A DNA stretch of 51,454 bases from Chloroflexota bacterium (GTDB lineage Bacteria > Chloroflexota > Dormibacteria > Dormibacterales > Dormibacteraceae). Location of the stretch: the NCBI GenBank assembly GCA_005881275.1, contig VBEF01000029.1, positions 1 to 51,454 on the forward strand, read 5' to 3'. The notes beneath the pieces were generated by a model that had not been told where the DNA came from, made no database searches, and saw only the letters and a program-made list of their open reading frames with translations. The position numbers were made by a program, and so were the translations under genes. This document shows, in pieces, positions 1 through 51,454 of this stretch (position 1 is the first letter of the stretch; each line of letters begins with the position of its first letter).

Positions 1-571
1 GGACATGTTCGCGCTGTGCGTCTTCATCCGCTTCCCAATGGGGCATACCGCCGACCACGTCCGCACCCGCCTCGAGCGCAGCCTCCATGAGTTCGTGTGC
101 GCCCGGATCACGCAGGAGACCTTCATGCGGGCAGGCGATTATTCGAACCTCGGCGATGTCGGCGCAGTCAGCCGCCGCCGCCTTGACGCCTTCGAGCGGG
201 ATGAGGCCGCCGATGGTGTCCACGTCCACGTGGGAGCGCAGGCGCGTGGTGCCGAGCCTGACCGAGTCCTCGATCACCGTGCGGGCGCGCGCTCGCACGT
301 CTTCCACCGTGTACCGCCGCTTCCGCTCGTGGATCGCGCCGATGGCGCCGGCAAGCGTGCCGTCGTGCTCGCGCAGCTCGTCGCGGATCAGAACCTTGTC
401 CAGGTGCACGTGGCCGTCGACGAAGCCAGGCAGGACGAGCTTGCCCGAGCAGTCGAGGCGGTCATTCAGGCCATCGGCTGCGCCGGCTCCGAGCCTTGCG
501 ATCCGGTCCCCGTCGATGACGACGTCCGCGATCGCGCCTGTGGGCAGGCGCGCATCTTGCAAAGCCCACAT
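1..571 (-). CDS. Cytosine deaminase-like amidohydrolase (CodA/AtzC family), 3' end outside window
   Basis: Reading the minus strand from the ATG at 571-569 gives about 190 uninterrupted residues running off the left edge, so only the N-terminal half of a roughly 400-residue protein is seen. After a short beta-sandwich segment comes the amidohydrolase metal motif HVHLDK (H54, H56), then a segment close to E. coli cytosine deaminase (RSHVDVD, PHEGLL, GADVVGGMPHWE). Family members are TIM-barrel metal enzymes that deaminate cytosine or, in AtzC, N-isopropylammelide. The HxHxDK form occurs in AtzC-type members, so substrate cannot be fixed from this half. It is divergent from a UraA-type permease with 69 bp between them, and conversion of cytosine to uracil would feed the pathway encoded to the right. 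Family call firm; cytosine as substrate is inference. Confidence 0.8.
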   Translation of the reverse strand, partial: MWALQDARLPTGAIADVVIDGDRIARLGAGAADGLNDRLDCSGKLVLPGFVDGHVHLDKVLIRDELREHDGTLAGAIGAIHERKRRYTVEDVRARARTVIEDSVRLGTTRLRSHVDVDTIGGLIPLEGVKAAAADCADIAEVRIIACPHEGLLRDPGAHELMEAALEAGADVVGGMPHWEADEDAQREHV

Positions 572-640
572 GGGCGGCTACCATAACGCCGGGCCCGAGT
601 CGCTGAGGTGGGGGCCGGGTGCCGCTTGGAGGGAGAAGCC
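572..640. promoter_or_regulatory. Divergent intergenic region between deaminase and permease operon
   Basis: These 69 bp separate the starts of two divergent genes and must hold the leader of the permease operon and probably promoters for both directions. A strong purine-rich ribosome site (GGAGGGAGAAG, 628-638) lies just before the permease ATG at 641. I see no convincing -35/-10 pair or operator palindrome. Confidence 0.4.
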
Positions 641-1963
641 ATGGCGGTGGCAACTGGGAAGCGCGAGCGCGACGTCGTCTATCCCGAGGATCGGCTTCCG
701 TGGCCGCAGACCATCCTCATGGGCCTGCAGCACGTCATGGCCATGTTCGGCGCCACCGTTCTGGTTCCGCTCATCCTCGGCTTCAATCCCAATACGGTGA
801 TCTTCTTCAGTGGCGTCGCGACCCTGATCTTCCTTTTCGTCACCGGGTTCAAGGTCCCCAGCTATCTAGGCTCCAGCTTCTCGTTCATAGGTTCGGTCCT
901 GGCGGTGCAGGGGACGCAAAACCCCAACCATGGCCTGGCTTACGCAGGCATCGTGATGGCCGGAGTCATCTACCTGATCATCGGAGCGATCGTCCACTTC
1001 GTCGGCGTGAACCCGATCCGATACCTGCTGCCGCCGGTGGTCACCGGCACAGTCGTGGCGGTCATCGGTCTCGCGCTTGCGAGCGCCGCCACCGGCAACT
1101 ACGCGGGCGAACCATTCACCGCAACGGTCACGCTGCTCGCCGCGGTCGCCGCGGCGGTCTACCTCCGGGGCTTTCCACGCTTGCTGCCGGTTTTGATCGG
1201 CATCGTGGTGGGCTACGTCGTTTCCGCCTTCTATCCGCCCTGCGCGGACGCCAAGTCCGCCTGCCACATCGACTTCAATGCCATCGGGCAGGCCTCGCTT
1301 GTCGGTGTGCCGTCGTTCAGCTTTCCTGACTTCAGCCAGTTCGGCACAACGCTCAGCCTGTTCTTCTTCATCCCGGTCATCCTGGTCGCCGAGAACGCCG
1401 GCCATGTGTACGCGATCAGCGGCATCATGAAGCGTGATCTGAGCCACATGCTCGGGCGCACGTTCATTGGCGACGGGCTCGGGACCACAATCAGCGGACT
1501 GCTGGGTGGAACAGGCGAGACGACCTATGCGGAGAACATCGGCGTGATGGGCATCACGCGTGTCTTCTCCATCATGGTTTTCGTGGTTGCGGCTGTGACC
1601 GCGATCCTGCTGGGTTTCATCCCCATCTTCGGCGCCCTCGTACGCAGCATCCCGGTGAGCGTGCAGGGCGGGATCGAGATGTACCTCTTCGGCCTCATCG
1701 CTGTGATCGGCGGCAAGATCTGGGTCGACGCGAAGGTGGATTTCTCGAAGCGCGCGAATCTCGCCGTGGCGGCGATTCCGCTCATCATCGCGGCCGGCAT
1801 TCCCGCCACCCAGGCCATCCCGATTCACCTCGGCGGGCTGACCCTGACCTTCAACAACCTGGGTCTCGGCGCGCTGAGCGCCATCGTCCTGTACCAGCTC
1901 CTGCGTCCCGGCCACGTGCGCGACACGGAGGCGGAACCGGCGGAGATCGTGGCCACGGAGTAG
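641..1963 (+). CDS. NCS2 family nucleobase permease, UraA-type (uracil uptake)
   Basis: A 440-residue polytopic protein of the NCS2 (nucleobase-cation symporter 2) family. An opening QHVMAMFGATVLVPLI segment is followed by the two functional segments of E. coli UraA: AENAGH in the TM8 region and GETTYAENIGVMGITRV in the TM10 region. UraA has the near-identical NTTYGENIGVMAITRV, and the Glu in each is known to contact uracil in UraA. Purine (xanthine/urate) NCS2 members differ at this second motif, so uracil or a related pyrimidine is the best substrate guess. The ATG at 641 is preferred over an upstream in-frame GTG at 608 because of the adjacent GGAGGGAGAAG ribosome site. First gene of a seven-gene rightward operon ending at 8342. 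Confidence 0.9.
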   Translation: MAVATGKRERDVVYPEDRLPWPQTILMGLQHVMAMFGATVLVPLILGFNPNTVIFFSGVATLIFLFVTGFKVPSYLGSSFSFIGSVLAVQGTQNPNHGLAYAGIVMAGVIYLIIGAIVHFVGVNPIRYLLPPVVTGTVVAVIGLALASAATGNYAGEPFTATVTLLAAVAAAVYLRGFPRLLPVLIGIVVGYVVSAFYPPCADAKSACHIDFNAIGQASLVGVPSFSFPDFSQFGTTLSLFFFIPVILVAENAGHVYAISGIMKRDLSHMLGRTFIGDGLGTTISGLLGGTGETTYAENIGVMGITRVFSIMVFVVAAVTAILLGFIPIFGALVRSIPVSVQGGIEMYLFGLIAVIGGKIWVDAKVDFSKRANLAVAAIPLIIAAGIPATQAIPIHLGGLTLTFNNLGLGALSAIVLYQLLRPGHVRDTEAEPAEIVATE

Positions 1964-1992
1964 GACCCCCGCCGTGGTAGAACAGAGTTGAA

Positions 1993-2565
1993 TTGAACCC
2001 CGCGCTGCTGACGCTACCGGCCGCGTTTGGCCTCGCCGGCGCGAGCGGCCTCAACGCGACCCTGCCGCTCCTCATCGTGAGCCTCCTCGCGCGGCTGGGC
2101 CTCGTCCACCTTGCGTCTCCCTACGACGCCCTGGCTTCAGACATCGCCTTCTACGGGCTGATCGTCCTGGCCGTGGTCGAGTTCGCGATCGACAAGATCC
2201 CGGCGCTCGACTCGGTCGGGCACGCCGTCATGCTGCCGGTGGCCGCAGCCTCCGGCGCGATCCTGTTCGCCTCCCAGACAGGGACCATCACCGGCGTGCA
2301 CCCGGGCCTCGCCGTGCTTGTCAGCGTGCTGGCGGGCGCCGGGGTCTCGTCGACGGTGCACGTCGCGCGCGCGACCGTCCGGCCGGTCGCGAACGTCGTC
2401 CTGATGGGCCCGCCGCTCTCGTTTCTGGAGGACACCGCCTCGGCGGCGCTCGCACTGGCGGGTTCGCTCGCCCCTATCCTCGTCCCGTTCCTGCTCGCGC
2501 TGATCGCGCTCGGCGCGGTCGTGCTGTGGCAGCGCCGCACGCCCTCCATGACCGGCGCGCGCTGA
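1993..2565 (+). CDS. DUF4126-like multi-pass membrane protein
   Basis: About 190 residues, almost entirely hydrophobic with several Gly/Ala-rich membrane helices, resembling the uncharacterised DUF4126 family. The reading frame opens with TTG at 1993, since no ATG or GTG precedes the conserved N-terminal helix (NPALLTLPAAFGLAGASGLNA); its ribosome site is weak. It sits 29 bp after the permease and 18 bp before the malonyl-CoA synthetase gene, so it is very likely cotranscribed with the pyrimidine genes. No catalytic motif is visible. A role in transport or in anchoring a pathway enzyme is possible but unsupported. Confidence 0.7.
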   Translation: MNPALLTLPAAFGLAGASGLNATLPLLIVSLLARLGLVHLASPYDALASDIAFYGLIVLAVVEFAIDKIPALDSVGHAVMLPVAAASGAILFASQTGTITGVHPGLAVLVSVLAGAGVSSTVHVARATVRPVANVVLMGPPLSFLEDTASAALALAGSLAPILVPFLLALIALGAVVLWQRRTPSMTGAR

Positions 2566-2583
2566 TCGGTCATTCTTTGCCGC

Positions 2584-4032
2584 GTGACCGAGAGCATCGA
2601 GGTGCTCCGCCGGCGGTTGCGCTTCGGCACGCTGCCTGAGGCGCTGCTCCAGCCGGGCCGCGACGTCGTCCTTCGCGCCGGCGATCGATCCATCACCCGC
2701 GATGAGCTTCGCGAGCGGGCGGGTGAGGTCGCCGGCGGGCTGCATGATCTGGGGCTGAGTCCCGGCGACCGCGTCGCGCTGTTCGCGGCCAACTCGCTCG
2801 ACTGGGTCACGGCCTACCTCGGCGCTCAGCGCGCGGGCGCTTGCGTCGTGCTGATGAATCCCGACTACCACTCCGCCGAGGCCGAGCACATCCTTCGCGA
2901 CTCGGAGCCTGCGTTGGTCATCGCGGACAAGGCGCGGGCGGCGGTTGTCGAACCGCTCGGAGCGCGGGTTGTCCTGCTCCAGGACTTGCCACGTGCGGCT
3001 GAGCCGGCCATGCCGGCGCTCACGCCCGAGAGTCCGGCCGCGATCCTCTACACGTCCGGGACGACCGGCCGGCCCAAGGGCGCGCTGCTCGACCATGGCA
3101 ACTTCCTCGCTCAGGGTCGCGGCGCGATCGAGGTCTGGCGGTGGACGTCGAGCGACGTCCTCGTCCATGCGCTGCCGCTCTTTCATCTGCACGGTCTTGG
3201 CATGGGCCTCCACGGCACCTTGCTCAGCGGCGCCAGCGCGATCCTGGTTCCGTTCACCCCAGCCGGCGTGGTCACCGAGTTGAAATCGGGTGGCACGATG
3301 TTCTTCGGCGTGCCGTCGATGTACCAACGGCTTTGCGACTGGCTCGACGAGAATCCGACCGACCTCTCCCACGTGCGGGTCTTCGTGTGCGGGTCGGCGC
3401 CGCTGCCGCCTGCGCTCTTTGAGCGATGCGAGCGGTTGCTAGGCCAGCCGCCCGTCGAGCGCTACGGCATCACCGAGGGCGGAATCGTGGTGACGAATCC
3501 TTACCAAGGCCCGCGTCAGCCGGGCCGCGTCGGCTATCCGTTTCCCGGTGTCGAGGTGAAGCTCGGCGAGCTCGACGAGGTGCTCCTCAAGGGCGGCCAG
3601 GTTTTCACCGGCTACTGGCGCAACCCACAGGCTACCAACGAGGCCTTCACCTCCGATGGATTCTTCCGCACCGGTGACGTGGGCGAGATCGGCGGGGACG
3701 GCACGCTTGCGATCCGCGGGCGGATCAAAGAGCTGATCATCACCGGCGGCTTCAACGTCTACCCGCGCGAGGTCGAGCTCGTTCTCGAATCGCATCCAGC
3801 CGTGCAGGAGGTCGCGGTCGCGGGCGTGCCGAGCGAGAAGTGGGGTGAGGAGGTCACCGCGTACGTCGTGCCCTCCGGAACGGAGCCGCTGGTCGAGAGC
3901 GCGCTCATCGCCTTCGCCCACGAGCGTCTCGCGGCCTATAAGTGTCCGAAGCGCGTGATCACGATGGACAGGCTGCCGCGCAACGCGATGGGCAAGGTGC
4001 AGCGTTCGGTCCTGGCATCGCAGCGAACATGA
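2584..4032 (+). CDS. matB: Acyl-CoA synthetase of malonyl-CoA synthetase (MatB) type
   Basis: A 482-residue ANL-superfamily ligase. Visible motifs are the AMP-binding P-loop YTSGTTGRPKGALL (about 155-168), HALPLFHLHGL, the adenine motif YGITEGG, TGDVG, the hinge GRIKELIITGGFNVYPREVE, and the C-terminal catalytic Lys in NAMGKVQR. Within the superfamily it most resembles MatB, with the paired segments FFGVPSMYQRL and VFVCGSAPLP, SNPYDG-like TNPYQGPRQPGRVGYPFPGV and the HALP-HLHG block. MatB makes malonyl-CoA from malonate, ATP and CoA. Malonate is the carbon product of ureidomalonate hydrolysis, so the gene fits the last step of oxidative uracil breakdown. It starts with GTG at 2584, and its stop overlaps the next start (ATGA at 4029-4032). 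Specificity for malonate rather than methylmalonate or another acid is inferred from motif similarity and context. Confidence 0.85.
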   Translation: MTESIEVLRRRLRFGTLPEALLQPGRDVVLRAGDRSITRDELRERAGEVAGGLHDLGLSPGDRVALFAANSLDWVTAYLGAQRAGACVVLMNPDYHSAEAEHILRDSEPALVIADKARAAVVEPLGARVVLLQDLPRAAEPAMPALTPESPAAILYTSGTTGRPKGALLDHGNFLAQGRGAIEVWRWTSSDVLVHALPLFHLHGLGMGLHGTLLSGASAILVPFTPAGVVTELKSGGTMFFGVPSMYQRLCDWLDENPTDLSHVRVFVCGSAPLPPALFERCERLLGQPPVERYGITEGGIVVTNPYQGPRQPGRVGYPFPGVEVKLGELDEVLLKGGQVFTGYWRNPQATNEAFTSDGFFRTGDVGEIGGDGTLAIRGRIKELIITGGFNVYPREVELVLESHPAVQEVAVAGVPSEKWGEEVTAYVVPSGTEPLVESALIAFAHERLAAYKCPKRVITMDRLPRNAMGKVQRSVLASQRT

Positions 4033-4811
4033 GGTTTCTCGACCTCACCCAGGACTTCTCGCTGCATACGCCGGCTTTCGCCGGCTACCCGGGTCCGGCG
4101 ATCCGCTGGATCAAGCACCTCGCCTTCGATCGTGCCGGCGGCCAGGAGATCACGATGACGCTCCATGTCAGCACACACCTGGACGCGCCGGCGCATTTCA
4201 TGACCGGCGGCAAGTTCATCGGCGACCTGCCGCTCGACTTCCTCATAGGCCCCGCATGCGTGGTCGACCTCGAGCGGCTTGGCATCGGCGACTACGACGT
4301 GTACGGTCCCGAGCACTTCGAGCGTTGGGAGAAAGCCACCGGGCTGAAGATCGAGCGCGGCGACATCCTGGTCATCCGCACCGGCTACCACCGCTACTAC
4401 CCCGAGAACTGGACCGACCGCTCGCATGTCGATGAGACGCGTTACTTCATCCGGCATCCGGGACCGGCGCGCGAGTTCGCCGAATGGGTGCTCAAGCGCG
4501 GCGTGCGGTGGATCGCGGTGGACGCTGGAAGCGCCGACCATCCGATGAACACGGTGATCCGGCGCATCCGCGCTGACGAGGCGGAGGAAGCGGAGGTGAA
4601 GCTCGGCCGCAGCCTCGACCAGATCTTTCCCAAGGCCGACTACCAGATCATGCACACGCTGCTGTTCCCGCACGACGTGGTACACATCGAGAACCTCGGC
4701 GGGCAGCTCGACGAGGTGCTCGACCGCAAGATCCGGTTCGGTTGTTTTCCGTGGCGATTCCAGGGCGGCGAGGCCGCGCTGTGCCGCGCGGTCGCGATCC
4801 TCGACGAGTGA
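4029..4811 (+). CDS. Cyclase-family metal-dependent hydrolase (kynurenine formamidase/isatin hydrolase-like)
   Basis: A 260-residue member of the putative cyclase family (Pfam Cyclase, PF04199), whose characterised members are Mn- or Zn-dependent hydrolases of amide bonds such as kynurenine formamidase and isatin hydrolase. The signature HVSTHLDAPAHF (H46, H50, D52, H56) supplies the metal ligands; DAGSADHP follows in the middle, and HTLLFPHDVVHIENL near the C terminus is the usual conserved end block. The ATG at 4029 overlaps the matB stop. It is followed directly by the molybdenum hydroxylase genes through a GTGA overlap. In this operon it could cleave a ureido or amide bond of a pyrimidine breakdown product, making it a second candidate for ureidomalonate hydrolysis. 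The substrate is unknown. Confidence 0.8.
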   Translation: MRFLDLTQDFSLHTPAFAGYPGPAIRWIKHLAFDRAGGQEITMTLHVSTHLDAPAHFMTGGKFIGDLPLDFLIGPACVVDLERLGIGDYDVYGPEHFERWEKATGLKIERGDILVIRTGYHRYYPENWTDRSHVDETRYFIRHPGPAREFAEWVLKRGVRWIAVDAGSADHPMNTVIRRIRADEAEEAEVKLGRSLDQIFPKADYQIMHTLLFPHDVVHIENLGGQLDEVLDRKIRFGCFPWRFQGGEAALCRAVAILDE

Positions 4812-5560
4812 AGCCGCCTCCCTTCGAGTACCACGCGCCCACGACGCTGGATGAGGCCTGCTCCTTGCTGGCCTCACTCGAGGAGGCGAAGGTTTTGGCA
4901 GGTGGCCAGTCGCTCATCCCGCTGCTCAACTTCCGCCTGGCGAGGCCTCGTCACCTGCTGGACATCAACCGGGTCGCCGGTCTCGATCGGATCTACGAGC
5001 GCGATGGCGGAATCGCCGTCGAAGCGCTCGGGCGCCAGGCGGCTGTTGAGGACTCCGACCTCGTGGCGCGCGTCTGCCCGCTGCTCGGCGAGGCGGTGCG
5101 CCTGGTCGCGCACCGCGTCATCCGCAACAGGGGAACCGTATGCGGCAGCCTCGCCCACGCCGACCCCGCATCCGAGCTGCCCGCCGTGCTGCTCGCGCTT
5201 GGCGGTCACGTCATCGCCCAATCGGCCCGCGGCAAGCGCACGATCGCCGCCGATCAGCTGTTCCGGGGCGTTTTCGAGACGGCGCTGGAGACGGACGAGA
5301 TGGTCGTTGAAGCCTGGTTTCCGGCATCTCCACAGCCGTTCGCGATCCTGGAAGAGTCGCGCCGCCATGGCGATTTCGCGCTTGCCGGGGTCGTGAGGGC
5401 GGACACCAGGCTCGCTCTGTTCGGCGTCGGGTCAACTCCCGTGCTGGCTGACCGGAGTGACGCAACGCGCGGCCTGCAGCCGAGCGGCGACCTGGAGGCG
5501 ACGCCGGACTTCCGGCTCCACCTCGTGCGCGTCCTGACCGAGAAGGCGTTCGCCGCGTGA
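4808..5560 (+). CDS. FAD-binding medium subunit of a xanthine dehydrogenase-family molybdenum hydroxylase
   Basis: A 250-residue CoxM/XdhB-like subunit that carries electrons from the iron-sulfur subunit through FAD to an acceptor. FAD-binding signatures are LAGGQSLIPLLNFRLARP and RNRGTVCGSLAHADPASELP, the latter the CoxM-type version of TIGGNLAHADP. A CO_deh_flav_C-like end is present but short; typical homologues are about 280-290 residues. The GTG start at 4808 overlaps the previous stop (GTGA) and places the protein start just before the conserved FEYHAPTTLDEA; an upstream in-frame ATG at 4742 would lie inside the cyclase gene and give an unrelated leader. It forms an operon with the small and large subunits downstream. 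Confidence 0.88.
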   Translation: MKPPPFEYHAPTTLDEACSLLASLEEAKVLAGGQSLIPLLNFRLARPRHLLDINRVAGLDRIYERDGGIAVEALGRQAAVEDSDLVARVCPLLGEAVRLVAHRVIRNRGTVCGSLAHADPASELPAVLLALGGHVIAQSARGKRTIAADQLFRGVFETALETDEMVVEAWFPASPQPFAILEESRRHGDFALAGVVRADTRLALFGVGSTPVLADRSDATRGLQPSGDLEATPDFRLHLVRVLTEKAFAA

Positions 5561-6009
5561 AGGTGAATGAGGTGGAATATCCGGCGCCGGCCGATGCCCG
5601 GCGTCTGCTCTCCGACCACCTGCGACACGACCTGGGCCTCACCGGCACCCACGTCGGCTGCGAGCACGGAGTCTGCGGCTGCTGCACGGTGCTGCTGGAT
5701 GGGAATCCGGTGCGTTCGTGCCTGATGCTCGCGGTGCAGGCCGAGGGCCACGAGCTCACGACGGTCGAGGGGCTCGCGCGCAGCGGCGCGCCGCTCCACC
5801 CGGTGCAGCAGGCATTTCATGAAACCCACGGCCTGCAGTGCGGCTTCTGCACGCCGGGATTCGTGATGTCCGTCGTCGGGCTGCTGGCGCAGCATCCCCA
5901 ACCAACCGCGCAGCAGATCGAAGAAGGCATCGCCGGCAACCTGTGCCGCTGCACCGGCTATGCATCAATCCGGCGCGCGGTGACCCGCGCGGTGGAATTG
6001 TCGAAATGA
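5557..6009 (+). CDS. [2Fe-2S] small subunit of the molybdenum hydroxylase
   Basis: A 150-residue CoxS/XdhC-type protein with two [2Fe-2S] clusters. The plant-ferredoxin-like N-terminal cluster uses GCEHGVCGCCTVLLDG plus a later Cys in VRSC. The C-terminal cluster uses QCGFCTPGF and NLCRCTGY. Length and Cys spacing match the family. The GTG start overlaps the medium-subunit stop, and its own stop TGA (6007-6009) overlaps the large-subunit ATG. It passes electrons from the molybdenum centre to FAD. Confidence 0.93.
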   Translation: MKVNEVEYPAPADARRLLSDHLRHDLGLTGTHVGCEHGVCGCCTVLLDGNPVRSCLMLAVQAEGHELTTVEGLARSGAPLHPVQQAFHETHGLQCGFCTPGFVMSVVGLLAQHPQPTAQQIEEGIAGNLCRCTGYASIRRAVTRAVELSK

Positions 6010-8342
6010 CGACCCGCTGGTTCGGCGCGCCGGTGCAGCGCGTCGAGGACGACCGCCTGCTGCGCGGGCGCGGGCGCTTCACTGACGATATCGGTGAAGG
6101 CGCTCTCGAATGCTGCTTCGTTCGGTCGCCGCACGCGCACGCCCGGATCACGTCGATCGATGTGAACGAGGCGCGAGCGATGCCCGGCGTGGCTGCCGTC
6201 TACACGGCGGCCGACCTGCCTTTCGGTGGCCTCGACCTTCCACTTCTAATCCCGCATCCCAACCTGACCCACGGCCGCACGCAGCGGTGTCTGGCTTCAG
6301 AGATCGTGCGATACGCGGGCGAGGCGGTTGCATTCATCGTCGCGGAAAGCAGATACCTCGCCGAAGACGCAGCGGACCTGGTGCAGGTGGAATACGAGCC
6401 GCTGCCGGTGGTCATCACACCGGAAGCCGCCGCTCGCGCCGAGCACCTCGTGCACGACGACGTGCCGGGCAACGTCGCCGCGGAGATGGTGCAAGAGGTC
6501 GGAGACGTCGACGAAGCGCTGGCCGAGGCCCCTCACCGCAAGCGGTTGCGCTATCGATATGAGCGCGGGGCGGCCAGCCCGATGGAAGGGCGCGCGGTTT
6601 GGGCGAGCTGGTCGGACGCCGACCGCAAGCTGACCGTCTACGACTCGACTCAGTCGCCGACGTCGATTCGGGGCGGCCTGGCGGTGCTCTTCGGACTGCC
6701 TGAGTCGAACGTCGAGGTGATCGCTCCCGACGTCGGTGGAGGCTTCGGGCCGAAGATCATGCTTTTCTACCCCGACGAGCTGCTGGTGCCGTACGCCGCG
6801 ATGCAGCTCGGCCGTCCCGTGAAGTGGACCGAAGACAGGCAAGAACACTTCACCGCGGTCAACCAGGAACGCGGACAGGTGCACGAGGTCGAGGTGGGCT
6901 TCGACGATGAAGGCCGTGTGCTCGCGCTGGACGACGACTTTATCCACGACGGAGGCGCGTACACACCGTACGGGATCATCCTTCCGATCATCACCGCGGC
7001 CCAGGTGCCTGGGCCGTATCGGATCGCAAACTATCGGGTCCGGTTTCGCGACCTGTACACGAACGCGACGCCCACCTCGCCCTACCGCGGCGCGGGGCGG
7101 CCGCATGCATGCTTTGTGATGGAGCGCACTCTCGACGCAATCGCGTCTGAGCTGGGCATTGATCGCATCGAGGTCCGGCGGCGCAACCTGATAAAGCAGG
7201 ATCAGTTTCCGTACGACGTCGGTGTCGCGTGGCAGGACGGCAACGCCGTCGTTTACGACAGCGGCGACTACCCGGCGCTGCTCGAGCGGGCGGTCGCCAT
7301 GCTGGGACCGAAACCGAACGGCGACAACATCGGCATGGGCATCGGCGTCTACGTCGAAGGCACCGGGGTCGGCCCGTATGAAGGCGCTCACGTCCAGGTC
7401 CTTGTCTCGGGCAAGGTCGTGGCGGCGACCGGGATCCCAAGCCAGGGCCAGGCCCACGCAACGGTGTGGGCTCAGGTCGTCGCCGACGAGCTTGGAGTGG
7501 ATGTCAAGGACGTTGAGATCACGAGCGGCGATACACGCCGTTTTCCCTGGGGCGTGGGCACCTTCGCGTCGCGCGGCGCGGTCACCGCGGGCAACGCGAT
7601 GCACGTCGCGGCGCGCATGGTGGCCGGTAAGGCGAAGCAGATTGCGGCCGATCACCTCGAGGCGAATCCCGCGGACCTCGAGCTGGCAGGCGGCCGGGTG
7701 CGGGTGAAGGGCTCGCCAGATCGCGGCATTCCGCTGGCGGCGGTCGCCGTGCTTTCGAACCCGATGCGCTACGCCTTCGGGGGCGGCACCGAGGCGGCGA
7801 CGCAGTTCGCTTCCAAAGCCCGTCCCGGTCCGCCGCTGCACGAAGGCGAGCAGCCGGGTCTCGAGGCGACCGGCTACTACAGCCCGCCGGGTTCTACGTG
7901 GGCGTCAGGATGCCATGCGGCTTACGTGCGGGTCGACCCGAAAACGTTTCGACTCGAGATACTCAAATACGTCGTAGTGCATGACTGCGGCCGCGTAATC
8001 AATCCGCTCGTCCTGCAGGGTCAGATCGAAGGGGGCGTCGCGCAGGGCATCGGCGGTGCGTTCTACGAGCGGCTTGCCTACGACTCGGACGGCCAGCTGC
8101 GCAACGCGTCCTTCATGGAGTTCCTCATCCCTTACGCGACCGAGATCCCGCCGATCGAGATCGACCACATCGAAACGCCCTCGCCGCTGAACCCGCTGGG
8201 GGTGAAGGGGGCGGGGGAGGCGGGCGTGATCCCTGTCGGTGCGGTGATCGGGTCGGCAATCGCGGACGCACTCGGTGTGCCGGTCGCCGAGATGCCCCTC
8301 TCGCCGTTGAAGCTCTACGAGCTCGCTACGAGTCGGCCCTGA
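6006..8342 (+). CDS. Molybdopterin-binding large subunit, candidate uracil/thymine dehydrogenase
   Basis: A 778-residue XDH/aldehyde-oxidase-family catalytic subunit. The ATG at 6006 (RWFGAPVQRVEDDRLLRGRG) is chosen over an upstream ATG at 5838 that lies inside the small-subunit gene. Motifs include DVGGGFGPK (about 242), the active-site loop SPYRGAGRP (about 358-366) and GVKGAGEAGV near residue 732 with the catalytic Glu. The loop lacks the Cys of the CO dehydrogenase motif (AYxCSFR), so it is not a CO dehydrogenase. Family members hydroxylate a ring carbon next to nitrogen, which is the chemistry needed to turn uracil into barbiturate. The UraA-type permease, barbiturase-like gene and matB around it make uracil or thymine the leading substrate; xanthine or another N-heterocycle remains possible. 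Its 3' end overlaps the convergent barbiturase-like gene by 17 bp. Confidence 0.88.
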   Translation: MTTRWFGAPVQRVEDDRLLRGRGRFTDDIGEGALECCFVRSPHAHARITSIDVNEARAMPGVAAVYTAADLPFGGLDLPLLIPHPNLTHGRTQRCLASEIVRYAGEAVAFIVAESRYLAEDAADLVQVEYEPLPVVITPEAAARAEHLVHDDVPGNVAAEMVQEVGDVDEALAEAPHRKRLRYRYERGAASPMEGRAVWASWSDADRKLTVYDSTQSPTSIRGGLAVLFGLPESNVEVIAPDVGGGFGPKIMLFYPDELLVPYAAMQLGRPVKWTEDRQEHFTAVNQERGQVHEVEVGFDDEGRVLALDDDFIHDGGAYTPYGIILPIITAAQVPGPYRIANYRVRFRDLYTNATPTSPYRGAGRPHACFVMERTLDAIASELGIDRIEVRRRNLIKQDQFPYDVGVAWQDGNAVVYDSGDYPALLERAVAMLGPKPNGDNIGMGIGVYVEGTGVGPYEGAHVQVLVSGKVVAATGIPSQGQAHATVWAQVVADELGVDVKDVEITSGDTRRFPWGVGTFASRGAVTAGNAMHVAARMVAGKAKQIAADHLEANPADLELAGGRVRVKGSPDRGIPLAAVAVLSNPMRYAFGGGTEAATQFASKARPGPPLHEGEQPGLEATGYYSPPGSTWASGCHAAYVRVDPKTFRLEILKYVVVHDCGRVINPLVLQGQIEGGVAQGIGGAFYERLAYDSDGQLRNASFMEFLIPYATEIPPIEIDHIETPSPLNPLGVKGAGEAGVIPVGAVIGSAIADALGVPVAEMPLSPLKLYELATSRP

Positions 8343-9465
8343 CGACTGCCGCGACGATGTTGCCTCCCGGTGGTCCCTGGTGCGAGTTGCGCTCGCCCCC
8401 GCTCACATAGTTCGTGGTGCGGCCGGTGACCGACGCGACGAGCATGCCCCCCAGCGCCTTTCCGATCTGGTAGGCGTCGGCGTCGTCGAGCAGGGTGATC
8501 CGCTGGCCGCGGACCTGATCGCTGCCCGGGATCACGGATTTCGCGAAGACGTGGACCAGGCGCGTCAGGTCGGCCTCGTCGGGCAATCCGTCTTTGAAAT
8601 GCAGGCCGGCCGAACGCAGCGCTTTGCGCACACCCTCAGCGTCGATGAAGTCCCGCGTCACGGAATGGCCGATCCGGAGCGGGCTCTGCGAGGTGTTCGA
8701 GTTGCCGAACACGACGACCTCGCCGTGACGCTTTTCGCCCCCGGACGAGGTCATCGCCACCTCTGAATAGAGATCCCAGTTGCGGCGCACCGCCTCGTCC
8801 GACAGCGAGGACTCGGGGACCTCGCCGAGTGCCATCGCGACCCCCAATGCGGCGGCGTCGTTCGCGTACGCTCCCGCGCCTTCGGGACCGAACGTCAGGT
8901 CGTGCGAGACGACGGTCTTGCCGCGCGATTCCGCGTCCTTGATGCTCGAGGTCGTCAACCCCGGCACCTTGACCATGACCAGGTGCACGTCCTTCGGATC
9001 GCTCAGCGCCGCATCCGCCATCGCGCGGTGCGTCGCCTCGGCGACCTTGCGGATCATGCCCATCCGGCCGACTTCCTCGGGGGCGATTGCATCCGACCCG
9101 GCCCGACCGACGACGAGTCGCTTGTCGTCCTGGGCGTTGCCCTCGGGAGCCTCGATCCACTCGCGCGTCACGGCGGCGATGTGTGGCGTGATCACGCCGG
9201 GGCACCCACCCGAGAGAACGAAGATGACCTGTTTGGCGACGTCCTCGACCTGGATGCCGAGAAACTTCGCGGTCCATTCGCGCAGCGCCACATCCGCCCA
9301 CACACGACCCCAGTCGTCGTGCGCGCCGGTGCCTTCGGTCTTGCCGACCAGCGCGACGAGCGTTTCCGGCTTGATCTTTCCCGCGTCCGCCAGCCTTTGC
9401 AGGCCTGACGTGTCCGCGGGCGTGGCCGAGGGGCACACGAACATCTCGACGCGCTGAGCTTTCAT
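8326..9465 (-). CDS. Ring-opening amidohydrolase, barbiturase/cyanuric acid hydrolase (AtzD) family
   Basis: A 379-residue enzyme of the small AtzD/TrzD/barbiturase family, found for barbiturate or cyanuric acid ring hydrolysis. The family's three-fold repeat with a Lys/Ser pair in each unit is intact: K42 (GKTEGTG) with S85 (SGGCPG), K166 (VKVPGL) with S241 (SSGGEK), and K309 (FAKS) with S355 (SGGERN). The C-terminal block HQGPPGG is also present. Length matches the family (about 360-375). The ATG at 9465 lies 4 bp after the amidase stop; a frame extending to 9558 would overlap the amidase and is not favoured. Sequence alone does not separate barbiturase from cyanuric acid hydrolase, but uracil-type uptake, a molybdenum hydroxylase and matB around it favour barbiturate as substrate and ureidomalonate as product. 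Confidence 0.88.
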   Translation of the reverse strand: MKAQRVEMFVCPSATPADTSGLQRLADAGKIKPETLVALVGKTEGTGAHDDWGRVWADVALREWTAKFLGIQVEDVAKQVIFVLSGGCPGVITPHIAAVTREWIEAPEGNAQDDKRLVVGRAGSDAIAPEEVGRMGMIRKVAEATHRAMADAALSDPKDVHLVMVKVPGLTTSSIKDAESRGKTVVSHDLTFGPEGAGAYANDAAALGVAMALGEVPESSLSDEAVRRNWDLYSEVAMTSSGGEKRHGEVVVFGNSNTSQSPLRIGHSVTRDFIDAEGVRKALRSAGLHFKDGLPDEADLTRLVHVFAKSVIPGSDQVRGQRITLLDDADAYQIGKALGGMLVASVTGRTTNYVSGGERNSHQGPPGGNIVAAVVRADS

Positions 9466-9469
9466 CCAT

Positions 9470-10753
9470 CTACTCCATATCGGGCGGTCGTTGGAAACCG
9501 AAGCCGGGCATCTTTTCCAGCTGCTCTGCGAAGTCGAGAAGCTCGTACTCCTGGGCAAATCTTCCGACCAGCTGGACGCCGACCGGCAGTCCGTCGTGAA
9601 GACCCGCGGGAATGGAGATTGCCGGCGTACGCGCGAAGCTCACTGGTAGCACGAACTGCACGTAGCGCGCCCACTCCTCGCCGAGAAAAGGCGGGACATT
9701 CTCGATCGGCATGGGCAGCAGACCGAGCGTTGGCGTGAGCAGGAAGTCGTAACGCGTTTGAAGTGGCACCCCGACGGCGCGATTGGCAGCGTCAGTCGCC
9801 TTCTCGAAAGCCTGGAAATAGTCCATCGCGGTGAGTCCGCGGCCTTCAGCGGCCAGCTTGCGGATGCCTGGGCCGAACGTGGAGAGATCGGCAGGAAAGC
9901 TTGCCATGCTGGCGCGGCGCACGACGCCGTAGCCCTCCGTGACGGGCTCCGGGTCCCACTTGATCTGCTCGATCTCATTGCCCGCCGATTCCAGCGCGCG
10001 GGCGGCGCGGTGGCAGGCTTCGCGCACGGCGGGATCCGCGCCAAGGGCGCTGGAATCGGCCATCCCGATCAGGGCGCGGCGCTTCGGCTGCGCTCCGTTC
10101 GGGCTGGTCGCCGTCATCACCGAGAAGAGCAGCCGGGCGTCCGCGACGGTGCGCGTCATCGGGCCACGTGACTGCAGCACGATCACGTCGACCTCCTCGG
10201 ACGGAATTCGATCCGGGGTCGGTCGCAGGCCGACGACGCCGCAGCACGAGGCAGGGATCCGGATCGATCCTCCGGTGTCTCCGCCCAGCGCGACCGAGGC
10301 CATCCCGGCGGCGACCGCCGCGCCGCTGCCGCCGCTGGAGCCTCCCGGCGTGACGCCCTCCCGCCATGGATTCTGGGTCGCCGGAAAGATCGTGTTGGTC
10401 GTGCCGATTGACGCGGCAAGCTCGGGGAGGTTGGTCTTGCCGAGAATCGCCATCCCGGCCGTCCTCGCGCGCGAGACCGGCACCGCGTCCTGCTCGGCGA
10501 TGCGGTCGCGCCAGGATTGCGTGCCATAGGTGTAGGGCATCCCCGCGACGGGCTGGCTGTCCTTGACGGCGAGCGTCACGCCCGATGCCGAGCGGGCGTT
10601 GCGGTCGACATGAATGTACGCATGAATCCGCGAATCGAATCGATCGATCGCGTCGAGGTGCGCCTGCACCACGTCTTGAGGATTGACCTGGCCGGCGCTC
10701 ACCCGATGCGCCGCTTCCGTGGCCGAAAGCCACCGCACCGACGCTTCGATCAC
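9470..10753 (-). CDS. Amidase-signature family hydrolase, candidate ureidomalonase
   Basis: A 427-residue amidase-signature enzyme with the full Ser-cisSer-Lys triad: Lys in LAVKDS, the Gly/Ser-rich GGSSGGSG, and the nucleophile region GGDTGGSIRIPA. The family hydrolyses amide and ureido bonds and includes AtzE and AtzF of cyanuric acid breakdown and allophanate hydrolases. The GTG start overlaps the preceding nucleosidase-like stop (GTGA at 10753-10750), and the gene ends 4 bp before the barbiturase-like start, so the three leftward genes form one operon. Directly ahead of a ring-opening amidohydrolase, the natural job is to split the ring-opened product: ureidomalonate into malonate and urea. 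The family call is firm; the substrate is inference. Confidence 0.87.
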   Translation of the reverse strand: MIEASVRWLSATEAAHRVSAGQVNPQDVVQAHLDAIDRFDSRIHAYIHVDRNARSASGVTLAVKDSQPVAGMPYTYGTQSWRDRIAEQDAVPVSRARTAGMAILGKTNLPELAASIGTTNTIFPATQNPWREGVTPGGSSGGSGAAVAAGMASVALGGDTGGSIRIPASCCGVVGLRPTPDRIPSEEVDVIVLQSRGPMTRTVADARLLFSVMTATSPNGAQPKRRALIGMADSSALGADPAVREACHRAARALESAGNEIEQIKWDPEPVTEGYGVVRRASMASFPADLSTFGPGIRKLAAEGRGLTAMDYFQAFEKATDAANRAVGVPLQTRYDFLLTPTLGLLPMPIENVPPFLGEEWARYVQFVLPVSFARTPAISIPAGLHDGLPVGVQLVGRFAQEYELLDFAEQLEKMPGFGFQRPPDME

Positions 10754-11445
10754 AGCTCGTCCACGACTGCTTGAATGATGCTCTCGAACAGGTTGGCGGC
10801 GGTGCTCACGCCGAAGCCGATGACGCCTCGGAGGTCGAAGGTTTCATCGGCGGCGTCGGACATCACACGCAGCGCAGACCAGGCGAGCCCGTTCTGATGC
10901 GCAACCTGTGCGACCGCGGCCGTCTCCATGTCAACGCAAGCGGCGTCGGGAAAATCGCGCGCGAGCGCGTCGCGCACGGCGCGCGAGGTGACGATCTGGT
11001 CACCGGTGAGCACGAGACCCGACCGCGCGTCCTTGGACTCAAATCGGGCGGCCAGGAGCAGCTTCTCAGCCACCGCCGGATCCGCCGTGATGACCGAGAG
11101 GCCAAGTCCCGGAATTACGCCTTTCGCGTCGGTCAACGGCCGGCCGTCGAGGTCATGCTGCACAGCTCCGGTCGCGACGATGACCTGGCCCGGGCGGGCG
11201 CCGTCCTCGAGTCCGCCGGCAAGCCCGATTCCGATCAAGCACCGTGGCTTGAAGACGTCGCACGCGTACTGGGCGGCCAGCGCCGCGGCGACTTTGCCGA
11301 CACCAGCGACCATGACCACGAGGCCGCCGCCTTCCCAGATCGAGAGTCGCGGCCCGACGCTCTCCGCTCGCGGCATCCTGCGCACCAGAGCGTGGGCTTC
11401 CTGCTCGAGGGCCGCGATCACGGTTACCGGACGGAGGTCAGCCAT
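10750..11445 (-). CDS. MTA/SAH nucleosidase-like protein (PNP_UDP_1 superfamily)
   Basis: A 231-residue nucleoside phosphorylase/hydrolase-fold protein. The family signature VDMETAAVAQVA with the catalytic-site Glu, GIGLAGGL near the phosphate/ribose site and LRVMSDAAD with the base-contacting Asp are visible; these match 5'-methylthioadenosine/S-adenosylhomocysteine nucleosidases and futalosine hydrolases. It is the first gene of the leftward barbiturase operon and lies 24 bp from the divergent phosphoketolase start. It may release a nucleobase from a nucleoside for the downstream pathway, or may be a housekeeping MTA/SAH nucleosidase carried in the same transcript. The exact nucleoside cannot be told from sequence. 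Confidence 0.82.
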   Translation of the reverse strand: MADLRPVTVIAALEQEAHALVRRMPRAESVGPRLSIWEGGGLVVMVAGVGKVAAALAAQYACDVFKPRCLIGIGLAGGLEDGARPGQVIVATGAVQHDLDGRPLTDAKGVIPGLGLSVITADPAVAEKLLLAARFESKDARSGLVLTGDQIVTSRAVRDALARDFPDAACVDMETAAVAQVAHQNGLAWSALRVMSDAADETFDLRGVIGFGVSTAANLFESIIQAVVDEL

Positions 11446-11469
11446 AACCGAGCATCATGAGGGGTGCGG

Positions 11470-13863
11470 ATGAACCAGGCCAGGACCGCCGCCGCGCCCG
11501 ACCTAGAGCGCGCCCAGCCCCTCACCGCCGACGAGCTCCGGCTCATCGACGCCTACTGGCGCGCGGCCAACTACCTGAGCGTCGGACAGATCTACCTCTT
11601 CGACAACCCACTGCTGAAGCGACCGCTCCGTTTGGAGGACATCAAGCCCCGCCTTCTGGGTCACTGGGGCACGACTCCGGGGCTGAACTTCATCCACGCC
11701 CACGCCAACCGCCTGATCAAGAAGCGCGACCTCGACGCGATTTACATCATGGGCCCAGGGCACGGCGGTCCAGCCGGGGTGGCCAACGCGTACCTCGAAG
11801 GGACGTACACGGAGCGCTACCCCGACGTGACGCTGGATGAGACCGGGCTGCGCAAGCTGTTCCGGCAGTTTTCGTTTCCGGGCGGAATCCCGAGTCACAA
11901 CGCGCCCGAGACGCCGGGCTCGATCCACGAGGGCGGCGAGCTCGGTTACGCGCTGGTCCATGCGTATGGGGCTGCTTTCGATAACCCGGAGCTGACGGTG
12001 TTCTGCATCGTGGGCGACGGCGAAGCTGAGACCGGACCACTCGCAGCCAGCTGGCACTCGAACAAGTTCCTCAACCCGGCTCGGGATGGAGCAGTGCTGC
12101 CGATCCTCCACCTCAATGGCTACAAGATCGCCAATCCCACGCTGCTGGCCCGCATCCCGGAGCGCGAGCTGATCGAGTTGATGCGCGGCTACGGCCATGC
12201 GCCGGTGATCGTGAGCGGCGACGATCCGCCGAGGGTGCATCAGCAGATGGCTGCGGCGCTGGACTGGGCGCTCGACGAGATCGCGCGCATCCAGGGCGAG
12301 GCGCACTCGGATCACCATCCAGGACGCCCGAGCTGGCCGATGATCATCCTTCGCACGCCCAAAGGGTGGACCGGCCCAAAGAACGTCGACGGCGAGCCGA
12401 TCGAGGGCACGTTCCGCGCCCACCAGGTGCCGGTCACCGGCTTTGCCTCGGACCCGAGCCATGTGAAGATCCTCGAGGACTGGCTGCTGCGCTATCGTCC
12501 CGAGGAGCTGTTCGATAAAACCGGCAAGGTCGTCGATGAGGTGCTGAGGCTGCCGCCGCAGGGTGACCGGCGAATGAGCGCGAATCCCCATGCGAACGGA
12601 GGCGAGCTGCTGCGGGACCTCCGCCTGCCGGACTTTCGCGATTACGCGATTGCCGTGGCGAGGCCCGGAACGACGACAAGCGAGGCGACACGCGTGCTGG
12701 GGCGCTACCTGCGCGACGTGATCAAGATGAACCCGGACAACTTCCGCATCGTCGGCCCGGATGAGACGGAGTCCAACCGTCTCAGCGCCGTGTTCGAGGC
12801 GACGAACCGGACCTGGGACGCGGAGGTCGTGCCCGGCGATGACCACCTCGCGCCGGAGGGCCGCGTCATGGAGGTCTTGAGCGAGCACATGTGCGAGGGC
12901 TGGCTCGAGGGCTACCTGCTCACGGGCCGCCACGGCCTATTCGACTGCTACGAGGCCTTCATCCACATCATCGACTCGATGTTCAACCAGCACGCGAAGT
13001 GGTTGAAGGTGACGCGGCACATCCCGTGGCGGCGTCCCATCGCCTCGTTGAACTATTTGCTCTCGTCCCACGTGTGGCGGCAGGATCACAACGGGTTCTC
13101 GCACCAGGACCCTGGCTTCATCGACCACGTCGTGAACAAGAAGGCGGAGGTCATCCGCGTTTATCTGGCGCCTGACGCCAACTGCCTGCTCTCGGTGGCG
13201 GACCACTGCCTGCGGAGCCGCAACTACGTGAACGTGATGGTCGCGGGCAAGCAGCCGGCGCTGAACTACCTGTCGATGGAGGACGCGATCGCGCACTGCA
13301 CGCGTGGCCTGGGTATCTGGGACTGGGCGAGCACGGATGAGGGTCGCGATCCGGACGTCGTGCTGGCTTGCGCCGGAGATGTGCCCACTCTCGAGACGCT
13401 GGCCGCGGCCGATCTCATCCGCCAGCACCTGCCGCAGGTCGCCGTCCGCTTCGTCAACGTCGTCGACCTGATGCGGCTGCAGCCGCCGACCGAGCACCCC
13501 CATGGTTTGCGGGATGCGGAGTTCGACGAAGTGTTCACGGCCGACAAGCCGGTGATCTTTGCCTACCACGGCTATCCGTGGCTGATCCACCGCCTCACGT
13601 ATCGCCGGACGAACCATCCCAACATCCACGTCCGCGGATACAAGGAGGAAGGCACGACCACCACGCCTTTCGACATGGTGATGCTCAACGACCTGGATCG
13701 CTATCACCTCGTGATGGACGTCATCGATCGCGTCCCATCGCTGGGCTCCAAAGCGGCGCACATCCGCCAGACGATGGTCGACCAACGCCTGCACGCCCGC
13801 CGGTACACACGCGACCACGGGCGGGACGCACCCGAGATCACCGACTGGGCCTGGCCGCACTAA
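11470..13863 (+). CDS. xfp: Xylulose-5-phosphate/fructose-6-phosphate phosphoketolase
   Basis: A 797-residue thiamine-diphosphate enzyme of full family length. Characteristic blocks are [11 protein letters not shown] near residue 70, [18 protein letters not shown], the ThDP-binding GDGEAETGP and WHSNKFLNP. The enzyme splits xylulose-5-phosphate or fructose-6-phosphate with phosphate into acetyl phosphate plus glyceraldehyde-3-phosphate or erythrose-4-phosphate. The ATG at 11470 is chosen because GAGGGG (11459-11464) lies 5 bp before it; a GTG at 11464 sits inside that ribosome site. The acetate kinase gene follows 5 bp downstream, so acetyl phosphate can be turned directly into acetate and ATP. 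Confidence 0.96.
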
Positions 13864-13868
13864 ACCCC

Positions 13869-14972
13869 TTGCGCGTCCTCGTTCTCAACGCAGGCTCGAG
13901 CTCCGTCAAGCTGAGCCTGGTCGACGGGGACGACAGGATTCTCTTCGACCGCGAGTTCGAGGTCTCTGAGGGACGGCTCGACGAGGCGCAGCTTGCCAAC
14001 GCGATCCACGGAGTGGGTGGCGTCGAGGCGATCGGGCATCGCATCGTGCACGGCGGGCCGCGCTACCAGGCATCGGTGCGGATCGACGGAGACGTGATCC
14101 GCTACCTCATCAGCATCACCGACCTCGCGCCGCTGCACCTTCCCGCCGCGATGGCCGGCATCGCCGCCACACGGGAGCTGCTGCCTCGCGTCCCTGGCGT
14201 CGCCTGCCTCGACACGGCGTTCCATTCGACGATTCCACCGGCTGCTTCGACGTACGCGATCCCGCTCGAATGGCGCCGGCGATACGGCATCCGTCGTTAC
14301 GGATTCCACGGCTTCTCGCACGCATACGCGGCCAGGCGCGCGGCTGAGATGCTCTCGCGTCCGCAGTCTGGGCTCAGGGTCGTGACCTGCCATCTGGGCG
14401 CCGGCGCGTCGCTCGCCGCTGTGTTGGGTGGCCGCTCCGTCGATACCACCATGGGCTTCACGCCGCTCGAGGGTCTGGTGATGGCCACCCGCTCCGGCAC
14501 GGTCGACCCGGGGATGCTCCTGTGGCTCCAGCGGCACGCCGGCATGGAGGAGCCCGAGCTCAGCGACGGGCTCGACAAGGCCGGCGGCTTGAAGGCGCTT
14601 GCGGGCACCCCTGACATGCGTGAGGTCATGAAGCGAAGGTCGAGCGGCGACGAAGCTGCACGACTCGCTTTCGATGTCTACGTCCATCGCCTGCGGTCGC
14701 TGATCGCATCCATGGCCGCGTCCATGGAAGGCCTTGACGTGCTTGTTTTCACCGGTGGCGTGGGCGAGAACGCGCCGGCGGTGCGCGCAGCCGCCGTTGG
14801 AGGCCTGCGGTTCCTTGGCGTTGAGATCGGCCCGACGCTGAACGCGAGCCTGGGCGCCGATAGCGACATCAGCGCGCCGGGCGCGAGCGTGCCGACGCTT
14901 GTGATCAAGGCACATGAGGACGTGGAGGTCGCGCGCGAGGTCCGGCGGGTGCTGGCGACGCCGCCGCCCTAG
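13869..14972 (+). CDS. ackA: Acetate kinase
   Basis: A 367-residue acetate/propionate kinase (ASKHA fold) transferring phosphate between acetyl phosphate and ADP. Visible are the N-terminal LVLNAGSSSVKLSL block, GHRIVHGG, DTAFHSTIP, YGFHGFSH, HLGAGASLAAV, the TPLEGLVMATRSGTVDPG signature and FTGGVGENA. I place the start at TTG 13869, which puts the conserved block at the N terminus, although no strong ribosome site is present because xfp ends 5 bp upstream. It is somewhat shorter than the usual ~400 residues. Coupling to xfp makes a phosphoketolase bypass giving acetate and ATP. Confidence 0.94.
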   Translation: MRVLVLNAGSSSVKLSLVDGDDRILFDREFEVSEGRLDEAQLANAIHGVGGVEAIGHRIVHGGPRYQASVRIDGDVIRYLISITDLAPLHLPAAMAGIAATRELLPRVPGVACLDTAFHSTIPPAASTYAIPLEWRRRYGIRRYGFHGFSHAYAARRAAEMLSRPQSGLRVVTCHLGAGASLAAVLGGRSVDTTMGFTPLEGLVMATRSGTVDPGMLLWLQRHAGMEEPELSDGLDKAGGLKALAGTPDMREVMKRRSSGDEAARLAFDVYVHRLRSLIASMAASMEGLDVLVFTGGVGENAPAVRAAAVGGLRFLGVEIGPTLNASLGADSDISAPGASVPTLVIKAHEDVEVAREVRRVLATPPP

Positions 14973-14993
14973 GAGGGCCCGCGGACCGCCTGT

Positions 14994-15434
14994 TTACGCC
15001 GCTGAGGCGCTCAGCTTCGAGTCGATCCAGGCCCGAAGGGCCGGAGCCGGCCGCACGCCGACGACGCGGTCCTTCTCGCGGCCACGCTCGAACAGGATCA
15101 GGGTTGGGATGCTGCGCACCCCGAACCGGCTGCCAAGATCGGGCTGCTCGTCGGTGTTGATCTTCACGACCTTGACCTTTCCGGCGAGGTCAGCCGCCAC
15201 CTTCTCGACGGCGGGTGCGACCATCCGGCACGGCCCGCACCACGGAGCCCAGAAGTCCGCGAGCACAGGCAGTGGGCTGGCCTCAACGCCGGCCTCGAAG
15301 TCGGCGCTCGTCACCTCGACGAGCCAGGGCAGCGGGGAGCCGCAGTTGGCGCACTGAGGTACGCCGGCGGCGGCAACTTTGACTCGGTTTTTCTGCCCGC
15401 AGGTGGGGCAGGTCACCACTTTGGAATCGCTCAT
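14994..15434 (-). CDS. Thioredoxin 2-type protein with N-terminal zinc ribbon
   Basis: A 146-residue protein with a four-Cys zinc ribbon (CPTCGQKNR then CANCG) followed by a thioredoxin domain with active site WCGPC and the cis-Pro block VRSIPTLILF. This domain order is that of TrxC (thioredoxin 2), a cytosolic disulfide reductase linked to oxidative stress. The ATG at 15434 is chosen as it starts directly before the zinc ribbon; longer upstream reading is not conserved-looking. It is the last gene of a leftward cupin/YbjQ-like/thioredoxin set and converges on ackA. Confidence 0.92.
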   Translation of the reverse strand: MSDSKVVTCPTCGQKNRVKVAAAGVPQCANCGSPLPWLVEVTSADFEAGVEASPLPVLADFWAPWCGPCRMVAPAVEKVAADLAGKVKVVKINTDEQPDLGSRFGVRSIPTLILFERGREKDRVVGVRPAPALRAWIDSKLSASAA

Positions 15435-15465
15435 CTCTCTGATGTAAAGGATTCCCGGCCCCGAG

Positions 15466-15663
15466 CTACTGAAACGTTCCTTCGACCAACCGCGTGTACC
15501 CCACGATCTCACCGCCGGCGAGGGAGCGCAGGCTCGCCATGACGTTGCCGCCGAGACCGCGGCTCCGAACCACAACGCCGAAGACCTGGCCGAGCGCCTG
15601 CTTGACCTCATAACCGGCTGGTCGTTCCGTCGTGGTCACGATCACTGCCGGTATCTGCGACAT
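15466..15663 (-). CDS. Short YbjQ/DUF74-like protein (possibly truncated)
   Basis: Sixty-five residues. The N-terminal half resembles the YbjQ (putative heavy-metal-binding, DUF74) family: a starting TTTERPAGYEV strand, then GVVVRSRGLGGNVMASLRSLAGGEI. Family members are usually just over 100 residues, with a second half containing an Asn-Ala-(V/I)-(V/I)-G segment; here a TAG ends the frame at 15466, only 31 bp before the thioredoxin start. It may be a truncated remnant or a short variant. It lies 4 bp after the cupin stop, so it is cotranscribed with it. Function of the family is not established. Confidence 0.6.
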   Translation of the reverse strand: MSQIPAVIVTTTERPAGYEVKQALGQVFGVVVRSRGLGGNVMASLRSLAGGEIVGYTRLVEGTFQ

Positions 15664-15667
15664 CGGC

Positions 15668-16003
15668 CTAATGATGACGCGGGACCGCGTGGGGCGGCGC
15701 CCAGAAGACGAGCACGCGCAGGTCCTCCTCGATGTCGTGGAAGCGGTGCTCGACGCCGGCCCCGACGAACACCAGACTGCCGGCCCTCACCGGTCGATCC
15801 TCATCCGCAACTCGAATGACGCCGCGCCCGCTGATCACGTAGTACACCTCGTCCTCGCGATGCGGCTGCTGATGATCTGCGGACCCGGCCGGCCACACCG
15901 CGAGACCGACGCTCAGCCTTTCCGACGCGAGGAAATCGACGTAGCCATGACCCTCTGCATCCCGGGGCTGCGGGTCGAGGTCCGGAATCTCGTGCCCCTT
16001 CAT
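15668..16003 (-). CDS. Cupin-domain protein
   Basis: About 111 residues forming a single cupin beta-barrel. Motif 1 is seen as HREDEVYYVISGRGVIRV and motif 2 as AGSLVFVGAGVEHRFHDIEEDL, including the His and Glu residues that usually bind a divalent metal. The ATG at 16003 is preferred; another in-frame ATG at 16033 would add ten residues with no conserved features. It is first in a leftward trio with the YbjQ-like and thioredoxin genes, divergent from osmC. Substrate unknown. Confidence 0.82.
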   Translation of the reverse strand: MKGHEIPDLDPQPRDAEGHGYVDFLASERLSVGLAVWPAGSADHQQPHREDEVYYVISGRGVIRVADEDRPVRAGSLVFVGAGVEHRFHDIEEDLRVLVFWAPPHAVPRHH

Positions 16004-16059
16004 TGCCGTTTCAGCGCAACAACTATCCTGCACATCAGCACACTGTTGGGAGGTACGGC

Positions 16060-16494
16060 ATGGCTGCGGTGAGCAGGGCAGATGCGGTTTGGGAGGGCGA
16101 CCTCACGAGCGGGCGCGGACGCGTGAAGGTTGCCAGCGGAACGTTCAGTGAGTTTCCTGTTACGTGGGCGACACGGACGGACCGCGAGCATGGGACGAGC
16201 CCGGAAGAGCTCATCGCCGCGGCGCATGCGGCCTGCTACTCGATGGCCTTCTCCAACGGCCTCGCCAAGGCGGGCTACCACCCGGAGCGGCTGAACACGA
16301 CGGCTGAGATCGAGTTCGTCCCCGGCAAGGGGATCGTCTCGAGCACCATCACCGTGCGCGGGCACATCCATGGCATCGACGCCGCCGCGTTTCAGAAGCT
16401 GGCGGAAGAAGCCAAAGACGGATGCCCCGTGTCCTCGGCCCTGAAGGGCAACGTGCAGCTAAAGCTCAAGGCGGAGCTCGACCACACCCACTAG
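16060..16494 (+). CDS. OsmC/Ohr-family peroxiredoxin-like protein
   Basis: A 144-residue OsmC-type protein, which reduces organic hydroperoxides through two Cys residues. Both are present: one in AAHAACYSMAFS and one in DGCPVSSAL. The central HGTSPEELIAAAHA block is typical of OsmC. The ATG at 16060 is supported by GGGAGG at 16048-16053; the longer frame from 16003 lacks this. The stop overlaps the convergent gene at 16491 by 4 bp. With the neighbouring thioredoxin and MsrA it adds to a local group of oxidative-stress genes. Confidence 0.9.
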   Translation: MAAVSRADAVWEGDLTSGRGRVKVASGTFSEFPVTWATRTDREHGTSPEELIAAAHAACYSMAFSNGLAKAGYHPERLNTTAEIEFVPGKGIVSSTITVRGHIHGIDAAAFQKLAEEAKDGCPVSSALKGNVQLKLKAELDHTH

Positions 16495-17018
16495 CGCCTG
16501 GCGGTCCCCGTCAGCGACGGGAAATCCACCATGCCCTGCATCCGCAGGTCGCGGAGCTGGCCGGCCAGCCACTTGCGGGGGTCTTTGATCGGCTGGCTGC
16601 CGTCGAGGCAGTTCCAGCACTGGCCGCCGACGTCTCGAGCGACCAACAGGAGGCAGCGCGGCTGGCCCGCGCGCTGCCAAGCCTTGACCACGAAGGGGAG
16701 CGAGATGGGGCGCGCCGGCGTCTTCTCGGGCATGTTCAGCTCGCCTGCGTAGATCTCGTCGCCGTTCTGCACGATGACCCCGCCCCCGGCCAGAGTACCG
16801 CCGAGGTTTTCGACCTGGACCTGGATGGATTGGCCAGGCGAAACGAAATCGGTGAACGTGAGGTGGGGGACCGGGCGAGTGCTTGCCTCCCAGCGCCGAT
16901 CCGCGAGCTTGATCGCGCGCCGCGTAGCCCGGTCGGCCCGCGTCGCAAAGATCGCGGCCCACAGGGCGAAGAGGGTGGTGGCGCCGACCAACGCAACAAA
17001 GATCTGGCCTGAGTTCAC
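16491..17018 (-). CDS. Hypothetical protein with one N-terminal membrane helix
   Basis: A 175-residue protein I do not recognise. It has one N-terminal helix (FVALVGATTLFALWAAIFA) followed by a basic stretch, then a soluble beta-rich segment containing VQVENLGGTLAGGGVIVQNGDEI that looks like an immunoglobulin-like or similar fold, with two Cys near WNCLDG. The GTG start overlaps the MFS transporter stop (GTGA at 17018-17015), so it is cotranscribed with that exporter. Confidence 0.65.
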   Translation of the reverse strand: MNSGQIFVALVGATTLFALWAAIFATRADRATRRAIKLADRRWEASTRPVPHLTFTDFVSPGQSIQVQVENLGGTLAGGGVIVQNGDEIYAGELNMPEKTPARPISLPFVVKAWQRAGQPRCLLLVARDVGGQCWNCLDGSQPIKDPRKWLAGQLRDLRMQGMVDFPSLTGTARR

Positions 17019-18334
17019 TGCTTGCCTCGCTTGACGCTGCCGGATTGTGGATCTGGCGCGAGATGGTACAGGCGGGCGTCATAGGCGCGGAAGGCGGGCA
17101 GCGCCGCGGCGCACACCAAGCAGCCGATGACGCACAGGACGCCGCCTGAAACGATCGAGACACGGAGGCTGAAGAGGGACGCAACGACGCCGGCTTCGAA
17201 GTTCCCGAGCGCGGGCCCTGACGTGTAGCTCAGCATCTCGATGGATGCGAGCCGTCCCCGTAGGGAGTCTGGAATGGTCTGGTTCAAGAGGCCAGATCGG
17301 AAAACGCCACTCATCATGTCCGCCGCACCGGCGAGCGCGAGGAAGAACAGGGCGGGCCAGAGGCCGGGCGCGAATCCAAAGCCGATGATCGCCAGGCCCC
17401 AGATCACAGCCGCGACCACCACGCCCATGCCATGCCGGCGGATTCGACTGGTCCAGCCGCTCGTCGCGGAGAAGACGAAGGATCCCGCCGCCGGCGCCGC
17501 GTACAGCAGGCCGAGAACCGTTGGTCCGCCGAGACTCTGCGCGATCGCCGGAAACAGCGCCATCGGCATGCCGAAGAACATCGCGACCATGTCCACGACG
17601 TACGTACCTATGAGCTCCTGGCGGCTGCTTGCATAGCGGAGCCCTTCCAGAACTCGGCGGAGGCTGGGCTTGGCTGCATCGACCGGCGGCGGGACCGCTC
17701 GCATGAGCCACAGGCAAGCGAGACCCACCAGGAAAGTCGCGACGTCTACGAGGTATGTGACTGAGAGTCCGAAGGCAGCCAGGAGCACTCCGCCGAGGGC
17801 CGGCCCAAGGATCATCCCGAGCGTGCCACGGACGCCGCCCAGCGCCGCTGCCGCTGCCAGCTCGTCCTTGTCGACCAGACGCGGCAGCATGGCGTCGAGC
17901 GAGGGGCGCTGGACGGCGTCAAGCACTCCCCATGCCATCGCGATGACGAAAAGGAGCCACACCTGCGGATGCGAGAGCGCGGCGTTGCCTGCCAGCGCGA
18001 GGCTGCAAGCCAGCAACGCCGCCTCGGTGAGCAGCACCAGCCAGCGCCGGTCCCGAGCGTCGGCAAGCGCACCCCCCAGAAAGGCAAAGGCAAGGATGGC
18101 TGCGAACTCCAGCACCCCGAGTACGCCGACAAGCAGCACGCTGTGGGTCAGCTGGTAGACCTGGTACGGAAACGCGACACCCGAGATCATCGAGCCGAAG
18201 AAGGAGACCAATCTGCCGATGAAGAGGAGCCTGAAATCGCGGTGGCGGCGCAGGGGCGTGATGTCCACCGTGGCCGCCAGCAGCCAGCGAAATCTGCCCG
18301 GCCCCGTTACGGAATCGTCAATTTCGGGAATCAT
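17015..18334 (-). CDS. MFS exporter, EntS-like
   Basis: A 439-residue major facilitator protein with about 12 membrane helices. FRLLFIGRLVSFFGSMIS near the start and GGALADARDRRW between TM2 and TM3 are MFS loop signatures, and SLRGRLASIEML is the repeat in the second half. The arrangement resembles the MFS_3/EntS group that exports siderophores and drugs. The ATG at 18334 is preferred over an upstream in-frame start near 18418 that would overlap msrA. Substrate unknown. Confidence 0.85.
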   Translation of the reverse strand: MIPEIDDSVTGPGRFRWLLAATVDITPLRRHRDFRLLFIGRLVSFFGSMISGVAFPYQVYQLTHSVLLVGVLGVLEFAAILAFAFLGGALADARDRRWLVLLTEAALLACSLALAGNAALSHPQVWLLFVIAMAWGVLDAVQRPSLDAMLPRLVDKDELAAAAALGGVRGTLGMILGPALGGVLLAAFGLSVTYLVDVATFLVGLACLWLMRAVPPPVDAAKPSLRRVLEGLRYASSRQELIGTYVVDMVAMFFGMPMALFPAIAQSLGGPTVLGLLYAAPAAGSFVFSATSGWTSRIRRHGMGVVVAAVIWGLAIIGFGFAPGLWPALFFLALAGAADMMSGVFRSGLLNQTIPDSLRGRLASIEMLSYTSGPALGNFEAGVVASLFSLRVSIVSGGVLCVIGCLVCAAALPAFRAYDARLYHLAPDPQSGSVKRGKQ

Positions 18335-18362
18335 GTGGTGACCGAATATGTTGGAGGGTGAG

Positions 18363-18875
18363 ATGGAAAAAGCCACTTTCGCAGGCGGGTGCTTCTGGGG
18401 CGTTGAGCACCTTTTCAACCAGGTGCCGGGAGTGATCGAGGCCGTCTCGGGTTACGAAGGAGGCACCGTCGACCACCCCACCTACGAGCAGGTGTGCAAC
18501 GGTAGAACAGGGCACGCGGAAGCGGTGGAGGTCACTTACGACCCCGCGACTGTGACATACGACCAGCTTCTGAACGCGTTCTGGAACATGCACGATCCGA
18601 CGACATTGAACCGCCAAGGTCCTGACATGGGACATCAGTACCGGTCCGCGATCTTCTTCCACAACGCCGAGCAAGAGAGGGCCGCGCGCAAATCAAAGGA
18701 AGAGGCGCAGAAGTTCTTCGACCGTAAGATCGTCACCGAGATCGTGCCGGCCACGGACTTCTGGCGAGCGGAGGACTATCACCAGCGCTATTTCGAGAAG
18801 CATCCCGGTCACTATTCATGCCACTTCATTCGCGGTTGGGTACCGTCGGAACCGGAGGAAGCAAAGCGCTCCTAG
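18363..18875 (+). CDS. msrA: Peptide-methionine (S)-S-oxide reductase
   Basis: A 170-residue MsrA that repairs methionine sulfoxide using thioredoxin. The catalytic motif AGGCFWGVE lies at residues 6-14; GYEGGTVDHPTYEQVCNGRTGHAEAV and the HDPTTLNRQGPDMGHQYRS region are strongly conserved. The ATG at 18363 follows GGAGGG (18353-18358); an ATG at 18348 is too close to use that site. Divergent from the MFS gene with 28 bp between starts. Confidence 0.96.
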   Translation: MEKATFAGGCFWGVEHLFNQVPGVIEAVSGYEGGTVDHPTYEQVCNGRTGHAEAVEVTYDPATVTYDQLLNAFWNMHDPTTLNRQGPDMGHQYRSAIFFHNAEQERAARKSKEEAQKFFDRKIVTEIVPATDFWRAEDYHQRYFEKHPGHYSCHFIRGWVPSEPEEAKRS

Positions 18876-18926
18876 GGCCGGCCGCCCAGCCCTAAACTCC
18901 GGCGCCGGTCGATATCCTTACGGGCC

Positions 18927-20084
18927 GTGCGCTGCGATCACTGCGCCACCGACGTCCCGGACGGCGTGTTCTGTACCCGGTGCGGCGCGCACCAGGGAAC
19001 CGCGGCTGAGGTAGGCGACCCCAAGACGCGCGAGAACCGCTACGCCGCTCATCCCGGCGAGCACGTCGTCCAGCCGTCTGTTTTCACGACGCTGTTTCCT
19101 CATCTCGGCCAGCAGAAGATCCATGAGTTCCGCTGGGCGTTCGCGGCTGGGCTCGCGGGCATCCTCATCCTGTACGTGGCGGGCCTCATCACGGCTGCGA
19201 TTCTTGTCGCGACGTTTCTCGTTCCGGTTCTGTACCTGATCTACCTCTACGAGGCGCAGGTCTATCGCGACGAGCCGGCGATCGTGCTTGGCTTCACGAT
19301 CGGCGGCGGAGCGTTGATCGGGCTCGTCCTTGCTTTGATCGAGCGGGGGCTGTCCAACCCGTACGCGGGCGTCGGCAACCCGCTTCGCAATGCGGGCATC
19401 GGCGCGGGCATGCTGCTTTTCATCGGGATCCTTATCCCAATCGTGCAGGAGGCTCTCAAACCTCTGCCGGCGCTCCTTCTTCCAAATCGCGGTGACTTTC
19501 CGGAGACCGTGGATGGTCTGGTCTTCGGCATCGCCGCAGGCCTCGGCTTTAGCGTGGCCGAATCGCTGGTGGGTTTTTCGAGCGTGATTACAAGTCTCCC
19601 TGCGCACATGGCGCCCGGCAACTGGATCTACGACCTAACCACGCTTGCCATCTTTCAGCCGCTGCTCCAGGGAAGCGCGACCGGGATCGTGGTGGCGGCG
19701 ATCTGGCGCTACCGGCGCGGTCGCTTCGCACGTCGGGAGCTCGGCGGCCTCGGCACCGCCGTAGTGGCGCACATCGCGTTTGCGCTCGGCACTTTGCTCT
19801 TGAAGGACTCGCAGGTCAATGCGCTTTTCGTGCTCGTTTGGCAAGCGACGGTGGTCGGCGCGGTGCTCATCTACGTTCGTTACCTGCTGCACCACTCGCT
19901 CCTGGAAGAGGCCGCCCATATGGGTTTCGCCGAGACCGTATGCCCGAACTGCCACATGCACATCGTTGCTTCAGGTTTTTGCCCCAACTGCGGCATGGCG
20001 CTCACCGCCGCACCCACTTCGGTCAAGCGAGCGCGCAAGCCCCACACCGGCGCTGCTCCGAAAGCCCAGGGCAGAAAAACCTAG
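18927..20084 (+). CDS. PrsW-like membrane protein flanked by zinc ribbons at both ends
   Basis: A 385-residue protein in three parts: an N-terminal zinc ribbon (CDHC...CTRCG), about eight membrane helices, and a C-terminal zinc ribbon (CPNCHMHI...CPNCG). The membrane part has features of the PrsW/CAAX-like intramembrane protease group: VQEALKPL where PrsW has EExxK, FGIAAGLGFSVAESL, and AVVAHIAFALG with a conserved His. The first Glu of the EE pair is Gln here. GTG start at 18927. The next gene begins directly at its stop and also starts with a zinc ribbon. It may be a site-2-like protease or a catalytically changed relative; function not shown. Confidence 0.7.
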   Translation: MRCDHCATDVPDGVFCTRCGAHQGTAAEVGDPKTRENRYAAHPGEHVVQPSVFTTLFPHLGQQKIHEFRWAFAAGLAGILILYVAGLITAAILVATFLVPVLYLIYLYEAQVYRDEPAIVLGFTIGGGALIGLVLALIERGLSNPYAGVGNPLRNAGIGAGMLLFIGILIPIVQEALKPLPALLLPNRGDFPETVDGLVFGIAAGLGFSVAESLVGFSSVITSLPAHMAPGNWIYDLTTLAIFQPLLQGSATGIVVAAIWRYRRGRFARRELGGLGTAVVAHIAFALGTLLLKDSQVNALFVLVWQATVVGAVLIYVRYLLHHSLLEEAAHMGFAETVCPNCHMHIVASGFCPNCGMALTAAPTSVKRARKPHTGAAPKAQGRKT

Positions 20085-20963
20085 GTGGCTCTGACCTGCG
20101 CCCGGTGTGGCGCCCAGAATCCTGACGGCAACCTCTATTGCCAGGCTTGCGGGACCGCGCTGACCGCGGCGGGCGCAGTGGCCACAGCGCCTCCGCCACC
20201 TGCGCCCCCGGCCGGAGCATTCGCCGGCCCGCCGCCAGGCATCGCACCGCCGGTGGTGGCCGCAGGTGGGTATCAGAGCCCCTTCTACACGCCGCCGGCC
20301 GTCCCGGGTGCAGTCCACCGAACGCCCTGGATGCTGATCATCGCCGCGGTCCTGCTGCTCACGGTATTGATGGCGGGATTCGGTACCGCAATGGCGATCC
20401 TCGGCAACCGCAACTCGTCTGGTACGGGTGGGTCGCGTGTCGGCGAGCTCACCAGTCCAACTCCACAAGGGTCGCCGAGCCCGGTGGCCTCGCCCACGTC
20501 GAAGAGCACGACATCCGAGTCGAACGACGGCCTGACCATCCCCGTGCCGCCTGGATGGGCTGTGGCCAGCAAAGACAGCGAAACCATCATCCTTACGGAC
20601 CCGAACAGCGACGGCTCCATATCGGTCGCGAGCGGACCTTCCAGCCCTCCGCAATCGGCGCAGGACAACAAGAACACGATCGACGGCTACTTCAAGGGCA
20701 AGTACCCGGACGCGCGCGCGTGCCCCAACACGAGCACCACGAACACGTCGTTCAACGGCGCGAAGGGGATCAGCTGGACCACGTGCTTCACGCTCACCAG
20801 CGGATCTCATTCCGTGCCGGCGGCGGCGTCGTTGTTCGCGGGGGCCAACTCCAGCGGCAGCGTCTACTACGTCGTGATGGTGCTGACCCGCCAGGACAAC
20901 CTGCAGGCCTATCTCACTATGTCGAAGCCCGTACTTCAGGGCGTCCACTGGAAGCTTTCCTGA
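20085..20963 (+). CDS. Zinc-ribbon membrane-anchored protein with secreted C-terminal domain
   Basis: A 292-residue protein. A cytosolic four-Cys zinc ribbon (CARCGAQNPDGNLYCQACG) leads into a Pro/Gly/Ala-rich linker, one membrane helix (MLIIAAVLLLTVLMAGFG), a Ser/Thr/Pro-rich stretch and an extracellular domain of about 150 residues with two Cys that could form a disulfide. GTG start immediately after the preceding stop codon, so coupled translation is likely. Similar architecture is common in Gram-positive bacteria but the function is unknown. Confidence 0.7.
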   Translation: MALTCARCGAQNPDGNLYCQACGTALTAAGAVATAPPPPAPPAGAFAGPPPGIAPPVVAAGGYQSPFYTPPAVPGAVHRTPWMLIIAAVLLLTVLMAGFGTAMAILGNRNSSGTGGSRVGELTSPTPQGSPSPVASPTSKSTTSESNDGLTIPVPPGWAVASKDSETIILTDPNSDGSISVASGPSSPPQSAQDNKNTIDGYFKGKYPDARACPNTSTTNTSFNGAKGISWTTCFTLTSGSHSVPAAASLFAGANSSGSVYYVVMVLTRQDNLQAYLTMSKPVLQGVHWKLS

Positions 20964-21000
20964 GGCAGATTCCCTAGCACGCGGGTTATCGTGTGCCCCG

Positions 21001-23298
21001 GTGTTTGCCCGCTGGGGCCGCTTTGTCTATCGCTTTCGCTGGGCCACCCTGGTCGTGTCAGCGGTGCTCCTCGGGGCTTCCGTGATCGGCGTCCTCACAG
21101 GCGGACAGGTTGTCGGAAACGAGGGTTTCGGAGCGAGCCTGGAAGCCGGACGCACCGCCAGCCTGGTAACTCGCGACATCCACCGGGACCAACCTGTCGT
21201 CGTGACTTCTGGCATGACGCTGATCTTCAGCAGCGCGACCCTCAAGGTCACGGACGCCGAGTTCCAGGCCGCCGTGGAAAGCGCGATCGCGCCGCTCGGA
21301 GGCGATGCCCGGATCTCCGGTCTGACAACTCCGTACAGCGTGCCCGCGAGCGAGCAGGCGACCTTCATGTCTCGAGACGGGCACAAGGCGCTGGTCATGG
21401 TGCAGTTCAAAGACCAGGCCCGGACGTCTGAGAGGTACATCAACGAGGTGATTGCCGCGGTCCACCCAGGACCGCTCACCGTCGTCGCCACGGGGCAGGT
21501 TCCACTCAACCTTGCCTTCAACTCGACCCTCGACTCGGACCTCGTGCGGGCCGAATACGTCGCCCTTCCGGTCACATTTCTGATGCTCATCCTCATCTTC
21601 GCCGCGATCGTCGCCGCCCTCCTCCCGCTGGGAGTCGGCCTGCTCGCGATCGTCGGCGGGCTGGCCGGGACGATGTTGCTGGCGCGCTTCACCGACGTTT
21701 CCCAGTACGCGACCAACATCGTGTCCCTGATCGGGCTGGCGCTCGCCATCGACTATTCGTTGTTCGTCGTCAATCGATTCCGCGACGAGCTCGCGGCCGG
21801 GGCTACTCGCGAAGAGGCAATTGCCATCGCGATGTCCACCGCCGGTCGCGCGATCACGTTCTCGGGCGTCACAGTAGCCATCGGCCTGTCCGCGATGCTG
21901 TTCTATCAGGGCACCTTCATGGCCTCGATGGGCGCGGCGGGTGGGATCGTCGTCGCCATCGCGGTGATCTACGGCCTCACTTTTCTTCCGGCGGCGCTGG
22001 CCATCCTGGGCAATGCCGTGGACTGGTGGCCTCGATGGGCGAGACGGCTGGTGCCCTCGCTAGGCGTGCGCAGACCCGCCGGAACGGGCGCGTGGCATGC
22101 GATGGCGACGTGGGTCATGCGCAGGCCGTGGTTCGCGCTCATCCCCGCGTTGGGGGTGCTGATCGCACTGGGCACTCCGTTCCTTCAGCTGCGGATGGCC
22201 AGCAGCGATGTCGACGCCCTGCCGCCTTCGAACCAGGCGCGCCAGGGCTACGACACCCTCATCAACGATTTCCCCGGCTGGAACGAGAGCTCGGTCGAAG
22301 CGGTCGCCTACTACCCGGACTCATCGCCGTTCTCGCCCGAGCACATCGGCGCGACATACGACTTGAGCCGCAGACTCGCCGCCCTGCCCAACGTGATTCG
22401 CGTCGAGAGCATCTTCGACATCAACCCGGGCTTGGGCCGCTTGGACTACCAGAGCCTCTACTCAGGATCTCGCGATTCATTGCCGTCCGCAATGCAGGAC
22501 GCGCTGGCGAACAGCGCGGGCAAGCACATCGTCCTGCTCAACGTTTTGACCAACACGCCCTACACCAGCGACGAGTCGCGGGCGATCGTCAGGGCGGTGC
22601 GCGCCGAGCATCTGACCGACGGCCAGGTTCTGGCGACCGGCGGCACAGCCTTCGACCTGGACGTTGTGAACTTCATCCTGCAGCGGACGCCTGTCGCCAT
22701 AGGCACCGTGATTCTCGTGACATACGTGATCCTCTTCCTGCTCACCGGATCGGTCGTCCTGCCGCTGAAGGCCGTGCTCACGAACCTCTTCTCGATCTCG
22801 GCATCATTCGGCGCGCTCGTCTTCGTGTTTCAACAGGGTCACCTCAGCGGGCTGCTCGGTTTCACGGCGCAGTCGATCGACCCCAGCATCCCGGTGATCC
22901 TGTTCAGCCTGGTCTTCGGAATGTCGATGGACTACGAGGTTTTGCTGATCAGCCGTATCCAGGAGGAATACCAGCGCACCGGGGACAACCAGGCCGGCGT
23001 CGCGATGGGTTTGGAGAAGAGCGGGCGTTTGATCACCGGAGCCGCGGCGATCATGTGCGCCGTGTTCATCGCATTTGGACTGGCGCAGGTGGTGATCATC
23101 AAGTCCATCGGGATCGGCCTTGCCGTCGCCATCGCGTTGGATGCGACGATCGTGCGAATTCTCATCGTGCCGGCCGTGATGAGAATCCTCGGCCGCGCCA
23201 ACTGGTGGGCGCCTCGCCCGCTGGCTCTCCTCCACCGGCGCCTCGGTGCCGGCGAGTTTGGCGCACAGGCTCGCCAGCCGGTGAGGGAGGGGGTGTAG
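21001..23298 (+). CDS. MMPL-family RND transporter
   Basis: A 765-residue MMPL/RND-type membrane exporter with two repeats of an extracytoplasmic domain followed by a membrane bundle. The conserved helix LIGLALAIDYSLFVVNRFRDEL has its partner VFGMSMDYEVLLISRIQEEY in the second half; these carry the Asp-Tyr pair thought to relay protons. GTG start at 21001. Members in mycobacteria export lipids; the substrate here is unknown. Its TAG lies inside a perfect hairpin (23295-23324). Confidence 0.9.
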   Translation: MFARWGRFVYRFRWATLVVSAVLLGASVIGVLTGGQVVGNEGFGASLEAGRTASLVTRDIHRDQPVVVTSGMTLIFSSATLKVTDAEFQAAVESAIAPLGGDARISGLTTPYSVPASEQATFMSRDGHKALVMVQFKDQARTSERYINEVIAAVHPGPLTVVATGQVPLNLAFNSTLDSDLVRAEYVALPVTFLMLILIFAAIVAALLPLGVGLLAIVGGLAGTMLLARFTDVSQYATNIVSLIGLALAIDYSLFVVNRFRDELAAGATREEAIAIAMSTAGRAITFSGVTVAIGLSAMLFYQGTFMASMGAAGGIVVAIAVIYGLTFLPAALAILGNAVDWWPRWARRLVPSLGVRRPAGTGAWHAMATWVMRRPWFALIPALGVLIALGTPFLQLRMASSDVDALPPSNQARQGYDTLINDFPGWNESSVEAVAYYPDSSPFSPEHIGATYDLSRRLAALPNVIRVESIFDINPGLGRLDYQSLYSGSRDSLPSAMQDALANSAGKHIVLLNVLTNTPYTSDESRAIVRAVRAEHLTDGQVLATGGTAFDLDVVNFILQRTPVAIGTVILVTYVILFLLTGSVVLPLKAVLTNLFSISASFGALVFVFQQGHLSGLLGFTAQSIDPSIPVILFSLVFGMSMDYEVLLISRIQEEYQRTGDNQAGVAMGLEKSGRLITGAAAIMCAVFIAFGLAQVVIIKSIGIGLAVAIALDATIVRILIVPAVMRILGRANWWAPRPLALLHRRLGAGEFGAQARQPVREGV

Positions 23299-23324
23299 GG
23301 GACGCTTAGGGGCGCGTCCCCTAC
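23295..23324. terminator. Perfect hairpin overlapping the MMPL stop
   Basis: An 11-bp perfect inverted repeat (GTAGGGGACGC / GCGTCCCCTAC) with an 8-nt loop covers the stop codon at 23296-23298. It separates the rightward MMPL gene from the convergent kinase gene ending at 23424. No T-run follows on either strand, so it is either a Rho-assisted or bidirectional terminator or an mRNA-stabilising stem. Confidence 0.6.
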
Positions 23325-23423
23325 GTTCGGGGAAAGGCCGGAGGTGGCATCCGGTGAGCTTCAGGATGCGGACCTCTTCTGAAAGCCTCCTCAAACCAGG
23401 TTTGGAGTTTGCTGTGAAAGCAG

Positions 23424-24836
23424 CTAGCGGTGAGAAACGAGAGGGAGCTCGACCTCGAAGGTCGCTCCGCCCCCGCTGGTCTGCTTGACCTCGACGCGAC
23501 CCCCGTGAGCCACGACGACGGCGTTGACGATCGACAGCCCGAGACCGGCGCCGCCGCTGTCGCGGCTGCGGCTCGGGTCGGCGCGATAGAAGGGCTCGAA
23601 GATCCGCTCGAGCACGTCTGGGCCGAGACCTGACCCATGGTCGGCCACCGAGAGGCGCGCGGTGCCGTTCTGAGTTGCCACTCCGATCTCGATGGGAGTG
23701 GTGGCAGGCGTGTGGACGAGAGCGTTGCGGACGAGGTTCCCGACGACCTGTCGCAGCCGCGTGTCGTCCCCGGACACGACCACGTTGTCGGGCGCGTTCA
23801 CGGTGATCTCGCGCTGCGGCGCCACCGCACGCGCATCGGCAGCGGCGTCGCGCGCGATGACTTGCAGGTCGACCGGTTTCGTCTCGAGCGGCCGGCCCTG
23901 GTCGAGCCGGGCGATCAGGAGCATATCGTCCACCAGCGCGGACATGCGGACCGACTCCTCCTCGATCCGGCGCCTGGCAAGGTCAGCATCTGCAGGCGAC
24001 TCGCCGGCCCCCCGACGCAGCATCTCCGAGTAGCCCCGGATCGAGGTCAATGGCGTGCGAAGCTCATGGGACGCGTCCGCGATGAACCGGCGCAGCCTTC
24101 GCTCGGACGCCGTGCTCTTGGCAAAGGCGGCCTCGATCTGACTCAGCATCGCGTTGAGCGCGAGACCAAGCCGGCCGATCTCGGTTTTCGAGGTCGCGGG
24201 TTCGACACGGCGGCTGTAGTCGCCGGCCGCGATCTCTCCCGCGATCGCGCCCATCCGCCGAAGGGGCCGCAGCCCGACCTGGATGATGACGAAGGCAAGC
24301 AGAGCGGTGCCGGCGACCACGCCGACACTGATGACCAGCTCGGAGATCAGCAGGCCTCGCAGGGTCGAATAGACGTCGGTCAGGGGAATGGCGAGGACGA
24401 TGTACTGGCCTCCGAAGCGGCCTTCCGGCCAATCGGTCATTCGAAATTGGGTCACCGCGTCGGAGCCCCGGACGGTCTGGGGGTCCGTAGGAACGTCAAG
24501 GCCGGCCGAAGGCAACCGGCTGGGCAGAACCGGGGTCACCGCCGCGGTGGGCGTGCCGAATCCCTGCCCGACGACCTTGACGTTGACCACGGAGCCGTCC
24601 GTGCCTATCAGCTCAGCCACGGTTCCTACCGGGAACGCGGTGTGCTGCACCTGACCGCGGCCGGGCGCGCCGAGCGTGTTGGCCACCTCATCGACACCGG
24701 CCCTCAACTGGGCGTCGACGCCCCTGATCAGGAAATTCTGAAGCGATGCGTAAATCGCCACGTTGAGAACCAGAAGGCCGACGACGACCAGCGAGATGAC
24801 GCCGATCAGGAGCCGCCCACGTAGCGACAGGGTCAT
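23424..24836 (-). CDS. Two-component sensor histidine kinase
   Basis: A 470-residue membrane kinase. Two helices (near residues 12-32 and 165-190) border an extracytoplasmic sensor of about 130 residues, followed by HAMP (GLRPLRRM...GDYSRRVEP), the phospho-acceptor His block DASHELRTPLTSIRGYSEML, and ATPase motifs NLVRNALVHT, DHGSGLGPDV, FEPFYRADPSRSRDSGGAGLGL. Its ATG overlaps the regulator stop by 4 bp (ATGA at 24836-24833). It is the last gene of the redox operon, so it probably senses something related to that system, but the signal is unknown. Confidence 0.94.
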   Translation of the reverse strand: MTLSLRGRLLIGVISLVVVGLLVLNVAIYASLQNFLIRGVDAQLRAGVDEVANTLGAPGRGQVQHTAFPVGTVAELIGTDGSVVNVKVVGQGFGTPTAAVTPVLPSRLPSAGLDVPTDPQTVRGSDAVTQFRMTDWPEGRFGGQYIVLAIPLTDVYSTLRGLLISELVISVGVVAGTALLAFVIIQVGLRPLRRMGAIAGEIAAGDYSRRVEPATSKTEIGRLGLALNAMLSQIEAAFAKSTASERRLRRFIADASHELRTPLTSIRGYSEMLRRGAGESPADADLARRRIEEESVRMSALVDDMLLIARLDQGRPLETKPVDLQVIARDAAADARAVAPQREITVNAPDNVVVSGDDTRLRQVVGNLVRNALVHTPATTPIEIGVATQNGTARLSVADHGSGLGPDVLERIFEPFYRADPSRSRDSGGAGLGLSIVNAVVVAHGGRVEVKQTSGGGATFEVELPLVSHR

Positions 24837-25534
24837 TTTCGTGGCGTTCGGAGGACGTACCCCACGCCGCGCACGGTCTGGACCAGCGGCGGATCGTAGC
24901 GGTCGACCTTGCGTCGGAGGTAGCTGATGTAGGTCTCGAGCACGCTGGCGTCGCCGCCGAAGTCGTAGTGCCAGACATGATCGAGGATCTGGCTGCGTGT
25001 CAAGACACGGCCCGCGTTGATCAGGAGGTAGCGCAGCAGGCGGTACTCGGTGTTCGTCAGCTCGACGACGTGGCCATGCCTGCGGACCTCGTGGGCGTCG
25101 TCGTCGAGCTCGAGGTCGGCCAGCGCAAGCTTGCTCGTCTCCGAGTCGCTGCCGTGCCGCCGAAGCACGACCCTGACGCGGGCCATCAGCTCTTCGATGC
25201 TGAACGGCTTGGTGACGTAGTCATCGCCGCCGATGGTCAGTCCGTGGACTTTGTCCTCGGTCGCGTCCTTTGCGGTCAGGAAAATGATCGGCACCTTGTT
25301 GCCTGCGCTGTTCATTCGCTTGAGAACCTCGATCCCGTCTATGTCCGGCAGCATCACGTCCAGGATCACAAGCGACGGTGCGAACTGGGTGACCGCGGTC
25401 AGCGCCCCGCGGCCGGTTGCCGCGGTCTTGACGTTGAAGCCTTCGTAGCGGAGCGCCATGGCGACAAGCTCGGTGATGTTGGGCTCGTCGTCGACGACGA
25501 GCACTCGGGCGCCATCCTTGTTCACGATGATCAT
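24833..25534 (-). CDS. OmpR-family response regulator
   Basis: A 233-residue regulator. The receiver domain has the acidic pair DDE near the start, the phospho-acceptor Asp in LVILDVMLPDIDG and the Lys in VTKPFS; the C-terminal winged helix shows LTNTEYRLLRYLL and SYLRRKVD. The ATG at 25534 is chosen because the receiver domain begins directly after it, although the open frame extends upstream. Partner of the kinase encoded immediately after. 26 bp separate it from the upstream ApbE gene. Confidence 0.95.
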   Translation of the reverse strand: MIIVNKDGARVLVVDDEPNITELVAMALRYEGFNVKTAATGRGALTAVTQFAPSLVILDVMLPDIDGIEVLKRMNSAGNKVPIIFLTAKDATEDKVHGLTIGGDDYVTKPFSIEELMARVRVVLRRHGSDSETSKLALADLELDDDAHEVRRHGHVVELTNTEYRLLRYLLINAGRVLTRSQILDHVWHYDFGGDASVLETYISYLRRKVDRYDPPLVQTVRGVGYVLRTPRK

Positions 25535-25560
25535 GCTGATGGAATTTCCTGGGAGATTGC

Positions 25561-26514
25561 TCAGAGAATAGTGGGGATCAGCTTCGATTTGACTGGAACT
25601 GGCCAGCCCGCGATTCGATCGACAGACCCGTCGCGGCGCACGAGGCGCGCGGCCATCCGATTCAGGACGAGCCAGGGCACAGCCTTCTCGCTCATGACGA
25701 TAGCGCCGGTCGAGGCGATGTTCGCATCGACGCAGCTGCCCGCGACCACGGTCGCGCTGCGCCAGCAGCTCTCCGCCGGCAAGCCGGTTGCGGGATCGAT
25801 GATGTGATGCAGCTCGACGCCCCCACGCAACCAGCGCCGAACGGCCGTGCCTGAGGAGGCAACGCCGCCGGAGGCGATGCCGACCGTCTCCTCGGTCTCC
25901 GCCAGCGGTGCGGCGCTGTCCTCGCTCGCCTGGACGAGCCAGCCACCCGGCGGCGCGTCGCCCGCTACGGCGATGTCGCCGCCGAGGCTGACAAGAACGC
26001 CGCCTCCCACTGCCTTGTGCGCGGCGGCAGCCGCGAGGTCTGCCGCAAGGGCCTTTGCCGTCGCGCCGAGGTCGAGCTCGACGCCGCGCGGAATCACGAT
26101 CGAACGTGTCGCAGAGCTGAAGCGGATCGCCTTCCAACCCGGGATGCCTCGCGCGACCAGATGGAGCGGTGGGCCATCCGCTTCGATCGAGGCGAAGTCG
26201 CCGTCGTAGCCGACCAGTCGGATCGCGGCGCCGATGGTTGGGTCGACCGCACCGCCGGTGAGCTCGGCGCCGCGCAGAGCGGCCGCGATCGCGGACGCGA
26301 GCAGGGGGCTGACGATCGTGACCTGGTCCGGCCTTGCGTTGAGCATGGTGAGCTCGCTGTCGTCACGAAACCGGCTTGCCGCGACGTCTGCCGCCCGGAT
26401 GACGTCGTCGACCGCGGCCTTTGCGGCGGCCAGCGACTGAGGTCGGGTAACGATGAGGCGCAGCGAGCTGCCGAGCGCGCGATCGTCCGCGATGCCGAGC
26501 ACGGTCGCGGTCAT
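25561..26514 (-). CDS. apbE: FAD:protein FMN transferase (ApbE-like)
   Basis: A 317-residue ApbE-family enzyme, which attaches FMN from FAD to a Ser or Thr in exported proteins. Family blocks seen are the central LDLGATAKALAADLA, the GGVASSGTAVRRW region, HHIIDPATGLPA and CVDANIASTGAIV. The ATG at 26514 overlaps the ferredoxin stop (ATGA), which decides the start. No lipoprotein or obvious Sec signal is visible at the N terminus, so its location is uncertain. It is cotranscribed with the cytochrome and flavoprotein genes, so its flavinylation target is probably a protein of this operon or a partner nearby. Confidence 0.9.
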   Translation of the reverse strand: MTATVLGIADDRALGSSLRLIVTRPQSLAAAKAAVDDVIRAADVAASRFRDDSELTMLNARPDQVTIVSPLLASAIAAALRGAELTGGAVDPTIGAAIRLVGYDGDFASIEADGPPLHLVARGIPGWKAIRFSSATRSIVIPRGVELDLGATAKALAADLAAAAAHKAVGGGVLVSLGGDIAVAGDAPPGGWLVQASEDSAAPLAETEETVGIASGGVASSGTAVRRWLRGGVELHHIIDPATGLPAESCWRSATVVAGSCVDANIASTGAIVMSEKAVPWLVLNRMAARLVRRDGSVDRIAGWPVPVKSKLIPTIL

Positions 26515-26729
26515 CGCTTGACCTCCGCGCGCCGCAAGGTGACGGCGAGAACAGGGCAGTCCTCGACCGCTCGCTGCGCGAGCGGGAGCAGGTGTTTGGG
26601 AACGTTGCCCGAATCGACGATCGGGTAACCCCAGTCGTCGAGGCGGATCAGCTCCGGCAGCAGCTCGGCGCACAGCCCACGACCATCGCATTTGATGCGA
26701 TCGACCACGAGCTTGAGCTGGTCGCTCAC
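26511..26729 (-). CDS. Small ferredoxin, 3Fe-4S type
   Basis: Seventy-two residues. Three Cys are placed as in single-cluster ferredoxins: CDGRGLC near the N terminus (two Cys six apart) and CP in EDCPVLA near the end. The missing middle Cys suggests a 3Fe-4S rather than a 4Fe-4S cluster. GTG start overlapping the upstream flavoprotein stop (GTGA at 26729-26726). It likely carries electrons between the NuoF-like protein and the membrane cytochrome. Confidence 0.85.
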   Translation of the reverse strand: MSDQLKLVVDRIKCDGRGLCAELLPELIRLDDWGYPIVDSGNVPKHLLPLAQRAVEDCPVLAVTLRRAEVKR

Positions 26730-27859
26730 GCGGTCCTCCTCATGTCGTGCGCTCGGTGGTTCGCGAACTCGCGGTCGAACACACGCAATGCGGAGGACAG
26801 AAACAGGACGGCACCGTCAGGGTGCCGGCATGCGCCGCGCCCCGGCACCTCGTCGACCCAGCGGCGAAGGCGGGAGAGGTCATTGCCGTCCGAGCTGCCG
26901 TCTGAGATCCGCGAGCACGCATCGGCGAGGGCTCTGAGCCCAAAAAAGCACGGCCCGCACTGCGCCGAGCTCTCGGCCGCGAGGTAGCGCATGATGCCCG
27001 CCGTCTCGCAAACGGGGCACGCGCGGGCTGGAAGCAAACCGATCACGCCGCACCCGAGGCCCAGGCCGTGCCGGCGCAAGGTCTCGTGGTCGAGAGGGAG
27101 TTGCCAGGCCACCTCGGGTTCGACCCAGGAGCCGAAGTACCCGCCCACGAGAACGGCCCGCGGCGATTCGGTCGGTCCGCCGGCGCCTCGAACGGCGTCC
27201 GCGACCGTCGTTCCGCGGTCGGCCTCGAGCACCCCTGTTCTCATCACGGCGCCCGCCAGGGTGACGAGCGTCGTCGCCGGCGCCTGGCCAAGCCGGGCGA
27301 GCAGCCCGATTTGAGCCAGCGTCTCCACGTTCTGGACGAGCGTCGGTGCGCGATCGACTCCCTGCTCAAAGGGCAAAGGCGGCGCAGTGGTCGGCGTCGC
27401 GACGCCATCGTTCAGGAAGTGGATGGCGGCGCTCTCGGCTCCTGCAACGTAGCGCGCCGGCGCGGCGGCAACGGTGACGAGCGCCCCCTCCGGCTCGGTC
27501 CGTTCGCCCAGCGCTCGCAGCATCGCGCTGCGCGCTTTCTCGTGGCGCTCGCCGATGTAGAGGATCACACGCCGCGCGTGTAGGACCCGGGCGGCGATGA
27601 AGGCGCCGTCGAGGACGAGATGGGGACGCCACGTCATGACCAGTCGGTCCTTCTGGCTTCGCGGTTCTCCTTCAGCGCCGTTGACGACAACCACCGCCCG
27701 GCCGCCGGATCGCTTCGCGACCGCGCGCCACTTGGTGGCAACGGGAAACCCAGCGCCGCCCCGACCGACCAGCCTCGACTGCTCGATCGCATCGATGAAA
27801 CCGCCCCCCATCTGCGGCAGCGGACCGAACCGTTCCGGTGCGTCGAGCAGTCGCGTCAT
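26726..27859 (-). CDS. NuoF-like FMN/Fe-S oxidoreductase
   Basis: A 377-residue protein related to the 51-kDa (NuoF) subunit of complex I. The FMN/NADH region GRGGAGFPVATKW and VVNGAEGEP are clear, followed by an SLBB-like region (NVETLAQIG...GAVMRTGVLE) and an Fe-S block. That block reads ESSAQCGPC where NuoF has ESCGxCxPC, so the first Cys ligand is Ser; a later Cys is in GRGACRHPDG and an extra pair ACPVC precedes it. The ATG at 27859 overlaps the upstream cytochrome stop. It probably oxidises NAD(P)H and reduces the adjacent ferredoxin. No other complex I subunits are present here. Confidence 0.85.
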   Translation of the reverse strand: MTRLLDAPERFGPLPQMGGGFIDAIEQSRLVGRGGAGFPVATKWRAVAKRSGGRAVVVVNGAEGEPRSQKDRLVMTWRPHLVLDGAFIAARVLHARRVILYIGERHEKARSAMLRALGERTEPEGALVTVAAAPARYVAGAESAAIHFLNDGVATPTTAPPLPFEQGVDRAPTLVQNVETLAQIGLLARLGQAPATTLVTLAGAVMRTGVLEADRGTTVADAVRGAGGPTESPRAVLVGGYFGSWVEPEVAWQLPLDHETLRRHGLGLGCGVIGLLPARACPVCETAGIMRYLAAESSAQCGPCFFGLRALADACSRISDGSSDGNDLSRLRRWVDEVPGRGACRHPDGAVLFLSSALRVFDREFANHRAHDMRRTA

Positions 27860-28443
27860 CGGACCTCGCGGCGGTCGACCGCCGTGCGGAAGGTTGCGCG
27901 GGCGGAGGCGAGCGGATCGGTGGAGCCGGTGGTCAGGCGGAGGATGATCGCGACTCCGACCGCCGCCACGCACGCCGCGGTGATAGCGAGCATCCACGCC
28001 GACCATGTGTCAGTGCCGGTGCCGAGTCCATGTATGACCCCGACCGGCCACGCCGCGTACGTCAGCCAGTGAATCGCCCGCCACGTGTTGTGACCGAGGT
28101 AGCCGCGCAGAAGGCTTGTGACGGCGATGGCGAGCAGAAGCTCGAAAGAGATGACGCCGAGGCCAAGCCAGAGCGTGCGGTAGTACGACGAGAAAGGAAT
28201 GAGCGCGGCGGCCCAGCCGAGGTGTGTGAACGGATCGACCACCGCCGTGACGATGTGGAGGGCGAGGAACACCAGCGTCATCAGGGCGAGGTTGCGGTGC
28301 AGCCCGGTCGTCAAGAATCGCGGCCATCTGGCGGTCTGGACACGCAGCGCGGAAAGAATTCCGAGCACGACGACGGAGCTCAGCAAGATGAGCGTCACGG
28401 CGCCCGCGCCGCGCGTCGTGTACCAGAGAAGGGTGTCAGGCAT
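27856..28443 (-). CDS. Ferric-reductase-like transmembrane cytochrome b
   Basis: A 195-residue membrane protein with about six helices of the ferric reductase-like transmembrane component family. Candidate heme ligands are His pairs in LHRNLALMTLVFLALHIVT and in HNTWRAIHWLTYAAWPVGVIHG. Such proteins move electrons across the membrane to an outer acceptor. The ATG at 28443 starts 4 bp after the stop of the small Ser-rich gene. With the NuoF-like protein, ferredoxin and ApbE it forms a NAD(P)H-to-outside electron route. Confidence 0.85.
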   Translation of the reverse strand: MPDTLLWYTTRGAGAVTLILLSSVVVLGILSALRVQTARWPRFLTTGLHRNLALMTLVFLALHIVTAVVDPFTHLGWAAALIPFSSYYRTLWLGLGVISFELLLAIAVTSLLRGYLGHNTWRAIHWLTYAAWPVGVIHGLGTGTDTWSAWMLAITAACVAAVGVAIILRLTTGSTDPLASARATFRTAVDRREVR

Positions 28444-28446
28444 GGG

Positions 28447-28740
28447 TCAGTGCGAGGCGCCAGAGACGACCACGCCGGTGCCGGACGAAGAGCTGACTCC
28501 GCTCGAGGGCTCGAGGCTGCTCGAAGAGCTCGAGGACGTCGACGATGTGGAGGATGTCGAAGTCGAGGCCGCCGTCGACGACGTTGACGAAGTCGTGCCC
28601 GGAATGGTCGCCGCGCTGATCGCCGTGAACACTCCAAGGCAGGCGAACGCCCCGACCGCGGTCCAGGCGGTCAGGCGGTTCAGCGCCTGGAGCGCCGCCT
28701 CCCGCGCGCGGACTCTTACCTCGATCTTTGTTGGTTCCAT
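28447..28740 (-). CDS. Small membrane protein with Ser/Thr-rich exported tail ending in SGASH
   Basis: Ninety-seven residues from the ATG at 28740; a possible upstream start at 28764 only lengthens the basic leader. After a charged cytosolic segment comes one membrane helix (AVGAFACLGVFTAISAA), then a tail of about 40 residues made almost entirely of Ser and Thr, finishing GTGVVVSGASH. The last SGAS resembles the (S/T)GA(S/T) acceptor used by ApbE flavin transferases. It is the first gene of the seven-gene leftward operon that also encodes an ApbE protein. No family recognised. Confidence 0.65.
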   Translation of the reverse strand: MEPTKIEVRVRAREAALQALNRLTAWTAVGAFACLGVFTAISAATIPGTTSSTSSTAASTSTSSTSSTSSSSSSSLEPSSGVSSSSGTGVVVSGASH

Positions 28741-28865
28741 GCCTGAAAGCCTGAGGCGCGGCACTGAACCCGATCTAGGAATTGGCTGAGACTTGGCTGA
28801 GTGCCTCCACGGCCGCAGGGCGCGCGTAGGGCGGACTGAATCAGAATTCGTAGTCTGGTCGACTC

Positions 28866-28941
28866 GCCCCCGTAGCTCAGGGGATAGAGCAGGACGGTCC
28901 TAACGTCAAGGTCGGGGGTTCGATTCCCTCCGGGGGCACCA
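28866..28941 (+). tRNA. tRNA-Arg (CCT)
   Basis: A 76-nt cloverleaf with encoded CCA end. Acceptor stem GCCCCCG pairs with CGGGGGC; D arm GCTC/GAGC; anticodon loop GTCCTAA with T33 and anticodon CCT reading AGG; T arm GGGGG/CCCTC around TTCGATT. The first pair of the anticodon stem is a G-A mismatch. It lies between the redox operon and the M23 gene. Confidence 0.93.
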
Positions 28942-28952
28942 GGCGCGGGATC

Positions 28953-30263
28953 TTACGCGGACCAGTTCGTCCCGGGCACCGGCAGGTAAGGCATCGGGTC
29001 GATGACCTGGTCATTGACACGCAGCTCGAAATGGACGTGCGGCCCGGTCGAGTACCCAGTCGACCCCTCGAGCCCGATCACCTGGCCTCGCACGACATGA
29101 TCGCCAACCTTGGTGCTCGTCTCGAGCAGGTGTCCGTAAAGCGTGGCGATCCCGCCGCCGTGGGCGATGACCACGAAGTTGCCGTAACCGATCGCGGTGT
29201 GGCCCACCGCGACTACGACACCGACCGCCGAAGCCATCACGGGAGTGCCGAGGGGCGCCCCGATGTCGACCCCCGTATGGAAGTGCTTGTAGGGACCAAA
29301 GGGGGGCTCGAGCAGCACCGTCGAGGGCCCGAACGGCTGCGTGATCTCGAACTTCGCCATTGGCCAGGCCAGCGTCAGGCCGGCGATGGTGCGGCCCACG
29401 GGCAGCTGGTGGTTGACCATCGCCAGCCCGGTGCCGACCTGAGCCTGAATCCACGCGGTCTCGTACGAGCGGAGGATGAGATCCTGCTCTTGAGACTCGA
29501 GCAGCTGGGTCAGCGCCAACAGCACGTCCGGCGCCTGCCTCTGGAAGGTGTCCTTGGCACTGTGGATCTGAGTCATGAGGTCGGTCAGCTGACCGCTCAC
29601 GTCGGTCTGCCGGCTCATCACCTCCTGCAGCGCGTCGAGGTTCGCGGTCAAGAGATCGAGCGTCGCGCTTTCGCGATCGAGGTCGTCCTGGCGAGCCTGG
29701 CGATCAGCCTGCAACTTCTTGAGGTCTGCCTCCAACCTGGTCTCCAGCGCGTGCGCGCGTTGGCCGGCCACCACCGCGTCGGCGGTTGTGACGAGCGCCT
29801 CGCGAAGGCTGCCGCTGCGCGCGATCAGCATCCAGAACGAGTCCGGCTGTCTATAAATCGCCCGTGACATGACAGCGAGCTGCTGCTTCTCGACCTCGAT
29901 GCGTGCCTCCGTGTCGGCGATCTGAGCATCAAGCTTGGCGATTTGCGCCTCGAGGTCGGCGATCAGCGCCTCCTCGCGAGTCACCTCGGCGGTCAGCAAG
30001 CGCTCGGTGGTCGCGAACTGGTTCAGCGTGACCGTCAGCTTCTGCTGCGCGTCCAGCGCTCTTGCCAGGTCGCCACCGAGCCGGCTCTTCAGTAGATCGA
30101 GGGCGGCCTGGTTGGCATCCACCGGCGCGGCGGGACATGTAACGCGGCTGCCCGAGGCGGCCGCGGGGGTGGGGCATGGCGTGGGTGGGGTAGCTCCAGC
30201 GGCTGTGATCTGCAGCGAAAACGACGCTCCGACCAGCGCGGCGGCCGCCAGCGCGTGTCTCAC
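28953..30263 (-). CDS. M23 (LytM) metallopeptidase with coiled coil, EnvC-like partner of FtsEX
   Basis: A 436-residue exported protein: a signal peptide (about 1-24), a long coiled coil with heptad-like Ala/Leu/Glu/Arg repeats (about 50-250), and a C-terminal LytM domain (about 325-430). The metal ligands are kept, in HTGVD and GPHVHFE, so unlike E. coli EnvC it should be an active peptidoglycan endopeptidase. The GTG start overlaps the FtsE-FtsX stop (GTGA at 30263-30260). In known systems FtsEX moves a coiled-coil peptidase activator or hydrolase outside the membrane during division, and this pairing matches that arrangement. Confidence 0.9.
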   Translation of the reverse strand: MRHALAAAALVGASFSLQITAAGATPPTPCPTPAAASGSRVTCPAAPVDANQAALDLLKSRLGGDLARALDAQQKLTVTLNQFATTERLLTAEVTREEALIADLEAQIAKLDAQIADTEARIEVEKQQLAVMSRAIYRQPDSFWMLIARSGSLREALVTTADAVVAGQRAHALETRLEADLKKLQADRQARQDDLDRESATLDLLTANLDALQEVMSRQTDVSGQLTDLMTQIHSAKDTFQRQAPDVLLALTQLLESQEQDLILRSYETAWIQAQVGTGLAMVNHQLPVGRTIAGLTLAWPMAKFEITQPFGPSTVLLEPPFGPYKHFHTGVDIGAPLGTPVMASAVGVVVAVGHTAIGYGNFVVIAHGGGIATLYGHLLETSTKVGDHVVRGQVIGLEGSTGYSTGPHVHFELRVNDQVIDPMPYLPVPGTNWSA

Positions 30264-32155
30264 TCCCGCGCCTTGCGAAAACCCAAAAACGCGGTCGCCG
30301 TGCCCAGGACCAACCCGGCCGTGATCACGGCCGCGAGCACGTACTGAACCTCGGTCGCACCCACGCCAGGAAGCATCTGGACGTAGATGGCGGACTCGAA
30401 ACGCACGGCGAGCAGGTAGGCGGCGGCGACGACCGCAGCTGCGAGCGCCCCAGCCAGCGCGCCCGTCGTAAGCCCTTCGACGACGAACGGACCGCGCAGC
30501 ATCCAGCCCCGTGCCCCGAGGAGGCGCGTGACGGCGACCTCCTGATGGCGCGAGGTGGCGATTGCTCGCATTGAGTTCGCGATGACGGCGTACGCGACAA
30601 TTGCGAACAGGAGCACGATCCCCGCCGCGATCGAGCCCGCGACCAGCGTGATGTGGCGCAGCCGCGAATAGGTATCCGGGTCATACGAGGTCGGATAGGA
30701 TGCGTCGACCGCGGGATCGCCCTTGACTGAGCTCGCCACCGCCGCCACTTGCGTGACCATGCGGACCCTCACGTCCAGGCTGGCGGGGAACGGGTTTGCT
30801 GAGCTCAGGCTGGAAAGGTTGTCGAGACCCGGCCGCTTGCTTGCCTCCGCCAGCGCCTGCGCGGGCGTCAGCTCTGTCACCGACCCAACGCGGCTGTCCG
30901 CGCGGAGCTTGGCCTTGAGCGCGGCGACGGCGTCAGAGGTCGCGTCAGGGGCGAGGTAGACGCGCACCAACGAGGCCTGGCCGGCCTGGTCTGCCACGAC
31001 GCGCTCGGCAGCGATTCCGACCAGGGCGAGCGTGCCGCAGAGCATCAGCAGGAGCGCGATCGTGCCGATCACCGGCGTGGTGAGCCTGGCATCGCGGCTC
31101 CAGCTGCGGAGGCCGTTGAGGACCACGAGACGGTAGCCGTTCGCCCCGAAGGCTAGAGAGCGTCTCCAGAGCGGGAGTCGCGACGCCTTGGTGACCCGCT
31201 TCGGTCTCTCCCGAACCGGGACGACCGCGCGCCACCAGGGCGCACGAACGGCGACGGCGATGGCGTGGCCATTTCCGTGGCCGTTCCCATTCCTGTTCCC
31301 ATTTCCATTGCCAACGCCGTTCGAAACACCGTTGGCGTGGCCGTTGCCGTTGAGCGCCGGCCGGCGCGCCCCGTTGCTCACCACGCGAGCGCTGGGCAAA
31401 CGCAGGATGCGGCTCGCGGCAAAGGTGTGCCTGTGCGTGGCGACGATCACCGTCGTCCCGCCGGCCGCGGCATCCTCGAGAAGGTGCGTGATGATCGCAG
31501 CGTTCTCGTCATCCAAGGCGGTCAAGGGTTCGTCGGCGAGGAGCACGCGGGGCCTCGTCGCGAGGGCGCGGGCGACAGCGATGCGCTGCCGCTCGCCGGC
31601 CGAAAGCTGATGGGGGTAGGCGCCGCGCCGGTGAGCGAGCTGGACGGATTCCAGCGCCTCGAGCGCGCGCTCCTTGATCGTCCTGTTCGGCAGTTGTGAA
31701 TCGCGAACCTGGAGCGCGAGCACGATGTTCTCGAACGCAGTGAGACGCGGCAGCAGCCGTTGCTCCTGGAAGACAAAAGCTACATCCCGGCGGATCCTGC
31801 CAAGGCCGCGACGCCACCACCTATGCAGTCCGCGTCCGCGCACCCAGAGCTCGCCCGCGTTCGGCTTGAGCTGCCCGTGGACAAGGCGAAGCAGCGTTGT
31901 CTTGCCGGCGCCGCTGGGTCCGGTTACCTCGACCAGCTCACCGAGAGCGACCGCGAAGTTGACGTCCTTGAAGATGGCTTTCTTGCCGAATGTCTTCGAG
32001 ACCCCAACGAGCCTGACCTCCGGTTCGCTCGCGAGCTCGCCGTTGGCCGCCGGGCGGTGTCTGGTCGCCCCGTTTTTCTGCGCCTGCTTGCCCTTGACGT
32101 CGGTGGCGTTTTTGGACGTGCCAGCGCGGCCAGATGTCGCTGGTCGGCTTCCCAC
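30260..32155 (-). CDS. ftsE-ftsX: Fused FtsE-FtsX cell-division ABC transporter
   Basis: One 631-residue frame joins two proteins that are normally separate. Residues 1-45 are a basic Ala/Lys-rich extension. Residues 46-262 are FtsE ATPase: Walker A GPSGAGKT (79-86), signature LSAGE (184-188), Walker B VLLADE (204-209), H-loop THRH. Residues 268-297 are an Asn-Gly repeat linker. Residues 330-631 are FtsX: a membrane helix near 362-386, an outer domain with NPFPASL (454-460), then three more helices. GTG start at 32155 is the first start of the frame. Coupled by 4-bp overlap to the M23 peptidase. ATP-driven control of cell-wall hydrolysis at division is the known role; fusion means one polypeptide supplies ATPase and membrane part. 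Confidence 0.88.
   Translation of the reverse strand: MGSRPATSGRAGTSKNATDVKGKQAQKNGATRHRPAANGELASEPEVRLVGVSKTFGKKAIFKDVNFAVALGELVEVTGPSGAGKTTLLRLVHGQLKPNAGELWVRGRGLHRWWRRGLGRIRRDVAFVFQEQRLLPRLTAFENIVLALQVRDSQLPNRTIKERALEALESVQLAHRRGAYPHQLSAGERQRIAVARALATRPRVLLADEPLTALDDENAAIITHLLEDAAAGGTTVIVATHRHTFAASRILRLPSARVVSNGARRPALNGNGHANGVSNGVGNGNGNRNGNGHGNGHAIAVAVRAPWWRAVVPVRERPKRVTKASRLPLWRRSLAFGANGYRLVVLNGLRSWSRDARLTTPVIGTIALLLMLCGTLALVGIAAERVVADQAGQASLVRVYLAPDATSDAVAALKAKLRADSRVGSVTELTPAQALAEASKRPGLDNLSSLSSANPFPASLDVRVRMVTQVAAVASSVKGDPAVDASYPTSYDPDTYSRLRHITLVAGSIAAGIVLLFAIVAYAVIANSMRAIATSRHQEVAVTRLLGARGWMLRGPFVVEGLTTGALAGALAAAVVAAAYLLAVRFESAIYVQMLPGVGATEVQYVLAAVITAGLVLGTATAFLGFRKARE
31262..31351. 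repeat. Imperfect tandem hexanucleotide repeat coding for the Asn-Gly linker
   Basis: About 90 bp of near-repeated 6-bp units (on the minus strand AACGGC, AATGGA, AATGGG and similar) inside the fused ftsE-ftsX gene, giving repeated Asn-Gly with some His, Val and Ser. Codon variation between units suggests an old repeat, but slippage could still change its length between strains. Confidence 0.75.
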
Positions 32156-32291
32156 CCTTGGGGTCCAGATTAGCCCATGCCAGATGATTCGCGAAACCTA
32201 AACCCCGTCCCTTGGATCCACCTGGGAGGAATGTACTAAGCGGTCGTGTGGATCGCTGACTCCGATTCGCCAGGCGACGTTCTGGAAGCGA
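32156..32291. promoter_or_regulatory. Intergenic region upstream of ftsE-ftsX
   Basis: 136 bp between the start of the fused ftsEX gene and the stop of the GH5 gene, both leftward. It must hold the ftsEX promoter. I see no clear repeat, RNA gene or promoter consensus. Confidence 0.35.
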
Positions 32292-33965
32292 CTAGCACCC
32301 CGCAAGGGAAAGCAGCGCCGGCGAGACGGCGACCACGAATTCGCCGCCGGTCGGCGTGGCGAGCACGAGCCTGCTTCCATCGGGCTCGTCACTGATCACC
32401 AGATGAACGGCACCATCGCTCGAGACCTGGCCCGTGACCTGCCGTGGAACATAAACAGTGGTCGTCGGGTCGCCTGCCCGGCTCTGGGCCCGCAGGGTGA
32501 AACGGCCGTCGGACGGGTCGTAGTGAAAAGTGAGGCCTGGGTCGGCGCTGAGTCGTGGATAGACCCGCGCGAGCATCCGCTCCCTCGAGACGCGAAGGCA
32601 GCCGCTCGACGCTTCCGGCGACGGCGGCGCGAACATTCCCCAGGCTCCCCCGCTGGTCTCTTTCCACGGCCAGAACGCAAAGCCGGTGCGATGCTTCTCC
32701 TGCTCCTCGAGCTGCGGCTTCAAGATCAAGTCGTCGTCCGGCGGTGCGTTCCCGAACTCCGACACGAACAGCGCCGCGTCCATCGCTCTGGACTCCCGTT
32801 CGGCAAACGCATAGCTCTGGTCATAGCCGCCCCACGGGTACGTTGCGTTCGCCGCCTTCTGGCCGGCCAGCGCGTCGATTGTGTAGATATGCGTGTACGC
32901 GTGCATGGCGAGCACGACGTTCGGATACGAGCTGATCGGCAAGCCCAGGTGCGTTGGGAAATCTGTCACCTCGCGCAGCAGGCCGGTGTCGACAAAAATC
33001 AGATGGCGCCGGTCGCCGACCCCGAGGTCGCGATAGCCGCATGAAGCCGGCATGAAAAAACCCGACCAGCACGGCAGCCCGTCGTGCGCGCCGGTGATCG
33101 CATCGATCGCCCTTCTATAGAAAGGAAAGAGGAGCAGGTCCTCGAAGCCCGGAGGAAGATTCCAACCGAGCAGCGGTTCGTTGTAGATGCCATAGCCGGC
33201 GACGACCGAGTCGTCACGAAAACGCCGAGCCACAAAGGCCAGGGCCGCGATGTATTCGTCCTGGATGCCGTCGCGGTCGTACCAGAAGTTCGTGGTCGCC
33301 TGGAGCACGGCCGGGTTGAGCTCGCGCTGTCCGGCGGCGACGTGTGAGGAAAAGCCGTCCGTGAAGGTCGCCCATTCAGGTGCGCCGCTGTCGTATGCGA
33401 GGTCGACGGTCGAGTCACTGGCACCGACGAAGTGGGAAAACGCGTTCTGGTGCAGATCGACGATGACGTACATGCGAAGTGACCGCGCCCAGTCGACGAT
33501 CTGCGCCACGCGGTCGAGGTAAGCCGTGCTGAACATTCCGCGTTGGGGCTCGAGCAGGCTCCACGAGATCGGAAGACGGACCGAGTTGAAGCCCAGCGCC
33601 GCCATCTGGGAAAGGTCGGTCATGCACAGCGGTGGGTAACGACTGGTGCGAGAGTTGGGTGGGCATTGCCCGTCCTGGTAGGCCGCGCGGTCGAGCGGAT
33701 AGACGGGTCCCGAGCCCGGGCCGAACTCGAGCAGTGACGCGGGTATCGCGCCGTGAAGGAGGACGAGGCGGTTCTTGTCGTCTGCGATGTAGGGCCGACC
33801 GCCGGAGGGATGCGCGACGTGAAGCCAGGGCATGGCGCCTTCCGGTCCAGCTGCAGCGGGGGCTTGCGGAGCGATGCGGGTCGCAAGCGAAACGATCAGC
33901 TCGCCCGGATAGGTGAAGGCGCCGATGACGACGATCAGGAGGCCGATGACGAGGCGCGCGATCAC
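32292..33965 (-). CDS. Glycoside hydrolase family 5 enzyme, endoglycoceramidase-like
   Basis: A 557-residue protein with an N-terminal membrane helix or signal anchor, then a GH5 (beta/alpha)8 barrel and a beta-rich C-terminal domain of about 110 residues. Barrel landmarks are GFNSVRLPISWSLLEPQRG, VIVDLHQNAFSHF, acid/base Glu in GYGIYNEP and nucleophile Glu in FVSEFGN. The DLHQNAF block and overall order resemble bacterial endoglycoceramidases and related glycosidases. GTG start at 33965 overlaps the upstream small-protein stop. Extracytoplasmic action on a glycolipid or glycan is likely; the exact substrate is unknown. Confidence 0.85.
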   Translation of the reverse strand: MIARLVIGLLIVVIGAFTYPGELIVSLATRIAPQAPAAAGPEGAMPWLHVAHPSGGRPYIADDKNRLVLLHGAIPASLLEFGPGSGPVYPLDRAAYQDGQCPPNSRTSRYPPLCMTDLSQMAALGFNSVRLPISWSLLEPQRGMFSTAYLDRVAQIVDWARSLRMYVIVDLHQNAFSHFVGASDSTVDLAYDSGAPEWATFTDGFSSHVAAGQRELNPAVLQATTNFWYDRDGIQDEYIAALAFVARRFRDDSVVAGYGIYNEPLLGWNLPPGFEDLLLFPFYRRAIDAITGAHDGLPCWSGFFMPASCGYRDLGVGDRRHLIFVDTGLLREVTDFPTHLGLPISSYPNVVLAMHAYTHIYTIDALAGQKAANATYPWGGYDQSYAFAERESRAMDAALFVSEFGNAPPDDDLILKPQLEEQEKHRTGFAFWPWKETSGGAWGMFAPPSPEASSGCLRVSRERMLARVYPRLSADPGLTFHYDPSDGRFTLRAQSRAGDPTTTVYVPRQVTGQVSSDGAVHLVISDEPDGSRLVLATPTGGEFVVAVSPALLSLAGC

Positions 33966-34189
33966 GAGCTGAAGAGCCAGTAAGCCGTTCCGACCAGAAA
34001 TGTGCCCAGCCCGATCAGGCCGGCGACCAGGCCCCCGCCGGCGCAGGCGGCGCCGCGCAGCTCGCCCCCCGAGGCGCGGATCCGTCTCAGGGAGCGCGTC
34101 CCACTCCAGATCGCGAACGGAGAGAACACGCCGAATGGCAGCGCCAGCAGACCGAGCACCAGTGCCCTGGTCGCCGCGCGGTCTCTCAT
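33962..34189 (-). CDS. Small two-helix membrane protein, DUF4190-like
   Basis: Seventy-five residues with two membrane helices (ALVLGLLALPFGVFSPFAIWSG in part and GLVAGLIGLGTFLVGTAYW in part) around a short Arg-rich loop, resembling DUF4190-type proteins. It overlaps the GH5 start by 4 bp, so the two are coupled. Function unknown. Confidence 0.6.
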   Translation of the reverse strand: MRDRAATRALVLGLLALPFGVFSPFAIWSGTRSLRRIRASGGELRGAACAGGGLVAGLIGLGTFLVGTAYWLFSS

Positions 34190-34201
34190 GCCGTCAGAGC
34201 G

Positions 34202-34393
34202 TTACCAGAACTTCCCGCGACCCAGGAGTATGTAGAGGATGGGGCCGATGCCCCAGAAGAAGGTGATGATGATCCACAGCACCTTCCATGCTCCGCTCAG
34301 GTCGGCGCGGTTGACGATATCGATGACGCAGAGGACGAACGCGATCGGGTGAAGGAAGATCGCGAGCACGACCTCGACGACGAACTTGATCAA
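34202..34393 (-). CDS. Small membrane protein, PLDc_N-like
   Basis: Sixty-three residues with two membrane helices; the segment WKVLWIIITFFWGIGPILYI followed by a basic end resembles the phospholipase D N-terminal (PLDc_N) membrane family, which includes many short proteins of unknown role. Ends 12 bp before the next small gene, and begins 8 bp after the broken aminotransferase. Confidence 0.6.
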   Translation of the reverse strand: MIKFVVEVVLAIFLHPIAFVLCVIDIVNRADLSGAWKVLWIIITFFWGIGPILYILLGRGKFW

Positions 34394-34400
34394 TGCTCGC

Positions 34401-35724
34401 CTAGTGTTTCACGACCGCGTGCAGCGCGGTGGGTATGCGCGGCCAGCCGCCAGAGGGTGCATACGTGCCGTCGGCCGCCTGTACATAGGTCGCCTTGATC
34501 CGGCCGCGCGCGACCTGCCTGACCGCCTCCAGAAAGCGATCGGTCTCCGCCTCGGTGTTGTAAGGGGCCAGGCTCGCCCGCACCGCACCGGGCAATGCTT
34601 TGCGCCGGCCCGCGGTCACTTCGCCCTCCACCGTTGCGACGTCCGCCTTGCTCATGTGGAGGAGGTGGAAGACATAAGGGTTGGCGCAGAAGCATCCGTG
34701 ACGCACAGCGATACCCCACTCGTGGCTGAGGGCCGCGGCCACCAGGCCGTGATGCAGACCTTCGACGACAAAGCTCGCCAGGGCAAGGCGAGTGCCGGAC
34801 TTGCCGGGCTCGACGCCGCCGAGCACGGTGACGCCGGAAATTTCACTCAAGCCTTCGACCAAGCGCCGACCAAGCTTCACCTCGTGGGCGAGCATCTCGT
34901 CGAATCCCAGCTCCAGCAGAGTCTCGATCGCCACCCCAAGCGCGACTGCGCCGATGACGTTTGGGGAACCCGCCTCCTCGCGGTCCGGTAGGTCGGCCCA
35001 CACGGTGTCGTCCCACGTGACGATGCTGATCGCGCCGCCGCCAGAGCGAGACGAAATCGAGGTGACCTGGGTCATCGGCCGGACGGACATCGATCCGGTG
35101 GTGCGGCGCTAGCTGCGCGGCATCGACTGAAATTCGCGCACCGTACCGATGCGCCAGCTCGGCGACCTCACGGATGGGCGATACGAAACCGGTCACGTTG
35201 GATGCGCCGCATACGGCGACGAGGCTGATCTTGCCGTCGGCAGCCTTGAGCTCGTGTTCGATCGCGTCGAGGTCGATGTGGCCCTCATCTGAAAGCCCGA
35301 CCATGACGTGGCCACTGCGATGTCGCCATGGCAGGAGATCGGCGTGGTGCTCCATCTCGGTGACCAACACCTGCCGGCCATCCAGTCTCGCCTCTTCGGC
35401 CGCGATTCGATTCAGTGCATCAGTCGTCCCCTTGACGAAGATGACGACCTGGTGCTTCTCGTCCACGTTGAGGAACCGCGAGACCATCTCGCGAGCCTCT
35501 TCGTACGCCTCGGTCGACAGCCGCGACTTGTAGCCCGTGCCGCGATGCACGCTCGAGTACAGGTCGGAAAACGCCGTGACCATGTCTCGGACACGGTTGA
35601 GCGGCGGCGTGCTGGCCGCGTTGTCGAGGTTGATCCCCGTCGTGGTCGCGCCGCCGTGCACCGGCACGGGCAGGTCGACTCCGGCGAAGTGCTCACGCCA
35701 CTGTCCGGAGTGAGGGGAGGCCAA
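34401..35724 (-). pseudogene. Class V aminotransferase (cysteine desulfurase-like), broken by internal deletion and frameshift
   Basis: Two overlapping frames make up one family member. The first, from TTG 35724, carries the N-terminal half: INLDNAASTPP, SVHRGTGYKSRLSTEAYE, TEMEHHADLLPW, GASNVTGF and DAAQLAPH, reaching GHLDFVS near 35047. The second carries the rest from GGGAISIVTWDD on, through EAGSPNVIGAVAL and RHGCFCANP, to the stop at 34401. In relatives these blocks are joined by roughly 25-30 residues (S-x-HK-YAP-G type) that include the PLP-binding Lys. Here that segment is absent and the frame shifts by one base near 35040-35050. The protein would be inactive, unless this is an assembly error. 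Confidence 0.8.
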
Positions 35725-35799
35725 TCTCGGCTAAATCTAACGCCAAGCCCGGTGCAGGTCGAGTCTGTATCGTTCACACTAGCCAGGGCGTTGTCCATG

Positions 35800-35814
35800 G
35801 TGTTGTTGACACGA
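35800..35814. promoter_or_regulatory. 15-bp palindromic element upstream of pucR-type gene
   Basis: GTGTTGTTGACACGA, with half-sites GTGT and ACAC 5 bp apart. It matches 14 of 15 bases in the amt upstream region (39210-39224). It includes TTGACA, so part of the match may be a -35 promoter element, but I find no fitting -10 box. It lies 8 bp before the annotated GTG at 35823, which raises the possibility that the true start is the GTG at 35850. Confidence 0.4.
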
Positions 35815-35822
35815 GACGTCGC

Positions 35823-37616
35823 GTGAAGAGCCGCCGTACCTTAGCTGGCGTGCAGGTGACGGCAGGCGCCGCCGACTCGAGCCTGGCGGCCCGCGAGCTG
35901 AGCTTTCTCGTCCGTCTGGCTCAGGCCGCCGCGTCGACCCAGCGCCCAGACGAGCTGCTCGAGCTGATCATCCGTGAGACGACCTCGGCCATCGGGACCG
36001 ATGTGTGCTCTCTGTACCTGCGGACTGATCGCGACCTGTTGCTGACCGCGACCAACGGGTTGAACGAAAACATGGTCGGCAAGGTGACCATGAAGGTGGG
36101 GGAGGGCATCACCGGTTGGGTCGCCGAGTCGCGCCATGCGGCCGTCGTCCCCGACGTGAGCCAGGAACCTCATTGGAAGTGGGTGCCGGGCCTGGACGAA
36201 GACCGCTTTCACTCCATGGCCTCAGTGCCCATCGAGTCGGGGCCTCGGCTGGTCGGGGTGCTCAACGTGCAGAGCACCGAGAGGCGCGAGTTCAACTCGG
36301 GTGACATCGACTTTCTGCGCGCGATCGCCGGTCAGGTTGCGGGCATCCTCGAGCGCAGCGAGCTGCAGCGCCGGACCGAGGTTCAGCTCGCCGAGATCCG
36401 CCTCTCCCACGATATCCATGAGCGCTTCACCAAGCTGTCGCTCGATGGCGCCGGCCTGCAGTCGATCCTCGAGGTCATCGGCTCACTCGCCGGAGGACGG
36501 ACCGCTCTTTACTCGGCGGACGGATACCGCGTGAGGGGATTGGGGGAGTCGTCCGACGGGATGCCGCAACGCATCCACGTGCCTCCCGCGCTCGCGCAGA
36601 CGGCGGCCCGCGAGGTGCGGATCAGCGCAGGCCGTCCACCGAAGCCCCTTGACGTCGTTCCGGTTCGCGCCGGCGCGGAGATGCTCGGCCTTCTCGCGGT
36701 CGGTGTCGACGAAGGGACGGTCGACTCCGAGGGCCGTCTCCGCGCGCTCGAGCATGGTTCAACGGTTCTCGCGCTCGAGCTGGCCAAGGAACGGGCGGCC
36801 GCCGAGGTGGAGCGCCGCCTGCGGGGCGACCTCGTCGAGGAGGTTCTCGCGGGCGGACTGGAAGCGGACGAGGCGGAGCGGATTGCACGCCAGGCCGAGA
36901 GGCTCGGGCATCGGCTGCCGCACCAGGCATGGGTCGTCGTGCTCGAGCCTGACGATGACAAGACCGAGGCCGCCCTGGCTGCACGCGGCCAACAGGATCG
37001 GCTCGATGCCGCCCTGACGGGATTGATCCGTTCACGCCTACCCGGCGCCCTCACCCTCGTCCGCTCCGCGTCAGCCGTGTTCCTGGTGCCCGACGAGCTG
37101 GCGGCGGACCTGGCGACCGTGGAGAAGCTCGCGGCGCAGGTGCTGGCAGCCGCCGGGCCGGTGATGAAGCCGGGTACGGCGTCTGTGGGCATCGGCAACC
37201 TGGCGCATGGGGTCAGCGAGCTGGCGCGCTCCCACGTCGAGGCACGGCAGGCTTTGCGCCTCACGCGGCGCGCCGGGGGACATGGACGCGTGGCCTCCTA
37301 TCGCTCGCTGGGGGCTTTCCGGCTCCTCCTGGAGGTGCAGAGCCCCGACGCTCTGCGGCGTTTTGTCGATGAGCTGCTCGGACCCCTGCTGAAGTACGCG
37401 CAGTCTCGCGACACGCCCCTGCTCGAGACGCTCGAAGCGCTGTCGACCGCGCGTTGGATCCGGCGCGCGGCCGCGCGCAACCTGGGCATCCACATCAACT
37501 CGATGAGCTACCGCGTGGAGCGGATCGAGGCCCTGACCGGCCTGCAGATTGACGACCCCGAGACCCGCGTCGCGATCTCGATCGCTCTCCGCGCGCGGGC
37601 CATGCTCGGCATGTAG
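35823..37616 (+). CDS. GAF-domain PucR-family transcriptional regulator
   Basis: A 597-residue regulator. An N-terminal GAF sensor domain (about 25-180, with GEGITGWVAESRHAAVVPDV and FHSMASVPI) is followed by a middle GGDEF-like PucR segment and a C-terminal PucR helix-turn-helix: RWIRRAAARNLGIHINSMSYRVERIEALTGL in short. PucR-type proteins act in purine and other nitrogen or carbon catabolism. GTG 35823 is used; GTG 35850 is also possible. It stands convergent with glnA and next to amt and the PII gene, which suggests nitrogen regulation, and shares an upstream palindrome with amt. Confidence 0.85.
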   Translation: MKSRRTLAGVQVTAGAADSSLAARELSFLVRLAQAAASTQRPDELLELIIRETTSAIGTDVCSLYLRTDRDLLLTATNGLNENMVGKVTMKVGEGITGWVAESRHAAVVPDVSQEPHWKWVPGLDEDRFHSMASVPIESGPRLVGVLNVQSTERREFNSGDIDFLRAIAGQVAGILERSELQRRTEVQLAEIRLSHDIHERFTKLSLDGAGLQSILEVIGSLAGGRTALYSADGYRVRGLGESSDGMPQRIHVPPALAQTAAREVRISAGRPPKPLDVVPVRAGAEMLGLLAVGVDEGTVDSEGRLRALEHGSTVLALELAKERAAAEVERRLRGDLVEEVLAGGLEADEAERIARQAERLGHRLPHQAWVVVLEPDDDKTEAALAARGQQDRLDAALTGLIRSRLPGALTLVRSASAVFLVPDELAADLATVEKLAAQVLAAAGPVMKPGTASVGIGNLAHGVSELARSHVEARQALRLTRRAGGHGRVASYRSLGAFRLLLEVQSPDALRRFVDELLGPLLKYAQSRDTPLLETLEALSTARWIRRAAARNLGIHINSMSYRVERIEALTGLQIDDPETRVAISIALRARAMLGM

Positions 37617-37640
37617 GGCCCCGGCGCGTGCCGAGGCCCT
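37615..37640. terminator. Convergent stem-loop between pucR-type gene and glnA
   Basis: Stem AGGGCC-C-CGGC / GCCG-A-GGCCCT with a 4-nt loop and one mismatch, starting at the pucR-type stop codon and 17 bp from the glnA stop. It sits where both convergent genes need to end. No long T-run. Confidence 0.5.
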
Positions 37641-37656
37641 CTCTAGCGGTCAGATC

Positions 37657-39102
37657 CTAGACATCGCTGTAGAGCATGAACTCCCACGGGTGCGGTCTCA
37701 GCGCCACCGCGTCGACTTCCTTCTTGCGCTTGTAGTCGATCCAGGTGTCTATCACGTCCTTGGTGAACACGCCGCCCTCGAGCAGGAAGGCGTGGTCCTT
37801 CTCCAACGCGTCGAGCGACTCGGCGAGGGAGCCAGGGACGGACTTGATCTTGGCCTTCTCCTCGCCCTCGAGCTCGTAGATGTCTTTGTCCACCGGCTCC
37901 GGCGGCGAGATCTTGTTCTTGATGCCGTCGAGGCCGGCCATCAAGCAGGCGGAGAACGCCAGGTACGGGTTGGCGGCCGGGTCCGGCGACCGGAACTCGA
38001 CCCGCTTCGTCTTCGGGTTGGTCGAGTACATCGGGATGCGCACGCACGCCGAGCGGTTGCGCTTCGAGTACACGAGGTTGATCGGAGCCTCATAGCCGGG
38101 CACGAGACGCCGATACGAGTTGGTGGTCGGCGCGCAGATCGCGAGCAGCGCCGCCGCGTGCTTGAGCAGCCCGCCGATGTAGTACACGGCCGTCTGGCTC
38201 AAACCCGCGTATCCCTTCGGGTCGGCCATCAGGTTCTCGCCGTCTTTCCACAGGCTCTGATGCACGTGCATCCCAGAGCCGTTGTCCTGGAACAGAGGCT
38301 TGGGCATGAAGGTCGCGACGTAGCCGTGCTGCGCCGCGATGTTCTTGATCACGTACTTGTAGACCATCATCTTGTCGCCCATCTTCGTGAGCGAGTCGAA
38401 TCGCATGTCGATCTCCGCCTGGCCTGCCGTGCCGACCTCATGGTGCTGCACCTCGACGCGCACGCCCGCCTCGATCAGCTTGAGCATGATCTCGGAGCGA
38501 AGGTCCTGCAGCTTGTCGGTCGGCGGAACGGGGAAGTAACCCTCCTTGTGCCGTGGCCGGAACGCCATGTTCGGCTCGGCGTTCTTGCCCGAGTTCCAGA
38601 TCCCTTCCTCGGAATCGATGTAGTAGTAGCCGCTGTGGGCGTTCTGGTCGAAGCGGAGCGAGTTGAAGAGGTAGAACTCCGCCTCAGGTCCCCAGTAGCT
38701 GATGTCGGCGATTCCCGTCCGCTTCAAGTGCTCCTCCGCCTTCTTGGCGATGAAGCGCGCGTCTCTGGAGTAGGGCTCCCGGGTGATCGGGTCGACGACA
38801 TCGCAGATCAGAAAAAGCGTCTTGTGCGAAAGGACCGGATCGATCGTCGCCGAGTCTGGGTCAGGCATGAGGAGCATGTCGCTCTCATCGATCGACTGGA
38901 ACCCGCGGATGCTCGAGCCGTCAAATCCAAGCCCTTCCTTGAAGCTGTCGACCTCCAGCTCGCCCAACGGCAGGCTGAAGTGCTGCCACGTCCCAGGAAG
39001 GTCGACGAAACGGACGTCGACGACTTCGACGCCTTCGGCCTTCGCACGCTCCAGCACCTCGCGCGGGCTGGTTTTACCGGCCGCCTTTGTCTCAACTGCC
39101 AT
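37657..39102 (-). CDS. glnA: Glutamine synthetase type I
   Basis: A 481-residue GlnA making glutamine from glutamate, ammonia and ATP. Conserved blocks are [27 protein letters not shown], the ATP/glutamate region [25 protein letters not shown] and [15 protein letters not shown]. The adenylylation loop is present with its Tyr (DIYELEGEE, about residue 409), so control by adenylylation is possible. ATG 39102 has GGAGGG upstream; a longer frame to 39171 lacks conserved residues. Divergent from amt. Confidence 0.97.
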
Positions 39103-39392
39103 GAACACCCTCCACGAATACGAAGATTTGACGGGCCCCAAGCTGATCCTAGGAAGCAACCGGGCAAACAATCAGGTGAGACTGATACAAACGTGAGCCA
39201 CCGGTTTACGTGTGGTTGACACGAACCGATGTCCCAAAGGACGGCTTCTGTGTTGTGTGATCACCACGAGGCGCGGTCGTCCAATTCGTTCAGGCCGCAC
39301 GTTTTTGCCGTCCCCCGAGCGCCCCTACGCTGGCTCCATCAAGCGGTGCGGCTGATGGCCGCGCCTGGGGAATCACAACGGAGGTGGCGTCC
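39103..39392. promoter_or_regulatory. Divergent control region between glnA and amt
   Basis: 290 bp without a gene. Contains the palindromic element at 39210-39224, and otherwise no RNA gene, repeat or clear -10 box. It must carry the promoters for glnA (leftward) and amt-glnB (rightward). Confidence 0.5.
39210..39224. promoter_or_regulatory. 15-bp palindromic element upstream of amt/glnA
   Basis: GTGTGGTTGACACGA; with one more base on the left it becomes CGTGT-N5-ACACG. Near-identical to the element before the GAF/PucR gene (35800-35814). It is a candidate operator for a nitrogen regulator, possibly that same protein. Confidence 0.45.
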
Positions 39393-40895
39393 TTGCCTGC
39401 AGCTACGGAGTTCCGGAAAGCGCTCATCAAACGCCGACGCGTGTTCGGCATTTCGGCGGCGATCGCCCTGCTCGCCGCATTGGTGCCGATCGCCGTCCTG
39501 GCGGACGACACCACCGCGACCTCGGCTGCCGGCGTGGCGGCGGACACCGTCTGGGTCATCGTCGCCGCGTGCTTTGTCATGTTCATGCAGGCGGGCTTCG
39601 CGATGCTGGAGGTCGGCTTCAGCCGCATGAAGAACGTCGGGACGGTGGTCGCGAAGGTGATCACCAACCTCAGTGTCAGCTCGATCGCCTACTGGGGCGT
39701 GGGCTTTGGCGTCGCGTTCGGAGCCGGTGGCGCGTTCGCCATCATCGGAGGCAGCGGCTTCTTCCCAACGTTCAGCCCGGGTTCTTCGATGAACCTGCCC
39801 GCGATCGCCGCCAGCACCGTGCCAGCAGCAGGCAAGTGGTTCTTCGAGTTCGTCTTCTGCGCCGTCTCGCTCGCGATCGTGTGGGGCACCATGCTCGAGC
39901 GCACGAAGTTCATCGTCTACATCCTCTTCGGAGTACCGTTCGCCGCCTTCATCTATCCGCTCATCAGCCACCAGCTGTTCGGTGGCGGATATCTCATGGC
40001 GACCCTGGGCTCGCAGGACTTCGCCGGGTCGACGGTCGTGCACCTGACGGGCGCGACCGCGGGACTGGCCGGCCTCCTCCTGCTGGGCGCGCGCATCGGG
40101 AAGTATGAGAGGGGAAGGTCGAATGCAATCCCTGGCCACAACATGCCGCTGGCCCAGCTGGGTGTGCTGATCCTCTGGTTCGGTTGGTTCGGCTTCAACC
40201 CCGGGTCAACGCTCAACGCGACCAACCTTCACTTCGCGGATGTGGTCGTGGTGACCAACCTCGCGGCCGCCGGCGGGGCGGTGGCGGCGTTGATCACGGT
40301 CTACCTGATCACCAAGACGATGGACGTCGGCATGATCGGCAACGGAGCCATCGCCGCGCTCGTGGCGATCACCGCGCCCTCAGGCTATGTCGAGCCGTGG
40401 GCGGGGGTTGTCATCGGTGCGGTCGCTGGAGTCATCGTCGTGGTCGGAGTGCTCGCCCTCGACAGGGTGCTCGATGACCCCGTGGGCGCGCTGCCGGCGC
40501 ACGGAATGGCGGGAATCTGGGGCACGCTCAGCTGCGGCCTCTTCACGACCCCGGCGCTGGCGAAGTTCAATGGCGTCGGCCAGGGCGGCCTTTTCTACAC
40601 AGGCAGCTTTCACCAGCTCGGCGCACAGGCGATCGCGGTGGGGGCTTCGTTCGTCACCGTCTTCGTCCTCAGCTACGGGCTTTTCTGGATCATCAAGAAG
40701 ACTGTCGGCCTGCGTGTCTCGGCCGGCGAGGAGATGGAAGGCCTGGACATCAGCGAGCACGGTATGTGGGGTTACCCAGAGTCGTTCATGCCGGTGCCTG
40801 GCGGGGTCTACCGGCCGGCGGACACGCCAACTGTCAATCCGCACCCCAACCATGAAACTGTGCCCGCCAAGCAGAAGGAGGTATCGCCGGCATGA
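39393..40895 (+). CDS. amt: Ammonium transporter
   Basis: A 500-residue Amt protein with a signal-like N terminus and 11 or so membrane helices. The twin-His pore is formed by VHLTGATAGLAGLL and AHGMAGIWGTL; QAGFAMLEVGFSRMKN, NPGSTLNA and DDPVGALPAHG are conserved. TTG 39393 is chosen since GGAGG (39380-39384) lies 8 bp before it; the GTG at 39384 overlaps that site. The stop overlaps the PII start by 4 bp, a classic amt-glnK/B coupling in which PII closes the channel. Confidence 0.96.
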   Translation: MPAATEFRKALIKRRRVFGISAAIALLAALVPIAVLADDTTATSAAGVAADTVWVIVAACFVMFMQAGFAMLEVGFSRMKNVGTVVAKVITNLSVSSIAYWGVGFGVAFGAGGAFAIIGGSGFFPTFSPGSSMNLPAIAASTVPAAGKWFFEFVFCAVSLAIVWGTMLERTKFIVYILFGVPFAAFIYPLISHQLFGGGYLMATLGSQDFAGSTVVHLTGATAGLAGLLLLGARIGKYERGRSNAIPGHNMPLAQLGVLILWFGWFGFNPGSTLNATNLHFADVVVVTNLAAAGGAVAALITVYLITKTMDVGMIGNGAIAALVAITAPSGYVEPWAGVVIGAVAGVIVVVGVLALDRVLDDPVGALPAHGMAGIWGTLSCGLFTTPALAKFNGVGQGGLFYTGSFHQLGAQAIAVGASFVTVFVLSYGLFWIIKKTVGLRVSAGEEMEGLDISEHGMWGYPESFMPVPGGVYRPADTPTVNPHPNHETVPAKQKEVSPA

Positions 40896-41293
40896 CGGCG
40901 AACGGAAGTGGATTCGACATGAAGATGATCGTCGCGATCATCCGCCACGAACGGTTGCAGGAGGTCCAGGACGTGCTGGACGAGTGCGGCGTGTCGGGTG
41001 TGACGGTCACAGAGGTCAAGGGATGCGGCGCCCAGCGCGGCTATACCGAGAAGTACCGCGGGGCGTCCGTGCACATATCGCTTCGGCCGCGGCTCAAGGT
41101 TGAGGCGGTCATGAAATCGGAGATCGTGGCAACGGTGGTCGACAAGCTGGCGGTCGCCGGTCGAACCGGCAACGGCGAGGTCGGCGACGGCAAGATCTTC
41201 GTCATCGGAGTTGAGGACGCCGTGCGGATCCGCACCGGCGAGCACGGCCCGGAAACGGTCCAGCACGCCGAGCGTGCGATGTGGGGCCACTAA
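40892..41293 (+). CDS. PII nitrogen regulatory protein with altered T-loop
   Basis: A 133-residue PII protein (GlnB/GlnK), the nitrogen-status sensor that gates Amt and other targets. TVTEVKGCGAQRGYTEKYRG and VGDGKIFVIGVEDAVRIRTGE are the family signatures. The E. coli uridylylation Tyr51 (in GAEY) is replaced: here the segment reads YRGASVHISL, with Val at that position, though the earlier Tyr of YRG is kept. A 9-residue N-terminal extension is supported by a strong AGGAGGT ribosome site 9 bp before ATG 40892. Control by uridylylation at the usual site is thus unlikely. Confidence 0.93.
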   Translation: MTANGSGFDMKMIVAIIRHERLQEVQDVLDECGVSGVTVTEVKGCGAQRGYTEKYRGASVHISLRPRLKVEAVMKSEIVATVVDKLAVAGRTGNGEVGDGKIFVIGVEDAVRIRTGEHGPETVQHAERAMWGH

Positions 41294-41297
41294 ACGT

Positions 41298-41328
41298 ATG
41301 AGGGAAAACCCCGATGGTTTTCCCTCAT
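41298..41328. other. 13-bp stem-loop after the PII gene
   Basis: Perfect 13-bp inverted repeat (ATGAGGGAAAACC / GGTTTTCCCTCAT) with a 5-nt loop, 4 bp after the PII stop. It may end the amt-glnB transcript but has no T-run. A small TGCGGC/GCCGCA hairpin follows at about 41336. Confidence 0.55.
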
Positions 41329-41431
41329 CGCGCGTGCGGCTGCGCCGCAGGCGCTGCTCCCATTCCGGTATGCGGTTGGGATTGTTTAAGTAGTCACTGC
41401 AGACGACGTGTGGCAGGTCTCAGACAAAGTC

Positions 41432-41454
41432 GCGGCCGGGGTGAACCCGGCCGC
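41432..41454. repeat. GC-rich hairpin, copy 1 of an inverted hairpin pair
   Basis: Perfect 9-bp stem GCGGCCGGG / CCCGGCCGC with loop GTGAA. The thioredoxin terminator hairpin at 41480-41506, read on the other strand, has a similar stem and a related TGAAA-containing loop, so the two look like inverted copies. Seven bases of this hairpin (GGGTGAA, 41439-41445) are complementary to TTCACCC at 41493-41499. Confidence 0.5.
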
Positions 41455-41472
41455 CAGGGAATTGCTGGTTGC

Positions 41473-41506
41473 GAAAACAAGCGGCTGGGCATTTCACCCA
41501 GCCGCT
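41473..41506 (-). terminator. Rho-independent terminator of trxA
   Basis: Read leftward, a perfect 10-bp stem AGCGGCTGGG / CCCAGCCGCT with a 7-nt loop is followed by TGTTTTCGC. It lies 14 bp after the thioredoxin stop codon, the standard place for an intrinsic terminator. Confidence 0.75.
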
Positions 41507-41519
41507 GACAATTCCGCGG

Positions 41520-41867
41520 CTACTTGCTAGCGGTCGTTATCTGAGCGGTCTTCTCGAGCCACGCTCGGATCGGGGCAGCCCCGCCCGGGTAGCCGACCAT
41601 CCGGTCCACCAGCTTGCCGTCCCGGAACAGGCCCAAGGTCGGGATGCCCATCACGTTGTACTGGATGGCGATCTCGGGGTTGGCGTCGACGTCGAGCTTG
41701 CCGATCTTGACTTTGCCCGCGAACTCCTCGGCGAGCGTCTCCACCGCCGGTTCCATCATCTTGCAAGGCGGGCACCACTCGGCCCAGAAATCGACCACCA
41801 CCGGTTCCGCAGCTTGGAGCACATCGGCCTCAAAGGTCGGGCCGTCGAAGTGCTGAATGTTGTTCAT
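41520..41867 (-). CDS. trxA: Thioredoxin with WCPPC active site
   Basis: A 115-residue thioredoxin: strand-helix order typical, active site WAEWCPPCK instead of WCGPC, and the cis-Pro block [12 protein letters not shown] Pro in place of Gly between the cysteines normally shifts redox potential in thioredoxin-like proteins. The ATG at 41867 fits family length; the longer open frame runs into the divergent glycosyltransferase. Intrinsic terminator follows. Confidence 0.92.
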
Positions 41868-41919
41868 GCTCAATACAAGGTTCGAGGCCTGGTCTCTATT
41901 CCCCAGCCATAATCGGCTC

Positions 41920-43455
41920 ATGGCCGTGATCGAAGCCCAGCCGCCCGCGCCTGTTTGGGAGCATGCGCTGCGCCAGTTCGGCGCCCGCCTTTTCGAGGCG
42001 GCACCAGGCCTCGTGACGTGGGTCTTGCTGCTGGCGCCCGCCTGGATCCCGATCATCTTTCACTCGTCCGGGGCCCTCTTCGTCGCGGTCGTGGTGTTGA
42101 TCTTCGACACCTACTGGGTGCTGCGGGCCGTTGGGGTCGTGACCGGCGTCTACGGCACCATGCTGAGGATGCGGCGCGACATGAAAAAGGACTGGCTCGC
42201 CATGTGCCGCCAGCAGCCGCCGGCAGGTGATGTCGACCCGCTCCAGTACTTCCACCTGAGCGTGGTCCCGACCTACACCGAGCCCTACCACGTGCTCGAA
42301 AGGACGGTGCAGGCGATCGTCGACGCAAATTACCCTGACGAGCTGAAGCTCGTCGGCATCATCACCCGCGAAACCGACAAGCCCGGCTGGGAGAACGTCG
42401 CCCGACTCAAGGAGAAATTCGGGCACAGGTTGGGCGGCTTTTATCACATCAAGGACCCGCTCGAGCCCGGCATTGTGGTCGGCAAGTCGGCGGCCATGAA
42501 CTGGGGTGGTCGATGGATGGTCAGGGTCCTCACTGAAGCCGGCTACGACCTGAGCAGAGTCCTGCTCACCGACCTCGATTCCGACTATCGCGTCCACGAG
42601 CAGTACTTCGCATGGATCAGCTGGCATCACGCGCGTGAACCGATGCGCGATTACCTCATCTGGCAGCCGGTGCCGCTCTTTCACAACAACATCTGGCAGG
42701 TCCCGCTGGCGGTCCGGATCATGTCAGCCAGCACATCGCAGTGGCAGATGTTCCTCCACTCACGCCCGCATCGGCTCGTCGCATTCTCGAGCTACACGTG
42801 CAGCCTCGACTTCGTGCACAAGGTCGGCTACTGGGACAAGGACGTGATCCCTGAGGACTCGCGTTTTTACTGGAAGGCGTTCTTCACCTTCGGCAAGCGC
42901 TTCGCGGTCAAGTCCGTGTGGCTGCCTATCTACGGCGACTCACCGCAGGCTCGCGACTATGCCGCGACTCACGTCAGTCAGTACAACCAGATCAAGCGGT
43001 GGGCGTGGGGCATCACCGATGTGCCGTACGTGCTCGCCCGATTCTTCAAGCACCCCGAGATCCCGCTGTGGCTGAGGACGAGGCGGTTCTTGAACCTGTT
43101 CCTCAATCACCTCAACTGGATCTTTCTTCCGGTACTGCTCCTGTTCGGCGCGTCCGTGCCGATCTGGGTCAGCACGGACTTCTCGCTGACCGACCTCGGT
43201 CAGACCTTGTGGGGCGTCTCCGGCCTTCTGCTGGGCGTCACCTTTTCCACCGTCCTCTTCTTCCTCTATTTCGAAATCCGGATGCTGCCCCCCAAGCCCG
43301 CCGACTGGCCGCTGTGGAAGAGGGCCGCAGTCTACTTCGAGTATTTCCTTTATCCCATCGTCGGCCTGGTCCTCAGCGTGCTTCCGGCGCTGGAGGCCCA
43401 TACGCGTTTACTGTTGGGGCGCTACCTCGAATATCGAGTGACGGAGAAGGTATAG
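41920..43455 (+). CDS. Membrane-bound family 2-like glycosyltransferase
   Basis: A 511-residue protein with N-terminal helices, a cytosolic GT-A domain and C-terminal helices. GT landmarks are [19 protein letters not shown], the DxD-like [10 protein letters not shown], the acceptor-side [10 protein letters not shown] (ED) and [11 protein letters not shown], a QxxRW-type motif of processive synthases. ATG 41920 follows a 52-bp divergent gap from trxA. It likely makes a cell-surface polysaccharide or glycolipid; product unknown. Confidence 0.85.
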
Positions 43456-43464
43456 GGGAAGGCC

Positions 43465-43926
43465 ATGGACGAAGCAGGCGCGCAGGCCGTCGGCGAGGCT
43501 TTCAAGAAGTTGTTCCACGAGCTGCATGACAAATTTCGCGATCAGGTCCGCACCCTTGACCATGGAACACTCAACTGGCGTCCGCTCCCCAAGGCCAACT
43601 CGATCGCCGTGCTCGTCACGCACAGCCTCGGCTCGGAGCTGGAGATGATCCGTGCCGTCCGCTCACAACCAAGTGACCGCGACCGCGAATCCGAGTTCAG
43701 GGTCGAGGCTGAGGCCGCCGATCTGCTGGGGATGCTCGACCAGGCGGACCGCGAGGTCGATCAGCACCTCGCCGGTCTGACGGCGGGCGATCTGCTCCAG
43801 GATCGACCCCGCAAAGATCATGATCCGAAGCCGGGCCTTCACTGGCTCATCTCCAACTACGGCCATGCGCGCGAACACCTGGCCCAGATCGAGCTCACCA
43901 AGCAGCTATACGACAGCCGCACCTAG
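43465..43926 (+). CDS. DinB-like four-helix-bundle protein
   Basis: A 153-residue protein of the DinB/YfiT-like (DUF664-type) superfamily. Metal-binding His are probable in VTHSLGSELEMI and NYGHAREHLAQIELT, matching the three-His pattern. Often these are thiol-dependent transferases or damage-inducible proteins. 9 bp after the glycosyltransferase, same strand; function unassigned. Confidence 0.75.
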   Translation: MDEAGAQAVGEAFKKLFHELHDKFRDQVRTLDHGTLNWRPLPKANSIAVLVTHSLGSELEMIRAVRSQPSDRDRESEFRVEAEAADLLGMLDQADREVDQHLAGLTAGDLLQDRPRKDHDPKPGLHWLISNYGHAREHLAQIELTKQLYDSRT

Positions 43927-43958
43927 TCAAGCGGTCTGGCCCCAAGGGCCCAGAGGGG

Positions 43959-44645
43959 CTAGGCTCCGCAGATAGGCCCTGTCAAATAGGGCAGGCAGAA
44001 CTGCGGCCCGGCGAGCGCCCAGAACTCCAGGAACGCTACGTACAGAAGGCCCAGCACAAAGACCGTCCCGGTGATGATGTTGCGTCCGGGCACCGGCCAG
44101 CGCTCCCAACCGAGGCGCCTGGCCAGACGCGGGCCGGCGATCGCGTCGATGAACGGAAAGAGAACCAGCGCGCCGACGACGATCCCCGGGATGACCTGAG
44201 ACATGACCAGCTCCGGTCCGAGCTTCAGGAACTGAAACAGAAAGAGGAAGTACCAGTCAGGTCGCGGAATCGTGACCGCGCGCGGATCCGCCGATGGCTC
44301 CAGCTGCAGGTTTTTCTGCACGAACGCAGCGAGCAGCCCGACAGCGATGAGCATCACCAGGGCGATGATTGGATACGGCCAGAAGTGGTCCGGGAAGAAG
44401 GGGTGCGTATCCTCGTCGGGCATATCGTCGGCGAGGTGATGGCCCGCGTCGCCCATCAATATCGGAAACAGGGCCAGGCCGACGACCACGGGATAAAGGA
44501 TGTGGTCCGGGCCGATAGGAAGGCGCTTCCATTCGGGCTCGAGGGTGTGCCCGCCGCCATGACCGTCGAGCTCGATGATCTGGACCTCTTTCGGCGCGGC
44601 CACAGTGGCACCCGGTCCCGGCTTCAAGATCTCGGGCTTGCTCAC
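43959..44645 (-). CDS. Cytochrome b C-terminal subunit (subunit IV-like) of a Rieske/cytochrome b complex
   Basis: A 228-residue membrane protein matching the C-terminal half of cytochrome b. After a 45-residue soluble N terminus come about four helices with IPRPDWYFLF, the PEWY quinol-site motif in PDWY form. GTG 44645 overlaps the cytochrome b6-like stop (GTGA). The last gene of a Rieske-b6-IV operon; no c-type heme motif is encoded in this operon, so the cytochrome c partner must be elsewhere. Confidence 0.88.
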   Translation of the reverse strand: MSKPEILKPGPGATVAAPKEVQIIELDGHGGGHTLEPEWKRLPIGPDHILYPVVVGLALFPILMGDAGHHLADDMPDEDTHPFFPDHFWPYPIIALVMLIAVGLLAAFVQKNLQLEPSADPRAVTIPRPDWYFLFLFQFLKLGPELVMSQVIPGIVVGALVLFPFIDAIAGPRLARRLGWERWPVPGRNIITGTVFVLGLLYVAFLEFWALAGPQFCLPYLTGPICGA

Positions 44646-45337
44646 AAGGGCTCCGAGATGCCGTGGGCCCGGATGAACCGGAAGTGCACGTACATCAACA
44701 GCACGATCAAAGCCGGCAGCACGAATACGTGGAGGGTGAAGAATCGCTGCAGCGTTGGTGGGCCGACCACCGGTCCGCCTTGCAGCAACTCCTTGAGGAA
44801 CATGCCGACCTGCTGGGGTGGCGTCAAGCCTGCGATCTTGATGGTCACCTCGGTGGCGAAGTAAGCCTTGGTGTCCCAGGGCAGCAGGTAGCCGGTCAGC
44901 GATAGAACCAGAACCAAGAGGAGCATGAGGACTCCGACGATCCAGTTCAGCTCTCGCGGCGCGCGGTACGAGCCGGTCCAGTAAACGCGGGCCATGTGGA
45001 GCAGAACCATGATGATGAGGAGGTTGGCGCTCCAGAAGTGGACTCCTCGGATCAGCCAACCCAGATACACGCTGTTCTGGATGAACTGGACGCTCGTGTA
45101 AGCAGGAGCTGGATTCCCGGCCGCGTCGGGAACGTAGTAAAGCGCGAGCAGCACGCCGGTCAGCAGCTGGAAGGCGATCAGGATGAAGACCATGCCGCCG
45201 AAGCAGTAGTAGAAGGCGTTGGCGAAGTTCGGCACGCGCTGGTACAGGGCCTCATCGACCGCTTTGGTGAACGGGTACCGCTCGTCGAGCCAGTCCACCA
45301 CCGCCATCTGGATTTCGCGCGGGTGAGGAATCGCCAT
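44642..45337 (-). CDS. Cytochrome b6-like subunit
   Basis: A 231-residue N-terminal cytochrome b with four membrane helices and heme-ligand His pairs in HFWSANLLIIMVLLHMARV and HVFVLPALIVLLMYVHF. SLTGYLLPWDTKAYFAT is the typical Qo-side block. ATG 45337 shares one base with the Rieske stop (TGATG). Oxidises quinol and passes electrons to the Rieske centre. Confidence 0.93.
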   Translation of the reverse strand: MAIPHPREIQMAVVDWLDERYPFTKAVDEALYQRVPNFANAFYYCFGGMVFILIAFQLLTGVLLALYYVPDAAGNPAPAYTSVQFIQNSVYLGWLIRGVHFWSANLLIIMVLLHMARVYWTGSYRAPRELNWIVGVLMLLLVLVLSLTGYLLPWDTKAYFATEVTIKIAGLTPPQQVGMFLKELLQGGPVVGPPTLQRFFTLHVFVLPALIVLLMYVHFRFIRAHGISEPL

Positions 45338-45873
45338 CAGAAGCCCAGCACGATGCCGTCAACCTCGATCGCGCTCGGGTTCGGGCCCTGCTTCCAGGTC
45401 AGGTGAGACAGCGGGAACTCAGCGGGCCCGTGCAAGACAGTGCCGTCCAGGCGGAAACGTGACCCATGGCAAGGGCAGTCGAACGTCTTCGCTGCTTCAT
45501 TTAGCGCCACCGAGCAGCCCAGGTGGGAGCAGTTGATCGCGAAGACGTTGACCTTGCCTTGATTGTTGACCACGTAGCCGCCAAAAGCGAGCTCGCCAGG
45601 TGCGTTGTCGCCGCCGCCGTCAGCCATGATGAACGCCGAGTTAGGGCTGCGGGGCGCGTCGAACTTGACCGCGTTGCCGTCCTGGAGCTGGTCGATCGGC
45701 GTTTGCAGGGCGATGTTGATCGGCCCCTTCTTCTGGCCTTTCGGCGGTGCTGGCCAGAAGTAGACGAGGATCGGCGCGAGCCCCGTGATGACGGTCGCCG
45801 TCAGCAGGGAAGCAAGCCACCAGCCCAGGAAGGTCCTTCGGGTGACTCGCCTCGGCGCCAGCGCTTCTGCCAT
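45337..45873 (-). CDS. Rieske iron-sulfur protein
   Basis: A 178-residue protein with a twin-Arg-like leader (RRVTRRTFLGWW), one membrane helix and a Rieske domain whose [2Fe-2S] ligands are in CSHLGC and CPCHGS. ATG 45873 is preferred over TTG 45882. It is the first gene of the bc-type complex operon and accepts electrons from quinol oxidation. Confidence 0.94.
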   Translation of the reverse strand: MAEALAPRRVTRRTFLGWWLASLLTATVITGLAPILVYFWPAPPKGQKKGPINIALQTPIDQLQDGNAVKFDAPRSPNSAFIMADGGGDNAPGELAFGGYVVNNQGKVNVFAINCSHLGCSVALNEAAKTFDCPCHGSRFRLDGTVLHGPAEFPLSHLTWKQGPNPSAIEVDGIVLGF

Positions 45874-45885
45874 CCGGCTCAAATG

Positions 45886-46872
45886 TTAACGATCCAGATA
45901 GGGCGGCAGACCAACCGCCTCTCGGACCTCGACCATCGTGGCGTGGGCAACGTCCTTGGCGCGTTCAGCGCCCACTTCGAGGAAGCGATCTATGTCCTGA
46001 CGCGTGAGCTCGGCTCGTCGCTCGCGGAACGGCGCGAACCGCTCGATCATCCGCTCGGCGAGCAGCTTCTTCTTGTCGTTGCAGCCGATCTGGGCCTTCC
46101 GGCATAGGTCCCAGTAATGCTCCCAGTCGTCGAAGAAGAACTTGTAGAAGGCGCAAACGTTGCACGACCGCGGATGACCAGGTTGTGACTTGTAGACGCG
46201 TTTTGTGTCCGTCACCATGCTGTGCACCTGCTTGCGGATGACCTCGGGGTCGTCGGTGACGCCGACGATGTTGTTGAGGCTCTTGGACATCTTGGCCTTG
46301 CCGTCGGTCCCCTTGATGAGGGGGGCATCGGGATTGAGCACGATCTGAGGCTCTGGGAACACGTCTCCATAGGTGCGGTTGAACCGACGTGTGATCTCGC
46401 GAGTGAGCTCGAGGTGCGGCGCCTGGTCGCGACCTACAGGAACGACGTCGCCCTTGACGATGACGATGTCTGCGCACTGAAGGACGGGATACTCAAACAG
46501 CCCGAGGTTGACGTTGTCGGGCTGGTCCCGGACCTTCTCCTTGAAGGTTGGCACCCTCTGCACCCAGCTGAGGGGGGTGACCATCGCGAGAAGCAGGGTC
46601 AGCTCGGCCACCTCGGGGATCGCCGACTGCCGGTACAGCACCGTGCGTTCGGGGTCGATGCCGATGGCGACCAGATCCATGACCATGTCGTACAGGTCGT
46701 CCGTGAAGTCGCGGGCGTTGGGCTTGGTGGTAAGGGTGTGGTAATCGGCCACGAAGATGTAGGACTCGTACTCATCCTGGAGCCGGACATAGTTGACTCC
46801 GGCGCCGAGGTAGTTGCCGATGTGGAAGCGGCCGGTCACGCGAATTCCACTCAGCGATCGCTTCCTGGGCAT
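45886..46872 (-). CDS. trpS: Tryptophanyl-tRNA synthetase
   Basis: A 328-residue class I synthetase charging tRNA-Trp. The HIGH-type motif reads HIGN in GRFHIGNYLGA and the second motif is KMSKS; PVGRDQAPHLELTR is the family block. A Cys-containing stretch (CNVCAFY) near residue 235 is present, as in some trpS groups. ATG 46872 gives the normal length. It ends 13 bp before the Rieske gene. Confidence 0.96.
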   Translation of the reverse strand: MPRKRSLSGIRVTGRFHIGNYLGAGVNYVRLQDEYESYIFVADYHTLTTKPNARDFTDDLYDMVMDLVAIGIDPERTVLYRQSAIPEVAELTLLLAMVTPLSWVQRVPTFKEKVRDQPDNVNLGLFEYPVLQCADIVIVKGDVVPVGRDQAPHLELTREITRRFNRTYGDVFPEPQIVLNPDAPLIKGTDGKAKMSKSLNNIVGVTDDPEVIRKQVHSMVTDTKRVYKSQPGHPRSCNVCAFYKFFFDDWEHYWDLCRKAQIGCNDKKKLLAERMIERFAPFRERRAELTRQDIDRFLEVGAERAKDVAHATMVEVREAVGLPPYLDR

Positions 46873-46918
46873 TGCGGGGAAGCAGTCTAGCGAGGCTCGC
46901 GCTCTAGGATTGGCGGAG

Positions 46919-48391
46919 TTGTCAGACAGCGATTCTGCATTCGAACCCCCGGCCGTCAGCCTCGGCCTGGGCTCGCGGGCGCTCCGCAACACGATCGTCG
47001 TCCTCACCGCCAAGGTGATCGCGCGGTTGATCGCGCTCGTGACGGTCCTCTACCTGATCCGCCACCTGTCAGTCGGCAACTACGGCTCGTTCAACGTGCT
47101 TGTCAACTTCACGGCGATCGTCAGCGTCGTCCTCGACCTCGGCTTCAACGTGCTCTTCGTCCGCGAAGCGGCGCGCCACCACAGCGAGATCCAGCGCTAT
47201 CTGCGGAACGTGATGTCAATCCGACTGCTCATGTCCGCGCTCAGCTTCGTGTTGCTGGCCGCCGTGCTGTACTCGATCGGATTGACCGGCCTCCTGGTGC
47301 CCGGCTTTTTCCTGATGGTCCTGACGTCCTACTCCAGCTTGTTGCGCAATGGGCTGTACGCCGTTCAACAGCTTGGTTACGAGGCCATCGCCGTCGTACT
47401 CGAGAGCATCATCCTGCTCGCGCTTGTCTTGTACGGCGGCCGCACGCATCAAGGCATCTTCTATTACGTGTGGGCCTACGCGATCCAGTACGCGTTCAGC
47501 TGCGTGTTCTTTGCGGTCGTCCTTGCGGCCAAGCGCATCGCGGTCATCGGATGGCGCTTTGAGCCCGACCTTCTGCGCGAGTGGTTCTGGAAGGGCTTGC
47601 CGTTCGCGCTCACGTTCGTGCTGACAATCCTCTATTTCAGGATCGACCAGCCGCTCGTCTATGTGCTGAGGTCCCCGACGGACGCGGGCTACTACGCGGC
47701 CGCCTACAAGCCGATCGAGTCGTTGCTTTTCGTCCCGATGACGTTCCTCTCGATCGTCTTCCCGGTGCTCTCGATCTACTACCACGAGCGTAAAGCCGAG
47801 CTCATTGACGCGGTCAATCGGTTCTACAAAGCCCTACTTCTGATGGGCTGGCCCGTAGCCATCGGCATCTTTGTCCTTGCCGGTCCGCTCACCTCCCTGC
47901 TGCTCGGCTCTCAGTACCTTCCCTCAGAGGCGGCGCTGCGAATCCTTTCCCTCGCCCTCGGAATCGCCTTCGTGAACAACGCCTTTATCGGCGCACTTAA
48001 CGCGTCGGATCGTCAGTCCTCTTTCACGTGGGCCGCCGGATGGAGCCTCCTGGCGAACGTGGCGCTGAACCTCGCGCTCATCCCCTTGTTCGGCTACCTG
48101 GGGGCGAGCGTGGCCACGGTGCTCACGGAGATCGTTCTAGGCGTTGCCGCCTGGCTGTTGACAGCGCGCTACGTCGGGCAGGTGCCGATTGTGACGCTGA
48201 GCTGGCGGGTCGTCCTCGCCGGGCTGGTCATGGGTGTGGCGATCTTCCCTCTGCGCAGCTTCAGCGGCGTTGAGGTCGCGATACCGATCATCGCCGGCGC
48301 CGTGGTGTACGCGGCGGCCGTGCTTTTGTTGCGCGCATTGAGTGGAGAGGAGATCGCGTGGGCCCGGCGGGCCCTCGCGCTCGCCCGATGA
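46919..48391 (+). CDS. Polysaccharide flippase, Wzx/MATE-like
   Basis: A 490-residue protein with about 14 membrane helices of the oligosaccharide flippase/polysaccharide biosynthesis (MOP) superfamily. LSVGNYGSFNVLVNF near the first loop and LRSPTDAGYYAAAYKPIE mid-way are the typical repeats. The start is unsure: TTG 46919 or TTG 46910, since no ATG lies between trpS and the first helix without overlap. Divergent from trpS; the next gene overlaps by 4 bp (ATGA). Confidence 0.82.
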   Translation: MSDSDSAFEPPAVSLGLGSRALRNTIVVLTAKVIARLIALVTVLYLIRHLSVGNYGSFNVLVNFTAIVSVVLDLGFNVLFVREAARHHSEIQRYLRNVMSIRLLMSALSFVLLAAVLYSIGLTGLLVPGFFLMVLTSYSSLLRNGLYAVQQLGYEAIAVVLESIILLALVLYGGRTHQGIFYYVWAYAIQYAFSCVFFAVVLAAKRIAVIGWRFEPDLLREWFWKGLPFALTFVLTILYFRIDQPLVYVLRSPTDAGYYAAAYKPIESLLFVPMTFLSIVFPVLSIYYHERKAELIDAVNRFYKALLLMGWPVAIGIFVLAGPLTSLLLGSQYLPSEAALRILSLALGIAFVNNAFIGALNASDRQSSFTWAAGWSLLANVALNLALIPLFGYLGASVATVLTEIVLGVAAWLLTARYVGQVPIVTLSWRVVLAGLVMGVAIFPLRSFSGVEVAIPIIAGAVVYAAAVLLLRALSGEEIAWARRALALAR

Positions 48392-49248
48392 CCTCCAAAC
48401 CGGTTTATCTGAAGCCCCGCGGCGCGACGGCGCTCGTGCCCTGGGAAGAGATCGCGGTCGATGCGCCTGAGGTCGGCCCTCAGACGCGGCTCGAGGAGGC
48501 GCAGTTCGTCGCGCTCGACGTCGAGACGACAGGCAACGCGCCCTTTCTCGTCCTGGAGATCGGAGCGGAGCGCTTCACGCTCGAGCGGCCGCTGTCGTTC
48601 TTCGACACCCTCGTCGACTGCCGCGCACCTATCAACCCATACGCGCGCAAGCGCCACCACATCGATCGGTCGATGCTCATAGGCGCGCCGGAATTCAAGG
48701 ACGCGCGGCGCGCGTTCCTGCGCTTCGCCCAAGCCGCAGTACTGGTCGAGCACAGCCATGACGCGTTCGACACGTGGCTCGTCGGGCGCGGGCTCGAGAG
48801 CCCCCTTGAACACCCGATCATCGACACGACCGCCCTCGCCAGGCTGGTCCTCGATCTGCCGAAGGGCCAGACCCCGGGCCTGGCGCGACTTGTGGACGAG
48901 CTGGGCCTCGATGTCACGCCCGCCCACGCCGCGCTCGACGACGCGCGGGCCACAGCCATGGTGTTCAGGGCGTTGATCGCTCGAGCGCGGGAGAAGCTTG
49001 GTTGGACGACCGTGGGCGATGTGCTGGCCGCGCTTCCGCGACCGGTGGTAGACCGGACCGCGCCTAGTCGAAGAGGGTCAGCTGCAGGTCGGGCTCAGGG
49101 TGTTCCAGTCCGGACAGCCCAACCCCAATCAGGCGCACCGGTCGCGACTCCACGTGCGACTTCTCGAGCGCCGAGCGGGCGGCGCGGAAGATCGTCTCGA
49201 CGTCGTCGGTCGGGCTCGTCCGGCTCACCTGGCGGCTCACCAGCCTGA
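48388..49248 (+). CDS. DnaQ-like 3'-5' exonuclease domain protein
   Basis: A 286-residue protein with a DEDDh exonuclease core: VALDVETTG (DxE), HSHDAFDTWLV (conserved Asp) and HAALDDARAT (His and Asp). About 45 residues come before the core. After the core, a 60-residue Arg/Ser/Pro/Gly-rich tail is read from DNA that also encodes the end of dinB on the other strand (49064-49248), so it may not be a selected sequence. ATG overlaps the flippase stop. Confidence 0.78.
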   Translation: MTSKPVYLKPRGATALVPWEEIAVDAPEVGPQTRLEEAQFVALDVETTGNAPFLVLEIGAERFTLERPLSFFDTLVDCRAPINPYARKRHHIDRSMLIGAPEFKDARRAFLRFAQAAVLVEHSHDAFDTWLVGRGLESPLEHPIIDTTALARLVLDLPKGQTPGLARLVDELGLDVTPAHAALDDARATAMVFRALIARAREKLGWTTVGDVLAALPRPVVDRTAPSRRGSAAGRAQGVPVRTAQPQSGAPVATPRATSRAPSGRRGRSSRRRRSGSSGSPGGSPA

Positions 49249-50152
49249 AGTCGGGGAGCTTCAGCTTCACGTAGACCGTCCGGGCGCGCACCCCATCGGT
49301 CCTCAAACGTTCCGTTACCCGGTCGGTCAGGTCGCGCAGTGCCTCCTCGAGCATGACCCGGTCGCTCACGTCGTTGTCGAACGTCGTCTCGGCCGAGATG
49401 GTCTTGGCGGGTCTGCTGCCGTCGACCGGCTGCCTGTCGCGACCCTGGGCAAGACGCTGAAGCACGGCGCCGTTGGTACCCAGCACCTGGACGAGGCGCT
49501 GCGTCTCATAGGCGGCGAGTGCACCGACGGTGCGCAAGCCCATCGAGTGCAGCCTGTCTTCGGTCTTCGGTCCAAGCCCGGGAATCACGCCGATGGGAAG
49601 CGGGGCCAGAAAATCGGCCTCGGTACCCGGAGGCACCAGGACCAACCCGTCCGGCTTGCGGGTTCCGCTCGCCACCTTGGCGACAAGCTTCGAGGTGGCG
49701 GCGCCAACCGATGCCGTCAAGCCGACCTCGGTGTGGATCTGGAACTTGATTCGGCGCGCAACTTCGTCGGCGGTCGAGGTCCCGTGCCGTGTGCGGGCGG
49801 TGACGTCGAGGTAAGCCTCGTCCAGCGCGATGCCTTCCACCAGCTCGGGCGACGTGAAGCGCCGAAAGATCTGGTGGACCAGACGACTTGCATCGCGGTA
49901 GCGCGCGCTGTCTGGAGCAATCACCGTCAGCTGTGGGTACAGCTGCACCGCCTCGTGCAAGGGCATCGCCGACCTGACGCCATACGCCCGAGCCTCGTAA
50001 GACGACCCCATGACGACCGCTCGCCTGGAGCGGCCCGCCACAACGACCGGGACGCCACGGAGCTTTGGATCGTCCCGCTGGTGGACGGATGTGTAGAAGG
50101 CGTCGAGGTCGACGTGGAGGATCGTTCTCGGCCAGTTCTCCGGGCGCGCCAT
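49064..50152 (-). CDS. dinB: DNA polymerase IV (Y family)
   Basis: A 362-residue translesion polymerase. Catalytic blocks are VDLDAFYTSVHQRDDP near residue 14, SYEARAYGVRSAMP and ALDEAYLDVT; the little-finger domain follows, and the protein ends in a beta-clamp-binding motif QLTLFD. ATG 50152 precedes the first catalytic Asp as usual. Tail overlaps the convergent exonuclease gene by 185 bp. Confidence 0.95.
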   Translation of the reverse strand: MARPENWPRTILHVDLDAFYTSVHQRDDPKLRGVPVVVAGRSRRAVVMGSSYEARAYGVRSAMPLHEAVQLYPQLTVIAPDSARYRDASRLVHQIFRRFTSPELVEGIALDEAYLDVTARTRHGTSTADEVARRIKFQIHTEVGLTASVGAATSKLVAKVASGTRKPDGLVLVPPGTEADFLAPLPIGVIPGLGPKTEDRLHSMGLRTVGALAAYETQRLVQVLGTNGAVLQRLAQGRDRQPVDGSRPAKTISAETTFDNDVSDRVMLEEALRDLTDRVTERLRTDGVRARTVYVKLKLPDFRLVSRQVSRTSPTDDVETIFRAARSALEKSHVESRPVRLIGVGLSGLEHPEPDLQLTLFD

Positions 50153-50281
50153 GTCGTGGCGGCCAGTCTGCCACAACTCCTTGTGGTCCACTCTTACTTG
50201 GGCCACTGAGTCTCGGGCGAGAGGGCCCTGGCCGGATTTCCCGTCGAGGTCCTCCGCCCGCGCCAATTAGAATTCGGTTGC

Positions 50282-51028
50282 GTGAGGGGTGTAATTCTTG
50301 CCGGCGGCACCGGGAGCCGCCTGCACCCGCTGACACGCATCACCAACAAGCACCTGCTCCCCATCTACGACCGCCCGATGATCAGCTACGCGATCGAGGC
50401 GCTTGTCGGCTCGGGAGTCGGCGAGATCATGCTCGTCACCGGTGGGACGCATGCGGGCGAATTCCTGCGCTTGCTCGGCAATGGAAACGAGTTCGGGATC
50501 GACCGCCTCTTCTACGCCTACCAGGAGAAGGCAGGCGGCATCGCCGAGGCGCTGGGCCTGGCCGAGAAGTTCGTCGCCGGGGATCGGTGCGTGGTGATGC
50601 TCGCGGACAACCTCTTCGAGCGTTCGATCCGGCCGTGCGTCGAGGCTTTCGAGAAACAAGAGCGAGGCGCGCGCGTCGTCCTTTCCAAGGAATCCGAACC
50701 CGAGCATCTTCGCCATCTCGGAGTGGCGCAGTTCGACGGAAACCGCAAGATCGAGCGCATCATCGAGAAGCCGGCGATTCCGCCGAGCGATTACGCCGTC
50801 ACCGGTGTGTATTTCTATGACCACACCGTTTGGAAGGTGCTGCCCGAGCTGCAACCGTCAGGCCGGGGCGAGCTCGAGATTACTGATGTGAACAACTGGT
50901 ACTTGGAGCACGGGCTGATGGAGTACGACGTCCTCGACGGCTACTGGGGTGACGCGGGCGAGTCGATCCAGGCTTACTACGCTGTACATGATTTCGTGCG
51001 GGCGCACGGCGCGAACCGGAACGTATGA
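50282..51028 (+). CDS. Sugar-nucleotide transferase, RmlA-like
   Basis: A 248-residue nucleotidyltransferase: start LAGGTGSRLHPLTRITNKHLLPIYDRPMI-type (nucleotide loop G-G-x-G-x-R and K-x-L-x-P), then MLADNLF (metal Asp) and IIEKPAIPPSDYAVTGVYFYD. Resembles glucose-1-phosphate thymidylyltransferase but is shorter than the usual ~290. GTG 50282. It overlaps the RmlC-like gene by 4 bp, so the pair makes a nucleotide-activated sugar. Confidence 0.88.
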   Translation: MRGVILAGGTGSRLHPLTRITNKHLLPIYDRPMISYAIEALVGSGVGEIMLVTGGTHAGEFLRLLGNGNEFGIDRLFYAYQEKAGGIAEALGLAEKFVAGDRCVVMLADNLFERSIRPCVEAFEKQERGARVVLSKESEPEHLRHLGVAQFDGNRKIERIIEKPAIPPSDYAVTGVYFYDHTVWKVLPELQPSGRGELEITDVNNWYLEHGLMEYDVLDGYWGDAGESIQAYYAVHDFVRAHGANRNV

Positions 51029-51454
51029 GCATTGAAGGCGTCGTCTTGAAAGAGCTCGTCACGCACGTCGACGAACGTGGCTTTTTTCGAGAGGTGATCC
51101 GGGAATCCGATGAGTTCTTCGATCACTTCGGGCAGTGGAGCCATTCGCTGATGTATCCAGGTTCCGCCAAGGCCTGGCACATCCACCAGCATCAGACCGA
51201 CTGGTGGTACGTCATTGGAGCGTTGAAGGTCGCCCTGTACGACACGCGTGCGGAATCTCCAACCAGAGGACAGCTGATGGAGTTCCTGATGGGCGATGCC
51301 AAACCGGGTTGCTTGAAGATCCCGCCCGGCGTCGCGCACGGATGCAAAGCGCTCGCGCTGACCCACATGCTCTACATCACGTCCAGCGTCTACTCGCCTG
51401 AAGATGAGGGACGAATCCCACACGACGATCCGACCATCGGTTACGACTGGACAG
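51025..51454 (+). CDS. dTDP-4-dehydrorhamnose 3,5-epimerase-like (RmlC), cut by right edge
   Basis: The first 143 residues of a cupin-fold epimerase-type protein. DERGFFREVIRES and a catalytic-type His block AWHIHQHQTDWW are seen, then KIPPGVAHGCKAL and YSPEDEGRIPHDDP. The classic RGLHYQ motif is replaced by AWHIHQ, so it is an RmlC-family relative rather than a certain RmlC. No stop codon before the window ends. Confidence 0.83.
   Translation, partial: MSIEGVVLKELVTHVDERGFFREVIRESDEFFDHFGQWSHSLMYPGSAKAWHIHQHQTDWWYVIGALKVALYDTRAESPTRGQLMEFLMGDAKPGCLKIPPGVAHGCKALALTHMLYITSSVYSPEDEGRIPHDDPTIGYDWT

Follow-up and report, generated by a model that had tools for sequence, protein, structure and literature searches.

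A molybdenum hydroxylase gene island, its core conserved in “Candidatus Dormibacterota”, that probably serves to import pyrimidine bases and degrade them oxidatively

The window (the whole stretch of 51,454 nucleotides analyzed here) comes from a soil bacterium and is an entire contig (G000:C51, positions 1 to 51454), and the minus-strand amidohydrolase gene at its edge is therefore cut at the contig start. Profile searches recovered, within positions 1 to 11445, every gene named in the original prediction, arranged in three units (Table 1): this truncated gene; a plus-strand unit (641 to 8342) running from a permease, a DUF4126 protein, a ligase and a cyclase to the M, S and L subunits of a molybdenum (Mo) hydroxylase; and a minus-strand unit (11445 to 8326) encoding a PNP_UDP_1 protein, an amidase and a member of the AtzD/TrzD family, hereafter CyAH (cyclic amide hydrolase). 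At five joints between genes, start and stop codons overlap by 4 bases (ATGA or GTGA), in line with the tight packing that had been proposed. For CyAH, a start at position 9465 is more likely than one at 9444. The divergent phosphoketolase and acetate kinase genes, which also adjoin the island in part of its relatives, are probably outside the pathway. A search of phage records gave no match, and the 132 plasmid records with a match all fell below 60% identity.

Table 1. Genes of the island and its flank, with the profile matches on which the assignments rest
Feature	Position	Strand	Evidence and remarks
CodA/AtzC-type amidohydrolase (deaminase)	2..571	-	N-terminal 190 aa only; PF07969 34.8 bits
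NCS2 nucleobase permease	641..1963	+	PF00860 251 bits (scan run from position 638); start ATG 641
DUF4126 membrane protein	1993..2565	+	PF13548 109 bits
AMP-forming acyl-CoA ligase, MatB-like	2584..4032	+	PF00501; best PDB matches are malonyl-CoA synthetases
Cyclase-family metal hydrolase (isatin hydrolase/kynurenine formamidase family)	4029..4811	+	PF04199 127 bits
Mo-hydroxylase FAD subunit (M)	4808..5560	+	PF00941
Mo-hydroxylase 2Fe-2S subunit (S)	5557..6009	+	PF01799, PF00111
Mo-hydroxylase molybdopterin subunit (L), PYRGAGR motif	6006..8342	+	PF02738, PF20256; NCBIfam NF040766 1158.5 bits
Cyclic amide hydrolase (CyAH; AtzD/TrzD/barbiturase family), 5hy0 branch	8326..9465	-	PF09663 387 bits
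Amidase-signature enzyme	9470..10753	-	PF01425 263 bits
PNP_UDP_1 family protein	10750..11445	-	PF01048; TIGR01704 87.9 bits; GTGA overlap with amidase
Phosphoketolase and acetate kinase, divergent neighbors	11464..14972	+	PF09364/PF03894/PF09363, PF00871

Comparison with 42 genomes of the host family (Ca. Dormibacterota) confirmed that the gene set is real and that its core is kept across the family; these genomes are mostly metagenome bins, their counts track related lineages and are not independent, and genes in fetched loci were called with a simple GC-frame caller that misread some frames. The recurring arrangement has cyclase-M-S-L facing CyAH-amidase, with the amidase adjoining CyAH, and among the 27 family genomes with this CyAH type, 21 have its gene within 3 kb of that for a Mo subunit and on the same contig (the two genes fall on separate contigs in four others, and no Mo subunit was found in the remaining two). 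Recurrence of gene order and this linkage show that the island is not a chance assembly, and the co-occurrence in relatives that had been named as a check holds for the core. The cyclase, matched in 32/42 family genomes (in some of them in pieces), is among the best-conserved island genes; the DUF4126 gene occurs, and the deaminase gene neighbors the island, in only part of the relatives.

The locus of G247 (genomes and loci are cited by our handles) runs through amidase-CyAH, L-S-M-cyclase, an NCS1 permease and a deaminase that exceeds the NCBIfam cytosine deaminase cut-offs to purine genes, which include a separate xanthine dehydrogenase. The Actinobacteria bin UBA5176 likewise has ligase, amidase, CyAH and L-S-M grouped together. 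In the host family, the Mo subunit is found with an NCS2 permease, FdrA and AllG (G071 and G111, the latter also with AllH), with AllG (G175, G254 and G354), with HyuAB (G027, G354 and G391), or with an NCS1 permease, a dihydropyrimidinase that exceeds its NCBIfam cut-off lying about 9 kb away (G371). All these neighborhoods speak for a pyrimidine role. The window's own genome has two AllG copies on contig C21, beside glutamine-synthetase-like genes; judged by eye, they look unrelated.

The Mo-hydroxylase is a good candidate for uracil/thymine dehydrogenase, an activity known for decades to which, to our knowledge, no gene has been assigned; a literature search for pyrimidine together with molybdenum hydroxylase found nothing. 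One draw of 396 genomes yielded 21 from Actinomycetota that carry a class VI (barbiturase-signature) gene, and these were examined with unequal flanks. Genes of the window's M-S-L type lie about 4 to 18 kb from the class VI gene in 10 of them, a count that includes G786, where L itself is cut off, and G427, where most of L is; nine stretches are too short to tell, and two with longer flanks (G488 and G500) have no M-S-L nearby. These last two, together with a different, xanthine dehydrogenase-like Mo-hydroxylase in the barbiturase locus of G704, speak against a pyrimidine role. The linked homologues are 55 to 60% (L) and 65 to 72% (S) identical to those of the window, a band for L that looks specific, since in the four genomes searched with L no Mo subunit other than those of the class V type exceeds 44% identity. 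The linked enzyme is accompanied, in combinations that differ between loci, by NCS2 permease, CodA-type deaminase, carbamate kinase, FdrA-AllG, amidase and HyuAB (labels from tblastn, one query each), and the subfamily is linked to CodA-type deaminases and two kinds of nucleobase permease. Xanthine dehydrogenase was rejected as an identity for L, which scores 376 bits against a cut-off of 780 (XdhA) and 284 against 784 (PucD); relatives of the window also carry a separate xanthine dehydrogenase.

CyAH itself was expected to be a barbiturase. It clearly belongs to the family (386.9 bits against a PF09663 cut-off of 25) and keeps K35, S78, K159, S233, E237, K302, S348 and R47, which are invariant in eight aligned sequences and correspond, matched by hand from the alignments and from an excerpt of PMC4051656, to the three Ser-Lys dyads, Glu and Arg described there as catalytic throughout the family. 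Its specificity residues tell otherwise: at positions 195, 321, 325, 345 and 346, where an excerpt of PMC3758960 gives Asn, His, Lys, Val and Ser/Ala for barbiturase, CyAH has Asn, Tyr, Lys, Gly and Gly and so differs at three of five, whereas 23 class VI sequences have Asn, His, Lys and Val at the first four and Ser, Ala or Gly at 346. (Group V residues in the same excerpt, with Gly, Arg or Trp at 321 and 195 absent, do not fit our alignment of the CyAH branch.) CyAH also scores higher with PDB 5hy0 (381 bits) than with the barbiturase 5hwe (220 bits), and in a tree of 38 sequences, from which 5hwe itself was left out, it joins 5hy0 in a clade with 100/100 support, the 23 barbiturase-signature sequences falling in another clade with cyanurate-type ones. 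Signature and tree both contradict the barbiturase assignment and place CyAH, as far as sequence can tell, in the 5hy0 branch, outside the known barbiturase branch; barbiturase-signature genes occur within the host family as well (G071 and G371), which marks that lineage as separate. A cyanurate pathway was rejected, as CyAH lacks Arg195, Thr321 and Arg325.

Among the 42 family genomes, the CyAH type (at least 83% identity) occurs in 27, a HyuB orthologue in 7, and both in none, and in G027 an amidase-HyuAB pair occupies the place of amidase-CyAH elsewhere. The idea that the two swap at one step is weakened by HyuB near a true barbiturase in 8/21 Actinomycetota loci; the barbiturase genome G371 also has HyuB, which, given this co-occurrence, may perform another step. 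More distant CyAH relatives (52 to 53% identity) in Arthrobacter and, on another contig, in G027 (52%) lie with ABC transporters (named by eye in loci L063 and L032) and no Mo-hydroxylase nearby, a further point against the pyrimidine reading.

The permease reaches 373, 292 and 177 bits with the NCBIfam models for RutG, UraA and xanthine PbuX, none over its cut-off, and carries ENIG, the NCS2 motif in the version with glutamate that uracil carriers have. The motif is not decisive, because L106, the one NCS2 permease scanned from a barbiturase locus, carries it too and scores higher with the xanthine model (273 bits) than with the uracil one (113 bits), which itself counts against pyrimidines. 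The window deaminase is cut before the discriminating Asp site, and a full-length orthologue (L052) finds its nearest solved structure in PDB 4r7w (240 bits), which, with 4r85 and 4r88, we take to be the Klebsiella 5-methylcytosine deaminase. Deaminases of ten island-bearing relatives lack the Asp that bars 5-methylcytosine, having Cys at this site (after the metal-binding Asp) in six genomes and Ser in G247, G296, G079 and G799, whereas three deaminases in barbiturase loci keep the Asp.

Of the proposed MatB-type ligase, the likeness stands (the NCBIfam malonyl-CoA synthase model is the best match, and MatB the best solved relative) and the score falls short (418 bits, cut-off 558). The amidase is below all specific NCBIfam cut-offs shown, with 149.8 against 425.8 and 132 against 511 bits for AtzE/allophanate hydrolase models, which served as stand-ins for ureidomalonase, since we know of no ureidomalonase sequence. 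The protein described as nucleosidase-like does belong to the PNP_UDP_1 family and looks like an MTA/SAH nucleosidase, passing TIGR01704 with 87.9 bits (cut-off 73.8).

Taken together, the island probably encodes a route by which pyrimidine bases are imported and degraded oxidatively, although every substrate is inferred. The NCS2 permease would import a base; the CodA-type deaminase would convert cytosine, or perhaps 5-methylcytosine, to uracil or thymine; the Mo-hydroxylase would hydroxylate the ring to a barbiturate, which CyAH would open to an N-acylurea acid; and the amidase would cut this further, leaving a malonate-type acid that the MatB-like ligase could turn into a CoA thioester. The oxidative pyrimidine catabolism originally proposed is thus supported as a pathway: in a second phylum, barbiturase-signature genes accompany the same Mo-hydroxylase subfamily, which is linked to CodA-type deaminases and nucleobase permeases as well, and the purine branch of the relatives has its own xanthine dehydrogenase. 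Several of the individual steps are not supported. The DUF4126 protein and the well-conserved cyclase have no role in the scheme, and the cyclase, the position of CyAH outside the barbiturase group, and the absence of permease, deaminase and ligase from part of the class V loci all weigh against a pyrimidine role.

The route as first drawn, from cytosine through uracil, barbiturate and ureidomalonate to malonate plus urea and on to malonyl-CoA, with CyAH as barbiturase and the amidase as ureidomalonase, is doubtful. It draws on the family assignments of the island genes, the conserved catalytic residues of CyAH with the barbiturase-like Asn195 and Lys325, and the MatB-like ligase; against it stand Tyr, Gly and Gly at 321, 345 and 346 instead of His, Val and Ser/Ala, the tree, the separate barbiturase-signature genes of the host family, and the unexplained cyclase. 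The step from ureidomalonate to urea in particular found no direct backing, and the urea ending is doubtful, as a urease occurs in 1/42 family genomes and urea carboxylase in 0/42, the latter counted by the NCBIfam cut-off only (the model matches all 42, apparently via biotin carboxylase). This near absence also tells against the broader pyrimidine reading. Of the 21 barbiturase stretches, 15 hold FdrA or AllG, 16 hold carbamate kinase and 8 hold HyuB, counts that speak for the pyrimidine reading. They also suggest that in actinomycetes with barbiturase the final product is carbamoyl phosphate rather than urea, an ending that would save energy.

A more speculative proposal, which we advance with some reserve as rather unlikely, makes the island a dedicated 5-methylcytosine/thymine branch running via 5-methylbarbiturate. 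The deaminase would make thymine, the Mo-hydroxylase 5-methylbarbiturate, and CyAH, as a “5-methylbarbiturase” in which Gly345 frees the space that Val fills in barbiturase, would yield methylmalonate-type acids for the ligase. If so, the orphan CyAH branch would gain its substrate, and true barbiturase, with an Asp-bearing deaminase, FdrA-AllG and carbamate kinase nearby, would serve a uracil branch whose end products are carbamoyl phosphate and ATP, not urea. A literature search for 5-methylbarbiturate catabolism found nothing.

It is improbable that another nucleobase-like ring (xanthine, isoguanine, hydantoin or parabanate) is the substrate and that the relatives' FdrA-AllG-AllH or HyuAB genes point to breakdown of a ureide or hydantoin. 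In its favor, AllG and AllH bear the name of oxamate carbamoyltransferase subunits and, in an excerpt of PMC3364942, are genes of allantoin breakdown; HyuAB lies near L in relatives, and purine genes adjoin the island in G247 and G027 and lie near it in G079 and G799. Yet separate xanthine dehydrogenase and uricase genes occur in G247, G027 and G079, the G247 deaminase scores as a cytosine deaminase, and queries with uricase, HIU hydrolase, OHCU decarboxylase and allantoate amidohydrolase found no match in the barbiturase stretches, including those with the same Mo-hydroxylase, so that no purine pathway was found there.

An aerobic CO dehydrogenase among otherwise unrelated genes is very unlikely: L does exceed the cut-off of 950 bits for NF040766, the model that NCBIfam names aerobic CO dehydrogenase, and M-S-L resemble cox operons, but its PYRGAGR motif is not the AYXCSFR that an excerpt of PMC4053681 gives for the form I active site, a mismatch by which form I identity was rejected, and the linkage to barbiturase-signature genes in 10 Actinomycetota genomes also speaks against it. 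Equally remote is the degradation of a pyridine-derived imide (e.g., citrazinate or 2,6-dihydroxypyridine), in which CyAH would open the ring, the amidase would free ammonia and the ligase or a CoA-transferase would activate the acid. In Arthrobacter sp. MI7-26 (L063), the neighbors of the CyAH relative do include an amidase, a member of the enoyl-CoA hydratase family and a class III CoA-transferase, but CodA-type deaminases, nucleobase permeases, FdrA-AllG-AllH and the barbiturase linkage are left unaccounted for. This reading was set aside; the literature matches listed for it deal mostly with chemistry and materials.

The pyrimidine reading would have wider consequences. The candidate dehydrogenase family is now labeled CO dehydrogenase in a curated library, and genomes may be misread as those of CO oxidizers; and the island places in a physiological setting a branch of Toblerone-fold hydrolases for which no substrate is known. 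PDB 5hy0, the solved member of that branch, is presumably the Frankia class V cyclic amide hydrolase of Peat et al. 2017, which has no known substrate and reportedly cleaves neither barbiturate nor cyanurate, a point against the pyrimidine reading. CyAH shares with it, besides the clade, the SGGERNSH loop and a GEK that follows the nucleophilic Ser, and differs by a long branch of 1.15 substitutions per site. The Klebsiella 5-methylcytosine deaminase and the deaminases of the island-bearing relatives alike lack the discriminating Asp; where the former has Ser, the orthologues of the window deaminase have Cys.

Actinomycetota barbiturase loci (e.g., G627 and G708) share with the window the Mo-hydroxylase subfamily, an NCS2 permease, an amidase-signature enzyme (30 to 36% identical) and, in some, a CodA-type deaminase. 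Their distinctive genes are those for class VI barbiturase, carbamate kinase, FdrA, AllG and HyuAB, whereas the class V CyAH, the cyclase and the ligase characterize the window, although a ligase relative adjoins barbiturase in G680 and lies not far from it in G708. Several of these loci are at least as rich as the island, contrary to the view that few places hold all steps together. Rhodococcus erythropolis reportedly has uracil/thymine dehydrogenase, barbiturase and ureidomalonase, in work ascribed to Soong et al. 2001/2002 and cited in PMC3758960. With that pathway the island has in common oxidation, imide ring opening and amide cleavage, as well as the AtzD/barbiturase fold, whereas its CyAH comes from another branch and a ligase and cyclase are added; in the Actinomycetota loci, it is FdrA-AllG and carbamate kinase that are common and that the textbook version lacks.

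All of the genes that the original prediction placed in the island (positions 1-11445) were found, and they are grouped in three units (see table) with five 4-base start/stop overlaps. The window is itself one whole contig (C51) of a 2.94-Mb genome bin (86% complete), and the close relatives that bear names are bins of "Candidatus Dormibacterota" and of soil "Chloroflexi." Phosphoketolase and acetate kinase genes are kept as divergent neighbors in part of the relatives. A run of nitrogen assimilation genes lies 26 kb from the island.

Units of the island, other features of the window, and loci with a relative of the cyclic amide hydrolase (CyAH; AtzD/TrzD/barbiturase family). M, S, and L are the FAD, 2Fe-2S, and molybdopterin subunits of the Mo-hydroxylase.
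Feature	Coordinates	Strand	Content
Unit 1	571-2	minus	Deaminase, truncated by contig end
Unit 2	641-8342	plus	Permease, DUF4126, ligase, cyclase-family hydrolase (4029-4811), M, S, L (6006-8342)
Unit 3	11445-8326	minus	PNP_UDP_1 protein, amidase, AtzD-family enzyme (CyAH)
Divergent neighbors of island	11464-14972		Phosphoketolase, acetate kinase
Nitrogen assimilation	37657-41293		Glutamine synthetase (PF00120), ammonium transporter (PF00909), P-II protein (PF00543), consecutive
Locus L063, Arthrobacter sp. MI7-26	2034-11110		CyAH relative, amidase, ABC transporter
Locus L032, genome G027	1827-8347		CyAH relative, amidase, ABC transporter

Among the 42 family genomes searched, the L subunit was found in 34 (E of 1e-200 or better), the amidase in 36 (50 to 100% identity), and an AtzD-family gene in 30. 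Of these 30 genes, 27 are of the window type (at least 83%), that of G027 is at 52%, and those of G071 and G371 belong to the barbiturase type. The window-type CyAH lies less than 3 kb from the L subunit on the same contig in 21 of its 27 genomes; in the other six, the two are on separate contigs (four) or the L subunit was not found (two). The expectation that relatives would share the gene set holds for a conserved core, cyclase-M-S-L facing CyAH-amidase, but not for the permease, ligase, DUF4126, deaminase, and PNP_UDP_1 protein, each present in only part of the relatives. Ligase, amidase, CyAH, and L-S-M also occur together in the Actinobacteria bin UBA5176, so the unit crosses phyla. Near the island, G296, G079, G247, and G799 have a permease of the NCS1 type (PF02133) and a distinct CodA-like deaminase, and no NCS2 relative of the window permease was found in their fetched loci. 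The cyclase, nearly as widespread as the L subunit (32 of 42 genomes, only as pieces in some), stays with L-S-M in four genomes without CyAH (G391, G354, G175, and G254). The Mo-hydroxylase may have its true partner in this cyclase. The cyclase pieces in G071 and G111 (loci L127 and L129), both of which have a permease-M-S-L-FdrA-AllG run, followed in G111 by AllH, may reflect gene decay or faulty assembly.

Sequence comparison does not bear out the prediction's barbiturase label for the window CyAH. Among solved structures, this enzyme is closest to 5hy0 (381 bits, versus 220 bits for the named barbiturase, 5hwe), and at positions 195/321/325/345/346 it has Asn, Tyr, Lys, Gly, and Gly, with a two-residue gap near 321 and the loop SGGERNSHQGPP. 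According to excerpts of Peat et al. 2013 (PMC3758960), the barbiturase signature is Asn195, His321, Lys325, Val345, and Ser/Ala346 and the cyanurate signature is Arg195, Thr321, Arg325, Gly345, and Gly346. In a 38-row tree (which does not include 5hwe), the window CyAH groups with 5hy0, Arthrobacter L063, and L015 (support 100/100; the program flags these three as long branches), and 23 barbiturase-signature and three cyanurate-type rows fall on the opposite side. On sequence grounds, this ring-opening enzyme falls outside the barbiturases. The 5hy0 structure was reportedly described by Peat and colleagues in 2017 as that of a class V enzyme from Frankia with neither cyanurate nor barbiturate activity; the title of the paper refers to two functionally distinct members. 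Counting against the class V label, the window branch does not show in our alignment the group V residues given in the excerpts of PMC3758960 (position 195 missing; Gly, Arg, or Trp at 321). Because the family's three Ser-Lys pairs, glutamate, and arginine are invariant across eight aligned CyAHs, the window enzyme can be expected to act on a cyclic amide of some kind. A 52 to 53% identical relative occurs with an amidase and, by eye, a sugar-type ABC transporter in two phyla (L063 and L032), with no Mo-hydroxylase nearby at either locus; in L063, a crotonase and a class III CoA-transferase are also present.

A single draw of 396 Actinomycetota genomes yielded 26 with a match to the AtzD family. 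Four of these matches belong to the window branch (G400 to G403), one (L080) is of the cyanurate type, and the other 21 bear the barbiturase signature; we examined the stretches around all 21. A window-type M-S-L set lies about 4 to 18 kb from the barbiturase-signature gene in 10 of the 21 (G454, G412, G465, G627, G521, G708, G680, G478, G427, and G786), its L subunit (cut off in G786 and mostly so in G427) being 55 to 60% and its S subunit 65 to 72% identical to those of the window. The set is absent from G488 (about 27 kb on each side) and G500 (28 and 9 kb), and nine stretches are too short to judge linkage, among them that of G704, which has a different, XDH-like set. Mo subunits not of the class V type are at most 44% identical to the window L subunit in the four genomes queried. 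Since uracil is converted to barbiturate, on which barbiturase then acts, the linked Mo-hydroxylase would be the natural first enzyme, a candidate for the step from uracil to barbiturate.

The 21 stretches also hold FdrA or AllG (15), carbamate kinase (16), HyuB (8), an amidase 30 to 36% identical to that of the window (5), and a CodA-type deaminase (4); G521 has a dihydropyrimidinase-like gene (48%), and queries for uricase, HIU hydrolase, OHCU decarboxylase, and allantoate amidohydrolase had no match in them. G708 reads, on one strand, barbiturase, deaminase, permease, carbamate kinase, FdrA, AllG, M-S-L, amidase, HyuA, and HyuB. Clusters of about 20 to 25 kb with the barbiturase signature, carbamate kinase, FdrA, and AllG are represented by L106/L168 (G627), L110/L172 (G708), and L112/L177 (G478), and AllH was matched in two other genomes. 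In both phyla, HyuAB (ATP-dependent hydantoinase) accompanies this Mo-hydroxylase (loci L123, L124, and L128; L174 in G680); none of the 42 Dormibacterota family genomes has both the window-type CyAH and a HyuB orthologue.

NCBIfam assigns the window L subunit family to aerobic CO dehydrogenase group 5 (NF040766, marked "exception"), with 1158.5 bits for the window and 1395 and 1444 bits for two barbiturase-linked proteins, whereas the dissimilar Mo subunits that neighbor barbiturase in G071 (L034) and G704 fall below the cut-off. Form I CO dehydrogenase is rejected on the active-site motif: 21 of the 22 scanned stretches read PYRGAGR rather than AYXCSFR, the gene being cut in the remaining one (L178). 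According to excerpts of PMC4053681, Saccharomonospora viridis has the unusual PYRGAGR motif, and excerpts of PMC3758960 list this species as having an AtzD-family member, apparently one of the barbiturase group. NF040766 covers the pyrimidine-linked Mo-hydroxylase of the window and of loci L168, L165, L137, and L058. Annotation through this model may overstate CO oxidation in genomes.

Elsewhere in the family, AllG lies upstream of the cyclase in G175 and G254, with AllH and a carbamate-kinase-like gene nearby, and in G354, with FdrA; HyuA-HyuB faces the L subunit in G391, G027, and G354 (two genes intervening in the last). G371 has an NCS1 permease near its L subunit, and a dihydropyrimidinase that exceeds the NCBIfam cut-off lies at a distance of about 9 kb. 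Purine genes that include a separate xanthine dehydrogenase border the island in G247 and G027; in G247, this enzyme passes its cut-off, as do uricase, HIU hydrolase, OHCU decarboxylase, allantoinase, and allantoate amidohydrolase. This context argues against the window Mo-hydroxylase being the purine enzyme.

The window deaminase stops before the informative metal-site position; a full-length orthologue (L052) best matches Klebsiella cytosine deaminase structures (240 bits), followed by E. coli CodA (221 to 222 bits). The metal site of the E. coli enzyme is Asp-Asp. According to excerpts of PMC6186785, the second Asp is critical, is replaced by Ser in 5-methylcytosine deaminase, and, when mutated to Ala in CodA, yields activity on 5-methylcytosine. 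Across all fetched loci of window-CyAH-type genomes, this site is Cys in six (G289, G275, G087, G215, G801, and G809) and Ser in four (G296, G079, G247, and G799), and Asp is kept in all three barbiturase loci with a readable motif (G708, G717, and G786). Two distinct class V-side deaminase groups lack the second Asp, in a small and phylogenetically clustered sample. Combined with the Gly that the CyAH has at position 345 in place of the Val that narrows the pocket of barbiturase (excerpts of PMC3758960), this suggests a 5-methyl substrate. Against such a substrate, the G247 deaminase, with Ser at the site, passes cytosine deaminase cut-offs, and a permissive deaminase could still be using cytosine.

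At the end of the pathway, the predicted activation of malonate to malonyl-CoA fits the best solved relatives of the ligase, which are MatB enzymes, but its score is below the NCBIfam cut-off and its motif after ERYG diverges (ITEGGIVVTNP versus MTETNMNTSNP), so malonate is a likely but not certain substrate. A ligase 49% identical to it adjoins barbiturase in G680. Urease alpha exceeds the cut-off in one of 42 family genomes (G371), with weak sub-cut-off matches in three more, and urea carboxylase does so in none of the 42; a route discarding urea is possible. The frequent presence of FdrA-AllG and carbamate kinase beside true barbiturase suggests phosphorolysis of the N-acylurea there, with carbamoyl phosphate as the product, along the lines proposed for oxalurate. 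Pfam names AllG and AllH as oxamate carbamoyltransferase subunits, and excerpts of PMC3364942 treat these genes as candidates. No such FdrA-AllG/carbamate kinase module is adjacent in the window branch, where the amidase may act in its place.

Full-text literature searches, with most subscription papers outside their coverage, gave no gene assignment for uracil dehydrogenase among the matches listed, and neither this enzyme nor ureidomalonase is known to have an assigned gene. The island probably has its chemistry in common with the known oxidative pyrimidine pathway but differs from it in the ring-opening enzyme and in the added cyclase, and its gene set is a variant of that pathway.
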